Position numbers and translations under genes: made by a program. Below, piece by piece: positions 1 to 64,000 of a stretch of DNA of 64,000 nucleotides. The notes beneath the pieces are model-generated. The model did not search any database and was not told where the DNA came from. It saw nothing but the letters and a program-made list of their open reading frames with translations. This DNA is from Cyathus striatus (taxonomy: Eukaryota; Basidiomycota; Agaricomycetes; Agaricales; Nidulariaceae), in assembly GCA_025738555.1 (NCBI GenBank), contig JAOVFP010000010.1, positions 1,054,001 to 1,118,000 of the forward strand, read 5' to 3'. The first letter of the stretch is position 1. Every line of letters starts with the position of its first letter.

Positions 1-1376
1 TTAAAGCTGAACACATTGAGGAAGCCCATATAATAAATAAAGATCCATGGACTGCTATTTAATAGCAAGCACTCAACAAATTGACTTAATATTCATAGTC
101 ATATACCATCTACAAATATACTTATACAGTATAAGTGCTCCAATGTCCAACCTACCACTAACCTGGAAATAAAGGAATGAGAATATAATCATTAAAATGG
201 ACCGCTTTAGCATCAGTCACATGACTTGTACAGGTGTTTGTTATGTTCTAAGACCGATATAATTGTTTATTTGGCAACAGGAATGATATTAAACAATTAG
301 TCAGACATGATATAATGGAATATTAATAAGGAAATCTATGCATTACTCGGAGTACAAAACTCTACAGAATGTAAATATTGGTCTATGAGTAATACATACC
401 TCTAATGAATGAAATCTATTCTAAAGAACAAGTGTAATATGCTGTATCAATGGTAAATTGCAGTAATGGAATAATCAGCATATATTCTGAGGGCATACAG
501 AGGTCAAATCTCCATGAAAATGGATGACCTTGGGCTCGTTCCGAAGCTAGAAAGAAACACATGTTAATCGACCATGATTAGCAATGCAACGGACGGGATT
601 CCGGCCGATATAAGGCTGATAAACCAATCAGATATGTAAATGATGCTTATCTACCAGAAATAGCATTGATAAGGACATCTAAGGTCCTGAAACATAGGAG
701 ATTGGTTATGAATGATTAATGCGCAGTGCTTCACAGCCTGGACCTGGGTAATAATATTACCAATAGTAATGAGGATCTGACTAATAGATGAGAGTAGTGT
801 TTCCATATGTTTTCACTGTACATATTTAGTATTTATGATCTGAGAACTTGCTTTGTAATATGTTTTTCAATTCTGTATATAACTAGGTACATTAGAGGGT
901 GGCAAAGGAAGCAGCTTAGCGCCTTTCTTGCCCAGTACATAGGTATAGGGTAGTGGTTTTGGTCTAGGTGTTTCAAAGGAATTTAAAGTGATTTTATCGG
1001 AATTGTGTGTTTACTACAAAGTACAAAGGACTGAGATTCCAGTGAGGGTCTAGTATTTGGGATTTTGAGTAAAGCGAAATCAAGGAAAGCAAAGGGTTGC
1101 TTTCAACCAGTTCGAAGGATTTAAGTTAGCACAAAGGTGTTAATTAAAGTCTTGCAATTTCGGAGTAGTACAAAGAGTATTACTTCTTTTTCTTACAATA
1201 AATCATTATTGTTTCGGTTCATTTGGGATTGAAAAGCGAACTTAAAGATACCTTAACATAAAGAGGAGCACTACCTTACCCGTCACTCGCATTTTCGGAG
1301 TTTTTGTACAAGTTAGAAGTGATCTTGCTGTGGAAACATAGCAGAATTTACATCTAGAATACAAGTACCCGTTTCA
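1..1376. other. AT-rich intergenic sequence, no gene recognised
   Basis: No ORF longer than about 60 codons and no recognisable protein motif. The stretch is AT-rich. It may contain LTR or other repeat remnants, but I could not define ends, terminal inverted repeats or target duplications. Confidence 0.5.
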
Positions 1377-1566
1377 ACGCACAGTGTCACACTTAATGCA
1401 TAGTATCATACTCAATGTGTAGTGTCACATTCAATGCATCATGTTACACTCAATGCTTGGTGTCACACTTAACACATAGTGTCACACTCAATGCATCATG
1501 TCACACTCAGCACATAGTGATATGCTCAATGCATAGTATCACACTCAGCACACAGTGTCACACTTG
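1377..1566. repeat. 19-bp minisatellite, about 10 units
   Basis: Ten consecutive 19-bp units with the approximate consensus ATGCATAGTGTCACACTCA. Units differ mainly at a few positions (catag/catcat, actca/actta). The 190-bp length is an exact multiple of 19 and no unit is truncated. It contains no ORF. Confidence 0.9.
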
Positions 1567-1777
1567 ACATAGTCATAGAAGTTGTGAACTGTACAGCATG
1601 TGCCCATGCACAAGCTAGCCATAGTGTAATAGTTATGCACACTATCCACTATCATGTGAATGGGTGTTATGTAATCATCACAACAATACTGGTTCAAACT
1701 ATGCAACTATGCCATGCTCTACTAATTTATTTATGATACAAGTAAAATAAGTAATAAACTACTAATTAATACAAGCT

Positions 1778-2040
1778 ACCTGGAATCCATGTGGATTCCA
1801 GGTGGAGTCTGGTATAGCAAATTCCTTCGGAATTCTGGCTGAAAGGCAGAATTTAAGCACCCGGACCAGAAAACTAAAATTTGGCTGGTGTCTCTGCCAA
1901 AACAAGTCCACCTGGAGTCCGGATGGAGTCTGTGGAATGGCCGGAAATTCCGTGGAAATTCCGTGGACTTTCCGGGGAGTCTGCAGATTCCGTCCAGACT
2001 CCGGAAGGAATTTAGGGGGGAGTGTAAAGACCTCGTGATA
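1778..2040. repeat. Palindrome and low-complexity GGAGTC/GGAATTCC-rich tract
   Basis: It opens with a 12-bp-arm palindrome, ACCTGGAATCCA-TG-TGGATTCCAGGT, at 1778-1803. About 240 bp of reshuffled GGAGTC, TCCGGA and GGAATTCC words follow. It ends in a purine run (about 2013-2024) followed by TGTAAAG, which resembles a polypurine tract next to an LTR start. I could not find an LTR end, so only the repeat itself is secure. Confidence 0.55.
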
Positions 2041-2044
2041 TGTC

Positions 2045-4495
2045 TGAAAATGGCAATTCTTGTGGTAGCCATACCAATAAGTTGAATAGCTTTACAACCA
2101 GATATGTTTTCACAAATGTGGCTTGAGAGAATAGTGACCAGCATACTAGTGCACACACATACTGGATAATTTCAACCAACTGTTTGGTCACACGTCACAC
2201 AGGGCCATGAACAGAACAGATTTAGCTGTTAGTCACATGTTACAAAGACTCATGAACACAGGTACAAGGAAAGCAAAAAATTATGAAAAATTATTTAAAA
2301 TAAAATAAAATGAGTAGTAATATTTAAAACAGTGTTGGTACCAATATATACCTCCTGAAGTGTGTAATGAGTATAATAATTACAGTTGAAAGCCATTCAA
2401 ATCTATTCCAGCCTAAATTTCACTCACCTAATGGCTTAGGCTGTGAACAGTTCACTTCAGGTGTCACACATTCTATAGGGCTGTGAACAGAGGTTTTGAC
2501 CATCACACCTAAAAGGGTCTGAACACTTGGTCGAAATTATCCAGTATGCCTTTTTTTTGTGATTAAAATGTGTTTGTGGAGACAAGTGGCACATTTTGTG
2601 CTGCAGCCAGAGTTTGGCATGGGAATGGTGAAGTGAACTCACATTGCATAATGCTCATCCACAAATATAAGCATAATATGCTTCTATGGAAAGGATTGCT
2701 TTAAATAGTGTTCTGAAATTTTACCAAAGTACAGCTGAGAATGCACCAGAGAAGACAAATATGTTGAAATTCTGTAGGCACTGCAAGGATAAGAGAAAAA
2801 ACTTGAAGTGTACTGTATCAATGCACACTTATCTCAGTAATAATGCAATTGTGAATTACCCAGATAAGACCCAGTAATTATAATGAGGAATTTGAAATAG
2901 GTAGGTTATGTGGTAACCAGTCAAAGTTTCAATACTCAGTACCAATGGCCATGCATAGAAGGTGAATGCAATTGGAATGCAAGCAATTACACTGTTACAC
3001 ATGAGTTCATTAATTTGATCTGAGATTATACATCATATATTTAAGTAAAGGTTTAGATATAAGTCATCAACTGAGGCAGTTTCTTTGTGATACCTGAGTG
3101 ATTGATCAAGCCTTTGAGACTGATGTGGAATAAATACTAAAAATACCTCTTCTCAGCAAGTATGCACCCAAAAATTACAAAACTTGGTAGTGTTGAGTCA
3201 TGCGATGAGTTTTAAGTAGTACTTAAATACTTAGAATGTAAAATCCCAAATATAATAATAAACTTAAATCCCGAGGTGTAGATTCAGTAAGTTCGAGGGG
3301 CGCAATGATTTCAATTTCAAATATAGAACAAGTTATTTATAGATCAGTTTAACTTGGTTTTATTCTTAGAACACGTCAAGGTATTCAAAATTCAAGGTAT
3401 TCAGGTTTCAATTCAGCAAACTCAGTATGTAATTCAATGTCAAAACGTCTCATAACTAATTCTGATTCTTGTCTGTATACCACCCTATCTGTGGGGGGAA
3501 GAATGCCTGGCAGTTCCTGCCGTTTCATTCCCTCCTCGCTCATCTATATACCTTTTCTTATCTACTTACTTACAAATTGCATAGTAATAAACTTATAATT
3601 GATCTCCAGTGTTTCTCCGGTCCGTGTATAAGGTAACGTGTTGTCAGCGCCCAGGCGGCGGTCAACCAATTGTGTGCATAACCCAACGTGCTCCCATTCT
3701 GCGACATGCGCTCGTTTGAGCGTCCCATCGGTTACCTTCCTAATCAGGTAATCAGCCGATGCGGCAGCGCCAGCTGCTCGTATCAATTTCATTTACTTTG
3801 GCCTAACGGGTCGGTTTTCCGCTTCCGTGTGAACTCCTGACTGTTGGGGTACTCGTTCTCTTTCCTTTCTTGCTTCCTTTCCCCCTTTCTCGCACTCTCT
3901 CTCTCTCTGTCTTGCTTGTCTCGTCGTCTCAGGGATTCAGGGTCTCAGGGATTTAGTAAGTCCGTGTTTTGTCTATCTCCACCCATTGTATCTCATGCTG
4001 ACTTTGTCATTGTCAGGTTTCTTAGTTCTAGGTTTCTTGGTACTCGTGTAAAGAATGCAACGTCGTGTTTTTAAAGGTAAAGTAATATTTATTTTATTGT
4101 TGGTTTAAAGGTTTAAAACCAGTACTGAGGTGGAGTATGTGTTTTAATAGGTTTTATTATGTTTTAATCCCTTGTTTAATTATGGGAGGCGGCACGGGAA
4201 CTCAGCCCCTCCCCGCTGTTTTCGCACTCAACACGCTCTGTACTGGAATCTCGAAATCAAGATTTGAAGAATTTTAATTTTACAGTATGTTGTTATCTTT
4301 TTACATGTGTATCAGTAGATATGTTCTATTCACTTATATGTATATTTCCCTCAAGCAATTTACCTTATAAAGTATCATATTGTTGTTCTATTATGATTTC
4401 GAAGAAAATTTTCCATTTTTAGACAGATTGTCACAGTAAAGTAACACACATGTGATGTTAGTTGTTTATGAATGTCGTCTACCTTACTCATTTTG
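2045..4495. other. Intergenic, AT-rich, no gene recognised
   Basis: Only short ORFs lacking recognisable motifs. A short CT microsatellite lies near 3896-3912, and a less AT-rich segment (about 3480-3840) could be part of an old repeat. No inverted repeat or target duplication was found. Confidence 0.45.
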
Positions 4496-4499
4496 AACC

Positions 4500-4770
4500 A
4501 GGTTCCATGTTGAATAAACTTGCAATAGCCTTGCTCAGTTCATTGAAAACGTCAGGCAATTCTTCTATGAGCAATGCCAATAAACTATTCCTGTGCTTGT
4601 AAAAGCAATGATTAATCATCTATGACATTCTTCATAGGAATTACTTTCATTTTTTGGTTGTTTATTCAGCTACTGGTTATCCTATATGTTGACATGTGAT
4701 CGCAGGCTACTCACAGACTACTTGCAGTCTTCAGAAACTTAAGGTTCAGATCGCCACTAAATCCAGAGTC
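4500..4770 (+). pseudogene. 3'-terminal remnant of the secreted-protein family found at 62.6 kb
   Basis: This stretch aligns by eye with the last exon and 3' flank of the intact gene at 62619-63491. It starts after an acceptor-like ...aaccag with GTTCCATGTTG. It keeps the region coding QFFYE-like residues, degraded by indels, then the shared downstream words (GCTTGTAAAAG, GATCGC, CTTCAGAAAC, ATCGCCACTAAA). Everything 5' of the last exon is missing. It is therefore a truncated, decayed duplicate whose similarity includes non-coding 3' flank, meaning it was copied as DNA and not from mRNA. Confidence 0.7.
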
Positions 4771-5069
4771 TGTAGTCCCCTGTTATATCTTGATACAGAT
4801 CTCTCAGGAACACCTGATATTCACACATACCATTCAGGTCCCACTACAAGCCAGTTTGCCATATTGAATGGGCACCAATAAGGGTCTTATGAACTGGTCT
4901 GCACTGATCTTACTAAGCAATGTTGTATGGGTGGTCATGAGTTGCAACAGTTTCAACCTCAAGTCCCCTACCTCAATGAGCAACACCTCATCAATGTTTC
5001 AACACTAACTCCCCATCTGCTCTTTATCCTGTCATCTCCTCCCTTCTTTGCTAGAGGTCACACAAGTTG

Positions 5070-6643
5070 AGTGCAGGGTTTGATATGACTAAGTTGTTCA
5101 TTGAGGCTGAGGGGATGTTGGGTATTGTTACTGGAGGTTTGTTATTCTTTTGTGTTGTTGGCTTTGTGTTCTATGCTCCACAAACCAGCTTTGACACTCG
5201 TTGTTTCTTTCATTGGTGTGCATGAAGCCCTTCATGTTTACTTTGCTTCATCTTTGCTGCTCTTCTGCTCATGCTCATGCTCCTTTGCATGCTCGTGTTG
5301 CTTCCATCTTTCTCTTACTTCCTTCATTTACCTTTCCACTTTGTTATCCCCCCCTTTCTCCTCTGACTCTTGTCTTCTCTCTTTGTGTTACTCTCCCTCT
5401 TCCTCTTCCACCTTCACTTCTGTGAAGCCCAATGCTAATCACCCCCACATTTAGTAATGATAATGTTGATGCTGATGATCCCTACACCACTGCGGTAGTG
5501 CAGTCCTCTTATGTTAAGAAAGCGATGGAGGTGGTTATTGAAGTTATGAATCTGGGTGTTGGAATGTGTGTGTTTTATCTGTCCCCCTTCCTTCTCATTG
5601 TTCCACCCATAAAGAGCTGCCCATTGAGGAACGAGGATGGGAGTCTGAGTGAGGAGGAACCTGGTATTGAGGTTGCGGTTAGTAAAGCTGTTGTGGAGCC
5701 TGTTTGGTATCATCCTGGCATGGCTGAGAGATTTGGAATGTACGCTTTTTCTGTTTCTGTCTTGGTACTCAGGTGTTGATAGAGTTCTTCATTACAGTTC
5801 AGAATCTCTCCTCCGCCATGTGCTCTTTGAGGATACAGGAGGAATGTACCCTGAGTTAATCACTCATCCAGATATCAAGGTCTTCTTCCCACCCATTTGG
5901 TGGCTTGACTGTTTACATTTGTATGCTACATTCTCTTTCACCAATCATTCCACACTGACTGGTGTTCTTGCATAGTTAGTAACCTGGCATTTATGTATGA
6001 CCCTTCCAAGATCCTCACCCTCCACGTACACGACAAATGCAATGGCTCAGACATGTTCAGATCTGATATATGCACATACAAACCACACCTCATGTATACC
6101 CCCACATGGAGCCCCTGCTGGTCCTTAGCTGACTTGACATTCATCTGCTCTTCTTTCCCTTATCCACTGTTCTTCTATCCTCAGTCTAAACCCCCAGCTA
6201 ACACCATTTCTCCAGAATGCATTGAACTGGTCCACTTAACTTTCATCACTGCAATGAACCAATGTGCCCAATTGAAGTGGACATATCCTGTCTCTGACCA
6301 CCTCTTTTTCAAGTTCCAAGGTCCTTCTGCCACCTCTTTAAAGGAGACTGCTGAAGTAGTAAAAGCAGTGGTAGAGATGCATGGTGGGACAGAGTTTGTG
6401 CTTGCCAAGGATGAAATGGGGGTGGGTGATATGTGGGCTGATAGGAAGAATCCCTCATCCCCAGCCATTAGTGGTCTCAATTACCACTACCACTACCATG
6501 ATCCTGCCCTTTTTTCCCCTGCTAGGCAGCTCCCCATAGTTATGACCACCACCTCAGCTTGGTGTGATGCCTATCCTCCACTCCCTCTTCTCGCTATTCT
6601 TTGTACTGTTATCTTTGAGCTCGAAAAACCATATGTAAAGTAG
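5070..6643 (+). pseudogene. D-lactate dehydrogenase (FAD-linked, DLD-type) pseudogene, split by a foreign gene fragment
   Basis: Three blocks read like fungal D-lactate dehydrogenase (cytochrome), a mitochondrial FAD enzyme of the VAO/PCMH family that oxidises D-lactate to pyruvate. Block 1 (about 5070-5140) has AGFDMTKLFIEAEGMLGIVT, matching the FAD-domain segment ending in G-S/A-E-G-T-L-G-I. Block 2 (about 5477-5565) has TTAVVQSSYVKKAMEVVIEV and NLGVG. Block 3 (about 6215-6640) has ECIELV, HLFFKFQGPSA, VEMHGGTEFVLAKDE and WADRKN, the C-terminal FAD-oxidase domain. The N-terminus and the C-terminal metal-site region are missing and frames shift. Intron-like gaps remain, so this is a DNA-level copy. 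URC1-like exons interrupt it between blocks 2 and 3. Confidence 0.75.
5600..6145 (+). pseudogene. GTP cyclohydrolase II-like (URC1-type) exon fragments inside the DLD pseudogene
   Basis: Exons read SCPLRNEDGSLSEEEPGIEV, VVEPVWYHPGMAERFG, then after an intron LLRHVLFEDTGGMYPELITH and PDIKVFFPP, then after another intron DPSKILTLHVHDKCNGSDMF and SDICTYKP. These match my memory of fungal URC1, a GTP cyclohydrolase II homologue required for uracil catabolism. The GCHII-like zinc-site segment should contain a cysteine pair near SDICTC; here the second position is tyrosine (SDICTY), and the conserved glycines after FFPP are lost. GT-AG introns remain (about 5738-5800 and 5922-5973). It is a non-functional captured fragment; the identification rests on motif memory. 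Confidence 0.6.
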
Positions 6644-7048
6644 GCTGTAATACAAATGAAAGTGTGATACTGACATCATGTCTGCTCACTTTTGGTACCT
6701 TGTAAGATTGAGTGTTTCACAAGTATTGTTGCATTGTTCTTTCTGGTAAGCTGTGAATGCTTAGACATAGAATGGGATAAGTCATGTCTATTTTCTGTGC
6801 TTGTTGTACACTTATTTTCCTATCAAGTTTATGTTGTTCACTATTCAATATTGACCCAAGATATGCTATGAATATCTTTTATTCTATGCAGTTCCATACT
6901 TCAAATTCAAGGCATCTACTATCCACTAAATGGGTTGAGCATTGATGACTGAAATTCAGGTTGGGGATAAGGTGATGGTAGCACTTTTTTAGTAATATTA
7001 CGATGCACTGTTCAAAAAATTTATGAGTTCCAGGAAGGTATATTCAAA

Positions 7049-10028
7049 CTAAAATGTACCAAAACTATTGTGAGTAATCTCAGATACATTAGCTGCTATT
7101 TTATCCTTCTTCTGGGGTGACTTCTTAGGGGATCTTCTCACAATTACTTGTTGTGATATAACTTGGCATGTAACAGATACATTGAAATGATGAACATCTG
7201 TGGAGATTTGATCACGGGAATGTATCCCATGGGACAGCTGCAAGTCAATGCTTGAATGAACACAAAAATCATATTGCATCCCACACATAATTCCTCCAAG
7301 CAAAGTCAAGTTTATGCCATCATGATTTATATTTCGGTGTAATTGCTCATTACCATTTGTTGATGATGGAGAAGCTTGCCAAATATGTAGGGGGATCAGG
7401 CTTTCAAGGTGGTATACTGCAGGTATAATAAATTTAGCATCAATCTTATTTTTGAGCCATGCTTAAAACAAAGTTTGTGAGGACAGGGATTGTATAGTAT
7501 TGAATAGCATACCTTTGGTTTTGGGTCCTCCACTATTTATTGTATTTTGGATGAGCTTCATATCAATCTTGCTCATTGATGAAAGACTAAGCATGGCATC
7601 AAGAATATCACCTGATACTGATTCCTTCTTTTGTAAATCATGAATATTATGCTTGAAGTGCACTGTGCAAAGGCGATAAAAATGTTTTAGATGATCATAT
7701 GGTGTTAGATTTTTTAATATTCTTGTTGAATCTGTTGGATAGGTTTGAAAGAGATCTATACAAACTTTTTGACAGTACATTCCTGCACCTAATGAAAACA
7801 ATCAATTTTGTAGCCAACCATGTTTAATATATAAAAGAACTTGCCTAGTGCCTGCCCTGTATGAGAATCAGCAATCCAAATATTAAATCCATAACCATGG
7901 ATGTGTTGAAATTGAACTGGAAGTCCAGTGATCTCTGTAGCAAATGTAAATATACGTGTGAAAAGAATGAAATGTGCTTTGGCTGATTGTGAAGTCATAA
8001 ATGCATGTGCACCAACAATAGCTGTATGAACTAATGTTAAATCCATCGCATTTTCAGGATGTATGGTTGATATACATTTTATTCCTCTCAAGTCCCAAGT
8101 CTCCATTTCGAATTCTTGCCATTTTCCATGCACACGTTTGAATGAAGTATCAATAGAAATATACAATGCTTTGATGAGTGCATATGCCATCATTTGTGAC
8201 ATGCAAATTATTAGGTAGAAAGTCTTTCCACCCTTGATAATGTGGGATTCTGCACAATGTAAGTATTGTTGTTCCACTGGAAGCTTGGAGTGCTCCTCTA
8301 CAAGATACTTGGCACCTTACATTTTCAATCTCAGAATAACCCAGTAATTATAATGGCAACATACCTGTGAAACTGGTTCCATTGGGGTATTTATCTTGTT
8401 GCACTTTTTCAATTACTCATTGAACATGATCAGAGTTACCTAGTGATGGATGAAGTTCTGAAAGCGAAGGATCAATAACAGAGTGCCATTTGAGATAGTC
8501 TCAAAGTGAATCCATAAAGCCAGACTCAATCATAATTTTTCGAGGAGTGGCATCAGCTAGTTTCCAGTCAAGCTTTTGGAGCATTGATGTAAATACATCT
8601 AAAATAGAAGGAGGGGTTTTAATGCGAAGTGGTGGAGGATGTGAATGAATTCGATGTGAAATAATAACAATTTGTGGGCAAGTGAAGTGATCATAAGGTG
8701 TATAAATTGAATATGTTGCTTCACATTCATTCTGTAAGCGACGCAGTAAGCCAGGTCATAGCCTTCCACTTGAGTCGCAATGCCAATAAGCTGAGATCTA
8801 ATATTAGAAACTTAATAAATTATGAAAAGATGTATAACTTACGACAGTACTCTTTTTGCTGCACTGGAGATGCCATAAATGTACAACCTATTAATGGACC
8901 ATGACCATTATGGAATGCTTTGATTTCATGGTCATATATACGTGATTGATTGTCATATACTAGTGCCTTAAGGTAGTCAATATCAAACTCTTGCAAGTTC
9001 TGAAGGATGAGATGTGCTCTATTCTCAGATGTTTGAAACCGACATCTGATGTATTTTTGCATTAGTAGCTTGCAATAAAGGATGAAAAGTTACATACTGA
9101 AGACGTGGCTGGTTATACTTGTCATAAGAAAATATCATCTTCCTGCAACAAATTTTACTTGCACGAGAATGCTTCTGATGTTTAGATGTCATTTTCGGTT
9201 TCAAAAGGTCCTCACTATCATCACTGTCAGAGTTGCCAGAGTACTCCAGAATATCGATGCGATCAAATGAGCAGCCTTTCTCTTGAACAGCACAAAAGAA
9301 TGACAATGTTTTCTCAAACACATGCTGCTCTGCTGTAAGTATGCGACTGCTTGGACTAATAGAGCCTTTGGAGTAATTCTTGCAAACCTTAAGCCCTCTA
9401 CCTACTTAGACATTAATAAAACCAAGAGAAGAATGATTACTGAACACATACAAGTGGTGTAAAGTTTTTTACACAGCACGGGCTTCCCCAGGTCCACATG
9501 AAGAAGTAATTCACCACAGTAGACATTGTCTACACCACTGTGTCTATCACCAAGTGAATATTGCATGTTAAACTTTGGATGGTAAAAGTTTTCAGGGTCA
9601 ATCGTAAATCCATGGCCAACAGAACCCTCTGGTGACGATGCAGATTCCAGATGCTCCTCAATAGCACTGGGTGGATAGTCAAGGAGATATTCAAGAGTAA
9701 GCAATCAGTTTATTTTGAGGTTTGTAGCTGGATTGTATTTCTTGTCAATACCATTGAATAAAATAGCAGGATGACAACTGGTCTCCGATCCACAAGAGGA
9801 TGCAGTTCCACCATCATGAAGTACTGGAGTTGTTGTCAGTGTTGAATCCTCATTAGAAAGAGCAGGGGCGAATGAGTTGGCATCAATATGAGAGACAGTA
9901 TTAATGTGAGAGTCAGCATTAGAGTGAGTGATGTCATCTAAGACATTGGGATTGAGTCCAACAGTGAATAGAGCAGCTTTTGCTGAAGCTATAGCTTTTA
10001 TTTGGTCATCTGAAAGCATAAGTTCCAT
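7049..10028 (-). pseudogene. Decayed transposase-like gene of an uncharacterised agaricomycete repeat family (putative DDE)
   Basis: Read on the minus strand, the exons form one protein. The N-terminal acidic region (10028-9402) is followed by a Cys-containing segment (about 9365-9090) and an SHRIHSHPPP motif (about 8645). Then come HPSLGNSDHV (about 8450), IDTSFKRVHG (about 8135), FMTSQSAKAHFILFTRIF (about 7990), IADSHTGQALG (about 7865), LTPYDHLKHFYRLCTVHF (about 7690), STNGNEQ (about 7355) and LTLLGGIMCGMQYDF (about 7300). This order matches a family seen in many mushroom genomes, usually annotated as hypothetical. I infer D (IDTSF), D (IADSH) and E (NGNEQ) as a MULE-like DDE triad. In-frame TGA codons at 9705-9707, 8501-8503 and 8417-8419 show decay. 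No terminal repeats were found. Confidence 0.65.
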
Positions 10029-10187
10029 TCATTGCATACCATATCTACTTCCTTAAATACTCCAACATCAACATGCAAGACCCTCATATGGTCTACAAAG
10101 AACAGCCCAACAATATTGCCAAGTCTACAACCTACTCAATTCAACAAACATCTACAGATATTGGCGAAGCTTCCCATTCAATGCAGT

Positions 10188-10512
10188 GACTAGGAGCCAC
10201 AAACAATTCTGTACAAAAGAAGTTAGAATTATAAATACAGGGAATATTTCAGCACACTATCAAAGCCAAGTTATGCTTACTTGCCTTGTTCTCACCACCT
10301 CCCACATAAATATGATGGAAACACAGGGGGTCAGGAGCATATTGAATAATGACTAAGAAGCCACAAACAGTTCTGTACAAAAGAAGTGAGAATCATAACT
10401 ACAGGAAATATTTTAGCACACTTCTGAAGCCAAGTTACACATACTCGCCTTGTCTTTGCCACCTCCTGCATAAAATATGATTGAAACATAGGGAACATAT
10501 TGAATAACAATA
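10188..10512. repeat. Direct tandem duplication, about 163-bp unit, two copies
   Basis: Copy 1 starts at 10188 (GACTAGGAGCCACAAACA) and copy 2 at 10351 (GACTAAGAAGCCACAAACAG). They stay collinear through GTACAAAAGAAGT, TTTTAGCACAC/TTTCAGCACAC, GCCAAGTTA and the final ATTGAATAA. Divergence is moderate, so the duplication is not recent. It lies just upstream of the minus-strand transposase-like gene and may be part of its promoter or element end. Confidence 0.8.
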
Positions 10513-10714
10513 TCAAATAAAATCTTTCAGCTACGTGGTGGCGGAAAAATGCTGTGGCCAGAGCTACCAGGGGAGACTAGCGAGCTTGGTTGGCAACGAG
10601 GCTACAAGCCAATAAATAAGTTCTGAGGGAAAATATATATAAAAGCACTGCAAGCAATCGGCAAAGATTTGCTTAACTTGAACTCATTGGGTTCTTTATT
10701 GTGTTGCTCCAGCT

Positions 10715-11786
10715 ATGTCTCACACCAATCCTCTTTTCAATGAACTTAGCACAAAGCAACACTCCATTAGTGAACTGGTTGGATGGAGTATCCGTGGTGG
10801 ATGCCTTGTTATAATGGATTAGTATGTTGTTTTGAATTTTTTATGTTGTGCAACATACTTATATAATTTATTTAAGTCCAGCCAATTTTGGTGTGCACAT
10901 CGTCCCCACAGGTATCAAGATGTGGCTGAGGAAGCGCTGCATCTATTGGCCTTGCTTCTGCGCAATTGTGGCTCTGGATGAAGAAATACAAAGAGCACAT
11001 ATTGCACATGACAGCAGTACTGGTTCCATTTGCGCTTCTTGTTGCTACCATACAGCTAAGTGTAATTATTTCGGTGAGTAAGAGCGATAGTATTGGTTAT
11101 AAATACTTACTCTATTCATATACAGTTGATATTTCAATGGTATACCATGTTGGAGTGCGGCAGTCAGACTATGCCAACCTACTAACTGAGCATGAGTTAA
11201 TATTAAATTTATCCAATGCAAGAAAACATACTGACGTGCGTACATTATTAGGAAACTGGAAACCAAGTATCAATCTAGTGCTTGCTCAGTCTAGAAGTCT
11301 TCGTGCACTCGGGGAGTCTCTAGCACACATAGAGGGGTACTGCAGGGAGTCTCTGCCGAGTTCATACAGATATTTGCTAGAGAATACCGCTAGTGATAGC
11401 ATTGCTGATCCATGGAAATCACTGGGAAAGCGAAAACAAAGTGAGTAAACTAAAATATAAGGTATAAATATGTAGGCTTACTGTGTTTCATAGTAGCATG
11501 TTCTGCACCTGGGCCTTCAAAAGCTCTTAAGCTCTCCCACTCTCGTTCTCCTGCTGCTACCCATGTTGTCAGACCTAAAAGTAAGGGGAAAAGCAGGGAA
11601 ATTGGTTCAGTGGGTGAATGTGTCTCTGACTGTGAATGGTTGCTCTTGAAGCAACTTGCTGATGGAAATGGGATCTCTTCTGGTGATGCAGAAGGCTTCC
11701 TACAGAAGTGCACGTCTTGCAGCATACATTTCTTATCTGACACATTCAATCTTCACGTATTGGGGTGCTCTAATGATTTGGATTAG
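10715..11786 (+). CDS. Unrecognised spliced gene with a C-terminal Cys/His cluster
   Basis: An ATG at 10715 opens a 34-codon exon (MSHTNPLFNELSTKQHSISE...) ending near a GTATGT donor. A 160-codon ORF covers 10966-11448. After an intron ending ...gtttcatag (about 11508) a last exon runs to TAG at 11786 and holds CTSCSIHFLSDTFNLHVLGC, a possible zinc-binding C-x2-C...H-x3-C. Upstream, a purine-rich leader and the word TATATAAAAGC near 10637 could be a promoter. The exon junctions I tried do not all keep frame, so the gene may be decayed. It is divergently placed to the transposase-like gene and could be its partner ORF. I do not recognise the family. Confidence 0.35.
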
Positions 11787-13365
11787 CTATAGTTCCAACT
11801 TTACAATGTGTACATAGATTATGGCAAGAATGCTGGTACAGTCATCAACCATTACACGTGACAACAAAACTTGAAGTTGTGATTCCACATTATCTAGTAC
11901 ATATTCTACTATAAAAATTGTACATATGGATAGATATAATCATATAGAATCACTTTGTATAATTTTTACCGTGCTGTGTTTTAGCAGGGAACAAACATTC
12001 GCAAAATAGTTGAGGGGACTGGATTTTGATCAAAACCACGTGGCGTGACAGCCGCTGATGGCAATACAGTTTATTACAAACATTTCAAAATTAAAGATTG
12101 CCGAAGTCCAGATCATTAATATAAACAAAACCTCCTTGTCTCGCAACACTGAGCACTTCAGATTTCTAGTGATATCAGAGAACATAGATGCATTTTACTC
12201 ATAAAAACATTTATACAGGTTTATTACATTGAATCATAGCTACTTATGCTATAAAAAAGTTAAATTAAGCACCTTTATTGAGTAATACATGCCATGTATT
12301 TTTTGGAAATCTCATGTTTAGGGTAACTCTCCAACTTAATTTATATGTCATATATCTATTTCAATATATACCTGTAAAAATACTGTTGGAACTCATTACT
12401 GGGATACTAGGCCTAAAAATACAAAAAGAATTGTAGTAATAGCCATAGATTTGACGTTAGGAGAAGTCAATCAGTTGGGTTTGTCACGTTGGGTGGTGTG
12501 TCACGTTGGGTGGTTGATGACTGTAATATTAATGCAATAGAGACGAACGTCGGGGGGTGTTTCAACACTTCGCGACGCGCGTCCGCGTCAGCCGTGTTTG
12601 GTTTGAAAGGTTATGAAACAAATAATTGACAAAGCCAGCTCAGCTTCAGAAAGCATGTGACCGGTCTCGATGAGCTGGTGCAATGGCTACCCTTACTAGT
12701 CCCTTACTCGGCATATCTCGTACACCGCATTCGGTACAGATCCGTAATCGAGATATAACAATCGGCACAAGACTGCTAAATCCACCCTGACGTTGGGGTA
12801 CTAGGGGAATTTTCGCTTATCTTCTTGACATCCTCTTTTTAAAAATATGTATCGGTGCCTACAGCTGCATAAGTATTTGCTGAGTATTGCCTAGCGACGT
12901 ATTTACGGGGTCTTATCAAGGAGTTTTCGTTGCCTGTTCTTCGTATCAAATGTAACATAGGTAGTAATCGCATTATCTTCAACATTAGGCTACTCATGGT
13001 ATAGAGGTTAGGCCCCCAACCGAAGCATGTCCCAATATACATGCTTTATTTGGCAAGGCCTAACTTGATCGTCGTCTACCGAGGAATCCCTGTGGCCAAC
13101 CTGTGGGAACCAGTAGCCCAGGGAATGCATTATATAAGTACACAAGTACTATATACTTTGGCACCTCAGTGGCTTCTCGGTATAAGCATGCGAAGAGATA
13201 CTCCCAAAACAATCCCAAAATTCCAAGAGGCGATTATGTGCGCCAGGGTAAACGGAGCGAGCAGGCGGTATACTTATACGCCTCCACACCGCCTCAACCG
13301 AATCTATATAAAGCGTGTTCATTATTCTCCTTCAATGCTTTTCCACTTGGCCCCCAAGCTCCGAC
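11787..13365. other. Intergenic, no gene recognised
   Basis: AT-rich to about 12.45 kb, then mixed composition. A block at about 12775-12870 (CCACCCTGACGTTGGGGTACTAG and following) resembles the 3' flank of the secreted-protein gene near 63718-63800, so it is a dispersed low-copy repeat. Short ORFs lack motifs. Confidence 0.45.
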
Positions 13366-13368
13366 ACG

Positions 13369-14565
13369 ATGACTGGCGAAAGCGCTGGGCAGCATCTTCT
13401 GATGCGCCAGTGTATCTCTAGTAAGTTCTGTCATGCTCTATAGCCGCTTAAGGTAACCACTAAACGTGAGCTGCCACCGCTGCCAGTTGCTGGATTGATG
13501 GTTTTGCTTTTGGATTTCGTCATATGTTTTGAGGACGAATATAAACACCTTTGGAAGTGAGTAAAGTGCCGTTACGACCATACATCTATAGCTAACGCGT
13601 CTCAGAGCACCTCCCTTCCCTACCAAGCGAATATATTTCTTACTTAGATATGTTCCGCTTCCTGTTCAGATGTATGTTTCCGATCGATGCCCTCCTCGTT
13701 ATCACTTTTTCCCATTGAACAGGAGGTTATTCAGGACCAGCGTTTACTCGTTATTAGGCCCACTCTCAAAGCCACCAATTTCTCAACGTGACTGCTTCAT
13801 GTGGTTTAACATACAGATGTCCTTTGCGCAGTTAACCATCACACTTACTAGTACCGTTTTATTTCTAAGAGGTACGCCCTTAGCGTCTGTAGATCATACT
13901 TTCTACTTATACATTTATAAGCGTATGCTTTATACAATCGAAGTCAAAAGATGGGCTTGTTCTTACTGGCTTTGTTTGCGATGGATAATTCGCAGTCCAC
14001 AGCAATGTGCGTTCGGGCCCAAAAGAGGCTCACTTTCGACGAGCGATGCGTCGCTAGTGACGATACGTATGATCCTTATATATACGCGTAAGTGTCCTCA
14101 AATGTTCCTTCCAATATAATTGCTTATTGTTCTGTTTTAGAACGTCAGTAATAGTAACGCAGGCCATAATTTGGTGGCTGACTTGGAGGAAGAGGTCGTT
14201 GGCAAAAAAGTTGCAGATTCCGTTGGTGAGGGCTGCAATTCGAGACGGAGCATGGACGTTTGCGGGTATAGCTAGTATGTATAAGAGCTTTACTTACAGA
14301 GCCCCATTATCTGATTGCTTGGTAGTGCTCGTCGGTGTGACTATACCTTACAGCTGTGCTGTCGAAGTGGCCTCTGAGATTATGTTGCTGTAAGGTTTCC
14401 TATTTCACCATCACAGCTCATTTCACTAATGCCGAGCTCTCCCTTAGATTACCAATGATTATGCATTCCATCGTCGTAAGAAGCATTCTTCTATCCCTAA
14501 CACATTCACCCCATTCCGTTTATAAAGGGCTGTCGTGTAATTATCAACATGCAGAAGATTCCAGG
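13369..14565 (+). CDS. DUF6533-like multi-pass membrane protein
   Basis: Exons separated by short GT-AG introns give hydrophobic LPVAGLMVLLLDFVICFEDE with EYKHLWK (about 13480-13557), YVPLPVQM (after about 13648), CFMWFNIQMSFAQLTITLTS with TVLFLR (to about 13871), YALYNRSQKMGLFLLALFA (from about 13920), then WLTWRKRSLAKKLQIPLVRA and AIRDGAWTFAG (about 14185-14270). This is the layout of the DUF6533 and related membrane families of Agaricomycetes: an acidic-aromatic N-terminal helix, LLRVYALY at the end of one helix, and a P-L-x-RDG segment before the last helices. The function of that family is unknown. The first exon is uncertain: ATG 13369 is a candidate, but its phase does not fit simply. 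Homologous copies lie on the minus strand at 40.6-44.6 kb. Confidence 0.6.
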
Positions 14566-14857
14566 TGAACAGGCACCTGCTTCCTGTGAGGTTGGCCCAG
14601 AGTTTCCGGACTTCGAACGGGAGCTGGCAATGCATACTATGCCGGTTTCAGAAGAGTGTCCAGGTCCCAGCGTAACATGCATTTCAGAAGATATAACTTC
14701 CTACGTACATACCAACTAATTTAGGTTTCATATTCCATAATAATGAGTCTCGATTATGTAGAAATCAAAATGCAAATGAGAGCTATCGACATTCCGTGTG
14801 TGACGTGAAAGTCCAAGTGAGTTGAAGTAAACCAGTAACAGATACAAAATCGAGGCA

Positions 14858-15045
14858 CTAAGCGTCAATCTGGAAAAAGGGACTCCAGTTTCCAGAATCA
14901 CCAAATACTAAGTTCAGACAACGATCAATTTGCGATCCTAACGACGAAAACCGGAACTCACGAGTGATTTGGTATTGCACAGGGGGAACAACAGGGACAG
15001 TAAAGTTCACACTTCCTGACAGGACCCCCGAATATCCCTATAGAA
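14858..15045 (-). pseudogene. C-terminal fragment of a Kre9/KNH-like secreted protein
   Basis: On the minus strand the sequence reads SGSVNFTVPVVPPVQYQIT, a GTGAGT donor, an intron ending ...gaacttag, then VFGDSGNWSPFFQIDA and TAG at 14858-14860. It is homologous to exons 2-3 of the intact KNH-like gene at 25231-25711, including the intron position. Exon 1 with the signal peptide is absent, so this is a truncated duplicate. Confidence 0.7.
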
Positions 15046-15300
15046 GTTAGTTGAAAATTTTTCGAAATTTGGTCATTTTTGTCCGGACAATATATCGCGA
15101 ATTTTGTCCGGAATGTGTCTATGTTGGGGTCCGAAGCCGATTTTTGTCCGGGTTTTATGTTCTAACTTCAAAAAAATCATGTTTCCTTTATTTACCATGT
15201 AATAACGTCTCTAGCCACGAATACAACATATTTACTGCTAAGTAAGTGTAAAATTATTGCAAGAGAACAAGAGGCAGCCAGCAGACTTCATAGGGAGATA

Positions 15301-16190
15301 CTACTCCTCCTTATCGGTCAAAATCCCCCCTCGTGCATTGAAAACTTTCAATGCAGCAGTAAGCAGCCTTTCTTGTGATTTAAAGTTCCTGAACATGCTC
15401 ATAGTAAGGTAGCTATTATCCAATACCAAGCCATGGTTATTCTGTATGATAACGGAAGAAGTAGGGAGAGCCATTAGGAACTGAATGGAAGTAATAAGCT
15501 GGAAATAATTTGTATCCAAAAGAGCTGTTGCCTGCGGAATAGTGCTGAAGGTATTTGCAATAGAATTCTCGAAGACTTGAACACCAAGTTTTGAAATAGT
15601 GGAAACAGATGATGAGTCCGTTATAGAAGCATACTTTCCGTGTTTGCCTCCAGTTTTCGAGTACATTGACATCGCTATAAAGAATTTATTTTACTCCATT
15701 GTACGTTGAATGAATTTTCGTTTAATTAATGCCTAGACAGAAGCCATAAGTCAGAATTGTTGTAATCATACAATGTAATTAGTACTGACCTGGTTCGCTG
15801 ACCTCTCCGCAATGACAGCAGCATTAGCTACGTTTCCTGAGGTGGGGACTGATGCTGAAGTCCATCAATGATTCCTTCTCGACCTCCCATAGCAGATTCC
15901 CTCCACCGATGTGCACATTCAAGTCCAGTACCCACTCCACGCTCGTCTTGCTGTTCCTTCAACACCCTCTCCATTTCGCGTTGAATGTCAACTTTTGTCT
16001 GTTCTGCTTCTGTGCATTTGACATTGGAATGCCCTCCGAACTGTCGAGTGCGAACACCTTGGGCAGCTTGCTTAGTTTGGTTTTGATATCGTAGAGCACA
16101 AGAAAAAAGACTCGAAATGCAACTGGTAGTGGGGAAATTTCACTGAGATTTAGTAGGGGTAGGTACAGGAAATTTATAGACGACACAAAA
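15301..16190 (-). CDS. Unrecognised ORFs, possibly one spliced gene
   Basis: Minus-strand ORFs at 15301-15672 (123 codons, ending GGILTDKEE) and about 15860-16186 have coding-like composition. A GTCAGT donor near 15785 could join the upstream segment (QREMERVLKEQQDERGVGTG) towards the downstream ORF. No domain is recognisable, and nothing supports a start or a product. It may be a decayed gene or an unannotated fungal family. Confidence 0.3.
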
Positions 16191-16729
16191 ACAGCTTTAC
16201 TCTATGAGAAAAAGGTGGTACGTGGATTAGGATGGACTAGCACATAATATTTGAATAGAGAAAAATTAAAATGGCCAAGTGGTCGATGTAGAGGGGCGTG
16301 ATAGAATAGGGATGAATTGAGATGAGCACTAGTAGACACAGCTAGACACAGCTACATGCGAGTCAAGTGCACATTTCTATTGCGGACAGGGTGTCGTCAG
16401 AGCACTTAGTGCACATTGCTATACCCTTAGTTACTGGTGTATATTGAGGCATTGGTCGGAGCTCGGTAGGCAGTGTTTAAAAGCAGACAGTAAGGGGAGA
16501 GCGGGACGGCACATGGATAGTGAAGGCTGGAAAGCGCAAACGACGGTTCGATGACTGCGGGTTCCATAGGGTTACATAATATTATCTGGTGAGGTAATCA
16601 ATAAATCGCGTGAGTTAATATAAAGATCAGACCTAAGTATCTGTTGTCTATCTGTCCAGATTTGGTCCGGATACCAGTCGAGGAAGCTCTTGTTGAAGAT
16701 ATGAGTATCGATCCACATATTTGAAGAGG

Positions 16730-16965
16730 ATGAAAACCGGTAGGTGGTTTCCACTCAACGAAGAAATTGTGCGAGTGGCCGGCACATCCGTCCGACCTCC
16801 AGATCCTAGTGAGCTCGCATTAGAGGTGAACTGAGGCGTAATACGAAGCTGATATTCTCTGAGTGTAGGTTCGACATTTATGTACGATGTAACAAATGAA
16901 ATGTCATGTGAATGACAGCGTGTAAGCAATGAGGTACGGAGATGAAAAGTATGAAAACCGTATTT
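16730..16965 (-). repeat. One copy of a dispersed duplicated segment (partner at 59560-59800)
   Basis: Read in reverse complement, this stretch matches 59560-59800 on the plus strand. Shared words include ACACGCTGTC, ATAAATGTCG, TTCACCTCTAAT, AGGATCTGGAGGTC, TTTCTTCGTTGAGTGG and CCACCTACCGGTTTTCATCC. Both read an ORF segment (TRTISSLSG.HLPVFILF), so it may be a shared exon of an unknown gene. Its outer limits are not sharp. Confidence 0.65.
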
Positions 16966-17187
16966 TTGTGGTGCAGACAAAATGCGTGCTCTACAATATT
17001 GACCATTATTGAAGTTTGTATAGAGTCACTGCTTGTGTATCTCTGACTGGGGGTAAAATTGCGTGAGGAATGAGGAGGTTCGACCAAGGTTCAACGTTCG
17101 ATGGTTGTGGACGGTAACACGGATCATGTATTTGGCAACACCCATTCAGCCAAACAATGTTTCTGTTGGTGTTGGCAATTAAGGCCT

Positions 17188-18876
17188 AATTAGGGGCAGG
17201 CTCCTAAAACCAGCACGCTCGTATCTCGCTACAACCTCCTTAGGTAAACAGAGTCAAATATTTGCTTAAGGCAAATAAACCTAAGGGAGGTTCTGCTCGA
17301 TAGAGCGGCTGGCACTTGTCGCTGCCGACGTTTCCCCGCAGACCCTTTCCATCAACAGGGAAATCGACGGCAGCACATTCCGCTTTCCCACCTCTTACCT
17401 ACTCGCGCTCACAAACACAATACTTAATCTACAATTATCTGAGCCTCATGCTCTCTACCTACTTACTCTCAAGCACACAAATAATTTAATTTTGGTCTGG
17501 CTTCGGTTATTCTTGTTGACTGTAGTACTTGTAGTAATGTTGAGTAATACATAGAACAAACTATATTTTGAAAGTTATTGGCTAATACACATCTAACTGA
17601 AGTGAAGTGAAATATTAAAAACTAAGCAAACCTACACTCCTGATGTTCCATAGTCTACAAACAATTAGGCAGTCAAATAACTGAATGATAGTTGCCTGAA
17701 TGGCTCAGGCCCAGGCTCCATAGTATATATCTAAAAAAGAATTTCATCAATCACACTTGTAAATCTGTGAAGAAAGACTTACAATATATTTAACTGAAAG
17801 GCATAATGCATATTTACCTGTGAAGATAATCAGAATACTGTGCTACCATATTCAATTCGCCACCCTTGGTAGTGCATTACATGCCCAACCAATAGATACG
17901 TTCGGCACTTCAAGATTTTTAGTGTTACATATCAAAATTTTCGGCAGGTCAAGTAATTTTAGTGTAACATGTACCTTTAATTACGAAGTCTTGAATTCTG
18001 GTAGATAAGTAGCGGTCTTATTTCGATAAACATGGCATAATTATATGATATATCATGAGAGCTATCGTTCAATTCTCTAGATGCGCAGTTGCTTTATATC
18101 TTTGTATCATGTAGTCTTCAGCCATTACAACCATCGAATATTTTATATAATTATGAAGTGTCCCCAACAAGACTTACATGATTACTTACACCTTACAACG
18201 TCATCTTATTGTGACGGAACTGGTAGCCTGTATATGACTGGTTGTAGGTAGTGTGATTGACAAGGGCCGTGCAATTTTTGACCTACTACCTGCTCAACTA
18301 TGGCGGCCAGATGGCGGCGCAGTACAATGCGCAGTCTATTTCAACCATAGCACACTCCATATTGCTACCAATACATCAAACTACACTAATGTTCCACAAT
18401 AGCTTGTAAGGTAGTTTAGATACAATACAGACATTGAAAACAAAAAATTTGAAATATTCAGCACGTCTCTTTCAGATGTGTTACTTACCCTTAAATTTCG
18501 ACATACTCGGCAGGTGCGTTACCCATTATTGCCAAATTGAATATGTTAGTATAGTAATTCAATCAAGATCAAAATTAAATTATTTGTGTGCTTGAGAGTA
18601 AGTAGGTAGAGAGCATGAGGCTCAGATAATTGTAGATTAAGTATTGTGTTTGTGAGCGCGAGTAGGTAAGAGGTGGGAAAGCGGAATGTGCTGCCGTCGA
18701 TTTCCCTGTTGATGGAAAGGGTCTGCGGGGAAACGTCGGCAGCGACAAGTGCCAGCTGCTCTATCGAGCAGAACCTCCCTTAGGTTTATTTGCCTTAAGC
18801 AAATATTTGACTCTGTTTACCTAAGGAGGTTGTAGTGAGACACGAGCATGCTGGTTTTAGGAGCCTGAATTAGGGG
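17188..18876. mobile_element. MULE-type TIR element, 1671 bp, 298-bp TIRs, 9-bp target duplication
   Basis: The arms 17197-17494 and 18570-18867 are inverted copies differing at only 4 of 298 positions. Termini are CAGGCTCC...GGAGCCTG. The element is flanked by a perfect 9-bp direct repeat AATTAGGGG (17188-17196 and 18868-18876). Long TIRs and a 9-bp duplication are typical of Mutator-like elements. There is no transposase ORF inside, so it is non-autonomous. The interior contains an older mariner-type MITE. Low arm divergence suggests a fairly recent insertion into the hAT element. Confidence 0.85.
17836..18556. mobile_element. Old mariner-type MITE nested in the MULE-type element
   Basis: This 717-bp sequence (17838-18554) is homologous along its length to the MITE at 48845-49556. 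It has decayed inverted ends (CTGTGCTACCATATTCAATT...AATTGAATATGTTAGTATAG), flanking TA dinucleotides and many internal inserted GTTAC/CGGCA words. It is clearly more diverged than its partner, so it entered the MULE-type element long before that element jumped here. Confidence 0.7.
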
Positions 18877-18956
18877 CAGATTTTTTTGCTAAGGCTTAAG
18901 ACCTAATAACAGGCCTTAATTAAGGCTTTATTTAAGGCTTAAATTACGGTATTACG

Positions 18957-21900
18957 TCAGCCATCAAAATCATCACCTGACCCTTCTAACTCCCCATCAT
19001 CCGGTGTCGGGTCCTCATCTGCTGCTTCGTCTGCAAGCAGCTCCATCAAACGTGCTTCCTCTGTGTATGCCTGTCGCCTACGAAACCTCCTCGTCTGCTC
19101 TTCGACATCCACCTCATTCCTTTCCCCAAACAGGAGCTCAAGTGAGCGCGGCAACAGTCTGGATCTCTGGGAACCATACATTGCTGTGAGTACTGTTTCT
19201 TCTTCATTGGAATCGTTTTCTTCCCTTTCTTTTTGGACCCATTTTCGCATTTCCTTTCTCCATCCCTTACGAGAGCTAACTAATCCTGTTTGTACTTCTG
19301 CAGGTTCTCCCTCGGTCTCATCGGCCTCACCTTCGCCAATGTATTCCACAACGTCAGCATACCGTGGCACAGATAAAAGCTCTGCAACGTTTGCGTCATC
19401 GTGATTTTGGCGCTTTGAGTGATCCTGAGTCAACCCCGTGGCCTTATGAGATGCACGAATGTCTGCCCCCACCTATCAGGATAGATTATTATGGCTGAAC
19501 TAGTATGTTTCAATATCTACACTTACCTTTGCCATTTTTTCAAGTTTCTGCAGCTTCAGTCGATTGCGCAGCCTCGTCTTCTTTATTTTGAGGTCAGAAA
19601 AACTTCGCTCCAGCCCCGCCTGGTTTACTGACATCCCAAGCAGGAGGATGGCGAAGTCAGCAAGTTCAGCAACTCTAGTGGTTTTTTTGAGTACAGTCCA
19701 CACGTTGATGGGATCGGTGCCCTCGAAGAAAAATGTTGTAAGCCTTTTGTTTTAACTTCCTCACACAATCCACTTTGACTCGAAGCGCACTTCTGATATA
19801 CCAGCAGCTCCCTCGCACCCTCTCACCACACACCCTCTCATTCTTGCCACGCATTGCCACTACCCTGAACATAGCTGCTATATATATAGCTCTTGTGCTT
19901 ATCGTCGCCACGCACACCCGCTACACCACCCAGCACATCCTCGGCATCGACATATACTCTCGCTATCCACACATAGCTCTCGTGCTCATCATCACCACAC
20001 ATGCCATGTGCTCATACTGCCCGCTCATCCTTGGCATTGGTGCATATCTGCTGTGCGTATAGTTGTTCATCACATACATACACATGCACACCCACTACTT
20101 CACACACAGCCATTCCGTGCACACCCATCCGCTCCCCCACTACCCCAAGCGTGGCATTGCGATGTGCACCCACCACTCCCCACGCACACCCACTTCCTCG
20201 CTGCCCCGAGTGTTGATTGCGATGCGCACCCACTACCTCATGCACAGCCACTACGCACATAGCTCCACTCTTCCCCTTCCTCACTGCCCCGAGTGTTGAT
20301 TGCGATGTGCACCCGCTACTTCATGCATGGCCACTATGCACATAGCTCCACTCTTCCTCTCTCACAACGAAAGCAACAAGACTCACATGGACTGACTGAT
20401 GCGCCCCCTTGTTCGTACTGAAGTCTTCAAAGGCGCCAGTTCCACTCATGTACGCAACAAATGCAGTTGAAACATCTCTCTCCTTTTGTAGCTTGAGCTC
20501 ATTGTAAGCATCGGCTTCGGACTCAGAGCGGGGGGTCTTTGGAGGGCGTGATCGAACACACCTATATATCTACATATCATGTTGTCAGAATGGGGAGTTC
20601 ATAGGTAGTTGATACATACCTGTATAAGCAACGTATTCAGTGAAAATGGATTGATTTCAGCCTTCAGTCCAAAACGTGCAAGCCCTTCGAATGGATTAAG
20701 AATGAGTGCTAGAACAAACATGGGTTGATCCAGTGCTTTCCAGTGCTTTTCAACCCTAGCCATCATTCCTTCCGCAACTTCGGTATTGTTATGCTTCCTG
20801 AAATAGAGGTATATACCTGCAAAGGTTAAGAGAGCCTGATCAGGGCGGAAGGTGTCTGTCTGGTTGGTATTGATACCAAGGCATACTGGTTCAAGATCGT
20901 CAACAACACTCTTGAGGCGCTTCCAAAAAGAGCTATCATCAACAAGGTCACAATAACCATTAGCTTCTCGTTCCAGCTTTTCTCGCTTACGCCGGTTCTT
21001 CTCAGCTCCAACCTGTGCATCCACTATCTCTGCCCTTCTTGAGAGTACAGCTCGTCACATGGAATCCTTCAAATCGCATAACCGATCAAATGCGACAAAA
21101 TGAGTGGTCCAACGAGTCATATTTGCAACAAGGAAGGCGAGAACTTTTCCAGGTGGTACTTCAGCCTGAGCTTCATCAAACAACACACGAACTCTTCCAT
21201 GGGACAGAATCCAGCCGATTAAGTCTGTTGCTTCTTCAACAGTAGCAGCAGCCTCCGTATTGATGGCAAAGTAGTCGCCAAGAATTAGCTGGAACTATAC
21301 ATTGATTGTAAGTGGTTATTTTCACATCTTAAGCATGTACTACTGACCTGATGTGCACAACATGGTGGACCAAACAGCCATGGACGACGTAATACAAGAT
21401 CCTTCCTTCCACACTGGCTTCCTCCATCGTTGTCACAACAAAACCCCACGACGTTTACACCATATGTCTCTTCAGCTGCATCAATCATTTTTTCGAAAGC
21501 ATCGCACATGGATGTGCCATCTTTTTTGTGTGCATTGGACAAGATCAGATCTGTAAGGAATGTCTGGGTAGCGTCAGACTATTATTCATAACACAAACTA
21601 ACACTGTTCTCACTTTTCCACCTACAGACAGATTAACACCGCTGATAGAGTTTCGAGAATCATCCTTCCAGCCATCAGAAGCTACAACTGCATACTGTCC
21701 AACCAATTGCTTCTTCACCCTCTTCTGTACTGCTTCATCCTCTGCATCAAGAAGTCGACCAGAGAGCTGTCTGCGAGATGGTGTGACTTTTCGTGCTGCT
21801 GTTCTTAACATAAAGAATAGCTCAACGACTTCAGGGTCTTCAACCCAGCGGAAAGGTAGGTTGGCTGATATAGTAGCCCTGAGAAATTGCCTCTCAATTG

Positions 21901-22433
21901 CATCCTTTTGCGTGTCATTGAATGGAAGGTCGATCCCTCGGCATGGCTTCAGTGTATCTTGTTTAAGTGTGGGGGCGCTGTCCTGATGAGCCCTCTTTCT
22001 CGCATCCTCTGATCCTTCCTCATGCTCTCGCCCATGCTTCACCGGCAGTAGCCCTCCACCTCCAGACTTCACATTCTCTGCTACTCTGCGTGCATATTTA
22101 GATGCATGAGGACATCCATTCTTCCCGCTCCGTCTGAGAATATGGGAAATCATAGACTCTTTAACACCGCAAACACCACCTACCCCATCTTCCATTGCTA
22201 TAATTAGATCCACATTAATTGATTGAAAATGTGTGAGAAGTATACAAGTATATGCCTTTTATAGCCCACGCCTGCAACTGAAGTTTTGCGTCTCCGTTGT
22301 CATCAAGTTCCACGGTCTCGTAATCGGGGCAATGCTTTTGAATACATCCAATACAGTGAGCACGATAATGAGAGCCATTCTGCTTCACACCCATGAGATA
22401 GTAGTCCCAAAGTGGACTTTTTTGAGGTGGCAT
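18957..22433 (-). pseudogene. hAT transposase, nearly intact, one premature TGA
   Basis: Minus strand, about seven exons. The N-terminus (22433) has a BED-like zinc-finger segment SPLWDYYLMGVKQNGSHY followed by HCIGC. Next come a DUF659-like region (LPFRWVEDPEVVELFFMLRT, VVASDGWKD), SNAHKKDGTSMCDAFEKMID, and the C-terminal hAT dimerisation motif RVAELADFAILLLGMSVNQA plus ERSFS (about 19600-19690). An acidic tail runs to the stop at 18957. The intron near 22210-22270 uses a GC-AG pair. The reading frame is broken by TGA at 21055-21057, between DLKDSM and RAVLSRRAEIVD, where CGA (Arg) fits. Unless read through, it is inactive. The intron at 19722-20386 is 665 bp and holds a minisatellite. Confidence 0.75.
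19800..20365. repeat. C-rich minisatellite inside an intron of the hAT transposase
   Basis: The intron of 19722-20386 is filled with CACCC/CACTAC-rich repeats. Two adjacent units of about 82 bp are clear at 20200-20283 and 20284-20365; both begin TGCCCCGAGTGTTGATTGCG and end in CACTCTTCC followed by CTCAC. Less regular units lie at 20085-20200 and 19860-20000. ORFs read across it are repetitive (HTHYFTHSHS-like) and are not genes. Confidence 0.8.
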
Positions 22434-22805
22434 GATGATCTATTGACGATGTCTGGCTAGCACTGACCTGTCTTGGAGTCTTGACAAAAATTGATCAAAA
22501 TTTCAATCATGTAATCATGATTGATTATCTAATCGGAGTTCAAACTTATGTTACGGTTAACTTAAGGCTTAGCATCATTGGTCATATTTGCTAAGGGTTA
22601 AGTTACAATGTTTTTAAGCCTTAAGTTAAGTTAAGGCCTAAGACCTAATGCCAACACTGTCAATGACAACAGACGCTGGTTGCATTTGGATTGCATCATT
22701 CTTGTTTTCAACTTCAGCTCCGTTTCACCAACGTCTCCCTGCAAGCTAGGCGCTACTTTCTTGCACCCCTGCTGATGCTACATTTATACAATTTCTATAA
22801 TGGGT

Positions 22806-24045
22806 ATCTATGCATAGTCTCGGCTACCCATCCGTTAGCGCTCGTCCAAATCGGGATTTGCGACTGCCACCGTCTGGGAGAAAACGAGCAACTTTAGAAG
22901 GGGTATGCATTCGGTGTTCTCGGGCTTCGCAGATGCCTGTCCGCACGCGTTTTTGTGTATTAGTAATGTAATTAGTCAGCATCACGATGCGATAATCTCA
23001 ATCTGCGCTGCATTCGCGTTCGTGTTTGCTTGCATCTTCACTCCACTCCATCATCTCTCCTCAATATCCTGCCTTGTTCTACTTTTTACTTGCTTGTATC
23101 ATGCCACAGCTACCTAAATTCAGTGTTTATTTCTCTGAAGGGGTGCACTTTCATTCAGATTACAGTGAACCTGAGGCAATGACTTCCCCTGGCCTACCAC
23201 CTTCATCTCCACTGCCTATTAACCCTGTTCTGCGAGATGAACATCTTTTGGCATTAAATCCAAGCTCAGATCTGCTAGAAGAGGACCCTAATGATAAAGA
23301 TTTTGAGGTTAAGAAAGAGAGATTACCAGCAACAACTTTAGATCAAAAGATTCTTGGAACTATTGCCCATATGCAAAATATGTATTCTAGATTGTCACTG
23401 GCTGAATTTCTCATTGGCCTTTTCAAATCTGAAGATCATTCTCTAAAGGCAACAGCTGGAATGTTTTATGCTGAGGATTCACATATCAAGATGATGGAAA
23501 GCTTGTGGAATCATTATGGGGGACAGAAAGATAATGCAATGGTGGATTGGATTATGGAGAAAGCAACTGCTATATGTGCTCATGAAAGTAACAATCTCAC
23601 CTATAGAGCATCCATTGGACCACACTCACAGAAAGCTGAAATGGGTTTCATCAGTAATTCTAGCCCTTTTGTTGTGTCTAGGAGGCCATGATTCAAGATT
23701 ATTGTTGCCTGACATGTGAAATATTGCAGTTAGCAGTCGTTAAACTGAATGAGAATGAGTCTAGGATGCGAAGAGCAAGTGGAGCGCATTGGGAGTGTGT
23801 TAATTGTGGATGCACATGCAATGCGCGTGCAACGCGAATGCAGCGCAGATTGAGATTATCGCATCGTGATGCTGACTAATTACATTACTAATACACAAAA
23901 ACGCGTGCGGACAGGCATCTGCGAAGCCCGAGAACACCGAATGCATACCCCTTCTAAAGTTGCTCGTTTTCTCCCAGACAGTGGCGGTCGCAAATCCCGA
24001 TTTGGACGAGCGCTAACGGATGGGTAGCCGAGACTAATCTATGCA
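22806..24045. mobile_element. MULE-type TIR element, 1222 bp, 206-bp TIRs, 9-bp target duplication
   Basis: The arms 22815-23020 and 23831-24036 are inverted copies differing at 2 of 206 positions. Termini are TAGTCTCGG...CCGAGACTA. A perfect 9-bp direct repeat ATCTATGCA flanks it (22806-22814 and 24037-24045). It carries a plus-strand ORF that is not a transposase. The TIR sequence is unrelated to the element at 17197-18867, so it is a separate family with the same insertion chemistry. Confidence 0.88.
23101..23691 (+). CDS. Truncated ORF carried by the MULE-type element
   Basis: ATG 23101 opens a 196-residue ORF lying entirely between the two TIRs. The first part is Pro/Ser-rich and acidic (MTSPGLPPSSPLP, LLEEDPNDKDFEV). 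A helical segment TLDQKILGTIAHMQNMYSRL follows, then SLAEFLIGLFK, MVDWIMEKATAICAHESNNL and TYRASIGPHS. The last part resembles the N-terminal region of large agaricomycete repeat-encoded proteins, some of which carry DUF6589 downstream; that link is from memory and weak. It stops shortly after that module, so it looks like a captured or truncated N-terminus. The gene could be expressed from inside the element; no intron is needed. Confidence 0.5.
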   Translation: MPQLPKFSVYFSEGVHFHSDYSEPEAMTSPGLPPSSPLPINPVLRDEHLLALNPSSDLLEEDPNDKDFEVKKERLPATTLDQKILGTIAHMQNMYSRLSLAEFLIGLFKSEDHSLKATAGMFYAEDSHIKMMESLWNHYGGQKDNAMVDWIMEKATAICAHESNNLTYRASIGPHSQKAEMGFISNSSPFVVSRRP

Positions 24046-24529
24046 ATATCTACGCGCACGGATGTACTATACAAGGGCCCTGCAGATGGGGGCTGGACTT
24101 CGCCTTCCACTATTGGACGCTCACAAATCACGATCCATGTCCATATGCGCAGTAAGGAACAAGTCTCACTAAGCACCTAGTACCTATTTCCATCGAAACA
24201 TGCGCAGGTACTTAAATATTGCTATCCTTTTATATGTGTTCTTATTATCAAGCTATCAACTCGAACTAATTGCCTGCGTATACAGTCTACTACAGCAATG
24301 AGCGGACCACTCGTCTTCTAACCCACCCAAGTAGGCAGACTCACCCTTTCCCACAGAACGATCCACCTTTCCACTCAACTGCTTCCATAACTTCAAACAC
24401 ATGCACATTCTACGCACAGCTCTAATGAAAGAGTACTACACCCAACATGCCTCCATGCCGGGTACACCCATTATAGCCGAAGGGACCCTCATATCCCCTT
24501 TGAATGGTTCGTCCCTCCCCTCTTCTTTC

Positions 24530-25024
24530 TAGACATGTGAATGCCCAACCCCCTCCTCCAACTCACGCACTCAAAGCTGTCCACCTGAACCTGGTATATT
24601 TGCACATAATCGAGCCTAGCATAGAGCAAGAGAACGACGCGAAGATTACTCATAAGAACCTGTCGAATGATTTTATAAAGGACATTTGGGCGCCGAAGGT
24701 CTCGACCAGTGCGAGTGCAGGGGAGTATACGAGAGAAAGAGCGATGTATATTGCTTATAGACGGCGGTTCATTGCTTGTGTGTGTTTTCTCTTTCTTCTG
24801 TCTCTTTATTTATGGATATTCGTCCTTCCTTCCTTTATTTCGCTGTTTCGTTCCGTTGGAGAGTAGATGTAACCGACAATCGAAATATAGCCGGACTTTC
24901 CGAAACGAGTAAAAGAGAACTTACCACTGAATAAGTACTACTGGACGACACTTTATGTTCCTACGGAGGGGCGGAACCTGAGGTTGGGTATGTTGATTAT
25001 CCATTTTATAAAGCTGGAGTATAA
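24530..25024 (+). pseudogene. Old Yellow Enzyme (NADPH dehydrogenase) pseudogene fragment
   Basis: Reads LNLVYLHIIEPSI, then LSNDFIKDIWAPK and GEYTRERA. After a gap and a frameshift it reads LYVPTEG and EVGYVDYPFYKAGV with a stop near 25024. These match the C-terminal third of fungal OYE-family flavoenzymes, which reduce activated C=C bonds with NADPH (A-Y-L-H-V-V-E-P; N-D-F-I-R-x-I-W; T-F-Y-V-P-T-E-G; V-G-Y-x-D-Y-P). The section with the FMN phosphate-binding residues (x-G-R-x-F-I-S-N-P) is missing and the frame changes. It lies tail-to-tail with the KNH-like gene. Confidence 0.75.
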
Positions 25025-25230
25025 AAACACGCATAAACTGAAATATTATTGGGAATCATATCGGTAACATAAATTTGATTATGAAGCACGTCACTTCTGT
25101 ACTCAAACCAGATTATGTGCCGAATGCATGACCTAAATCAGCAATGTATGCTATGATAGTCCGTATTTACAGTTCGTACACATATCATCCCTTGTCAAAT
25201 CGATGCGCTTCAACCATGCTACGAATAAAC

Positions 25231-25711
25231 CTAAGCTACAATCTTGAAGAAAGGGCTGACGTCTCCGGAGTCTCCGAAGACTTGATAATATGTTAACTTC
25301 ACAAAAGTAGCGGATATATATATACGGCTTACGAATGATCTGATAACTTCCAGGTGTGACTTCGGGCACAGTAAAGTTTACACTGCCGGATCTGAGGTCG
25401 AAACCTTGCGCGAGTACCAGGTTAGCCGTTCTGAGGTAGACTTCAGCGTAGTTGGAGATGTTCTTGGGGGCATCAGAGGTGTCCCTAATAATAATTGTAA
25501 GTAGACGATCTTCAAATTAGGTGAAGAGTTGATTATACCAAGTGACACTTTCAACATTTCCAATGGTCCAAACTGTGGACGCAGTAGGTGTAAGAATCTT
25601 CGGGTCAAAGATGTCTAAAGCACTCCTAGAGGCAAAGTCGACTGGAGAAGCGTTGACAGCAGTGCTGAAAACTGAGAGAAGGACAGTTGCGAGAGAAAGT
25701 TTGAAGTTCAT
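25231..25711 (-). CDS. Small secreted Kre9/KNH1-like (Ser-Thr-rich GPI-family domain) protein
   Basis: Three exons (25711-25539, 25484-25333, 25280-25231) with GT-AG introns give 124 residues. The start is ATG 25711: MNFKLSLATVLLSVFSTAVN is a clear signal peptide, followed by a mature chain with PKILTPTASTVWTIG and VESVTW. Exon 2 reads DTSDAPKNISNYAEVYLRT, FDLRSGSVNFTVPEV and TPGSYQII. Exon 3 reads LFGDSGDVSPFFKIVA and TAG. This is the Kre9/KNH1 Ig-like cell-wall domain, abundant as short secreted proteins in Agaricomycetes; yeast homologues act in beta-1,6-glucan assembly. There is no C-terminal GPI signal, so it is probably secreted free. All phases agree, so it looks functional. A paralogous fragment lies at 14858-15045. 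Confidence 0.8.
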
Positions 25712-25849
25712 CGTCGTAAGCTTGTAATGCGATATACAATATGAAGCGTTAGAAAGTGAACGATGAATCGTATGGAGGACATACCGAGTATTTGTATTGC
25801 TAGAGGTTGATGGGTTCCGTGCTCGTCGTGAAGTCATTCGCTAGGTATT

Positions 25850-27050
25850 GTATTGGATCGTTCGATCACCGCCGACATCGGGAAAGGTATACAGAAGTCG
25901 TCATAAGAGCTGACAGACCATTTGGCATGTGGATGGTAGTGTCGATGACTAAGTAGCCATCTATTACTGCTGTACCAGAAAGTTCTTCGGCAGAAGATCC
26001 GTTACAGCCATGTTGAAAGCGAGACGTTTGTTTGAACACTGCTATGTATCATAAAGATAGTATTTGGAATCCCCCAGGACAACCCATAGGAGAACTGTAG
26101 AACACCCGTTGCCCGTGCGCCGACGTAGGAGCGAAGATTTCTGATGCAAGAGCAGACCCTGTACGTTGCTGAACGCGCATATATGAGACGAAGAACGTAT
26201 AGTGAAATAGTGAAATGTGTAGGGAGTACGAATCGGATCAAGGTGATGAATTCGAAACGAGCGGACCATTAAGAGACTGAAATATTGATTCCTGAAATAG
26301 ACAGGTATTGCTGCGGCGACTAAGTTAGTTGCCGAACCAGATAGAGTATTTAGTAAATGACATATCCTTAGCGACAATGTCGAGCTAGACCACATACCTC
26401 GTTATGTTCAGAGAGCAACCTCTTTCATCAGGGCTGACTAAATGAGTGTGTAATGTGGTTTACAGGGCTGAAACGTTTGGAAGTCAACTCTATACGTCCA
26501 AGCACAAGTGGCTCACCTTTAAAACTTAAAACTTGAAGGTACAAGATTCATTTTTATACCATTACATTAGTAAACATGAGATACTTTCATATGCAGAGAT
26601 TTGTCCGAGGAAGAGCCTGGGGAAGGACGAACTTACATTCTTTGGTAAATAAACACCTTCGGGCCAAATAAACTGACTGACTCACGCGTCATCCATCCTT
26701 CAGCGTTACCACGACACACCTCTTCCCGATTCGCTCGTCTTCCTTATAAACGGCCAGATGTAAAAAAGTAACCCTTAAATCTCGTCCGAATCGATATGGA
26801 CCCTCCCCCGCCTACCATGAGTCACAGGACTGACCAGGTTCCAGGTATAACCAGGATCTAGATCGGCAGCAGTAGCTGCAGTAGTAGTGCTCGCATGTTA
26901 TGTACTCTCCTATGCTGGTCATTGTCAAACGCAGGGGAGGAATTGATCTAGAACCCGCTTGTAGTATGTACGACGATGTAACTGCTTGTGTATTGATTCT
27001 GCAACGTTGAGCTCATATGATGTGAACTGACTTCGATTGTTCACCGTAGC
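25850..27050. other. Intergenic, no confident gene (includes a Harbinger exon at its right edge)
   Basis: Short minus-strand ORFs at about 26000-26395 have hydrophobic stretches but no family that I can name. From 27050 leftwards on the minus strand, the codons read ATVNNRSQFTSYELN, which fits the continuation of the Harbinger transposase interrupted by the gypsy element. Confidence 0.4.
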
Positions 27051-27063
27051 CTGAATATTCAAC

Positions 27064-27436
27064 TGTTAGGATTTCGTCACTTATCTAATCTTTTATCTAA
27101 TCATATCTTATCTATGTCATGTGATAGTCACATGACCTACAATGAGGATACCATGCGTATCAATATACGTTACTCATCATGACTGTGAGCACAGTTGCAC
27201 AGTTCGGCCATACGTATTACATGAGTTCTTAATGTAGAAGCACAGTAACATGCGTTGTAGTGTAGGCTAATGTACATGCGATTACTTCATGGTTCCTTTC
27301 TATAAATATGGTCTCTCTAGTTAGTAGTTCGACATTCTTGTGCTAGTTTATTCCAGATTAGCAATAAGACTTACTTCTCTCTCACGTTCGAGTGTTTAAG
27401 TTCGGCTTCGAGTATTTTGCTCGTCTGTCGCTAACA
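27064..27436 (+). repeat. 5' LTR of the gypsy element
   Basis: 373 bp, TGTTAGGATTTCG...CGCTAACA. It contains a TATA box (TATAAATA, 27301-27308) about 130 bp before its end. It differs from the 3' LTR only at 27309 (T here, C at 33762), within CG/TG. Confidence 0.95.
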
Positions 27437-27894
27437 AAAGCACAAGAATCTCCTCATTCCTCGACCCCGAACTTCTCTTCTCTCGCCGAACCCCGGCAAA
27501 ACTTCTTTCTATAAACTCGTCCCCCGTCTTGGACCTCTTGGACCAGACGTACACTCCGTTCGATAGACTTGATCGTTGTACTTGGAAGTACGAGAGGACT
27601 GGTGTAACGTTGAGCCCGACACTGTCCGAATTACCGATCATCTTAGGCCCTCTGCCTTAAGTTTGGCACGGCGCCAGTGACTGGGGAGGCTACCACGTGT
27701 TGCCCCAGCTGGTTCTATCTGCAAGAAAGTGTGCGTGAAACTTAGGACGTCTCGCTAGTTTCCGAGCATCCTCAAAAGCTTCTGTTACTCGATCTACCAC
27801 GGTGGCACCAATTACTCGTTCTCAAACCCTTCGATCTCTCCGATCCCGTTCCTATCACATCCCTTCTTCATCCGTACCCATCTACATCCTTTGA

Positions 27895-28242
27895 TCTCGC
27901 CCTACACCCTATTCCCGTCCTCAAACTCCGAGAACCGTGTCGGTGGACTCCGACGACTCGGACTTTGATCCCAACACCTATCTTTCCCTTCACCAAATTC
28001 CAAACTATATCGCACCACCCCGTCTCACTACTCCTCCCGAACACCCAATTCTCCGAACCCTTACCATTATCACCGAACCCGGACACGACGACGTACTTAG
28101 ATTTAGTACTCCTACTCGATATATTTCCCCATTCGAACACGATTTCTATTCTCCTTTAGGATACGAAACCCTTCTAAACACCGTTTATAACGACGGAAGA
28201 GAACTTCCTACACCCACGTACCCCGAAGACCCAGATCTATAA
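27895..28242 (+). CDS. Leader ORF upstream of gag in the gypsy element
   Basis: An open frame from 27895 to TAA at 28240-28242, rich in Pro, Asp and Tyr (SVDSDDSDFDPNTYLSLHQI, PTPTYPEDPDL). It contains no ATG; GTG at 27937 is only a formal start. In the same frame, further upstream, an ORF opening near 27799 ends in TGA at 27892-27894, so the two were probably one frame. Its stop overlaps the gag start as TAATG, an arrangement suited to termination-reinitiation. It could be the true N-terminal part of Gag or a regulatory leader. No known domain. Confidence 0.5.
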   Translation, partial: SRPTPYSRPQTPRTVSVDSDDSDFDPNTYLSLHQIPNYIAPPRLTTPPEHPILRTLTIITEPGHDDVLRFSTPTRYISPFEHDFYSPLGYETLLNTVYNDGRELPTPTYPEDPDL

Positions 28243-29489
28243 TGATCTCCGGTGAAATTATTCTCGGCTTCATCACAGCCATAGTGATGGTCTTTATGAA
28301 AGACGAAATCATAACAAGATGGACCAACATGACTCCTGCCAATAAGCAGTTAGTCACAGAAAGTGTTTCCGCAATGACTCAAGGAGTTATTAAAGAAATT
28401 AGAGACGGAATTAAGGAAGATCGACCGGAACCCAAGGAAAAGGTCGAGATTCCAGAAGATTATGAAGGAGATCCCCATACGGTTAACAATTGGATTAGAC
28501 GTATGATGCTATACTTTCAGGAAAAGAATATTACGAATGACTGGAAGAAAATCATGATCGCTTTACCAAAAGTAAAGAAAGGAAAAGACAACCGAGCCCA
28601 ACGATGGGCAGACACGTTTTTAGGAGATTTGATCTTGTTTAACGAAGAACGAGCTCAATGGAAATTACTACACGACGGAAAGGAACCCACCTTACAAGAC
28701 ACACAAAAGGTTAACATCGCAGCAACAGACACATCCCCAGCCATCGTCCATGATGCATTCAAAACGAGTTGCCCATTCGCCGATTGGAACACGTTCGTCG
28801 AAAGACTTCAATTTTTCTTTATCTCCACGGAAACTCAGAACAATGCGATCGAACAAATCAACAAGGTGATACAAGGTAATCGACCTGTTGAAGATTATAC
28901 GATCGACTTCATGCAATGGATGAACTTAACCGGATTCGATAACATGGCCCTTGTAGACAAATACCGACGCAGGATGCATCCTCTTTTGGCTAGAAGACTT
29001 ATGGAAGTCGGTGGACTTAAAGTCACCGATAAACTCATTGATTGGGTGGATAAAGCTGCAGAATATGAAAGAAACCGTCGAGAAGCCAATTTCGGACGCA
29101 CTCAGCAGAATTTTGGAAGACCACAAAATCAAAATCAGAATTCTGGACATCCACAAAATAATTCGAACCCTGGAACCCCATCGACACAAAACATGCAAAA
29201 GACACCTGATCGCTCCAATCTTACGGTATCACAAGGTGGTAATCGTATGGACCTCGATCAATTAAAGAAGGAAGGTCGTTGTTTTTATTGCAAGGAGAAA
29301 GGACATATGTCCAACACATGCCCAAAGAAACCACGTGGACCTTATGTACAACATAATGTAAATATGGACAATTCTATACCTGTAGCTTCCACTAGCGGAA
29401 TAGTAGAATTACCGGATGTAACTAAATTATCAGAAGAGCAACGTGCTCTCCTCATTGCTCAATTGGGTTTTCCCCAAGGCCAGCAGTGA
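28242..29489 (+). CDS. gag: Gag polyprotein of the gypsy element
   Basis: 415 residues. It begins with a hydrophobic helix (ISGEIILGFITAIVMVFM), which is unusual for Gag. A retrotransposon Gag capsid-like region follows, with WIRRMMLYFQE (about 85), KIMIALPKVKKG (about 105), WADTFLGDL, FQLFF-type helices and VEDYTIDFMQWM (about 215). A Gln/Asn-rich linker precedes the zinc knuckle CFYCKEKGHMSNTC (residues 347-360, C-x2-C-x4-H-x4-C), which binds element RNA in the particle. The ATG overlaps the leader ORF stop. Its TGA (29487-29489) overlaps the pol frame, which is -1 relative to gag and open from 29426, so pol is probably made by -1 frameshifting or reinitiation. Confidence 0.9.
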   Translation: MISGEIILGFITAIVMVFMKDEIITRWTNMTPANKQLVTESVSAMTQGVIKEIRDGIKEDRPEPKEKVEIPEDYEGDPHTVNNWIRRMMLYFQEKNITNDWKKIMIALPKVKKGKDNRAQRWADTFLGDLILFNEERAQWKLLHDGKEPTLQDTQKVNIAATDTSPAIVHDAFKTSCPFADWNTFVERLQFFFISTETQNNAIEQINKVIQGNRPVEDYTIDFMQWMNLTGFDNMALVDKYRRRMHPLLARRLMEVGGLKVTDKLIDWVDKAAEYERNRREANFGRTQQNFGRPQNQNQNSGHPQNNSNPGTPSTQNMQKTPDRSNLTVSQGGNRMDLDQLKKEGRCFYCKEKGHMSNTCPKKPRGPYVQHNVNMDNSIPVASTSGIVELPDVTKLSEEQRALLIAQLGFPQGQQ

Positions 29490-32400
29490 GCGCAAACTCG
29501 CCGGCCTCTTTTTATATACCTTCTAATGTAACTGTACCTACGGTAGATCTGGAATCGAAATACATATCATTACAAAAAGAAAGAACTAAACGCGCCTTCC
29601 CTAATCAGGAAGTAAAACCTGGAAACGTGTATTGGGTCGCACGGAGATTAAAAGACCAAACATCGGAACTTGCCTTGGCTACATTAAGCATATGGACACA
29701 TCCCAAACGAAGACCTGAAGTAATTCAGAAAACGATTAAGGAACTAAACGATCTCTCAGATCAAGAAGTAATCCTGGCGTTAGAAGAATTAAAAAGACCC
29801 AAAAGATTTATCAGAGGAACAAATGGAAATCAAATGGATCTTGATTTAATGGTTACTACATTAGATACTCAACGAACATACGGATTAAAAGCGTTACTTG
29901 ATAGTGGAAGTACTGGAACTTGTATTAATCGAAGATTTGTAGAGGAACATCAACTCACAACAAAGAAATATTCCCGGCCATCTCCGGTTTACAATGCAGA
30001 CGGAACTCTTAATAGTGATGGTTCAATTACCGATTACGTTGAACTGAGAGTAAGACATGGAAAACATGTAGAAATATTACAACTAGCTGTAATAAATCTA
30101 GGAAAAGCATCTATGTTTATTGGACACGATTGGCTTCGAACTCACAATCCAGAAATAAATTGGAAAGAAGGAACAATCAAATTCACACGATGTCCAATAG
30201 AATGTACTCCATTAATAAATACGATGAATCCAGAAGAAGATGAATCTGATCTAGATGAACAGATAAATCTTGAATCAGACGATCATATTATAGCAGTCAA
30301 TATAATCGAACAGATCGAACTAAGAGCTTTTCAAACTACAGCTTCGAAAATTGCTGAAGCACAAAATCAGCAAAGACCAAAGAAGCATTGGAAAGAAACT
30401 GTTCCTATGTACTATCATGAATTCGAAAGAGTATTTGCAAAGGAATCATTTGATAAACTTCCTCCCCGTCGACCATGGGATCATGCAATCGAATTATTAC
30501 CAGGAGCCACATCATTTGATTGTAAAATCTATCCATTAAGTTTAGACGAACAGAAACAATTGGATGAATTCCTCGATGAAAATCTAAATTCAGGACGCAT
30601 CAGACCTTCGAAATCACCTTGGGCATCACCGTTCTTTTTTATTAAAAAGAAAGACGGATCTTTACGACCAATTCAAGATTATCGAAAATTAAATGAATTA
30701 ACGATTAAAAACAGATATCCATTACCGTTAATTCAAGAATTAGTAGATAAATTGAAAAAGGCACGATACTTTACCAAGTTAGATATTAGATGGGGATACA
30801 ATAATGTTCGGATCAAAGAAGGAGACGAACAGTATGCTGCATTTAGAACTAACAGAGGATTATTCGAACCTTTAGTTATGTTCTTTGGACTTACGAATTC
30901 CCCTGCAACTTTCCAGACTATGATGAATGATATTTTTAGAACGGAAATTAATGAAGGAACTGTAATCGTATATATGGATGACATTTTGATATTCACGGAA
31001 ACATTAGAAGAACACAGAAAAATGGTTAAAAGAGTTGTTAGGAAACTAGAACAACACGAACTATATCTTAAACCTGAAAAGTGTTTTTTCGAGAAAGCGG
31101 AAGTTGAATATCTAGGCCTTATCATTTCAAAGAATTCAGTACGAATGGATTCTGAAAAAGTAAAAGTGATAGTCAACTGGCCTGTTCCAAATAATAAACG
31201 CGAACTTCAACAATTTCTAGGATTCATCAATTTTTACAGAAGATTCATTCAAGGATTCGCAAAAATAGCGAAACCACTTCATGAATTAACTGGAAAAAAT
31301 GAATGGAAATGGGAATTAAGTCAAGCTTTAGCATTTTCCAAACTAAAAGATCAAATCATATCGGCACCTATTTTAGCAATGCCAAATGATGATGGAAAAT
31401 ATCGTGTAGAAGCAGATTCCTCAGATTTTGCAAATGGAGCCATTTTATCTCAGGAACAAATTGACAGAAAATGGAGACCAATTGCCTTTTTATCACATGC
31501 TTTAAGCCCAACTGAACGAAATTATGAAATCTACGATAAGGAAATGCTCGCAATAATGAGAGCGTTAGACACGTGGAGACAATACCTTTTGGGAGCTAAA
31601 CAAGTATTCGAAATTTGGACAGATCACAAAAATCTCCAATACTTCAAAAAACCCCAAAAACTAAATCGACGGCAAGCAAGATGGTATACAGAATTATCAG
31701 AATTCCATTATACGTTACATCATAAACCGGGAAGTCAAATGACAAAAGCAGACCTTTTATCTCGAAGAGCTGGACATGAACAAGGCGAACATGATAATGA
31801 AGACATTACACTTCTTAAACCAGAACACTTCAGACAAACATATGAAGTTCATGGTGAAGACGAAGATATCATGGAACAAGTTCGAAAATCCAGAAAAAAT
31901 CGAGATAAGGAAGTAATTAAAATGCTTAACCTAAAAACGAAAGACTGGGAAGAATCATCTGAAGGTATTATTACATGGAAAAATCGAATTTACATTCCTA
32001 AAAATGCAAAGCTCAGAGAACGTATAATTAGACTATGTCACGATTCTGCTGTATCTGGACACCATGGAGAATACAAAACAATGGAATTAATCACGAGAGA
32101 TTATTGGTGGCCTAGAATAATGGCAGATATAAAGAAATACGTTTCCGGATGCGAAGCATGTCAGAGAACAAACATACATAGATCGAAACCAATAGGATTA
32201 TTAAATCCTAATAGTATTCCAGAAGGACCTTGGCATACTATATCCATCGACTTTGTAGGACCACTCCCATATTCTCGAGGATTTGATTTTTTAATGGTAG
32301 TTGTTGATCGATTCACAAAGATGGCAGCCTTTATTCCATGTAACAAAGAAATCGATAGCCCAGGAGTAGCCGAATTATATTTAGAGAAAGTATTCAAAAA

Positions 32401-33301
32401 CTTCGGAATGCCACAACGAATTATTAGTGATCGAGGATCGCAATTTGCATCTCATTTCACAAAAGAATTCACAAAGCGATTAGGAGTTAAAATGAATTTA
32501 TCAACTGCATACTGACCACAGACAAACGGACAAGTAGAACGTGTAAATCAAGAGATAGAACAATATCTCCGAATTTACGTAAACTATGATCAAGATGATT
32601 GGGCGGATAGAATAGCAGTAACAGAATTTAATTACAACGATACTGTACATCGAGCAACAGGATATACACCGTTCTATTTAATGTATGGACATCATCCCTA
32701 TGGAGGAATCAGACCAAACGGAACATCATGAACTATTGGAGTAGATGAATTCATTTCTACAATCACCAAAGCTAGAGAAAATGCAAGGGCAGCACTTACA
32801 TTATCCAATGAAGCGATGAAACGGGGATATGACAGAAATAGAAAGGAATCGCCCGAATACAAACCCGGAGATCTAGTTTACGTAGAAGGGATTAATATTA
32901 AATCCGACAGACCGGTTGCAAAGTTAGATGACAAATGATACGGTCCCTTTAAAGTAATAAAGAAAATAGGATTAGCCTCATATGAAATCCAATTACCGAA
33001 GACTTGGAACCGAAAACACCCCGTATATAACACACAACTACTTACGAAACATATTCCGGCACAATACAAATCACAACAGAAACCGAAACCCCCACCTGCT
33101 GTTGTGATAGATGATCAGGAACAGTATGAAGTAGAAGCAATACTTGCGTGGAAAATAAATCGGAAGAAGGTTCTCTATAAAATTAAATGGAAAGGTTACT
33201 CCTACGATCATTGTACATGGGAACCAATTACGTCATTAACCGGATCAAAAAGTCTTTTAAATAAATTCCATCGGGAAAATCCGGAATGTCCTAACGTATA
33301 A
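29426..33301 (+). pseudogene. pol: Pol polyprotein: protease, RT, RNase H, integrase, chromodomain; three in-frame TGA
   Basis: The frame runs from 29426; residues are numbered from GTG 29486. Protease LLDSGSTGTC has its catalytic Asp at 139. RT holds the YMDD box (496-499). RNase H has VEADSSDFANGAIL (Asp 644). Integrase has an HHCC zinc region (CHDSAVSGHHG...CEACQ), Asp 922 (SIDFVGPLP), Asp 982 (ISDRGSQF) and Glu 1018 (GQVERVNQ), an exact D-x35-E spacing. A chromodomain starts at about 1214 (YEVEAILAWKI, YKIKWKGY, TWEP). TGA codons at 32513-32515 (1010), 32729-32731 (1082) and 32936-32938 (1151) interrupt an otherwise continuous frame to TAA 33301. The first falls before the catalytic Glu, so a terminated product lacks integrase activity and the chromodomain. 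Confidence 0.9.
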
Positions 33302-33337
33302 ATACAACGAAGCTATTCAAAGTAATAATTATTCAAA

Positions 33338-33490
33338 ATGCTCTCAAACAACATCACTCTTTTGATTTACATAATCGTAATCTTTATCCTTTGCATGGCC
33401 GTATTCATACTTGGTCATTACATTCCTCGTATTATCCTTCGTATTCAAGAACGACAATCCCTACCGGAAGAATCAATTGAAATGTCGTGA
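33338..33490 (+). CDS. Small single-pass membrane ORF between pol and the 3' LTR
   Basis: ATG 33338 opens 50 codons ending in TGA 33488-33490. After a short N-terminus (MLSNNIT) comes an uninterrupted hydrophobic stretch of about 19 residues (LLIYIIVIFILCMAVFILG), then a basic turn (HYIPRIILRIQERQ) and an acidic tail (LPEESIEM). It starts 36 bp after the pol stop and ends 26 bp before the LTR, so it occupies almost all the space there. It has no decay despite three stops upstream. It is far too short for a retroviral envelope. Function unknown; it could be a chance ORF, but the composition is markedly membrane-like. Confidence 0.5.
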   Translation: MLSNNITLLIYIIVIFILCMAVFILGHYIPRIILRIQERQSLPEESIEMS

Positions 33491-33503
33491 GGACACGACT
33501 CTT

Positions 33504-33513
33504 AAAGGAGGGG
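33504..33513 (+). promoter_or_regulatory. Polypurine tract
   Basis: AAAGGAGGGG lies 3 bp before the 3' LTR start, in the position of the plus-strand DNA primer of LTR retrotransposons. Confidence 0.8.
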
Positions 33514-33516
33514 TAA

Positions 33517-33889
33517 TGTTAGGATTTCGTCACTTATCTAATCTTTTATCTAATCATATCTTATCTATGTCATGTGATAGTCACATGACCTACAATGAGG
33601 ATACCATGCGTATCAATATACGTTACTCATCATGACTGTGAGCACAGTTGCACAGTTCGGCCATACGTATTACATGAGTTCTTAATGTAGAAGCACAGTA
33701 ACATGCGTTGTAGTGTAGGCTAATGTACATGCGATTACTTCATGGTTCCTTTCTATAAATACGGTCTCTCTAGTTAGTAGTTCGACATTCTTGTGCTAGT
33801 TTATTCCAGATTAGCAATAAGACTTACTTCTCTCTCACGTTCGAGTGTTTAAGTTCGGCTTCGAGTATTTTGCTCGTCTGTCGCTAACA
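33517..33889 (+). repeat. 3' LTR of the gypsy element
   Basis: 373 bp, same length as the 5' LTR, with one substitution (C at 33762). It is flanked on the right by TCAAC, the copy of the target duplication. Confidence 0.95.
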
Positions 33890-33894
33890 TCAAC

Positions 33895-34683
33895 TACTTG
33901 AAATTAGAGAACAAGAATAAATTGTAGAACTGATCTCACTGCATAGCACTTGCGACACCAGTATGCGAATGGGTTAATCTTCGGCTTATCTTGCAACTGA
34001 ATGTAGCTGCCATCACCTGATCCTATCTGCCCTGGAATGAAGGTGCCACGTTCCTGCATTATTTCAGCTTCTGCATCTGGTGTAGGCCACCGAAGAAACT
34101 GTGGACCCAGCCTCCGAAGAGCTTTAGTAACACGGCACATGTAACCATAGACAGACCCTTCTGCAATTGCCATAACCCCTGCTGCCTTAACCCCAGATTC
34201 TGCTCCTGCACGGCAGAGGTATGTTGCAAGTTGGAGTGCAACAGGCCACTGTGGCTTAGGCCCAGTGCTAATAAAAATGGGATTGTCTTTGATAAGATCA
34301 ACAAGCTTCCAAAATGATGTACGATCCATGCTATAAGAATGGCTTCAGTTACATAGACTTAGTGAAGTAGACACTCACCGGATCCATGACTTAAAGCACC
34401 GATCAGAGAACTGATTAAAAAGTAACTCGCAGAACTGAGTTGCCTTCTCTTGGTTGTATTCACCTCGCCTTCCATACTTTCCCCATCGCATGTTCTGAAT
34501 AAGCCTTCCTTCACTTAATGCAATTTCGGCGATTCCCAGAGCAGCAATCTCGTCATCTTCATCTTCTGCATCTGCAAGAAGAAGTATGGCAAGTGTTTCA
34601 AGATCATAAAGGGCCTTCTTGCGAGCTTTGAACCTTTCTGTTGCTGATTTGACTTTATGACTCTGGTTTCTGGTTCTTGCCAT
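33895..34683 (-). pseudogene. PIF/Harbinger-type transposase (DDE_Tnp_4), 5' part, cut by the gypsy insertion
   Basis: Exon 1 (34683 to about 34372) encodes MARTRNQSHKVKSATERFKA... and ends FKSWIR. Exon 2 (about 34330-33940) encodes MDRTSFWKLVDLI, IFISTGPKPQWPVALQLATY, GVMAIAEGSVYGYM, IPGQIGSGDGSYIQL and YWCRKCYA. The ISTG-x-KPQ-P-V, AEGSVY and G-x-G-D-G-SYI segments are those of fungal Harbinger transposases; the Asp of GDGSY is the first catalytic residue. The exon ends at a GTGAGA donor (33939). The intron is interrupted by the gypsy element, and the next exon begins at 27050 on the far side. The downstream catalytic residues were not found, so the gene was probably already damaged. Confidence 0.75.
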
Positions 34684-34689
34684 CGTGGT

Positions 34690-35310
34690 TGGGAAACTGG
34701 TTGTTATCTATTCATCTTTTATCAAATCTTACTCTCAACTCACTTGGAAGACGATGAGTAGCAAGATGTGATGATATTCAAACTCAGAAACTCCGCGAAG
34801 AAATACTTCCAGAGCTTGGCACTAAGTCGACCATGTGGGTGCAGTCGCTTACGCATGGTTACCGTTTGCAACGGCGCAGCAAGGGCGTGCAAAAAATAAA
34901 TAAAGTATAATTGAGTAGGACTAACGTCTGCTTCAGTTGGGCTAACCCTATCCTCATATGGTTGTGTACGTATGTTGTCACAGTGCCATCATAGTCGGAC
35001 CCGGAGCCGCGTCGGCTCCTGCTCATGCTAACGTGTGGACCGTGGTTGACACTTTGTTGACACATCTTTACCTATCTTTAGACATCCACATGACCAGTCC
35101 TACATATGTCTAAAGATTATGACGATAACGGTTAAGTACGCTGGCTAATTCGTTGGTTCACTTGAAGGCTGAGGCGCTGAAGTCTTGCGCAAGCCAGCCC
35201 TCACCAGACCCTCCCCACAGGCCTTCACACCACCAAAAACCAATGGCTCGCTAGACTTCTCGTATTGTAGCTGGTTTACATCAGCATAAAACTATAACGC
35301 CAGTACACCA
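34690..35310. other. Intergenic, 5' side of the Harbinger remnant, no gene recognised
   Basis: No ORF with a recognisable motif. The segment is presumably the promoter and end region of the Harbinger-type element. I did not find its matching terminal inverted repeat. GC content rises around 34990-35050. Confidence 0.4.
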
Positions 35311-35329
35311 GCGCCGATGCTGCGGAGAC

Positions 35330-35785
35330 ACGATCACATTCGCTCGTTTCTTCATCTTGATCTTCTTGGCTTGAAGAGATACTTAGAATCCCTCTTGTAT
35401 CCACCAGCTGAAATCAGCGTCTTTGGAGACCATATCTCCCGGATAAAGTCGTTAGATGCGTCTGCTGCTTTAGCAGCACCGACTGTAGCACCCAGGTGGG
35501 GCTCAATTGCGTGGAGGTATGCAAGATTCGGGTGAGCAGCCTTCAGCTCTGATTGCATTTGGGAGGGTGTTTATATCCAACGTGAGTTATCGGAGTGACA
35601 CAAAGTCCAGACCGTTCGTTTGAATGATAATCGTCTCAATTACAGCCTGATTTGCCGATGAGACTGATGAAAGATTTACCGTTGAGCAAGTATGACAGGT
35701 CGACGTTCTACATACCTGGGGAAGACACGAACGCTCATGTTGGATATACTAATTATCCCTTTTACACTTCCGAGGAATAGGATAT
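35330..35785. pseudogene. Old Yellow Enzyme pseudogene broken by an internal inversion
   Basis: Minus strand, about 35548 to 35352: QSELKAAHPNLAYLHAIEPH, then ASNDFIREIWSPK and LISAGGYKRDS. Plus strand, from about 35550: IAFGRVFISN, a GTGAGT intron ending in attacag, then PDLPMRLMKDLPLSKYDRST, FYIPGEDT and VGYTNYPFY to a stop near 35780. In OYE proteins these blocks are consecutive on one strand, so the upstream part is inverted relative to the downstream part, with one breakpoint near 35545-35555. The N-terminal two thirds of the enzyme is missing. It is non-functional as it stands. Confidence 0.8.
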
Positions 35786-36048
35786 TCGTCTCGACTCAAG
35801 ATTGGATGGCAACATTGTGCACGTCTGAAACGTTGTCAGCGAGATACAGTATACCCTCTCACATAGATACAGTTTGACTCTTGGCAAAAATTTACTTGAA
35901 TGTTCATCTGTTTTGCAATTGTTCATAATCATTCAGTATGTCCAAGTCTGACGTTACTGATATCAATATTTTAGTAGAACGCCGTTCTTTGCATTCGTTA
36001 GTGTTATTTCAATATAAATGTATACATCTCCTGGCGATATATTGTAGA

Positions 36049-36065
36049 GCAGGCGTTTCGCCTGC
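36049..36065. repeat. Short perfect hairpin
   Basis: GCAGGCG-TTT-CGCCTGC, 7-bp arms with a 3-base loop, lies in a gene-poor stretch. A CT microsatellite follows at about 36153-36178. No known role. Confidence 0.6.
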
Positions 36066-36696
36066 ACTACAAAAATCAAGATATTACAATTTCCCATTAC
36101 GTAATCAAGTGATGCGCGCATCGACGCATTTGTTCGTGTTCGCGCTCGCGCGTTCTCTCTCTCTCGCTCTCTCTCGCTGATTCCCTCCAATGCCGACACT
36201 TCCACATCGCCTCAACGCCGCAATTACTCAAGATCGTCGGTATCGCGCACTACCAAGACCCACTAAAATGCGCAGTTTGCTTTACCAAAGGCCGTGTCAG
36301 CACCCTATGTCTCCCTCCCCCAAGTTTTACTTTACAAATTTTCCTTCAATTCATCGGTATGCTTTATGTTTCAAGCTTTTCCTTTTTCTTCCAATAATCT
36401 ACCATTAATTTCCGATTTATTCAACTATTCCTTATTAAGTACTCTCTTTATTTTAGTTTTCTTTAAATATCATGTAACTAGTCCCTCCCAATGCAAGTTT
36501 ACATTTGCCCCCTTCTTGACGCCTTAGAACACCCAGGTCGAACGGATGTTCAACCGACTCGCTTACAATTTCTTTGTTTAGGCCTCAAGCTCATTGTTCC
36601 CTCTACAATATGTTAGTTGGCTACACCGAAAAGAATGATAGACTCTTACTACATATTCAACCTTCCATCTCCAGATCTTCGTTTCGTACGATCATA

Positions 36697-38294
<1,598 letters not shown>

Positions 38295-38299
38295 GGTTT

Positions 38300-39900
38300 T
38301 CTTCCTAGAGATTTATTAGCGAGAGAAGTGATAAATAAACGCTTCTTCATTGTGTTGTCCTTATATATGCCCAGCTTTGTAGCGACTATTCCCCAGCGCT
38401 TGGAGTCTTCATGAAGCCGAATGGCAATCGTGGCATTATCCGGCAATTTGGGGTGCGTAATCCGTTAGCCGCAGGACTCTAAGTAGTCGTAATATCTCCC
38501 GCAGAGACCATCTCTCTGTAATCGTGGAAGTGTGTTTATTCATAGAACGGATGCACATCCGATGGCGGTGGTTCGATCGTGACCGTGTCACCGTGACCTG
38601 CGATGCGCGCAGTCAGAAGCTCATAATAGCGCGATGATTACTGGGTTTTTTTATAGTCAACTGGTCACCTTAGGCCTACGTTCCATAAATAAGCTAATTC
38701 ATTACCTATGTTGTCTGTTGGGAAACGGATGTTGTTGCGTTATAGTCATAGTAGATGAGCAAATTGTGGTCTGATGCAAGTCATTTTCTTTACTATTCAA
38801 TTGGGTACGCTATATTCCCACGGATAGAATCACGTGATTCTTTCTGATTCTCTCCTTTTCAATGCCGCTCTTTCAATCTTGATATTTCAGAAACGTCTTA
38901 CAGTCTTTAACTTAAAGCCAGTACGTGTTGGGATCTTATTAAATGTTCTGCTACTTGCCTTCAACTTTAACACCTGATGTTGCGTACTTGTCTTTATAGA
39001 AATCAAGCCGCATACCTTGAGGCTTAAGCACAGAAACTTGGTCGTCCTGAAGGCTTGATAGCTCATTGATAGTGCAAATTTCTATGTCCGATCTGCGAAA
39101 ATTGGGACGAAGAGTATATTTATTCTATTGTTCTCGTCTCTATATCCAAATGGGAAATCTTCCCTCGCCCAGGCCGTGTCACTTCTAGCAGTGCATTTCT
39201 TTTCGGGAATCTTGTTCCGTAAACGTATTCATTGAAAAAGTGTCTAGTCGTCGCTCCTGCTCAAGTTCGTGCTAGCCCATACCGCCGTCGGAAAAGCATC
39301 CGGTCCAAAAATGGATATACCACTTAACTACAGGTATGTGGCGCTGCGCAGGCCGCACCGCGAAATTGAGTGATTGAAAGCCTGAAAATCTATCAGTGGG
39401 TTATCTCCGATTCGCTGCCGAAGCAGAAACAAGGCCACTATGCTTCCAGCTATTGGACCTATCTGCTTTCTTCACAGGAAAATCACCCTTGTAGCTTCAT
39501 TATTGAAAAATTCCAGCCCACTCTGACAGTTTAACCTCTATCTACTTCGTTGAGCTACATAGCAACTCCGAGTCCCTTGTAATTTTACTTTTGAAACATG
39601 TCTGCTATCGTATAAAAATTTCCACTCAATATCTTCATGGCGAGTTTCAGCATACAAGCCTATTTCTTCGCTAGCTTGTATAATAGGTAGCTATGAGGTT
39701 AGGAGCTCAAGGAGCGTTCGGTGCGAGCGTACATGACATGGAACAAAACAAAGCCATCCTAGAAGTTTCTGTCTCCCATAAGCATACTGAGGTACCAATC
39801 TAGCTCGTCATCACGCAATTTAAAGCATATTCAACATACCTCCACACAGATAGGTACTTACCATTTTAACGACGAAGGTTCGAGTGATGAGTACCTTGAC
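38300..39900. other. Intergenic, upstream of the AKR7 gene, no gene recognised
   Basis: Short ORFs without motifs. The first few hundred bases upstream of 38294 must contain the AKR7 promoter, but I see no distinctive element. Confidence 0.45.
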
Positions 39901-39924
39901 CGACTTCACGCCTTGATTGAGAAG

Positions 39925-40018
39925 GGACTAATGCTATTCATCGCTTGGTCGAGTCTGAGCTTTTCTCTTGCCTGCGAAAATTCGGTATTAACTTCTACGA
40001 ATTCAACCCACATAAGGA
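39925..40018 (+). pseudogene. Single-exon fragment of an AKR7-type reductase
   Basis: The plus strand reads LVESELFSCLRKFGINFYEF and NP, nearly identical to [20 protein letters not shown] in the intact gene at 36697-38294. It stops at the same exon boundary (EFNP). No other AKR exon is nearby, so it is an isolated duplicate in opposite orientation. Confidence 0.75.
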
Positions 40019-40021
40019 GTC

Positions 40022-40522
40022 CAATTGGGGCTACCAGTTTTTGACGTTGCCCTGTATTTTGACGTTGCCAGTGAGGCAACGTCACGCACCGCACCCTCGT
40101 TAATCAATTCCGACCGCGAGTCATTGTCTCCTGCCCCTCCCTTTTGGATTTTCACACGCATATCACCATTGCCCACCTCCCACTCATTTTCCCCACGCTT
40201 CAGCTCTCAATTTTTACACTTTTATTACACATCCCTTAATCAAACACACTGCCTACTATTTATAATAAAATATATTATCACCTATTTTACGAGAAATATT
40301 AACCACCAGCAATGCCACTTCTACTACTCAACACAAAAAAAGTTCAATCTGGCAATGTCAAGCAACGACAATACTTGAACAGCAACATCAAAATACATAT
40401 TTTCAAATTTCTCAAACTTGTACACAGGACCTCAGCACTTACAAAGGTAGCAATACATGGCAACGTCAAAAATAGATAAGCAACATCACCCGGCAACGTC
40501 AAAATCTGTAGGGCTATCCAGT
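40022..40522. mobile_element. Small MITE with TGACGTTGCC subterminal repeats
   Basis: The left edge is GGGGCTACCAGTTTTTGACG and the right edge (reverse complement) GGATAGCCCTACAGATTTTG, imperfect inverted ends. The motif TGACGTTGCC or its complement GGCAACGTCA occurs repeatedly near both ends (40035, 40060 and 40075 on the left; about 40460 and 40493 on the right), with variants between. A possible target duplication CCAATTG/CCAGTTG has one mismatch. It contains no transposase. Confidence 0.55.
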
Positions 40523-40569
40523 TGGCGGTAGATTTTTTGTTGGAAATTTCGCACACTGATACTACCATT

Positions 40570-42170
40570 AACTTGAAGGTAGTGCAACGTATACTAGGTT
40601 CTCTTTAATAGATATGTTATGTACAAGAGTCTGAGGTTGGACTATGTATATGTTTTTCAGAGATACTTTTACTGAGATTCTGCAACTCCACCGTGAAATG
40701 TTATTTCCCTAGCTGTCCTCGGCGGAATCTCCATTATTTTGAAGATTCAATGCAATATGACACATCTGCATGAATATATGTTTTAAGTTAAAGATTTATG
40801 CATGAAAGTTAAATCTTACAACGACGGAGAACATTATTATTGGAGATCTGCGTTTTCACTGTAAGCCAATTGAGATCTCCTGACCTCTTCGAATGACGTA
40901 CATTACAACAAATTCCTTCGAAAATACTGGCATTATACGAGGGCTGGGACGTATGAGGGTAGCTGCAGTAGCTTTAAATAGCATGTTAAGTCCTATTGAA
41001 CTGACCAGAGTATACTAAATATCACTAACGTGCAACGCATGCGAAAGCCCCAAACCCGTCTTTACTTGCCATTTGAATCAAAGGAATGCGTAGTCGTTTC
41101 CCCCAAGCTCCTTTTTCTTAGTGTCAGGCCCCGTATAATTCCATGGTTGGTGGGGGATTGTCATGGAAGCGGTTGAAGTTGTGGAATACTTAACTTTCGG
41201 ATTTGGCATGGAAGCAACGAGAGCCGAGCGGAGTTTAAAGTGACTTCAGGCACAGCAGACTCGACCTTGCTCGACCAACTCAACGAACTCAAGTCTCGAC
41301 TCTCAACCAGACCTGGATTTGTTTAAGACTTGGCATTTATAGTGAGACCACACATACGTAATTTCAACTCTGATGTGCATTCCAATGACAACAAAGAAGT
41401 GATGCTCGCAGTTATAGTAAGTTCAATTCAGTTTTGAGAATTATATGTTTTGCTTCTACATGTAGTACAACTTTACAACTCCAACTCATAACATATATAT
41501 ATATGACATAAGACAAGTACTTATATAAATATTACATGAAGAATCTATGTATCATTTACTCCGAATTACATGTCCTTGATGCTCATGAGCGGTAATCGGA
41601 TTCACACCACTCACTGATACCGAATTAGGAATGTGGGTTTTTCCTGATGAATATCGTTGTGAACCACATATGACAATAGCTCTCTAAGACCGATGGCTTT
41701 GTAAGTGAATCAACAATTGATATGGCGCAAGCGCTAAAGTTGTTCTTTAGAGATACTTTCATGGTGCGACTTCAAAAATAAGACTTTACATCAGTACGGA
41801 AAGAGGAATGTACCGGAGACAGATATAAATTCATTTGATGAAGAATGAGGATGTCCTTTTTACAATATACTTAAAGCTTGATACTAATTAACGTAATAAA
41901 ACAAAATCGAAACGTACCTACAAATATACTGATACTGTTCTTTGTCGAAATTAGAGATGATATCCAAAATGAACCCGAATAGCATGCGACCTAAAATGCA
42001 TGAGGATGAACATGGTTTACAGGTCTTGCAGGACGGTATTCACCGGGAATCCATCGGTTCGTTGTAAAATTCTGTTCCAGTACTGACATTGGGGCGTTTC
42101 CATTCATTATCGCTTGCCGTTGTCCAACATTGACAAGCGATTGCCCTTTATACGATTTAAAAAGTTATTG
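40570..42170 (-). pseudogene. Degenerate DUF6533-like gene copy (tandem copy A)
   Basis: 40650-41150 matches 42420-42845 (C-terminal exons and introns), and 41660-42130 matches 43220-43690 (N-terminal exons). The middle exon encoding VYALYNRNHKMGY in copy B is missing; unrelated sequence occupies 41160-41480. Divergence and indels are substantial. It is an old, internally deleted tandem copy of the minus-strand membrane-protein gene next to it. Confidence 0.65.
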
Positions 42171-42419
42171 CCGGCCGAGTAATCATTCAATTGATTCCAT
42201 ACTTGGTCAGGAACAGCCAATAATACTTACGAATTGGAAAAGTGCGATTGCGACGAACCCGACTAACTCAAAAATAAGTACGTAAAATTGCGCTCAAACC
42301 TCTTTAGACTTCGACAAATGCGATACATATGTATAAGAGTGTTTACTAGAAATATGTTACTGAGGTTGTGTCACGTTTAGTTCGCCGTCATCTCTGAAAG
42401 CTCGACATCCTCCTGAATG

Positions 42420-43600
42420 TACTCTGGCGAATCTCCATTTTCTTGAAGATTTAATACGATGCGACACCCCTGCGTGAATATATGTTAATTTATAGCTTTA
42501 CATGGTAAGGGTAAGTCTTACAACGATCGAGAACATTATCATTGGACATCTGCATTTTCACTGTAAGTCAATTAATATATCTATCTCCGAATGACGTACA
42601 GTACAACAAATTCCTCTGAAGAGACTAGCATTATCCGAGGGGCGAAAGGTACGATGATGGCTGCAATAGCTTTGAGTACCAGATTAGGAAAGTTCTAATA
42701 AGCTGACCAGAGTACAATAAATATCACTTACGTGCAACGCATGCGAAAGCCCAAACCCCGTCTTTACTTGCTATCTGAATCAAGGGAATGCGTAGTCGAT
42801 TCCCCAAGCTCCTTTTTCTCAGTGTCAGGCCCCATATAATTCCATGTGTTAACAAGAGAAGACATCTGGAATATATGAATCAATATAAGTGACATTATCG
42901 TGCAATAATAAGTGAAGATACATACCCGGATATAACAGCTGGGCCCTCACTATAGGGTCCAGAAATATGAGTATCACAATGTGCATAGACTTGTAACGGA
43001 TGCATGTAGGAATAAACTCTTCCACCAGCTCGCAGTATGTCAAAGGTGAATAGCGCTACTAAAAAATAGCCCATTTTATGATTTCTGTTATATAGTGCAT
43101 AAACTGTTCTCTTGTTAGCAACAGCTATCTCTATAAACTTTGTAAGAAATGATTCACCTCGTAGCAGGAGAATCACTTCAAAGAGCATCAGACAGATAAA
43201 ACCAGAGGTTATCATCATACTGAACCACGTATGACAATAGCTCTCTAAGACTGATGGCTTTGTAAGTGAACTAACGATTGAGACGACACTAGAACTTAAG
43301 TTTGTTCATTAGGTACTTTTTTCGTGCGACATGAAAAATAAGAGCTCACATCAGCCAGGGAAGAGGAATGTATCGGAGGCACATGTACACTCGTTTAATG
43401 AAGAGAGGAGGTGTACTTTAATAACGTACTTAGAGCGTAATACTGATGTAAGACAACAATACGAGACTTACTTCCAAATATACTTATATTCTTTGTCGAA
43501 GTTAGCAATGATATCCAAAATGAAAACGACCAGCATAACGACTGGTATAATGATGAACATGGTTTATGAGGCTTACAGAAACGGTACTTACTGGAGATCC
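42420..43600 (-). CDS. DUF6533-like multi-pass membrane protein (tandem copy B)
   Basis: Minus-strand exons read MFIIIPVVMLVVFILDIIAN with FDKEYKYIWK (about 43560-43470), then YIPLPWLM (about 43365), MMITSGFICLMLFEVILLLR (about 43218-43160), after an intron VYALYNRNHKMGYFLVALF (about 43107 on), and WGLTLRKRSLGNRLRIPLIQ with IASKDGVWAFACVA (about 42845-42730). The order and motifs equal those of the gene at 13.4 kb: acidic-aromatic end of the first helix, LLR-VYALYN, and PL-x3-x-DG before the last helix. The exons I traced contain no stop. The C-terminal end and exact start are uncertain. Function unknown; predicted integral membrane. Confidence 0.55.
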
Positions 43601-43831
43601 ATTGACGCGTCACAAAATGCTGTTCAGATGGAGATACTTGCACTGGGTTGTTTCCTTCCATTACGATTTGCCTTAGCCTAACGATGGATCGTCCTTTATA
43701 TGATTTTAAAATTACCACCACCCGAGTAAGCATTCAGCTGAGTCCACACTTAAGTAGTAAGTAAGGGACAGGCTAGTGATACGAATCTGACCTAAGTACT
43801 CAAATTACCTTGCTTGTCAGACTCATCGGTC

Positions 43832-44180
43832 AAGCTTTTAAGGTTTCTGTCCAGGTGAAAATTGAGATCTCGTCCGCATGTATGTTACGTAACAGTGTAG
43901 CTGCCCCCAACGTATCAATGTTGTGACGTTCAACTCTCCTCTTCTTCCCATGCAGCTCGACGCTCATAATCACCTCTAGGCTCTCGCACCCATTCCCATT
44001 ATAATGACCATGAGGTACCCCCATTACCATCAGCCCCTTTCTGAGTTCATCTGACTCTACCATCCCCCATCTTCTCCTTGCTCTGGTCCCCACACTGCTA
44101 CTGGCCGGGCCGTTCTCTCCAATTCACCCAGAGCCTTCTCAAACGCAAGCATCTCTATCTCAGTCCCAACTTCGGCCATT
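43832..44180 (-). CDS. Unrecognised GC-richer ORF, possibly a gene fragment
   Basis: A minus-strand ATG near 44179 gives MAEVGTEIEMLAFEKALGEL and a stop. In another frame an 87-codon ORF covers 43832-44093 (RRRWGMVESDELRKGLMVMG). Composition is more GC-rich than its surroundings. Two frames suggest an indel. I do not recognise a family. Confidence 0.25.
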
Positions 44181-44444
44181 ATTTTCCTCTTTTTTTTCGT
44201 TTTCTCTCCTGCTCACCTCCTTAGGCGCAGGCACCTTTTGGCAAAATCCTCTTCATCCGTCACATAAATTCCTCATCCCAACCAGGTGCTCACAGCCCTC
44301 CCGCAATAAAAGCACTTTGAGAGACTGATAGAGTTGTCAGTCTTTGTCAGGCAGAGCATGTCAATATAGAGAGATACATTCTCTCCAGGGTCCATCATCA
44401 TTTTGTCGTGGACCTCTCTCCACCTACCTCGTTCACATTTTGTA

Positions 44445-44635
44445 GATTTTTGTTATATAACGCATAAACTATTGGGTTGTTAGCGGTAGATCTATATGAG
44501 ATGTGTACAAAGTGACTCGCCTCGTAATAGAATAATCACAACAAAGAGGACCAGACATGTAAACGGGGAGGTAGCCATGAAAGCGAATTACCTATGGCAA
44601 TAGTTCTCTATGACCGGAGGCTATCCCCGTCGCCC
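44445..44635 (-). pseudogene. Third, short copy of the DUF6533-like gene (copy C)
   Basis: The minus strand reads VYALYNKN after an intron-like gap. The plus-strand words GCATAAACTAT, GACTCGCCTCGTA and GCAATAGTTCTCTATGACCG match 43090-43260 of copy B. Only the central exons remain. Confidence 0.6.
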
Positions 44636-44896
44636 CATGGCCAACACTCTCAGATCAGCGATTTATAAATGGATACAGGTTTGTTACTTATTAATATGTA
44701 AAATAGCCCGTGTGAAGTTCGCAGACTTGAGTAATTCGGGCTGGCCACTCACAGGTGTTTATTATTATGTATTTGTATCATTTTACTTACATAATATGTA
44801 AGTTGCATCATTTTTCATGTTCCTGTTGCGGTTGACCGTTACTTCATCTGTGCTTCAAGTTCATCTTTTGAAAATCACTGTGCGCTTATACCCCTG

Positions 44897-46513
44897 ATGG
44901 CTGCTAGAACTCAACGAACAAAGTCCCTCTGGGGTTCCATATCCGGAGCTCCTGAAGCAACTGAAGATCCTGAAGGCTGGAATGCATATTGGGAAAATCA
45001 TGTTAAGGACGATAACGCGAACAAAGCATCTCTCGAGTTCACCATCCAGCAATTTGGATCACATTTGGAACTCATTATTGGGTTTATTCGATTTGGTATC
45101 AGACGCCTTGTCGATTATCAACGCGCGATTACCGAATTCTACAATCCTGAGACCTTTGATGTAACTTGGAAGGCGTTTACCAATGCCGAGCGGAGAAAAC
45201 ACATGTTGGAAGGATTGGTTAGATCGGCTATTGTGGATCCTGATTCCGAGTCGTATCGGTCATATTGCAGTGACCTTACGCTAGAGGCGATGGGAAAGAA
45301 CAAGGGCGAGCTGTTTCTCAAAGTGGTCAAGATGTATGTCTGTCCCGACCTGTCTAAGTTGACACCTGAAACGACAGCGTCATACCCCCATCCAAAATGG
45401 ACCAAAGATATGAGGAGGGAACGCAAGAAGGATAAGAACAGTCCGCGAGCACAGCTCTGGGGGTCCGTACAACTTAACAGGGATTTATTCTACTGTGAGT
45501 GTTCGCTTTTTTATCTCTATTATCCTCCGTTGACGTATGAGTGTAGGCAGATTCATAGCCGGAACGTTTGAGTCTGTCGCTTGCAAGCCTCGTCCTTCTC
45601 CTCCGGTCATGGTAAAACCAAACGTCACAAACCGTAGCGAGTTACACAAAGAAGTTGTCGACCAAATCAAGCGATTTGGCGGGGACGATGCGAATACCAA
45701 GAAGTTTCTCCATCAAGTCAATGAGCGATGGAAAGAGGAGATGAGCGTCACAGCCCGTGTATGCGAATTTTGCTCCAGGTTGGAAACCGAAGAGCAGCCC
45801 CTCAAACGATGTCAGAGGTGCCTGAACAAAGTTCAACGACGGGTATACTATTGCTCTGCGTAAGTTTTCAAATTCTTATTACACTGCTATACTTCAAATC
45901 TGATTAGTCGCTTTTCAGAGAATGTCAAAAACAGGATTGGCCCGTTCACAAAACGTTCTGTGGAAAACCCCATTCAGCTGACAGCGCAAAAAGCGTTTCT
46001 ACTCCCGATTTCGTTGAACCTGCTCTCCCCATTAACCAACGATCGCCATCCAGATTTGGCCCTCCAAAAGGATTTACTCGTTCTCCCGCTCTAGAAAGGC
46101 AAATATCCTACCTCAACGATCCCGCCAATGCACAGGTTGACTACATTCTTTTTTCGCGTTCTGGAAAGCCGCACCCTGTCATTCTCCCCGATGATGGATC
46201 AGATGATCTTATAGAGGCGACAGTCAAGTGGGCTTTCGAGCGTGCACGTTATTCAGCTTTGGTATTGAACGAAAAGCTCTATATAATCCGTATGGCACAG
46301 CATCTCATCCGGCGTGGGTTGGGTATAACTGGCGCGAAGGACTTGAAAGAACAAGATATTCAAGACCAGTTTCAAGCTGAGTTCCCGTCCATTTCTTTTT
46401 CGACGTATCTTGAGAGTCTGGAAAAGATGTTTCCGGGTGATAAAACTGTGATTGAGCTGGAAGGGAGGAAGTTACTTCAGGAATTTGAAGCTGTAGCCGG
46501 GGAGAAGCAGTGA
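44897..46513 (+). CDS. MYND zinc-finger protein
   Basis: Three exons (44897-45494, 45547-45859, 45919-46513) with GT-AG introns and matching phases give 501 residues. The first 200 residues are helical and unrecognised (MAARTQRTKSLWGSISGAPE...). A complete MYND finger follows: C272-x2-C275, C288-x2-C291, C302-x3-C306 and H314-x3-C318 (CEFC...CQRC...YYCSAECQKQDWPVHKTFC). MYND domains bind proline-rich partner peptides; in Agaricomycetes most MYND proteins are uncharacterised. The C-terminal half has no known domain. ATG 44897 is the first in frame and precedes a well-formed ORF. The reading frame is intact throughout. Confidence 0.85.
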
Positions 46514-46672
46514 TGGCATGTCCATCTATAAATAATGTACAAGTATTTGCCCTTCAATTTATCTCTATTTGGAGAAAGCAATGAAGCATCACACTACATA
46601 TACATCGTGTCAGTCACGACTCCCAATCAATTTTCTTCTCTCGCTGTTACTAACAGTACCCTATAGCCCCAC

Positions 46673-48431
46673 ATGTTCGATGACAGTAACAGAAGGCGTC
46701 CAGTCGATGAACAAGCCGTGAAATTTGAAACCCATCAAGGTAAAGTCTCAGTTGACAGCTCCAGCGTCGAGCATTACTATTGTAAGCTAATACTACCACA
46801 AAAATATATAGGCAACCGCATGCCTAACCTCCCGCAAGTTGGTTTCAATCTTATAGATGATGTTCTACAACGTATTTTTACTTCGGACGTACTCTCTCCC
46901 AGAGATAGAGTCAACATCTCCTGCACTTCGAAGCAGTTCAAACATCTAGCGTTAAAGGCACTTCTCTCGAAGATCGTCTGGTCAAACGTGCAGACTGTGC
47001 CAAGAACGCTAATAGCGTGGAACACGTTTTATGCCCCGTATATGGATCTTGTCCAGAGTCTAATTATAGACATTCCTGCTGTTGACGCTGTAATGGAAAA
47101 TGCAAACATCCTCGAGTCTGTTGGAATGGAGGTAGGCGCCAAAGTCCCATCTGATACACTACGCAAATATGATATTGATGTATTCTATATGTGACAGCTG
47201 CATGCAGTTGAATTTTTTATCACTGGCCTGTCAAAGCTACGTCATATTGAAGTTATTTCCGATACCAGATTCTTTTGGTCAGCGTCAAGATGGCCCCGTA
47301 TTCTTGCCAGGGTTTCTTCTCTCACGATATTTTCTTTGGCTATAACAGTGGCTCCAAATCATTATCATCATTCTCCCCGAGCTGGAAGCGAGAAGTTTGA
47401 TTCGTGGAAGCAGCTGAAGAATATGAGCATTTCAATCCATGGCAAAGAGCTTCTCGATCAGAACACGGCACGCTTGCATATGGCCATCGGGTTACAAAAA
47501 CTTTTGAGTATACCCACAGTTCGCTGTTTATCGCTGGATACTTCACCGAACCTTGAACTACTCTTCAAGCCCAAACTGCGCTCGTTTACAGAATTGCAAA
47601 CCCTTCATCTTACAACTACACTGGGAAACGTGAACAGCAGAAGTAAGGATCGCCTTCTGAAAGCAATCCTTGAATTGCGTAGAGATGCCATGGTGTGTTT
47701 GTGCCTATCTCCTGACAAGAAATTCTACATTCCAAGAAGTTCTGATTCTGGTCCTCATGCTGGAACCCATTCGGGAATATGTACTTTCGAAATTAACGGA
47801 CCAGCCGAATTATCCATATATGTTTTAGAGCATTGGGAGACCTCTGAGTACCATCCCTGTGGAATGAAACTGTACCAGAAATGTACGAGAGGACTTATTG
47901 ATGTCTCCTTTAATTATCCCTCCAGTTGTGATGAGGTACAATTCTTGGAACAAATTTCCATTGGAGCTTATGCAGACATAAGAGCTTTGACCATCTCCTC
48001 CAGCACATTGGATCTCAATTTCTTGTTTGGAGTATCTCATATATTACCAAATCTCGAACGATTGGAAGTTATTCAGGTCCTTAAGGAATCAAGGTTAGAC
48101 GATGTGAGTTGATATGTATGACATACGCTGCTTAATCGGATGATGACACATTCACGCGCCACTAGCATTTCTTTACAATATTTGGCACAGATTTTCTTCC
48201 TTCACTACAAAACCTGAAGACACTTTACATCCCTTTATTATGTGAGTCACACGATTCATATTTGGAACATACACGTTATAAGTTATCACAGTGTTCATTG
48301 GGAATGAACAATATCTCAAGGAATACTTGGCGGGGTGGAGTCGCTATTGCCCAAGCTTACGATATGTTATGCTAGTTCCAGGTGTTCAATGGACCAGAAG
48401 TTCTACATCCAATTGTTGGGCTCCTAGCTGA
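46673..48431 (+). CDS. F-box-like protein, paralogue 1
   Basis: Four exons (46673-47131, 47198-48103, 48166-48241, 48292-48431) keep phase and give about 526 residues. LPQVGFNLIDDVLQRIFTSD followed by RDRVNISCTSKQFKHLALKA is an F-box-like motif (residues about 55-100). ATG 46820, just before it, is an alternative start. The rest has leucine-rich, LRR-like spacing without a clear repeat (LRHIEVIS, IRCLSLD, LQTLHLT, VEFF). F-box proteins recruit substrates to SCF ubiquitin ligases, and large expanded families of this shape are typical of Agaricomycetes. The last exon ends VLVPGVQWTRSSTS... earlier than in paralogue 2, suggesting a C-terminal truncation. Confidence 0.7.
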
Positions 48432-48842
48432 GACTGAATCATAAGAATCTGAACCATAATTTCTGGCCCGTGCATCGCATTTTTCAATATACTGCAATTT
48501 TTCTATCGTATGGGTATCCAGTAGTAGGGAGTTGAAATTGATGTTACGCTATACGAATTTGATACAAATCATGAAGTTATGATTCATGCGCGCTTTATGA
48601 GCACTTGTCACCTGTTTTCGGAGATTGAAATACTTTCGCGTAAGCGAGGTGGGACAGTTTTAGGTTGGTCTTACATAGGCAGTATGGGCACAATAAAACT
48701 GGGCACTGTAAGTAACTTCTTGCGTGGGTTGCTCTGATACTTCTGCTTCTTCAGTTTATTTGCTCGTAAGTTACGTTTCCTCCAACTCGAGCTTGTGTTG
48801 AACTTGTATGAGTTCACGCACGGGAAAAAAAACGGAGTCATA

Positions 48843-49558
48843 TACTGTACTAACACAATCAATTCGGCACCCTTCACAGTGCGTTACATTCCAAACCCAT
48901 AGATACATTCGGCACTTCAAGATTTTAGGCGTTACATATTGTAATTTTCGGCATGTCAGGTATTTTATCACTACATGTAGCTTTAAAATTAAAGCAATGT
49001 TGTCTAGTGGATAAATGGTACAATAAGTAATGTATTTATGATGAATTTTGCTTGTAGTGTCATATGACTGATGGTTAAAATCCTCGCAGTGCGCAATTAT
49101 TTTACTTCTTTGAATATCGTAACCAGTTGTTGGCCATTAAAGCACAAGCCTTGAATACTTATTCAATTAAGTACTATGTATGATTACAGCTTAAACGTCA
49201 TCCTACTGTGACAGCACTGGCTGGCACTGGTGCTATGTTGCCTGGTGCAAGTGGTATAATGTGTGATCAACGAGCATTTTTTCAATTTTTTTGACCTAAG
49301 ACCGAACGACTCAACTATGGCAGTACATTACGACGGCTCAGACAATGATTAAGGTACATTAAACTACACTCATGTTCTACAATAACTTGTACGGTAGTTT
49401 AGAGACAATACAGACCTTAAAACGATACTTTTTGAAGGAGACAAAAATTTTGGGAAAATTCGGCATTTTTATTTCAGATGCGTTACTTACCCTTAAATTT
49501 CGGCATACCCGGCAGGTGCGTTATGCGTTACTGCCGAATTGATTGTGTTAGTACAGTA
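48843..49558. mobile_element. Mariner-type MITE, about 712 bp, TA target duplication
   Basis: The termini CTGTACTAACACAATCAATT (48845) and AATTGATTGTGTTAGTACAG (ending 49556) are perfect inverted copies extending through CGGCA. TA dinucleotides flank both sides. The interior has repeated TTCGGCA/GCGTTAC words and no ORF. The decayed relative at 17838-18554 is collinear with it. TA duplication and terminus type fit a Tc1/mariner-derived MITE. Confidence 0.8.
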
Positions 49559-49559
49559 A

Positions 49560-52180
49560 TCACTGAAACGATTTCCTTGAATACTATACTAACGGTCGCG
49601 AACTTCACGCCTCGTCCTTCCCTATCAACGTGTTTGTTTACTAATTCAGTTTAAATTTAACACAAAACGTCGAATTCATGCCTGACAAATCCGGCTGAAG
49701 CCTACCGATAGCTGTATGGTTCCGTTCAATATTTTGACTTTAATATCAGATGATGAGTGCATACTGGCCCAACGTGTAGAATCTTGATAAGAAGACGGGT
49801 TGGTTCAATAGCACGACATAAATTGCTGCAACAGGGGCAGCAAGAACAGCCCTGATCGATAGACCTCGTCGCGTCTGGGATGAAGTTTGTTCTTCCTTTT
49901 TAGATGTTCAAGTCGGCCATTATTCTATTGCGAAATAAGATAGAACACCATATCGCAAAACAACCTCAATATTCATGTGAGAAAATTACAGGGGATTTTT
50001 TACTTACAACCTTCTGGATCATCCAGACATCCAAGGAGACTGTAGCTCCAATCCCTCGTGGCTTTCCGTTACACAAGTGCATAATTGTCGTGAGAATACG
50101 TAAAGAGAGAATTAGGGTTCAAAAGCACTGCTAACTATATATAGTGACAAGCCGTACCAAAACACTTCGGGTATGAGCGACATCTCAATTCGAAACGCCA
50201 AATGGGTCCTACTGTGGGGTACACATGAAATGTTACATATCTAAATATGCATTTGTCGCCGGCATCATGTACAATGGACCATACATAACTAGTCAAACAT
50301 TTTATGAAACTTGCATGATAGATCATTTATAAATGTCTTTCACTATGTCACTAAGCTATTTTTGCATTATCTGTACACATGTTTAATGTATGATTCCCCA
50401 TAAGTAAGAGAGACAAAGCACCGCAATGTGCGATATCGCAATAGTGCTCGAGTTTCGATATTTTCACAGGCTGATAGGCGCTTAGCAGGTAAGAACATGG
50501 TTCTCAGCCTATAATATTACTTATCCCAGTTATTGATGCATCGGAAGTGATACAATGCCGGATCGTCATCTTTCATGGAACATTTAATGAATCGACATAG
50601 GCGCTTCTATCTTACCTATATGTGAAAACGTCGGCTGAGCGACGGTTATAAGAGATCAGATGACACGCTTCAAAAGCTTACCAGCGCTACCAGATTCTGA
50701 TTTAGAGGTCAGAAAAAATGCTTAATGAGCTTAGGAGTCGACTTCCGAAGGACGGCAACTACTGGATAAGCTCGAAGTTTAACACGTTATTTACAGTTCA
50801 GCTGATCCATTTTAGTCTGGACATTCAACATGATGGGAAAGGAAACCAGCAAGATTTTACTGCCTCAAGTTCAGAATTCTCGTCACAACTTATTACACCA
50901 TCATTCGGGTACGAAGAACCAAAATTGCCACAGCACTTCACACCAGTGAGATCTTCAGAAGTGCCTTTAACCTTACTCTGTAATTCCATACTCTTCTTTC
51001 ATAGCAATCCACTACTGATCTACATTTTTCACCGTTTCACTCTCTTATATGTCCACTAAGTATGTTAATACATTAGTACTTATAGTGTATGTGGCTTTGC
51101 AAGCTCGAATCCCACCAAATAGCCCGTGGGAAGATATCCGTAAAAGGTGTCCGTCCAATCGGTTCCACTCCTCGTGGCAGACCCTTACGGTCCTTACCCT
51201 ACAGCTGACCTCGTTCGACTCAGGTGAACTGACTTGAAGTTGGAGTTTGCATTTCTGAAGATGATTTGGAAGGCAACCGATGATGTTTCAGTGTCTGTAG
51301 GTGGTAAATGCCAAGGCATGGAGACTCCGGGTCCCGATCTCTCTACTTCATTGCTCAACCTTTACCTACAGCTATCCATACTAACCGAGGTTTATAACAC
51401 AAAGCTGAAGGAATAAACCAAATCTGATTATGGCTGGCTATTATCCTAGCCAGGCCTGTTTGTATCCAAACAGCAGGCATCAGTGAAAAATAAACAACTT
51501 TAAGTAATGAGATTTTTATCTCACTGCCCAGATGCACCTCATTTATGTCGCTGATCGTACTACACATATATTATTGTGGAGAATGAACATGATCGATATA
51601 ATCAAATCGGTAACAGTATTTAATTGGAGGGCTGTCGCTGGACCTGTCCATTTTGTTCAAGAAAATTTTCCTCCAACTCGATCTCTCGTTGACCTTGGAC
51701 GAGATCACAAATCGGACAGCATATAGAAGTCGTGTAGTCTCTGCAGCAACCTCCACGAATTTGATAGCGTTCACGGATGTTCCTTCTGGTTCCTCCCTAT
51801 AATATGTGGTCAGCTTATCTAATAATCACGTTAAATTCTAATATACAATTACAGACCTGTTTAAAAGAACTGAGAGTTATCGGTATTTGTATCTAATACC
51901 AACTTTAGTTCAATGTCTCTAAGCAGGAATACCAAAGATCGCAAGTATACCGGAAGGATACCACTCAAGTCAAAACTTGCTTCAAAACAATCACGGAAGC
52001 AGCCGCTGCAGCTACATTGATCATTGTAGTGGACGCATACATCATGGCGTTTCGGATGAGGAGTTTTCTTCTTGTTAAGATGATCGAGACGGCGTTGATT
52101 CCGTTTGCGAAGCAAGCTGGGGCAAAATATCCCCAAATAACCTGAACGATTCAGTTAATATATGTAAGGATTGAAGGTAT
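49560..52180. other. Repeat-derived region without a confident gene
   Basis: Several short ORFs (50718-51059, 51049-51237, 51861-52136) have no recognisable domain. The segment about 50150-50670 has word-level similarity to about 53230-53540 (CCGTACCAAAA.A.TTCGG, CATATGTGA.AA, CGACGG/CAACGG), implying an old duplication. One minus-strand reading near 52130-51970 is hydrophobic (INAVSIILTRRKLL) and may be a membrane-gene remnant. Confidence 0.4.
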
Positions 52181-52186
52181 ACTGGG

Positions 52187-52914
52187 TGACTTCCCGCAGG
52201 GTTTAGAAACGCAGATTATTTTCTAAACGTTAAGCGAGTGGCGCTCGGCTAATCTAGGTCTGCGTTTCTAACCATAGCACATTTTCCCTTAGACTTTCAA
52301 TGTCGTTTCTAAATTTCATAAGCGCTTTAGTAATCTTATCACACGTTTATCTTTTCCTTTATTCACAACGATATTGCTTTCTATCCGTCTTTTTATGACT
52401 AAATCTCTCAGAAACTCTGTAAAGTAAACAGTACATATGTGCATGCTAGTCTGATGTAGCCTTTTCTTTGATATAAGTGCTGTTCCCTCCCATAGTGAAG
52501 AACTTCAATGGCACTGTGGACCGATTCCCCCCAAAATAAGTATGTAATGATATATTTTTTCACAAAGAATCACTGTGATGAATAAGTATACAAAATAACA
52601 TGACATAGAGCCTACTACATCACCAATTATACTGCGACTATGTCATACGAGGGGAGGGAGAGCACCGTATCAGTAGTACGAATCCTGAGATGATACGTCC
52701 CTGCAGGGATTTTGACGTCGGAGATCGAAAATGCGTTTACAGGAGGGCGTTTAGAACTAGAAGAGGGGGGGGCCTCTTCCAGATTATTATCTAGAAAGGG
52801 GTCAGTTTTGAGATCAGCTGTCAAAGTGAGCCGATTTGGACAACGGCATCACGGCCAATCTCGCTTACGACGTTTAGAAATTTAATCTAGGTTTCTAAAC
52901 GCTGCGGGAAGTCA
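52187..52914. mobile_element. MITE-like element, about 728 bp, about 33-bp inverted ends
   Basis: The left end TGACTTCCCGCAGGGTTTAG and the reverse complement of the right end TGACTTCCCGCAGCGTTTAG continue as AAACGCAGATTA / AAACCTAGATTA. Partial copies of the end motif (CTGCGTTTCTAA) recur inside the left edge. No ORF with a transposase motif, and no clear target duplication. Confidence 0.65.
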
Positions 52915-54012
52915 TCCACTGTATATTCACAAGCTCCCGGCGCTTTTAAGCATCCACAGAGGCTAACAGACCACTTCCTCTTTCCATCCTCTTCGATAGA
53001 CAGTTTTTTTACATTAGTATTACCATCAGGGAATTTAAGTGGAATAGACATCGTTGGACTAGGCTGAGGTTGTTTTTCCTAAATATTGAACAGGGGTTAC
53101 AATTAAAAATCAAAATGGCTCGTGATATGCTAAAGCACGTACCACGATTTCCATGATGCGAAGCTGTAGATGGATTTGCAAGTTGGGGATGAACCAAAAA
53201 CACTCAAACGGATTCAAGCTCGTCTTTAAATGTTGGTGAGCGGTACCAAAATATTTCGGAGATGAGTACTATTAATAATTCATAGAACGAAAGCCGTGGG
53301 GTTTGTACGATTCTTCAGGTAGTTGAAGTGATTGAATACGCACCTAATTGTCGCTGGAACCAGGCACAATGAAGTAAAACTTTTCTCACAAGGTTTGTGA
53401 ATGGATACTATCGGCCTTTCATAGGTATCGTTTGCCAGGCCACTACGCTATTTTAATCGTAAGTTACACATATGTGAGAAGATCGGACGAACAACGGCGA
53501 TACATAGAGCATATGACAAGGTAGAGAAGCTAACGAGCGCTTGAAGCGCGCTTTATATTAAATTATATTTCTTTCAGAAATCCGAATGGAGTCTTTCGTT
53601 TCGTAGAGAATGGTTGGATTAAATGCTAGAAACATCGTACATAAAGTTGTAAAATCATCATATGTTTTTCAACAAAGTGTCAACTGTAAGGGAACCACCC
53701 CCTATCAATGGATGGGCGCTTGTGGGAAGGTTCGAAGTTTTGCAAATTGCATGTTCCTGAATGAAGTTTAATAAGTTCCACTGATGAGCGATACGTTTCA
53801 GCGTCAAAAGTTGGAATTCTATATTGATTTATATTCAGAAAGATTTCGACGCCATCGGGTACCTCAGAGTCAGAGTCACAGAAGCATAGATGTGGACAAG
53901 ATGTGGACCTTTAGCTCGGATAATACCGGATAATAATGCTACCGGTGACTATCCAGGCAACTCGGTTTTGAAGAATCACCGATGCTTATATATGCACTGT
54001 TGCTGGACTGTG
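52915..54012. other. Intergenic, no gene recognised
   Basis: Short ORFs only. It contains the diverged partner (about 53230-53540) of the segment near 50150-50670. Confidence 0.4.
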
Positions 54013-54699
54013 TAACACGGCGGGCTTTTAGCTGTCCAGTTGCAGCTGTCCTTTGGCCTGTCGTGCTACCTGTCATGTTCAGCCATCAGTCACGATGTCA
54101 CATATAGGCCCATGTGGTGTGCCGAGAATATATTCACACAATAAAAGTTAGTTATGTACCATCTGAATATTACAAGCAGTACTGTACACACATTCTAATG
54201 TATTATATTGTTTATGATACTGCTATTCTTCTTAAATGTAAAAATATGTGCTACTTACTACTGGTGATTTGTGTAGTAGGTGCAAGAATTAATTAAAGTA
54301 CCTTCTGTAGAACTAATTTTTCCCTTTGTTTTTTCTCTTTGTTTAAAATTCATTCCCAATGAAGTCAATATAACTTTAAAGGTATGTCATATAAAATACT
54401 TCACAACTTCTCCTCAATAATGCTGAAGTGAAATTATTACTATATGATACTATACATTATTATACATAAACTAGTAGGATGAACACAGTGTTATCACTCT
54501 TTTCTAATAATAAACAGTTGCAGCATTGCATCGTTTTTTAACGAGCCTATGTAATTCAGCCTTTGTTCTAGATCAATTTGTAAGCAATCTTGAGCCAGTT
54601 CAAAAGCTGTGACAAACACATGTGTGATGTGGAACAGGACAGACAACACGACAGGCCAAAGGACAACTCAAACAGGACAGCCAAAAGCCTGCCGTGTAA
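54013..54699. mobile_element. TIR element, about 687 bp, about 85-bp imperfect inverted ends
   Basis: The left arm reads TAACACGGCGGGCTTTTAGC followed by TGTCC...GTCCTTTGGCCTGTCGTG. The reverse complement of the right arm reads TTACACGGCAGGCTTTTGGC followed by TGTCC...GTCCTTTGGCCTGTCGTG. Arms extend to about 54100 and from about 54615. The interior is very AT-rich and lacks coding sequence. No clear target duplication. Confidence 0.65.
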
Positions 54700-55019
54700 G
54701 TTACTACTACTAGTGACTAGTTCACTATGAGTCACTACTGTCACACCCAAGACTTCTTTCATGACATCATACTGAAAATGTACTTATGTAATATGAAGAT
54801 GCTCGCTTATCGATTATTAATATCATAGGTGGTCAATGCGCAGCCAGTGCGCAGCTCTGCGCTTAACTTTGTTTGTGAGACCCTGAGATGAGAAGTAGCG
54901 AACGTGCCCTTGCATCGCTCTCCGTTCTCCACTCATCCACACATTCCGTCACCATCTGAAAAATCGGCTGCCCTCGCAATAGAGCTGGTGTCATTAATTC
55001 ATTAGTACTTATAACAGAA

Positions 55020-56771
55020 TGTCAACAATCAGTGAACACACCACACCAGTCCGACTTCCGTCAAACAAGAAAGGTGCGCAAATGTATTATTCATGAAAAC
55101 ATGGACGTAACTAACATTGAACAACATTTTCTGCCTTGCAATAAATAGGATCTTTAGTGGATATAACTACCAAAGCTCCCCTGCACTTCCAAGGAATTCA
55201 AAGCACTGGTATTCAGGGCTCTTCTTTCGGAAGTCATTTGGAAAAATGTCTTGAGCGTGCAGCGAACGCTAAAGGCTTGGACGACGGTCTATTCCGAACA
55301 CACGAATCTTATAAAAAAATTGACCATTGATATACCCTATGTCAATAAGATAATGGAAGATCGACAACTTCTCGAGTCTTACGGAATGGGAGTAAGTGTT
55401 CTTAAGTCCACTACCCGATATCTACTGATACTCACTATCTCGCCTAGCCAGGCCCAGCTGTGATTGCACATTTCATGACTCATCTATCAAGATTGCGTCG
55501 CATCGAAGTTCTTTCTGATGCCAGATTCTGCTGGTGGAATTGGCTGTCGGCATTCAGCAATGTTTCAAGTCCCCGATCTCTCTCGTTGGTCATCGCAGAA
55601 ACTGGCACTGAGCACCGTGAACAGCCATTTTCTAATATTCCCAAAAACCCCATTGAATTACTTAATAACGAAAAGTTTAGCTCTTGGAATCAGCTCGATA
55701 ATTTGCATATATCAATTCGAGTTAAAGCAAATACAATATCAATACCCTTTCCGTCTCCATTTGCAATTCTGGATCCATCATTTTGGATACAAAGATTTTT
55801 GAATATCCCCACAATCCGATGTTTATCGTTGCATGTGTTATCGGGGAGCCTTGAAAAAATAATTCGGCCTGAAATGAAATCGTTTCTCAACTTGAATTTT
55901 CTTCGTATTTCCGCAACAGTAGGAGAAAAAGACGCTAAAACGGATAATCTCTTGAAGGCCTTAGCTACGCTGCGCGAAGATGTCCACGTTTGTTTACGAC
56001 TATCTCCGGCCAAAACCACCTATATTCCGTTAAATCCTGACTCTGGGCCTCACGAAAAATCGCACTCTGAGATTTGTACATTGGAGGTCGATGGTCCCGT
56101 GGGCTTGTCAGTTCATGTGTTAAGTAGGTCGATATCCTTCGAGGAATATTTCCCTTGTGGCTTGAAAACACACCAACCTGGAGCAGGCGAGAAAATCGAC
56201 ACTTCATTTACATATGCAGCAAGCTGCAATGAAATACGAGTTATGGAGGGTATTGACACACTTGGAGAAACAAGATCTTTACACGTCACTTCTTGCTCCT
56301 TACACCTCGATTTCATATTTGGAATATCTCAGGTATTCCCGGACCTCGAGTTACTAGAAATTGATCAAGTTTTAAATGAATCAAAGCTGGACGACGTGAG
56401 TAATCATTAGCAACATCCTGCTGAATTGATAGTCATAGTTCGTTAGCATTTCTTTGCGATATTCGGAACAGATTGTCTACCTAAACTTCGCAACCTCAAG
56501 ACAGTCCGTATTCCATTACCCTGTACGTTCTGAAAACCTAAAATACGTATATATTATTTAAATTTAATTGATAGCGTTCCTGGGGAGGGAGTTATATATG
56601 AAGGAGTACCTATCAGGATGGAGTCGGTACTGTTCTGGTACTTTGCGCAGCGTGGTTTTGGTTCCAGGTACTAAATGGATCCGACGGTCTGCATCTGAAC
56701 ATTGGGAAATTGCAGGAGAAACAGTCTTCCCTGAACTCCTTACTGCAGGATTTGAGCAGCTGAGATTGTAA
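55020..56771 (+). CDS. F-box-like protein, paralogue 2 with a lost or altered N-terminus
   Basis: The body is collinear with paralogue 1: CTSKEFKALVFRALLSEVIW (about 55185), LIKKLTIDIPYVNKIMEDRQ, an intron with acceptor ...gcctag, then VIAHFMTHLSRLRRIEVLSD, FLNIPTIRCLSL, AAVGEKD-like stretches and CGLKTHQPG. The last exons are HFFAIFGTDCLPKLRNLKTV and KEYLSGWSRYCSGTLRSVVL, ending EQLRL with a stop at 56769-56771. The F-box core (NLIDDVLQRIF in paralogue 1) is not found upstream of CTSKEF; a stop lies in that frame and the candidate first exon (ATG 55020) joins in the wrong phase. It may be a pseudogene or use another start. Its C-terminus is longer than that of paralogue 1. Confidence 0.55.
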
Positions 56772-56940
56772 TCCGAGCGATCAGCCTATACGTAATAATA
56801 AATTGAAGATTTTTCATTCGTATCCCTGCAATACGCGTATGCAACTGACACTGACCACTCTTCAAGACAATAAAGCGAGTTAAATAATTCGTAAATGACA
56901 TTCTGGTAATAGTAAAAAAGCCGCATTTGGATAGAACAAA

Positions 56941-57819
56941 TCAATGGTGCTTCTCGTAGAAGAATTGGCCAATGTTCTTGACGAACTGAGTCTGGCATTT
57001 GACAGGCTTGCTGCGAGTAGATCCAACATGGAACCTGGATTTCAAAATAATTTTATGTTTCGATTTTTCAGTACGATAATGACCTACGAGACAGCCTTGC
57101 CACCGACTTGGCCAAAGTAGAGGGATGTCTGGAGGCGTTCTCCAGTCACCTTGTCAGTCTCATTGAAATATCTTTCCGTGCTTGCCAGTGGTGAGTTCGA
57201 CTTCGTGGAACGCAGTGCGGTCTGTGAACCCGGAGAGGGGAGTGGGAGCCTACGACAAGTTCAATGCACATCAGGAAGATCACCATTACCGACAGTAAAA
57301 GCATGTACAGTGACAGTTTCATTCGGAACAATCAAGAACACCTGGTTCTCAATGATGCCGACATAAGAGAAGGCACCAATGTCAGAGCTATACAGCTCAA
57401 AGAGGTAGAATCCTTCGCCTCCGATAAGATCGACACCAGCGAGTGGAATGTTCGATCTCCAGTTCGCAAAGTATTTGAAGCCATCAGCGGGGGGCCAAGG
57501 GAGTACGGAACTGTCCGCGTTGCCTTTTCTTAGGGTCAGCGGGGAGCGTAGTAGTATAGCACCCGGGGATCTCAGGTGCGATGGGTGGCGGGCAGAGTCC
57601 AGAAGTGATGGTTCTGTAGAATGTTAGGACAAATCAGATAACAACGCTGTTGTAAAAAACTAACGCATCTGCAAAGAAAGTCCAAGGCTTTTCTGAGATA
57701 GGCCCAACCTTGAGCTTGCGACCGTCGGCAATAACAGACACTGATGATGTGCTTGGAGCCGCATGAGTGCCAGAGGCGAATATGGCAACAGTGAGAAGGG
57801 AAGCAAGCTTGCTGAGCAT
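56941..57819 (-). pseudogene. Secreted-protein family copy with two frameshifts
   Basis: ATG 57819 begins MLSKLASLLTVAIFASGTHA with APSTSS, a signal peptide closely similar to the intact gene at 62.6 kb; exon order and intron positions are the same. Exon 2 encodes the TITSG..., GCYTTTLPA, RGQFRTPL and ELYSSDIGAFSYVGIIENQ segments, but a C run near 57490 (CCCCCC) carries one extra base. In exon 3, after GKHGK, bases are missing and the frame shifts before NETDKVTGERLQ. The last exon ends QFFYEKHH and TGA at 56941. It is recognisable along its full length but cannot give the full protein, unless the homopolymer change is a sequencing error. Confidence 0.75.
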
Positions 57820-57849
57820 GACGATCTGTGGAATGTCGAGGCTGAGTAT

Positions 57850-59550
57850 GGATTAGATGTTGTATATTCGAAGCTCGAGTCTGCAGAAATTCATCTTTGT
57901 GTCTGCAGTATTTACGCCCTTTTGTGAAGCAAGCTTGAAAACTAGAACGAGTAGTGCATTTGACGTAGAACCGCTCTCTCCCCAGGACGTTAACATCTTC
58001 AACTTGGAAAAGCAAGTACCTGAATGCCGACCACGAGTGAGAATCGTAGGAATACTAGAGAAACAAGTAGACGTAAGTTGACACCTGGAGGGCCTAGGCG
58101 TGAATTCAAGTGTACATGAATGGCATATCACTCACACCTATATAATTCCTCCATCATCAGAAATGCGGCAGCAGGAAGTAGCTGCTCGACATGGGAACTT
58201 GAAGTTGCTGGGTCTAACCATAGCATGTAGTGACTATGAATCTTCTTAGTAAAAGTTCAATAAGCAAAGCGCCCGCCCATATCTCCGGTGCACTTTATCG
58301 CTTGGTATTACTCTGTCGTCTTTTTGCGATATTTCTGTAAATGAAGTGTACCACCTGTCAAGTTGCGTCCTGGACCGGGGCAGTTGACGGTGACTGCTCA
58401 AACCGGAGAATGAAACATCTCAACGGTCGGTCATAGCTTCACCAAATTACGCCATGAATAAATCTAAGGAAGGCAGGTTACGATGCACTTAAGCATGTTT
58501 GAAAAGGATTGTTTCAAAAATTGACGTGAACTGTGACGGAGCTAAAACTTGTGGATTGCTCGTGGATGACCGACGACCAACCGACAACGGCAGAATTGAC
58601 ACGCAATATATTTACTATTGTTAGGATTACAACTCGACAACTTATGTCTACTTATTCTCACGCTGCTAGGAATTGGCAGGGCAGTGGTGAGTACTGTACT
58701 TGCCTTAGACTTGCATTGTACAAGAACCAGCATTCAATATCGTCGTAGAGCTTTGATGCATACATTTTTATATTCGTGCAATTCGACGATTGCAGTTCCT
58801 CAGTTCTTCTTTCGAACAATTGGAACAATCAAACGTCTAATTGTGCCTAATACTTAGTAATGGTATGATGGTACCTGGTAAAATCATCGAACGTGCAGAA
58901 AAGAACTCAGCTGTGGTCAAAATGATGATCATCTGCGCTCGCAGGGCTCCGGGCACATTCACATGCGTAAGTTGAATACCTCGTGCCCTGTTTTCTAGAT
59001 AATGAGACATTACTTCTCCTTACGAACATCGGGTGAAAAGGATAAACGGCGGGAACGTATGACAATTCTCTTTAAAAGCTATGCCTGTATACCGCACTCT
59101 CGGTAAAAATTTAAAACTTTAGTATCCTGTTCTTCTGTGTAATATTAAGGATACCCACCAGTCACGGTTCTACACTCCGCAATACACTATTAACGTATTG
59201 CGGTAGTGGTTACTTGTTCCTGGTTCTTAAAATAACTATCGATCGCTTATCGAGGTGTCGGCTACACCTTGGTCTACGGTGAAATATAACGAATGAGACA
59301 TATTAAGTTTTTTACATATATTCCATTCCGCAGGGGGCTACGTACACCTATTTCTCCGAGGCCTTCAACTGGTTACTGACCCGACGGAGCAAATGACAAC
59401 AGTTATTTCTTGGTTTGTAGGGACCTGTTGACTGCTTCGTGCAGCGAGGTACTGTCGAACTAGTGAGGCCCTCGACATCTCCTTCCACTGTCTCTGCTCC
59501 TTTAGCTCGCTGTAGAGCATGGGTTCTGCCTGCACCGCAAAATGTGGATT
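57850..59550. other. Intergenic, no gene recognised
   Basis: Short ORFs on both strands lack motifs. It starts with the upstream region of the minus-strand secreted-protein pseudogene. Confidence 0.4.
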
Positions 59551-59559
59551 TCATTCGTT

Positions 59560-59800
59560 TTCATTACCGCTGCCTCATTACCTACACGCTGTCGTTCACA
59601 TGACCCTTACCTCAGGCTCACTAGCTACATAAATGTCGTACCTACAGTCTGAGAATGTCGGCTTCGTATTCCCCCTCACTTCACCTCTAATACGAGCTCA
59701 CCAGGATCTGGAGGTCAGACGGATGCGCTGACCACTCGCACTATTTCTTCGTTGAGTGGGGGCCACCTACCGGTTTTCATCCTCTTCATCACAACTCCCG
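59560..59800 (+). repeat. Second copy of the dispersed segment also at 16730-16965
   Basis: Plus-strand match to the reverse complement of 16730-16965. Shared blocks include ACACGCTGTCGTTCACATGA, AGGATCTGGAGGTC, TTTCTTCGTTGAGTGG and CACCTACCGGTTTTCATCCT. Both carry the same reading frame (RTISSLSG.HLPVFILF). Confidence 0.65.
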
Positions 59801-60030
59801 GAATTAACTTATTCTACTTCGTGATATGGATGAGCTCAAAGAACCAGTGGAAACACTATGAGATAGTACATGGTTGCACAGTGGGGGAAAGCAATAACAT
59901 GGTATGAATAAGACCACCAACAACTTTAGATACAATTAAAACGTGCCTTGTACAGGGGATATGTATAAGTATCTATCCACTATGTAACCTTGAATGACTA
60001 TAAACCTCCAAATTTGGCTATCGGCATAGC

Positions 60031-61237
60031 ATGTCTACGGTTGCCGAGCCGTGCCAGCCAGGATTTCGATTCTCAAAAACTGTTTACTTGTTGAAACAAC
60101 CGAACAAGGTTTGACGGCGTTCATTTCCGGTAAAATTAAATGTCCATATTACGTAATAGGTAGATTTCGGAATATCTAACATGCAATTATATGTTTGCTC
60201 TACGCTATAATCATATCAGATACAACAATATAAGTGATACACGTCGTAAAAACAAAAAATCAGAGAGTGGAGAACGACATTTGAACGATGTGTCGGACTT
60301 ATTCAAACGCTCATTCACCACGTGACTTAAACACGATGACATCGACATTTGGCCGCATGGAGCTATTGTGGCGCTATGCTACGCTTATCGTCTGGTACTA
60401 GTAAACTAATGTAGCACGGTAATTTATTTATCGTATTTTTAACTATTACACCGAGTTTCAATGCTGAGTATACCCTATATACTATACAGTCGCAGATAGA
60501 AGATATGTATGTAATTAAAGGATACCTGCTTATATCTAATTACCTACAAGTAATCATTGATCATAGTCTTCACATTTTGTATGCATCCAAATGGTCTATT
60601 CAGGAACTGCAAGGCAACTGTGAGATATTTGCTAACAAAAATCTGAAAATCTTCGCAACAAAATATACTATGAGCCAGTATTTTGCATCGTAAATTGTAA
60701 TCTGTTTCATTCTAGTCGTTCATTTGATCTCTACTTAGCAAATTTTGTGAGTTTGCGATGAATAGGTTCCCAGTGCCATCCAACAGTTGCATTTAGATAA
60801 AATATATATCATGTTCTGATATAGCTTAACTACTATTATACTAAGCATTATATTATTATCTTGGACCAGGGCAAAGATATTCACATTTTTGTGAACAGGA
60901 ATAATCCCGTAACCGGATTCAAGATTGATCCCGCAGCATTAAGTCACGCGATGTAAATGAACATTAGATTATGTTATGCAATTTTCCACTTACTAAGTTA
61001 TTATGTACACTTGAATTGTCTATTTCACTGTGCACCTTTCCTAGTTATACACACAGAGTGGAGAAGACATTTGCTGTATAATAGTCTGAGATATTCGAAA
61101 ATCGATTATTACGTAATATAAAGACATTTAATGTTCCTAGAAATAGACGCTGTCAAACCTTGTTCGGCTGTTTCAGCAAGCGAATGGATTTTGAGAGGAC
61201 GAAATCCTGGCTGGCACGGCTCGGCAACCGTAATGTC
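60031..61237. mobile_element. TIR element, 1197 bp, about 125-bp inverted ends, 5-bp target duplication
   Basis: The arms 60036-60157 and 61108-61232 are imperfect inverted copies. They begin TACGGTTGCCGAGCCGTGCC and share CAGCCAGGATTTCG, CCGAACAAGGTTTGAC and ATTACGTAAT. A 5-bp direct repeat ATGTC flanks the element (60031-60035, 61233-61237). The interior has no transposase-like ORF; the 62-codon ORF at 60505 has no motif. Confidence 0.75.
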
Positions 61238-61429
61238 CCTTCATTTCTTCGGGAGGAGTAAACAATAATGTTGCTTGCTCATATACATTCGTAGAGAACC
61301 GAATACGCCGAAGCTCATCCTGTACTCATTAATGTCCCCTGAATCTTCTAACCCCGAATATTACTACAAATTACAAAGAGTACACCGAACCAGGTTACAT
61401 GCTGTTTGGTGATACATGTCACATTCTCA

Positions 61430-61640
61430 TGTTACAGATTTAGTCCAGCTATCACGTTGGATGTGAAGCGCGCTTTAAAGGATAAGTGGACAGACTTACA
61501 TGAATACGGTGGGAATTAAAAAAGGATTTATTTTGTAGCTTGGGCTAAAGAAGGAATTTCGTATGGCATTGAAGAATGTAAGAAGTCGAAGCAGGAAATT
61601 CATGCAAAGTATGAGTTCCTCGGAATGGATATAGGTTGGT
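61430..61640 (+). pseudogene. Exon-like fragments of an unrecognised gene
   Basis: About 61436-61510 reads FSPAITLDVKRALKDKWTDL and HEYG. After a gap ending ...ttttgtag, 61541-61637 reads AWAKEGISYGIEECKKSKQE and IHAKYEFLGMDIG, followed by a GTTGGT donor-like site. The two reads have strongly coding-like composition and plausible splice borders. No further exons or known domain were found. Confidence 0.35.
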
Positions 61641-62512
61641 GATCAAATGATCAGTTGATACCACATCGACAGTCTTCTTCTATGGAGCGTCTACTTTTAA
61701 TTGATAATGCTAACTTGACTTGTTGGATTCTCGAGTACACATGTATGATATTAATCGATAGGATTTCTAAAATAGAGCTAATATGATGCTATACATCATC
61801 TTCTATCATCTCTCGAGGCGAATTGCACCACTCTGAGGCCATCCAACACGCATGATTATGCATACATATTCTGGCCTAGAAGGGAGAATTGCAAGGCATG
61901 TTTCGATTCCGCCATATTCGCACTCGCGCTAATATGACATATACCGCGGTCCAAGACAAAAAATTTGACAGATGTGATTTCAATTTTCTAAAATGCGACG
62001 TAACGCGTAAGACACAAGGCAATGCTAATCTCGAGTTCTATTTTTAGGCTCGAAACCGACAATAGTGATGTAGGCACCCTTCGAGGCGGGGGTTGTCACC
62101 ATGATAGTGACACTGATTAACTACCTTGGTCCACGACATGTGACCTACGGGATACGCGATATAGTTCGTTAGATTGGAGCATGACACTCGGACCTGTTCA
62201 TATGTAACTCCAAGACAGCACCCCGTTTTCAGGCAGCAGTATAGCTGTTAGTTTGAATTCATGGTACTCTAACAATCAGACATCGGGTTCGGAGGTATCC
62301 TTAAAAGTTAAAGCTTCAAGAAAGGTGCGCGGAGATAGTGATGGCGTCAGACAGTTTGGCCACTCCGTTCTCTAATATCATATCTCTTGCATTTCCCGAT
62401 GCCAGCTTGCATATTCTCTCCTCGCGGTGTCTTTGATTCCAACAGCATGAGTACAATGTCAACATTCCGTGATTGTCTCACCTTATTTGGGTTACAGTGG
62501 TTGTCTGGAAGG

Positions 62513-62519
62513 TATAAAA
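62513..62519 (+). promoter_or_regulatory. TATA box of the secreted-protein gene
   Basis: TATAAAA lies about 106 bp before ATG 62619, at a normal distance for a fungal RNA polymerase II promoter. The intervening leader is short and C/T-rich near the start. Confidence 0.5.
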
Positions 62520-62618
62520 CAGACGGGATCAGCAAGAAGACTTCTCTAGATTCGAGCTTCATTCTACTCCAGCACGGTCATCTAATCCCTTCTCGGCTTC
62601 TACACCCCTTAGATCATC

Positions 62619-63491
62619 ATGTTTACCAAGCTTGTTTCCCTACTTGCTGTTGCCCTCTTCTCCTCTGGCGTTCAAGCTGCTCCTAGTACACAGAGCTCTA
62701 TCATTGCCGACGGTACCCACCTCGAGATTGGTCCTATTAAGGAGAAGCCGTGGACCTACTTTGCGGATGCGTGAGTACCTCATAGCATTTTACTCCCTGG
62801 TCCACAACTGACAGCTCCATAGTACTATCACCTCTGGCAAATGCACTGCTGCTATCGCTGTTCAAATCCCTGGATGTTACACCATTACTCTCCCCGCCAA
62901 CCCCAAGAAGGGACAGAGGGGGCAGTTCCGCACACCCCTCGTTCCCGCTGACGGCTCAAAGTACTTCGCCAGCTGGACCTCCAACATCCCTCTCGCTGGT
63001 GTGGATCTCTTCGGAGATGAAGGCTTCCACCTTTTCGAACTTTATAGCTCCGACATTGGTGCCTTCTCTTACGTTGGTATCATTGATAATATCATACGTT
63101 TAGCCATCCCCGACGGTACATTCACTGTGTGTTCGTTCTCCACTGGTGAAAATCTTCAAGTTACTTACATTCTCTAGGACCCAACTCCCCTCTCCGGATT
63201 CACTGACCGCAATGCTTTCCACGAGGTTTTGCTGACCACCGGAAAAAATGGCATTATTGACTTCAACGTCACTGATAAGGTCACTGGAGAGCGCCTTTTG
63301 ACTTTTCTTTACCACGGCCAAGTCGGTGGAAAGGACGTCTCGTAAGTCATTCGCATACATTAGCGATTATAGGAATTATATACTCACTTCTAACCAGCTT
63401 CCATGTTGGATCTACCCGCACCAGCCCTGTCAAAGGTCAGACTCAGTTCGTTGAGAATGTTGGCCAATTCTTCTACGAGAAGCGTCACTAA
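62619..63491 (+). CDS. Secreted protein of unknown function, intact family member
   Basis: Four exons (62619-62770, 62823-63126, 63178-63341, 63398-63491) with GT-AG introns and matching phases give 237 residues. ATG 62619 starts MFTKLVSLLAVALFSSGVQA, a signal peptide with a cleavage site before APSTQ. The mature chain has IADGTHLEIGPIKEKPWTYF, two cysteines in SGKCTAAIAVQIPGCYTI (a possible disulfide), ELYSSDIGAFSYVGIIDN, DFNVTDKVTGERLL and a C-terminal QFFYEKRH. There is no membrane segment or GPI signal, so it is probably exported. I do not recognise the family. A frameshifted copy is at 56941-57819 and a 3' remnant at 4500-4770, so it is a local multicopy family. Confidence 0.75.
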
Positions 63492-64000
63492 CCATTCCAA
63501 CGCTTGTAAAAGTGGTAATAATCATCTAAGACGTTCCTCATAGAGACTATTTTCGTTTATTGGATGCTTATACAGTTCAATATTACATATATTTATTGGT
63601 TTCTCCAAGTTGGTTATGATGAGTTCTGAGCGTTCAGAATTCAGCTACTAAATATCCGGACGTATGATCGCGGACTTCAGAAACATAAGATTTAGGTAGC
63701 CGAACATCGCCACTAAAGTCCACCCTGACATTGGGGTATTAGGTGTATTTTCACATGTCTTTTTGATACCCTCGTTTTAAATGTGCCTGCTTTATGGCAG
63801 CCTAAGTACTTAGTTTGCCTATGGTGCTGTGCGCTTAGTCACAACTAATTTGGTGCAGCGGCGGAATTGGCTGGCGAAAAATTTTGAAATTTTAAAGTTG
63901 TAATTTTTGATAGATAACACATGTACCTAAACTTTTAAATAATACCAGAATGAAATAAAGCAGAAAAAATAAGTTACAGAAGCCAAAGCATGTTTCAAGC
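63492..64000. other. 3' flank of the secreted-protein gene; dispersed low-copy repeat
   Basis: 63500-63710 has its counterpart downstream of the remnant at 4500-4770. The block at about 63718-63800 (CCACCCTGACATTGGGGTAT...) has a counterpart at about 12775-12870. No further gene is visible before the window ends. Confidence 0.5.

What the first reader, a model, noticed from the sequence alone, without database searches (positions are those of the whole stretch)
17197..33889. CpG-decay signature shared by unrelated transposons
Comparing paired repeats within single insertions gives mutations since insertion. The gypsy LTRs differ at 1 site (CG versus TG). The MULE-type element at 22815-24036 differs at 2 TIR sites, both CG/TG. 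The one at 17197-18867 differs at 4, three of them CG/CA or CG/TG. So 6 of 7 differences are CpG transitions. The premature stops I located in transposon frames (gypsy 27892, 32513, 32729, 32936; hAT 21055; 7-10 kb family 9705, 8501, 8417) are all TGA, mostly where CGA (Arg) fits. Fungal transposons can be CpG-methylated and decay by 5mC deamination; classic RIP acts at CpA and would give TAG/TAA as well. The inference is a CpG-directed process acting on recent insertions.
Basis: partly seen in the sequence, partly recalled or inferred. Interest (0 to 1): 0.75.

Follow-up and report, generated by a model that had tools for sequence, protein, structure and literature searches.

The report
Fungal transposons decaying at CpG sites
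Young jumping genes in this fungal genome mutate almost only at CG letter pairs, as expected if the cell methylates its transposons and the methylated letters then decay; this looks like a very clean example of a process already described in other mushroom-like fungi.

Summary
The CpG signature is real and extends beyond the window. The window's gypsy LTR pair differs at 1 site, a CpG transition. In 17 complete LTR pairs of this family, taken genome-wide, 21 of 21 substitutions are CpG transitions. Between elements of the family only 8 of 50 LTR variants are (p = 8e-12). So the CpG-only spectrum belongs to residence after insertion, not to replication. TIR pairs of both MULE-like families are CpG-biased too. 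Old repeats at 1-12 kb have lost most CpG (observed/expected 0.12-0.49). Qualifications: one TIR pair has 5 differences, not 4; TIR differences may predate insertion; the cited stop at 27892 is not in the gag frame; and a second LTR family is not CpG-exclusive (7 of 19), with hot spots that resemble consensus errors. The genome encodes DNMT5 and a DNMT1-class enzyme; no third methylase was found. Most likely mechanism: CpG methylation of transposons followed by 5mC deamination, as described in Ganoderma and other basidiomycetes. Methylation itself was not measured. A CpG-targeted RIP-like mutator is not excluded.

The parts
27064..27436 (+). 5' LTR of the gypsy element
   Evidence: direct repeat of 33517-33889, 1 difference (CG/TG), TG...CA ends
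33517..33889 (+). 3' LTR of the gypsy element
   Evidence: as above; TSD TCAAC at 27059-27063 and 33890-33894
28242..29489 (+). gag-like ORF
   Evidence: Retrotrans_gag E 4.4e-5 (at the cut-off), Ty3_capsid E 1.3e-6 (just below its cut-off)
29486..32515 (+). pol ORF, cut short within the integrase core by a TGA
   Evidence: RVT_1, RNase H, integrase matches; copies share a later terminator
17197..18867 (.). MULE-like element A with long TIRs (about 302-307 bp)
   Evidence: TIRs 98% alike, 5 differences of which 3 CpG, TSD AATTAGGGG at 17188-17196 and 18868-18876
22815..24036 (.). MULE-like element B with 206-bp TIRs
   Evidence: 2 TIR differences, both CpG; TSD ATCTATGCA at 22806-22814 and 24037-24045
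20602..22258 (-).
   Evidence: no Pfam match in 2 ORFs; only 4 other places in the genome match
8000..9505 (-). part of the 7-10 kb repeat family, with TGA at 8417 and 8501 (9705 lies just beyond)
   Evidence: four 86% copies elsewhere; codons of the copies
1..12000 (.). CpG-poor block of old repeats
   Evidence: CpG o/e 0.12-0.49, TpG+CpA o/e 1.27-1.43

Best explanation
The host methylates CpG in its transposons, most likely through the DNMT1-class enzyme and DNMT5 that its genome encodes, and the 5-methylcytosines deaminate to thymine. Each resident copy therefore loses CpG, to TpG or CpA, far faster than its other sites change. Shown: CpG-only differences inside LTR pairs of one family, a broad spectrum between element lineages, CpG-biased TIR pairs, CpG-poor old repeats, TGA stops where other copies mostly have CGN, and two methyltransferase loci. 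Inferred: that these CpGs are methylated in this fungus, and that deamination of 5mC (spontaneous or promoted) is the chemical step.
For: 17 complete gypsy LTR pairs: 21 of 21 substitutions are CpG transitions; the 19 that were polarised by the other copies are all CpG losses. Between elements 8 of 50 (Fisher p = 8e-12). TIR pairs: B 36 CpG transitions, 8 with a changed neighbour, 7 other substitutions in 6 copies; A 34, 33 and 54 in 8 copies. CpG transitions to transversions 70:34 in these TIR pairs, against 50:208 in three duplicate pairs of the window (p = 1e-17). CpG o/e 0.12-0.49 at 1-12 kb against 0.76-1.10 at 24-64 kb. 4 of 4 premature stops in 13 gypsy 3' segments are TGA. DNMT5 homologue (E 1.2e-78 to 7r76) and DNMT1-class piece (E 5e-11). 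The same association, with bisulfite data, in Ganoderma sinense (PMC4457147, passages).
Against: No methylation data for this genome. The second LTR family is not CpG-exclusive: 7 of 19 raw, 4 of 7 outside hot spots. The gypsy rate ratio (lower bound about 53) is higher than the roughly tenfold ratio I recall for methylated CpG in mammals, which could mean more than passive decay. The window duplicates also change CpG somewhat more than GpC (21 of 40 against 14 of 34; 21 of 40 against 14 of 41; but 8 of 17 against 8 of 15).
Confidence: 0.74

Rival explanations
1. A CpG-targeted RIP-like defence: duplicated sequences are recognised and CpG is mutated actively, for example by methyltransferase-coupled deamination in the sexual cycle, without RID.
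For: The rate ratio in the gypsy LTR pairs is very high (97.5% lower bound 53 for 16 pairs). Authors have called similar patterns in Ganoderma and Microbotryum RIP or RIP-like (PMC4457147, PMC5381629; passages). Counts per pair are overdispersed (p = 0.003).
Against: Counts per pair are graded, 0 to 6 of about 15 CpG per LTR, not a burst. No TpCpG preference (TCG 24 of 136 against 48 of 200 at other CpG, p = 0.18). No third methylase was found, though a gene split by introns could be missed.
Confidence: 0.15
2. Consensus-sequence errors: long reads miscall methylated CpG, so some 'mutations' are assembly artefacts. Methylation would still be implied.
For: The second LTR family shows recurrent one-base differences and indels at two CpG-rich tracts: 9 of 16 pairs at about 493-497 and 7 of 16 at 122-128.
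Against: The gypsy hits are not hot-spotted: 13 distinct positions for 19 hits, P(13 or fewer) 0.16-0.37. The 17 pairs show no one-base indel, only one 30-bp deletion. They are overdispersed among elements. CpG depletion of old repeats and TIR pairs with 13 CpG transitions in 198 bp (L005) cannot be read errors of this kind.
Confidence: 0.08
3. A genome-wide CpG mutation bias, not tied to transposons.
For: CpG changes somewhat more than GpC in two of three window duplicates. CpG-biased SNPs in genes as well as repeats are reported for Rhizoctonia, and CpG-biased SNPs for Heterobasidion (PMC4014442, PMC5870257; passages).
Against: The two methyltransferase loci and most of 24-64 kb keep CpG o/e near 0.76-1.10. 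The window duplicates have about 4 transversions per CpG transition, against 0.5 in the TIR pairs; these duplicates are more diverged, and copy number was checked for only one of them.
Confidence: 0.03

Closest known systems
CpG methylation and CpG-biased C-to-T mutation of transposons in Ganoderma sinense (PMC4457147; passages seen)
   Same: Agaricomycete; mutation in repeats prefers CpG; 98.7% of 5mC in CpG; nearly all affected transposons methylated
   Different: There CpA is the second preference and the authors call it RIP; here CpA change is absent in 16 gypsy LTR pairs, and methylation is not measured
CpG-only transposon signature with a Masc2-like DNMT1 and no RID in Microbotryum, Melampsora and Puccinia (PMC4352252; abstract and passages seen)
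   Same: CpG-only signature; DNMT1-class enzyme; no RID found
   Different: There inferred from copies against a consensus; here from LTR pairs within single insertions
RIP-like TpCpG hypermutation of Gypsy elements in Microbotryum (PMC5381629; passages seen)
   Same: Gypsy elements with a few mutated sites per copy; expanding clade with fewer hits
   Different: No TpCpG preference here
Repeat-induced point mutation (RIP) of ascomycetes
   Same: C-to-T change in repeats
   Different: CpA target, RID-dependent; neither seen here
MIP and methylation of truffle transposons (PMC4165359; passages seen)
   Same: Methylation of repeats preferring CpG, deamination not strictly coupled
   Different: Methylation not measured here; an ascomycete with another enzyme set

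Membership tests
5mC-deamination decay of CpG-methylated transposons | C-to-T excess at CpG on both strands in repeats | tested here: met
   21 of 21 in 17 gypsy LTR pairs; internal CpG singletons 28 C>T and 22 G>A
5mC-deamination decay of CpG-methylated transposons | CpG methylation of the copies | not testable with these tools
   no read-level or bisulfite data
5mC-deamination decay of CpG-methylated transposons | CpG methyltransferase genes in the genome | tested here: met
   DNMT5 homologue L039, DNMT1-class L040; activity not tested
5mC-deamination decay of CpG-methylated transposons | Same bias in every methylated family | tested here: inconclusive
   gypsy, A and B yes; second LTR family 7 of 19 raw, 4 of 7 outside hot spots; its methylation is unknown
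Classical RIP | CpA target | tested here: not met
   0 of 810 CpA/TpG changed to TpA in 16 gypsy LTR pairs
Classical RIP | RID/Masc1 gene | tested here: inconclusive
   PF00145 gave 2 loci, DNMT5 and DNMT1 class; a gene split by introns could be missed
Pucciniomycotina RIP-like process | TpCpG preference | tested here: not met
   rates by 5' neighbour 0.27 (A), 0.18 (T), 0.18 (C), 0.29 (G), p = 0.34
Ty3/gypsy LTR retrotransposon | LTRs with TSD, gag, RT, RNase H, integrase | tested here: met
Mutator-like element (A and B) | Long TIRs and 9-bp TSD | tested here: met
Mutator-like element (A and B) | MULE transposase | tested here: inconclusive
   the one ORF of B that was scanned has no Pfam match; no ORF of A was scanned; such copies may be non-autonomous

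The most novel reading that the evidence does not exclude
In a fungus in which no RID was found, resident transposons suffer an active, CpG-exclusive mutator (methyltransferase-coupled or repair-deficient deamination) at some 50 times or more the rate of all other sites together. Proliferating lineages largely escape it, so the mutation spectrum of a copy records whether it has been silenced.
Probability: 0.2. Interest if true: 0.65.

Novelty: new member of a known kind. Interest (0 to 1): 0.4.

Why it matters
It separates two mutation spectra in one element family unusually cleanly: CpG-only after insertion, broad between lineages. That makes LTR pairs a direct readout of what looks like methylation-driven decay. 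It also warns that an LTR clock in such a fungus counts CpG hits and not neutral substitutions, so insertion ages from a standard rate would mislead. It offers a natural system for asking whether basidiomycete 'RIP' is an active defence or plain 5mC decay.

Tried and rejected
Strand asymmetry of the LTR-pair hits (4 C>T: 15 G>A, p = 0.02) suggested deamination of one strand, but internal CpG singletons are even (28:22), so I treat it as chance.

TpCpG context: no preference.

Age correlation: LTR-pair hits against CpG singletons of the same element, Spearman 0.51, p = 0.11 (n = 11); against non-CpG singletons 0.17, p = 0.61. Suggestive only.

TET/JBP search: no match, but no control genome rang either, so it says nothing. 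UDG search: one weak match, not classified. Rfam on the window: no match. A protein search with the DNMT5 piece listed relatives but no names that helped to place the host.

Second LTR family as a test of generality: it does not reproduce CpG-exclusivity (7 of 19 raw; 4 of 7 after leaving out alignment positions 122-128 and 494-497, which hold 12 of the 19). The two families differ (p = 9e-6 raw, 0.01 cleaned).

Host control: introns could not be compared (no relative genome). Three duplicate pairs in the window (40.7-43.8 kb, 57/63 kb, 16.7/59.6 kb) served instead. Copy number was checked for the first only: its middle (query 446-953) is a repeat with three 85-88% copies, but the aligned duplicate parts lie outside that.

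Corrected on rechecking: searches counted one copy of family A twice (L050 and L059 are one element); one search repeats the count with one locus per copy, and the report uses for A. The A+B test changed from 77:38 to 70:34 with the same conclusion. One search also showed that the cited stop at 27892 is not in the gag frame. Best-explanation odds moved from 0.75 to 0.74 and the artefact rival from 0.07 to 0.08, a rounding and not a consequence of these facts.

Papers: abstract, section list and passages of PMC4352252; passages only of PMC12543289, PMC4014442, PMC4457147, PMC4165359, PMC5870257 and PMC5381629. A search for nanopore errors at methylated sites gave one listing, not opened. The mammalian CpG rate ratio and the name DNMT5 for the protein of 7r76 are recalled.
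Full report
What was checked. The window lies at C10:1054001-1118000 of a 107.45-Mb, 24-contig genome. The host is probably an agaricomycete-like basidiomycete: weak F-box and MYND matches, below their cut-offs, at 45.9-47.2 kb, and DNMT5 plus a DNMT1-class gene; the placement is inferred. The gypsy element has two LTRs (27064-27436, 33517-33889), the target duplication TCAAC on both sides, and gag, RT, RNase H and integrase matches. Its LTRs differ at one site, CG against TG. Elements A (17197-18867) and B (22815-24036) have long TIRs and perfect 9-bp target duplications. B's TIRs differ at 2 sites, both CG/TG. A's differ at 5 sites in 302 bp, 3 of them CpG, not at 4 as reported. So 6 of 8 differences are CpG transitions.

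Replication outside the window. The 40 LTR copies listed of 433 candidates gave 17 complete pairs, covering 32 of the 40, with two mates that were not in the list. Eight listed copies gave no complete pair: one LTR without element sequence on either side (L036), one truncated mate (L029/L073), one mate not found in the stretch fetched (L032), and five not followed. The list is of best matches to the window's LTR, so it favours young copies. In 16 pairs (5911 bp, 482 CpG bases) there are 19 substitutions, all CpG transitions, all CpG loss when polarised by the other copies; 6 of the 16 pairs are identical. The 17th pair, L013/L014, split by a nested element of the second family, adds 2 of 2. 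The chance of 19 of 19 under equal rates per base is 2e-21, and the 97.5% lower bound on the rate ratio is 53, or about 59 with 17 pairs, using estimated base counts for the last. Including the truncated pair (2 CpG, 2 non-CpG beside the breakpoint) gives 23 of 25, ratio about 130, interval 32-1136.

Two spectra. Where both LTRs of an element agree, differences between the 16 elements are CpG transitions in only 8 of 50 cases, against 21 of 21 within pairs (p = 8e-12). Singletons over LTR plus 1.5 kb of either end give 38 of 196 (14 copies) and 34 of 191 (13 copies). The broad spectrum is what copying by reverse transcription would leave; the CpG-only one arises while a copy sits in the chromosome. 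This is inference from the contrast.

Other families. TIR pairs of B: 36 CpG transitions, 8 changes with a changed neighbour (as when CG has become TG on one side and CA on the other), 7 others, in 6 copies. TIR pairs of A: 34, 33 and 54 in 8 copies. Two further inverted-repeat pairs met in flanks differ at 1 and at 3 sites, all CpG. In the 7-10 kb family, about 14% diverged, 6 non-independent comparisons give 170 of 227 CpG changed against 163 of 404 GpC, an imperfect control because GCG overlaps. A nearly identical pair of that family (L081/L082) differs by 1 CpG transition and 2 transversions. TIRs may differ before insertion, so these pairs show the process but do not date it.

The family that disagrees. 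A second LTR family (767-bp LTRs; 40 copies listed of 648 candidates, 99-100% identical) gave 16 pairs: one held already and 15 fetched. They differ at 19 aligned sites, of which 7 are CpG transitions. Twelve of the 19 fall at two hot spots that recur, 9 of 16 and 7 of 16 pairs having an event there, with one-base indels in CCCGG and CGGG tracts, as consensus errors would. Outside them 4 of 7 are CpG. This family shows far less CpG loss than the gypsy family (5 of 845 against 19 of 241 CpG). It is either younger or less affected.

Stops. In 13 copies of the gypsy 3' segment, 4 premature stops precede the terminator that all 13 share; 4 of 4 are TGA, and 3 are in the window copy. In 15 copies of the gag start, 2 near-identical copies have one TGA each and 13 have none. 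Other copies carry CGN as the commonest codon class at the cited gypsy sites, clearly at 3 and narrowly at the fourth (6 CGN, 5 AGA, 1 TGG of 12). One of these sites, 27892, is out of the gag frame in a leader with stops shared by all 15 copies, so it is no proven premature stop. At 3 of 3 sites of the 7-10 kb family the commonest codon in 4 other copies is CGA. At the single site in the region called hAT one relative has TGA and one CGT.

Old repeats and host. Window 1-12 kb has CpG o/e 0.12-0.49 with TpG+CpA 1.27-1.43; 24-64 kb has 0.76-1.10. The two methyltransferase loci have 0.84 and 0.94. The 26 outer flanks of gypsy copies examined range from 0.00 to 1.09, so many copies sit in CpG-poor surroundings. 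Three duplicate pairs in the window have 50 CpG transitions to 208 transversions, against 70 to 34 in TIR pairs (p = 1e-17); the duplicates are older, and CpG is slightly ahead of GpC in two of the three.

Mechanism. The methylase Pfam finds two loci among 8 candidates. One matches the protein of PDB 7r76/7r77/7r78/7t02 at E = 1.2e-78; the record names it Rad8, and I recall it as Cryptococcus DNMT5, a CpG maintenance enzyme. A piece of the other matches DNMT1 at 5e-11. With no CpA bias and no third enzyme found, CpG methylation followed by 5mC deamination is the simplest account (0.74). A CpG-specific RIP-like mutator (0.15) is left open by the high rate ratio; graded counts per pair (0 to 6) and the absence of a TCG preference argue against it. 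Consensus error (0.08) is a real concern in this assembly, given the second family, but the gypsy hits are neither hot-spotted nor accompanied by one-base indels.

Known or new. CpG-biased transposon mutation with CpG methylation is described for Ganoderma sinense (PMC4457147, passages); a CpG-only signature with a Masc2-like DNMT1 and no RID for Microbotryum and two rusts (PMC4352252, abstract and passages); CpG-biased SNPs for Rhizoctonia and Heterobasidion (PMC4014442, PMC5870257; passages). The finding is a new member of a known kind. I did not see the LTR-pair contrast in the listings or in the passages read; the library holds open-licence papers only.

Noticed in passing
L014:1933-2699, L071 and L085-L114: A second LTR family with 767-bp LTRs: 40 copies listed of 648 candidates, 99-100% identical, a very recent burst; one copy is nested in a gypsy element on C2.
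   Followed up: partly
second LTR family, alignment positions 122-128 and 494-497: Recurrent one-base differences and indels in CCCGG and CGGG tracts in one LTR of many pairs; looks like assembly consensus error at CpG-rich tracts.
   Followed up: partly
window 1-12000: Block of old repeats with CpG o/e down to 0.12 and a sharp rise near 12 kb.
   Followed up: partly
outer flanks of gypsy copies in L011-L038: Of 26 flanks of 1.5 kb, 3 have CpG o/e of 0.00; the family often lies in CpG-poor surroundings.
   Followed up: no
gypsy family: LTR pairs are nearly identical while elements differ from each other by about 7-14% over LTR plus 1.5 kb: many parallel, recently active lineages rather than one burst.
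   Followed up: no
window 40714-43751: Tandem duplicate, 73-81% alike, with a repeat inserted in one copy; no clear Pfam identity (one weak DUF3810 match).
   Followed up: partly
window 20190-20355: Two tandem 83-bp units, 90% identical, with several CG/TG or CG/CA differences by eye.
   Followed up: no
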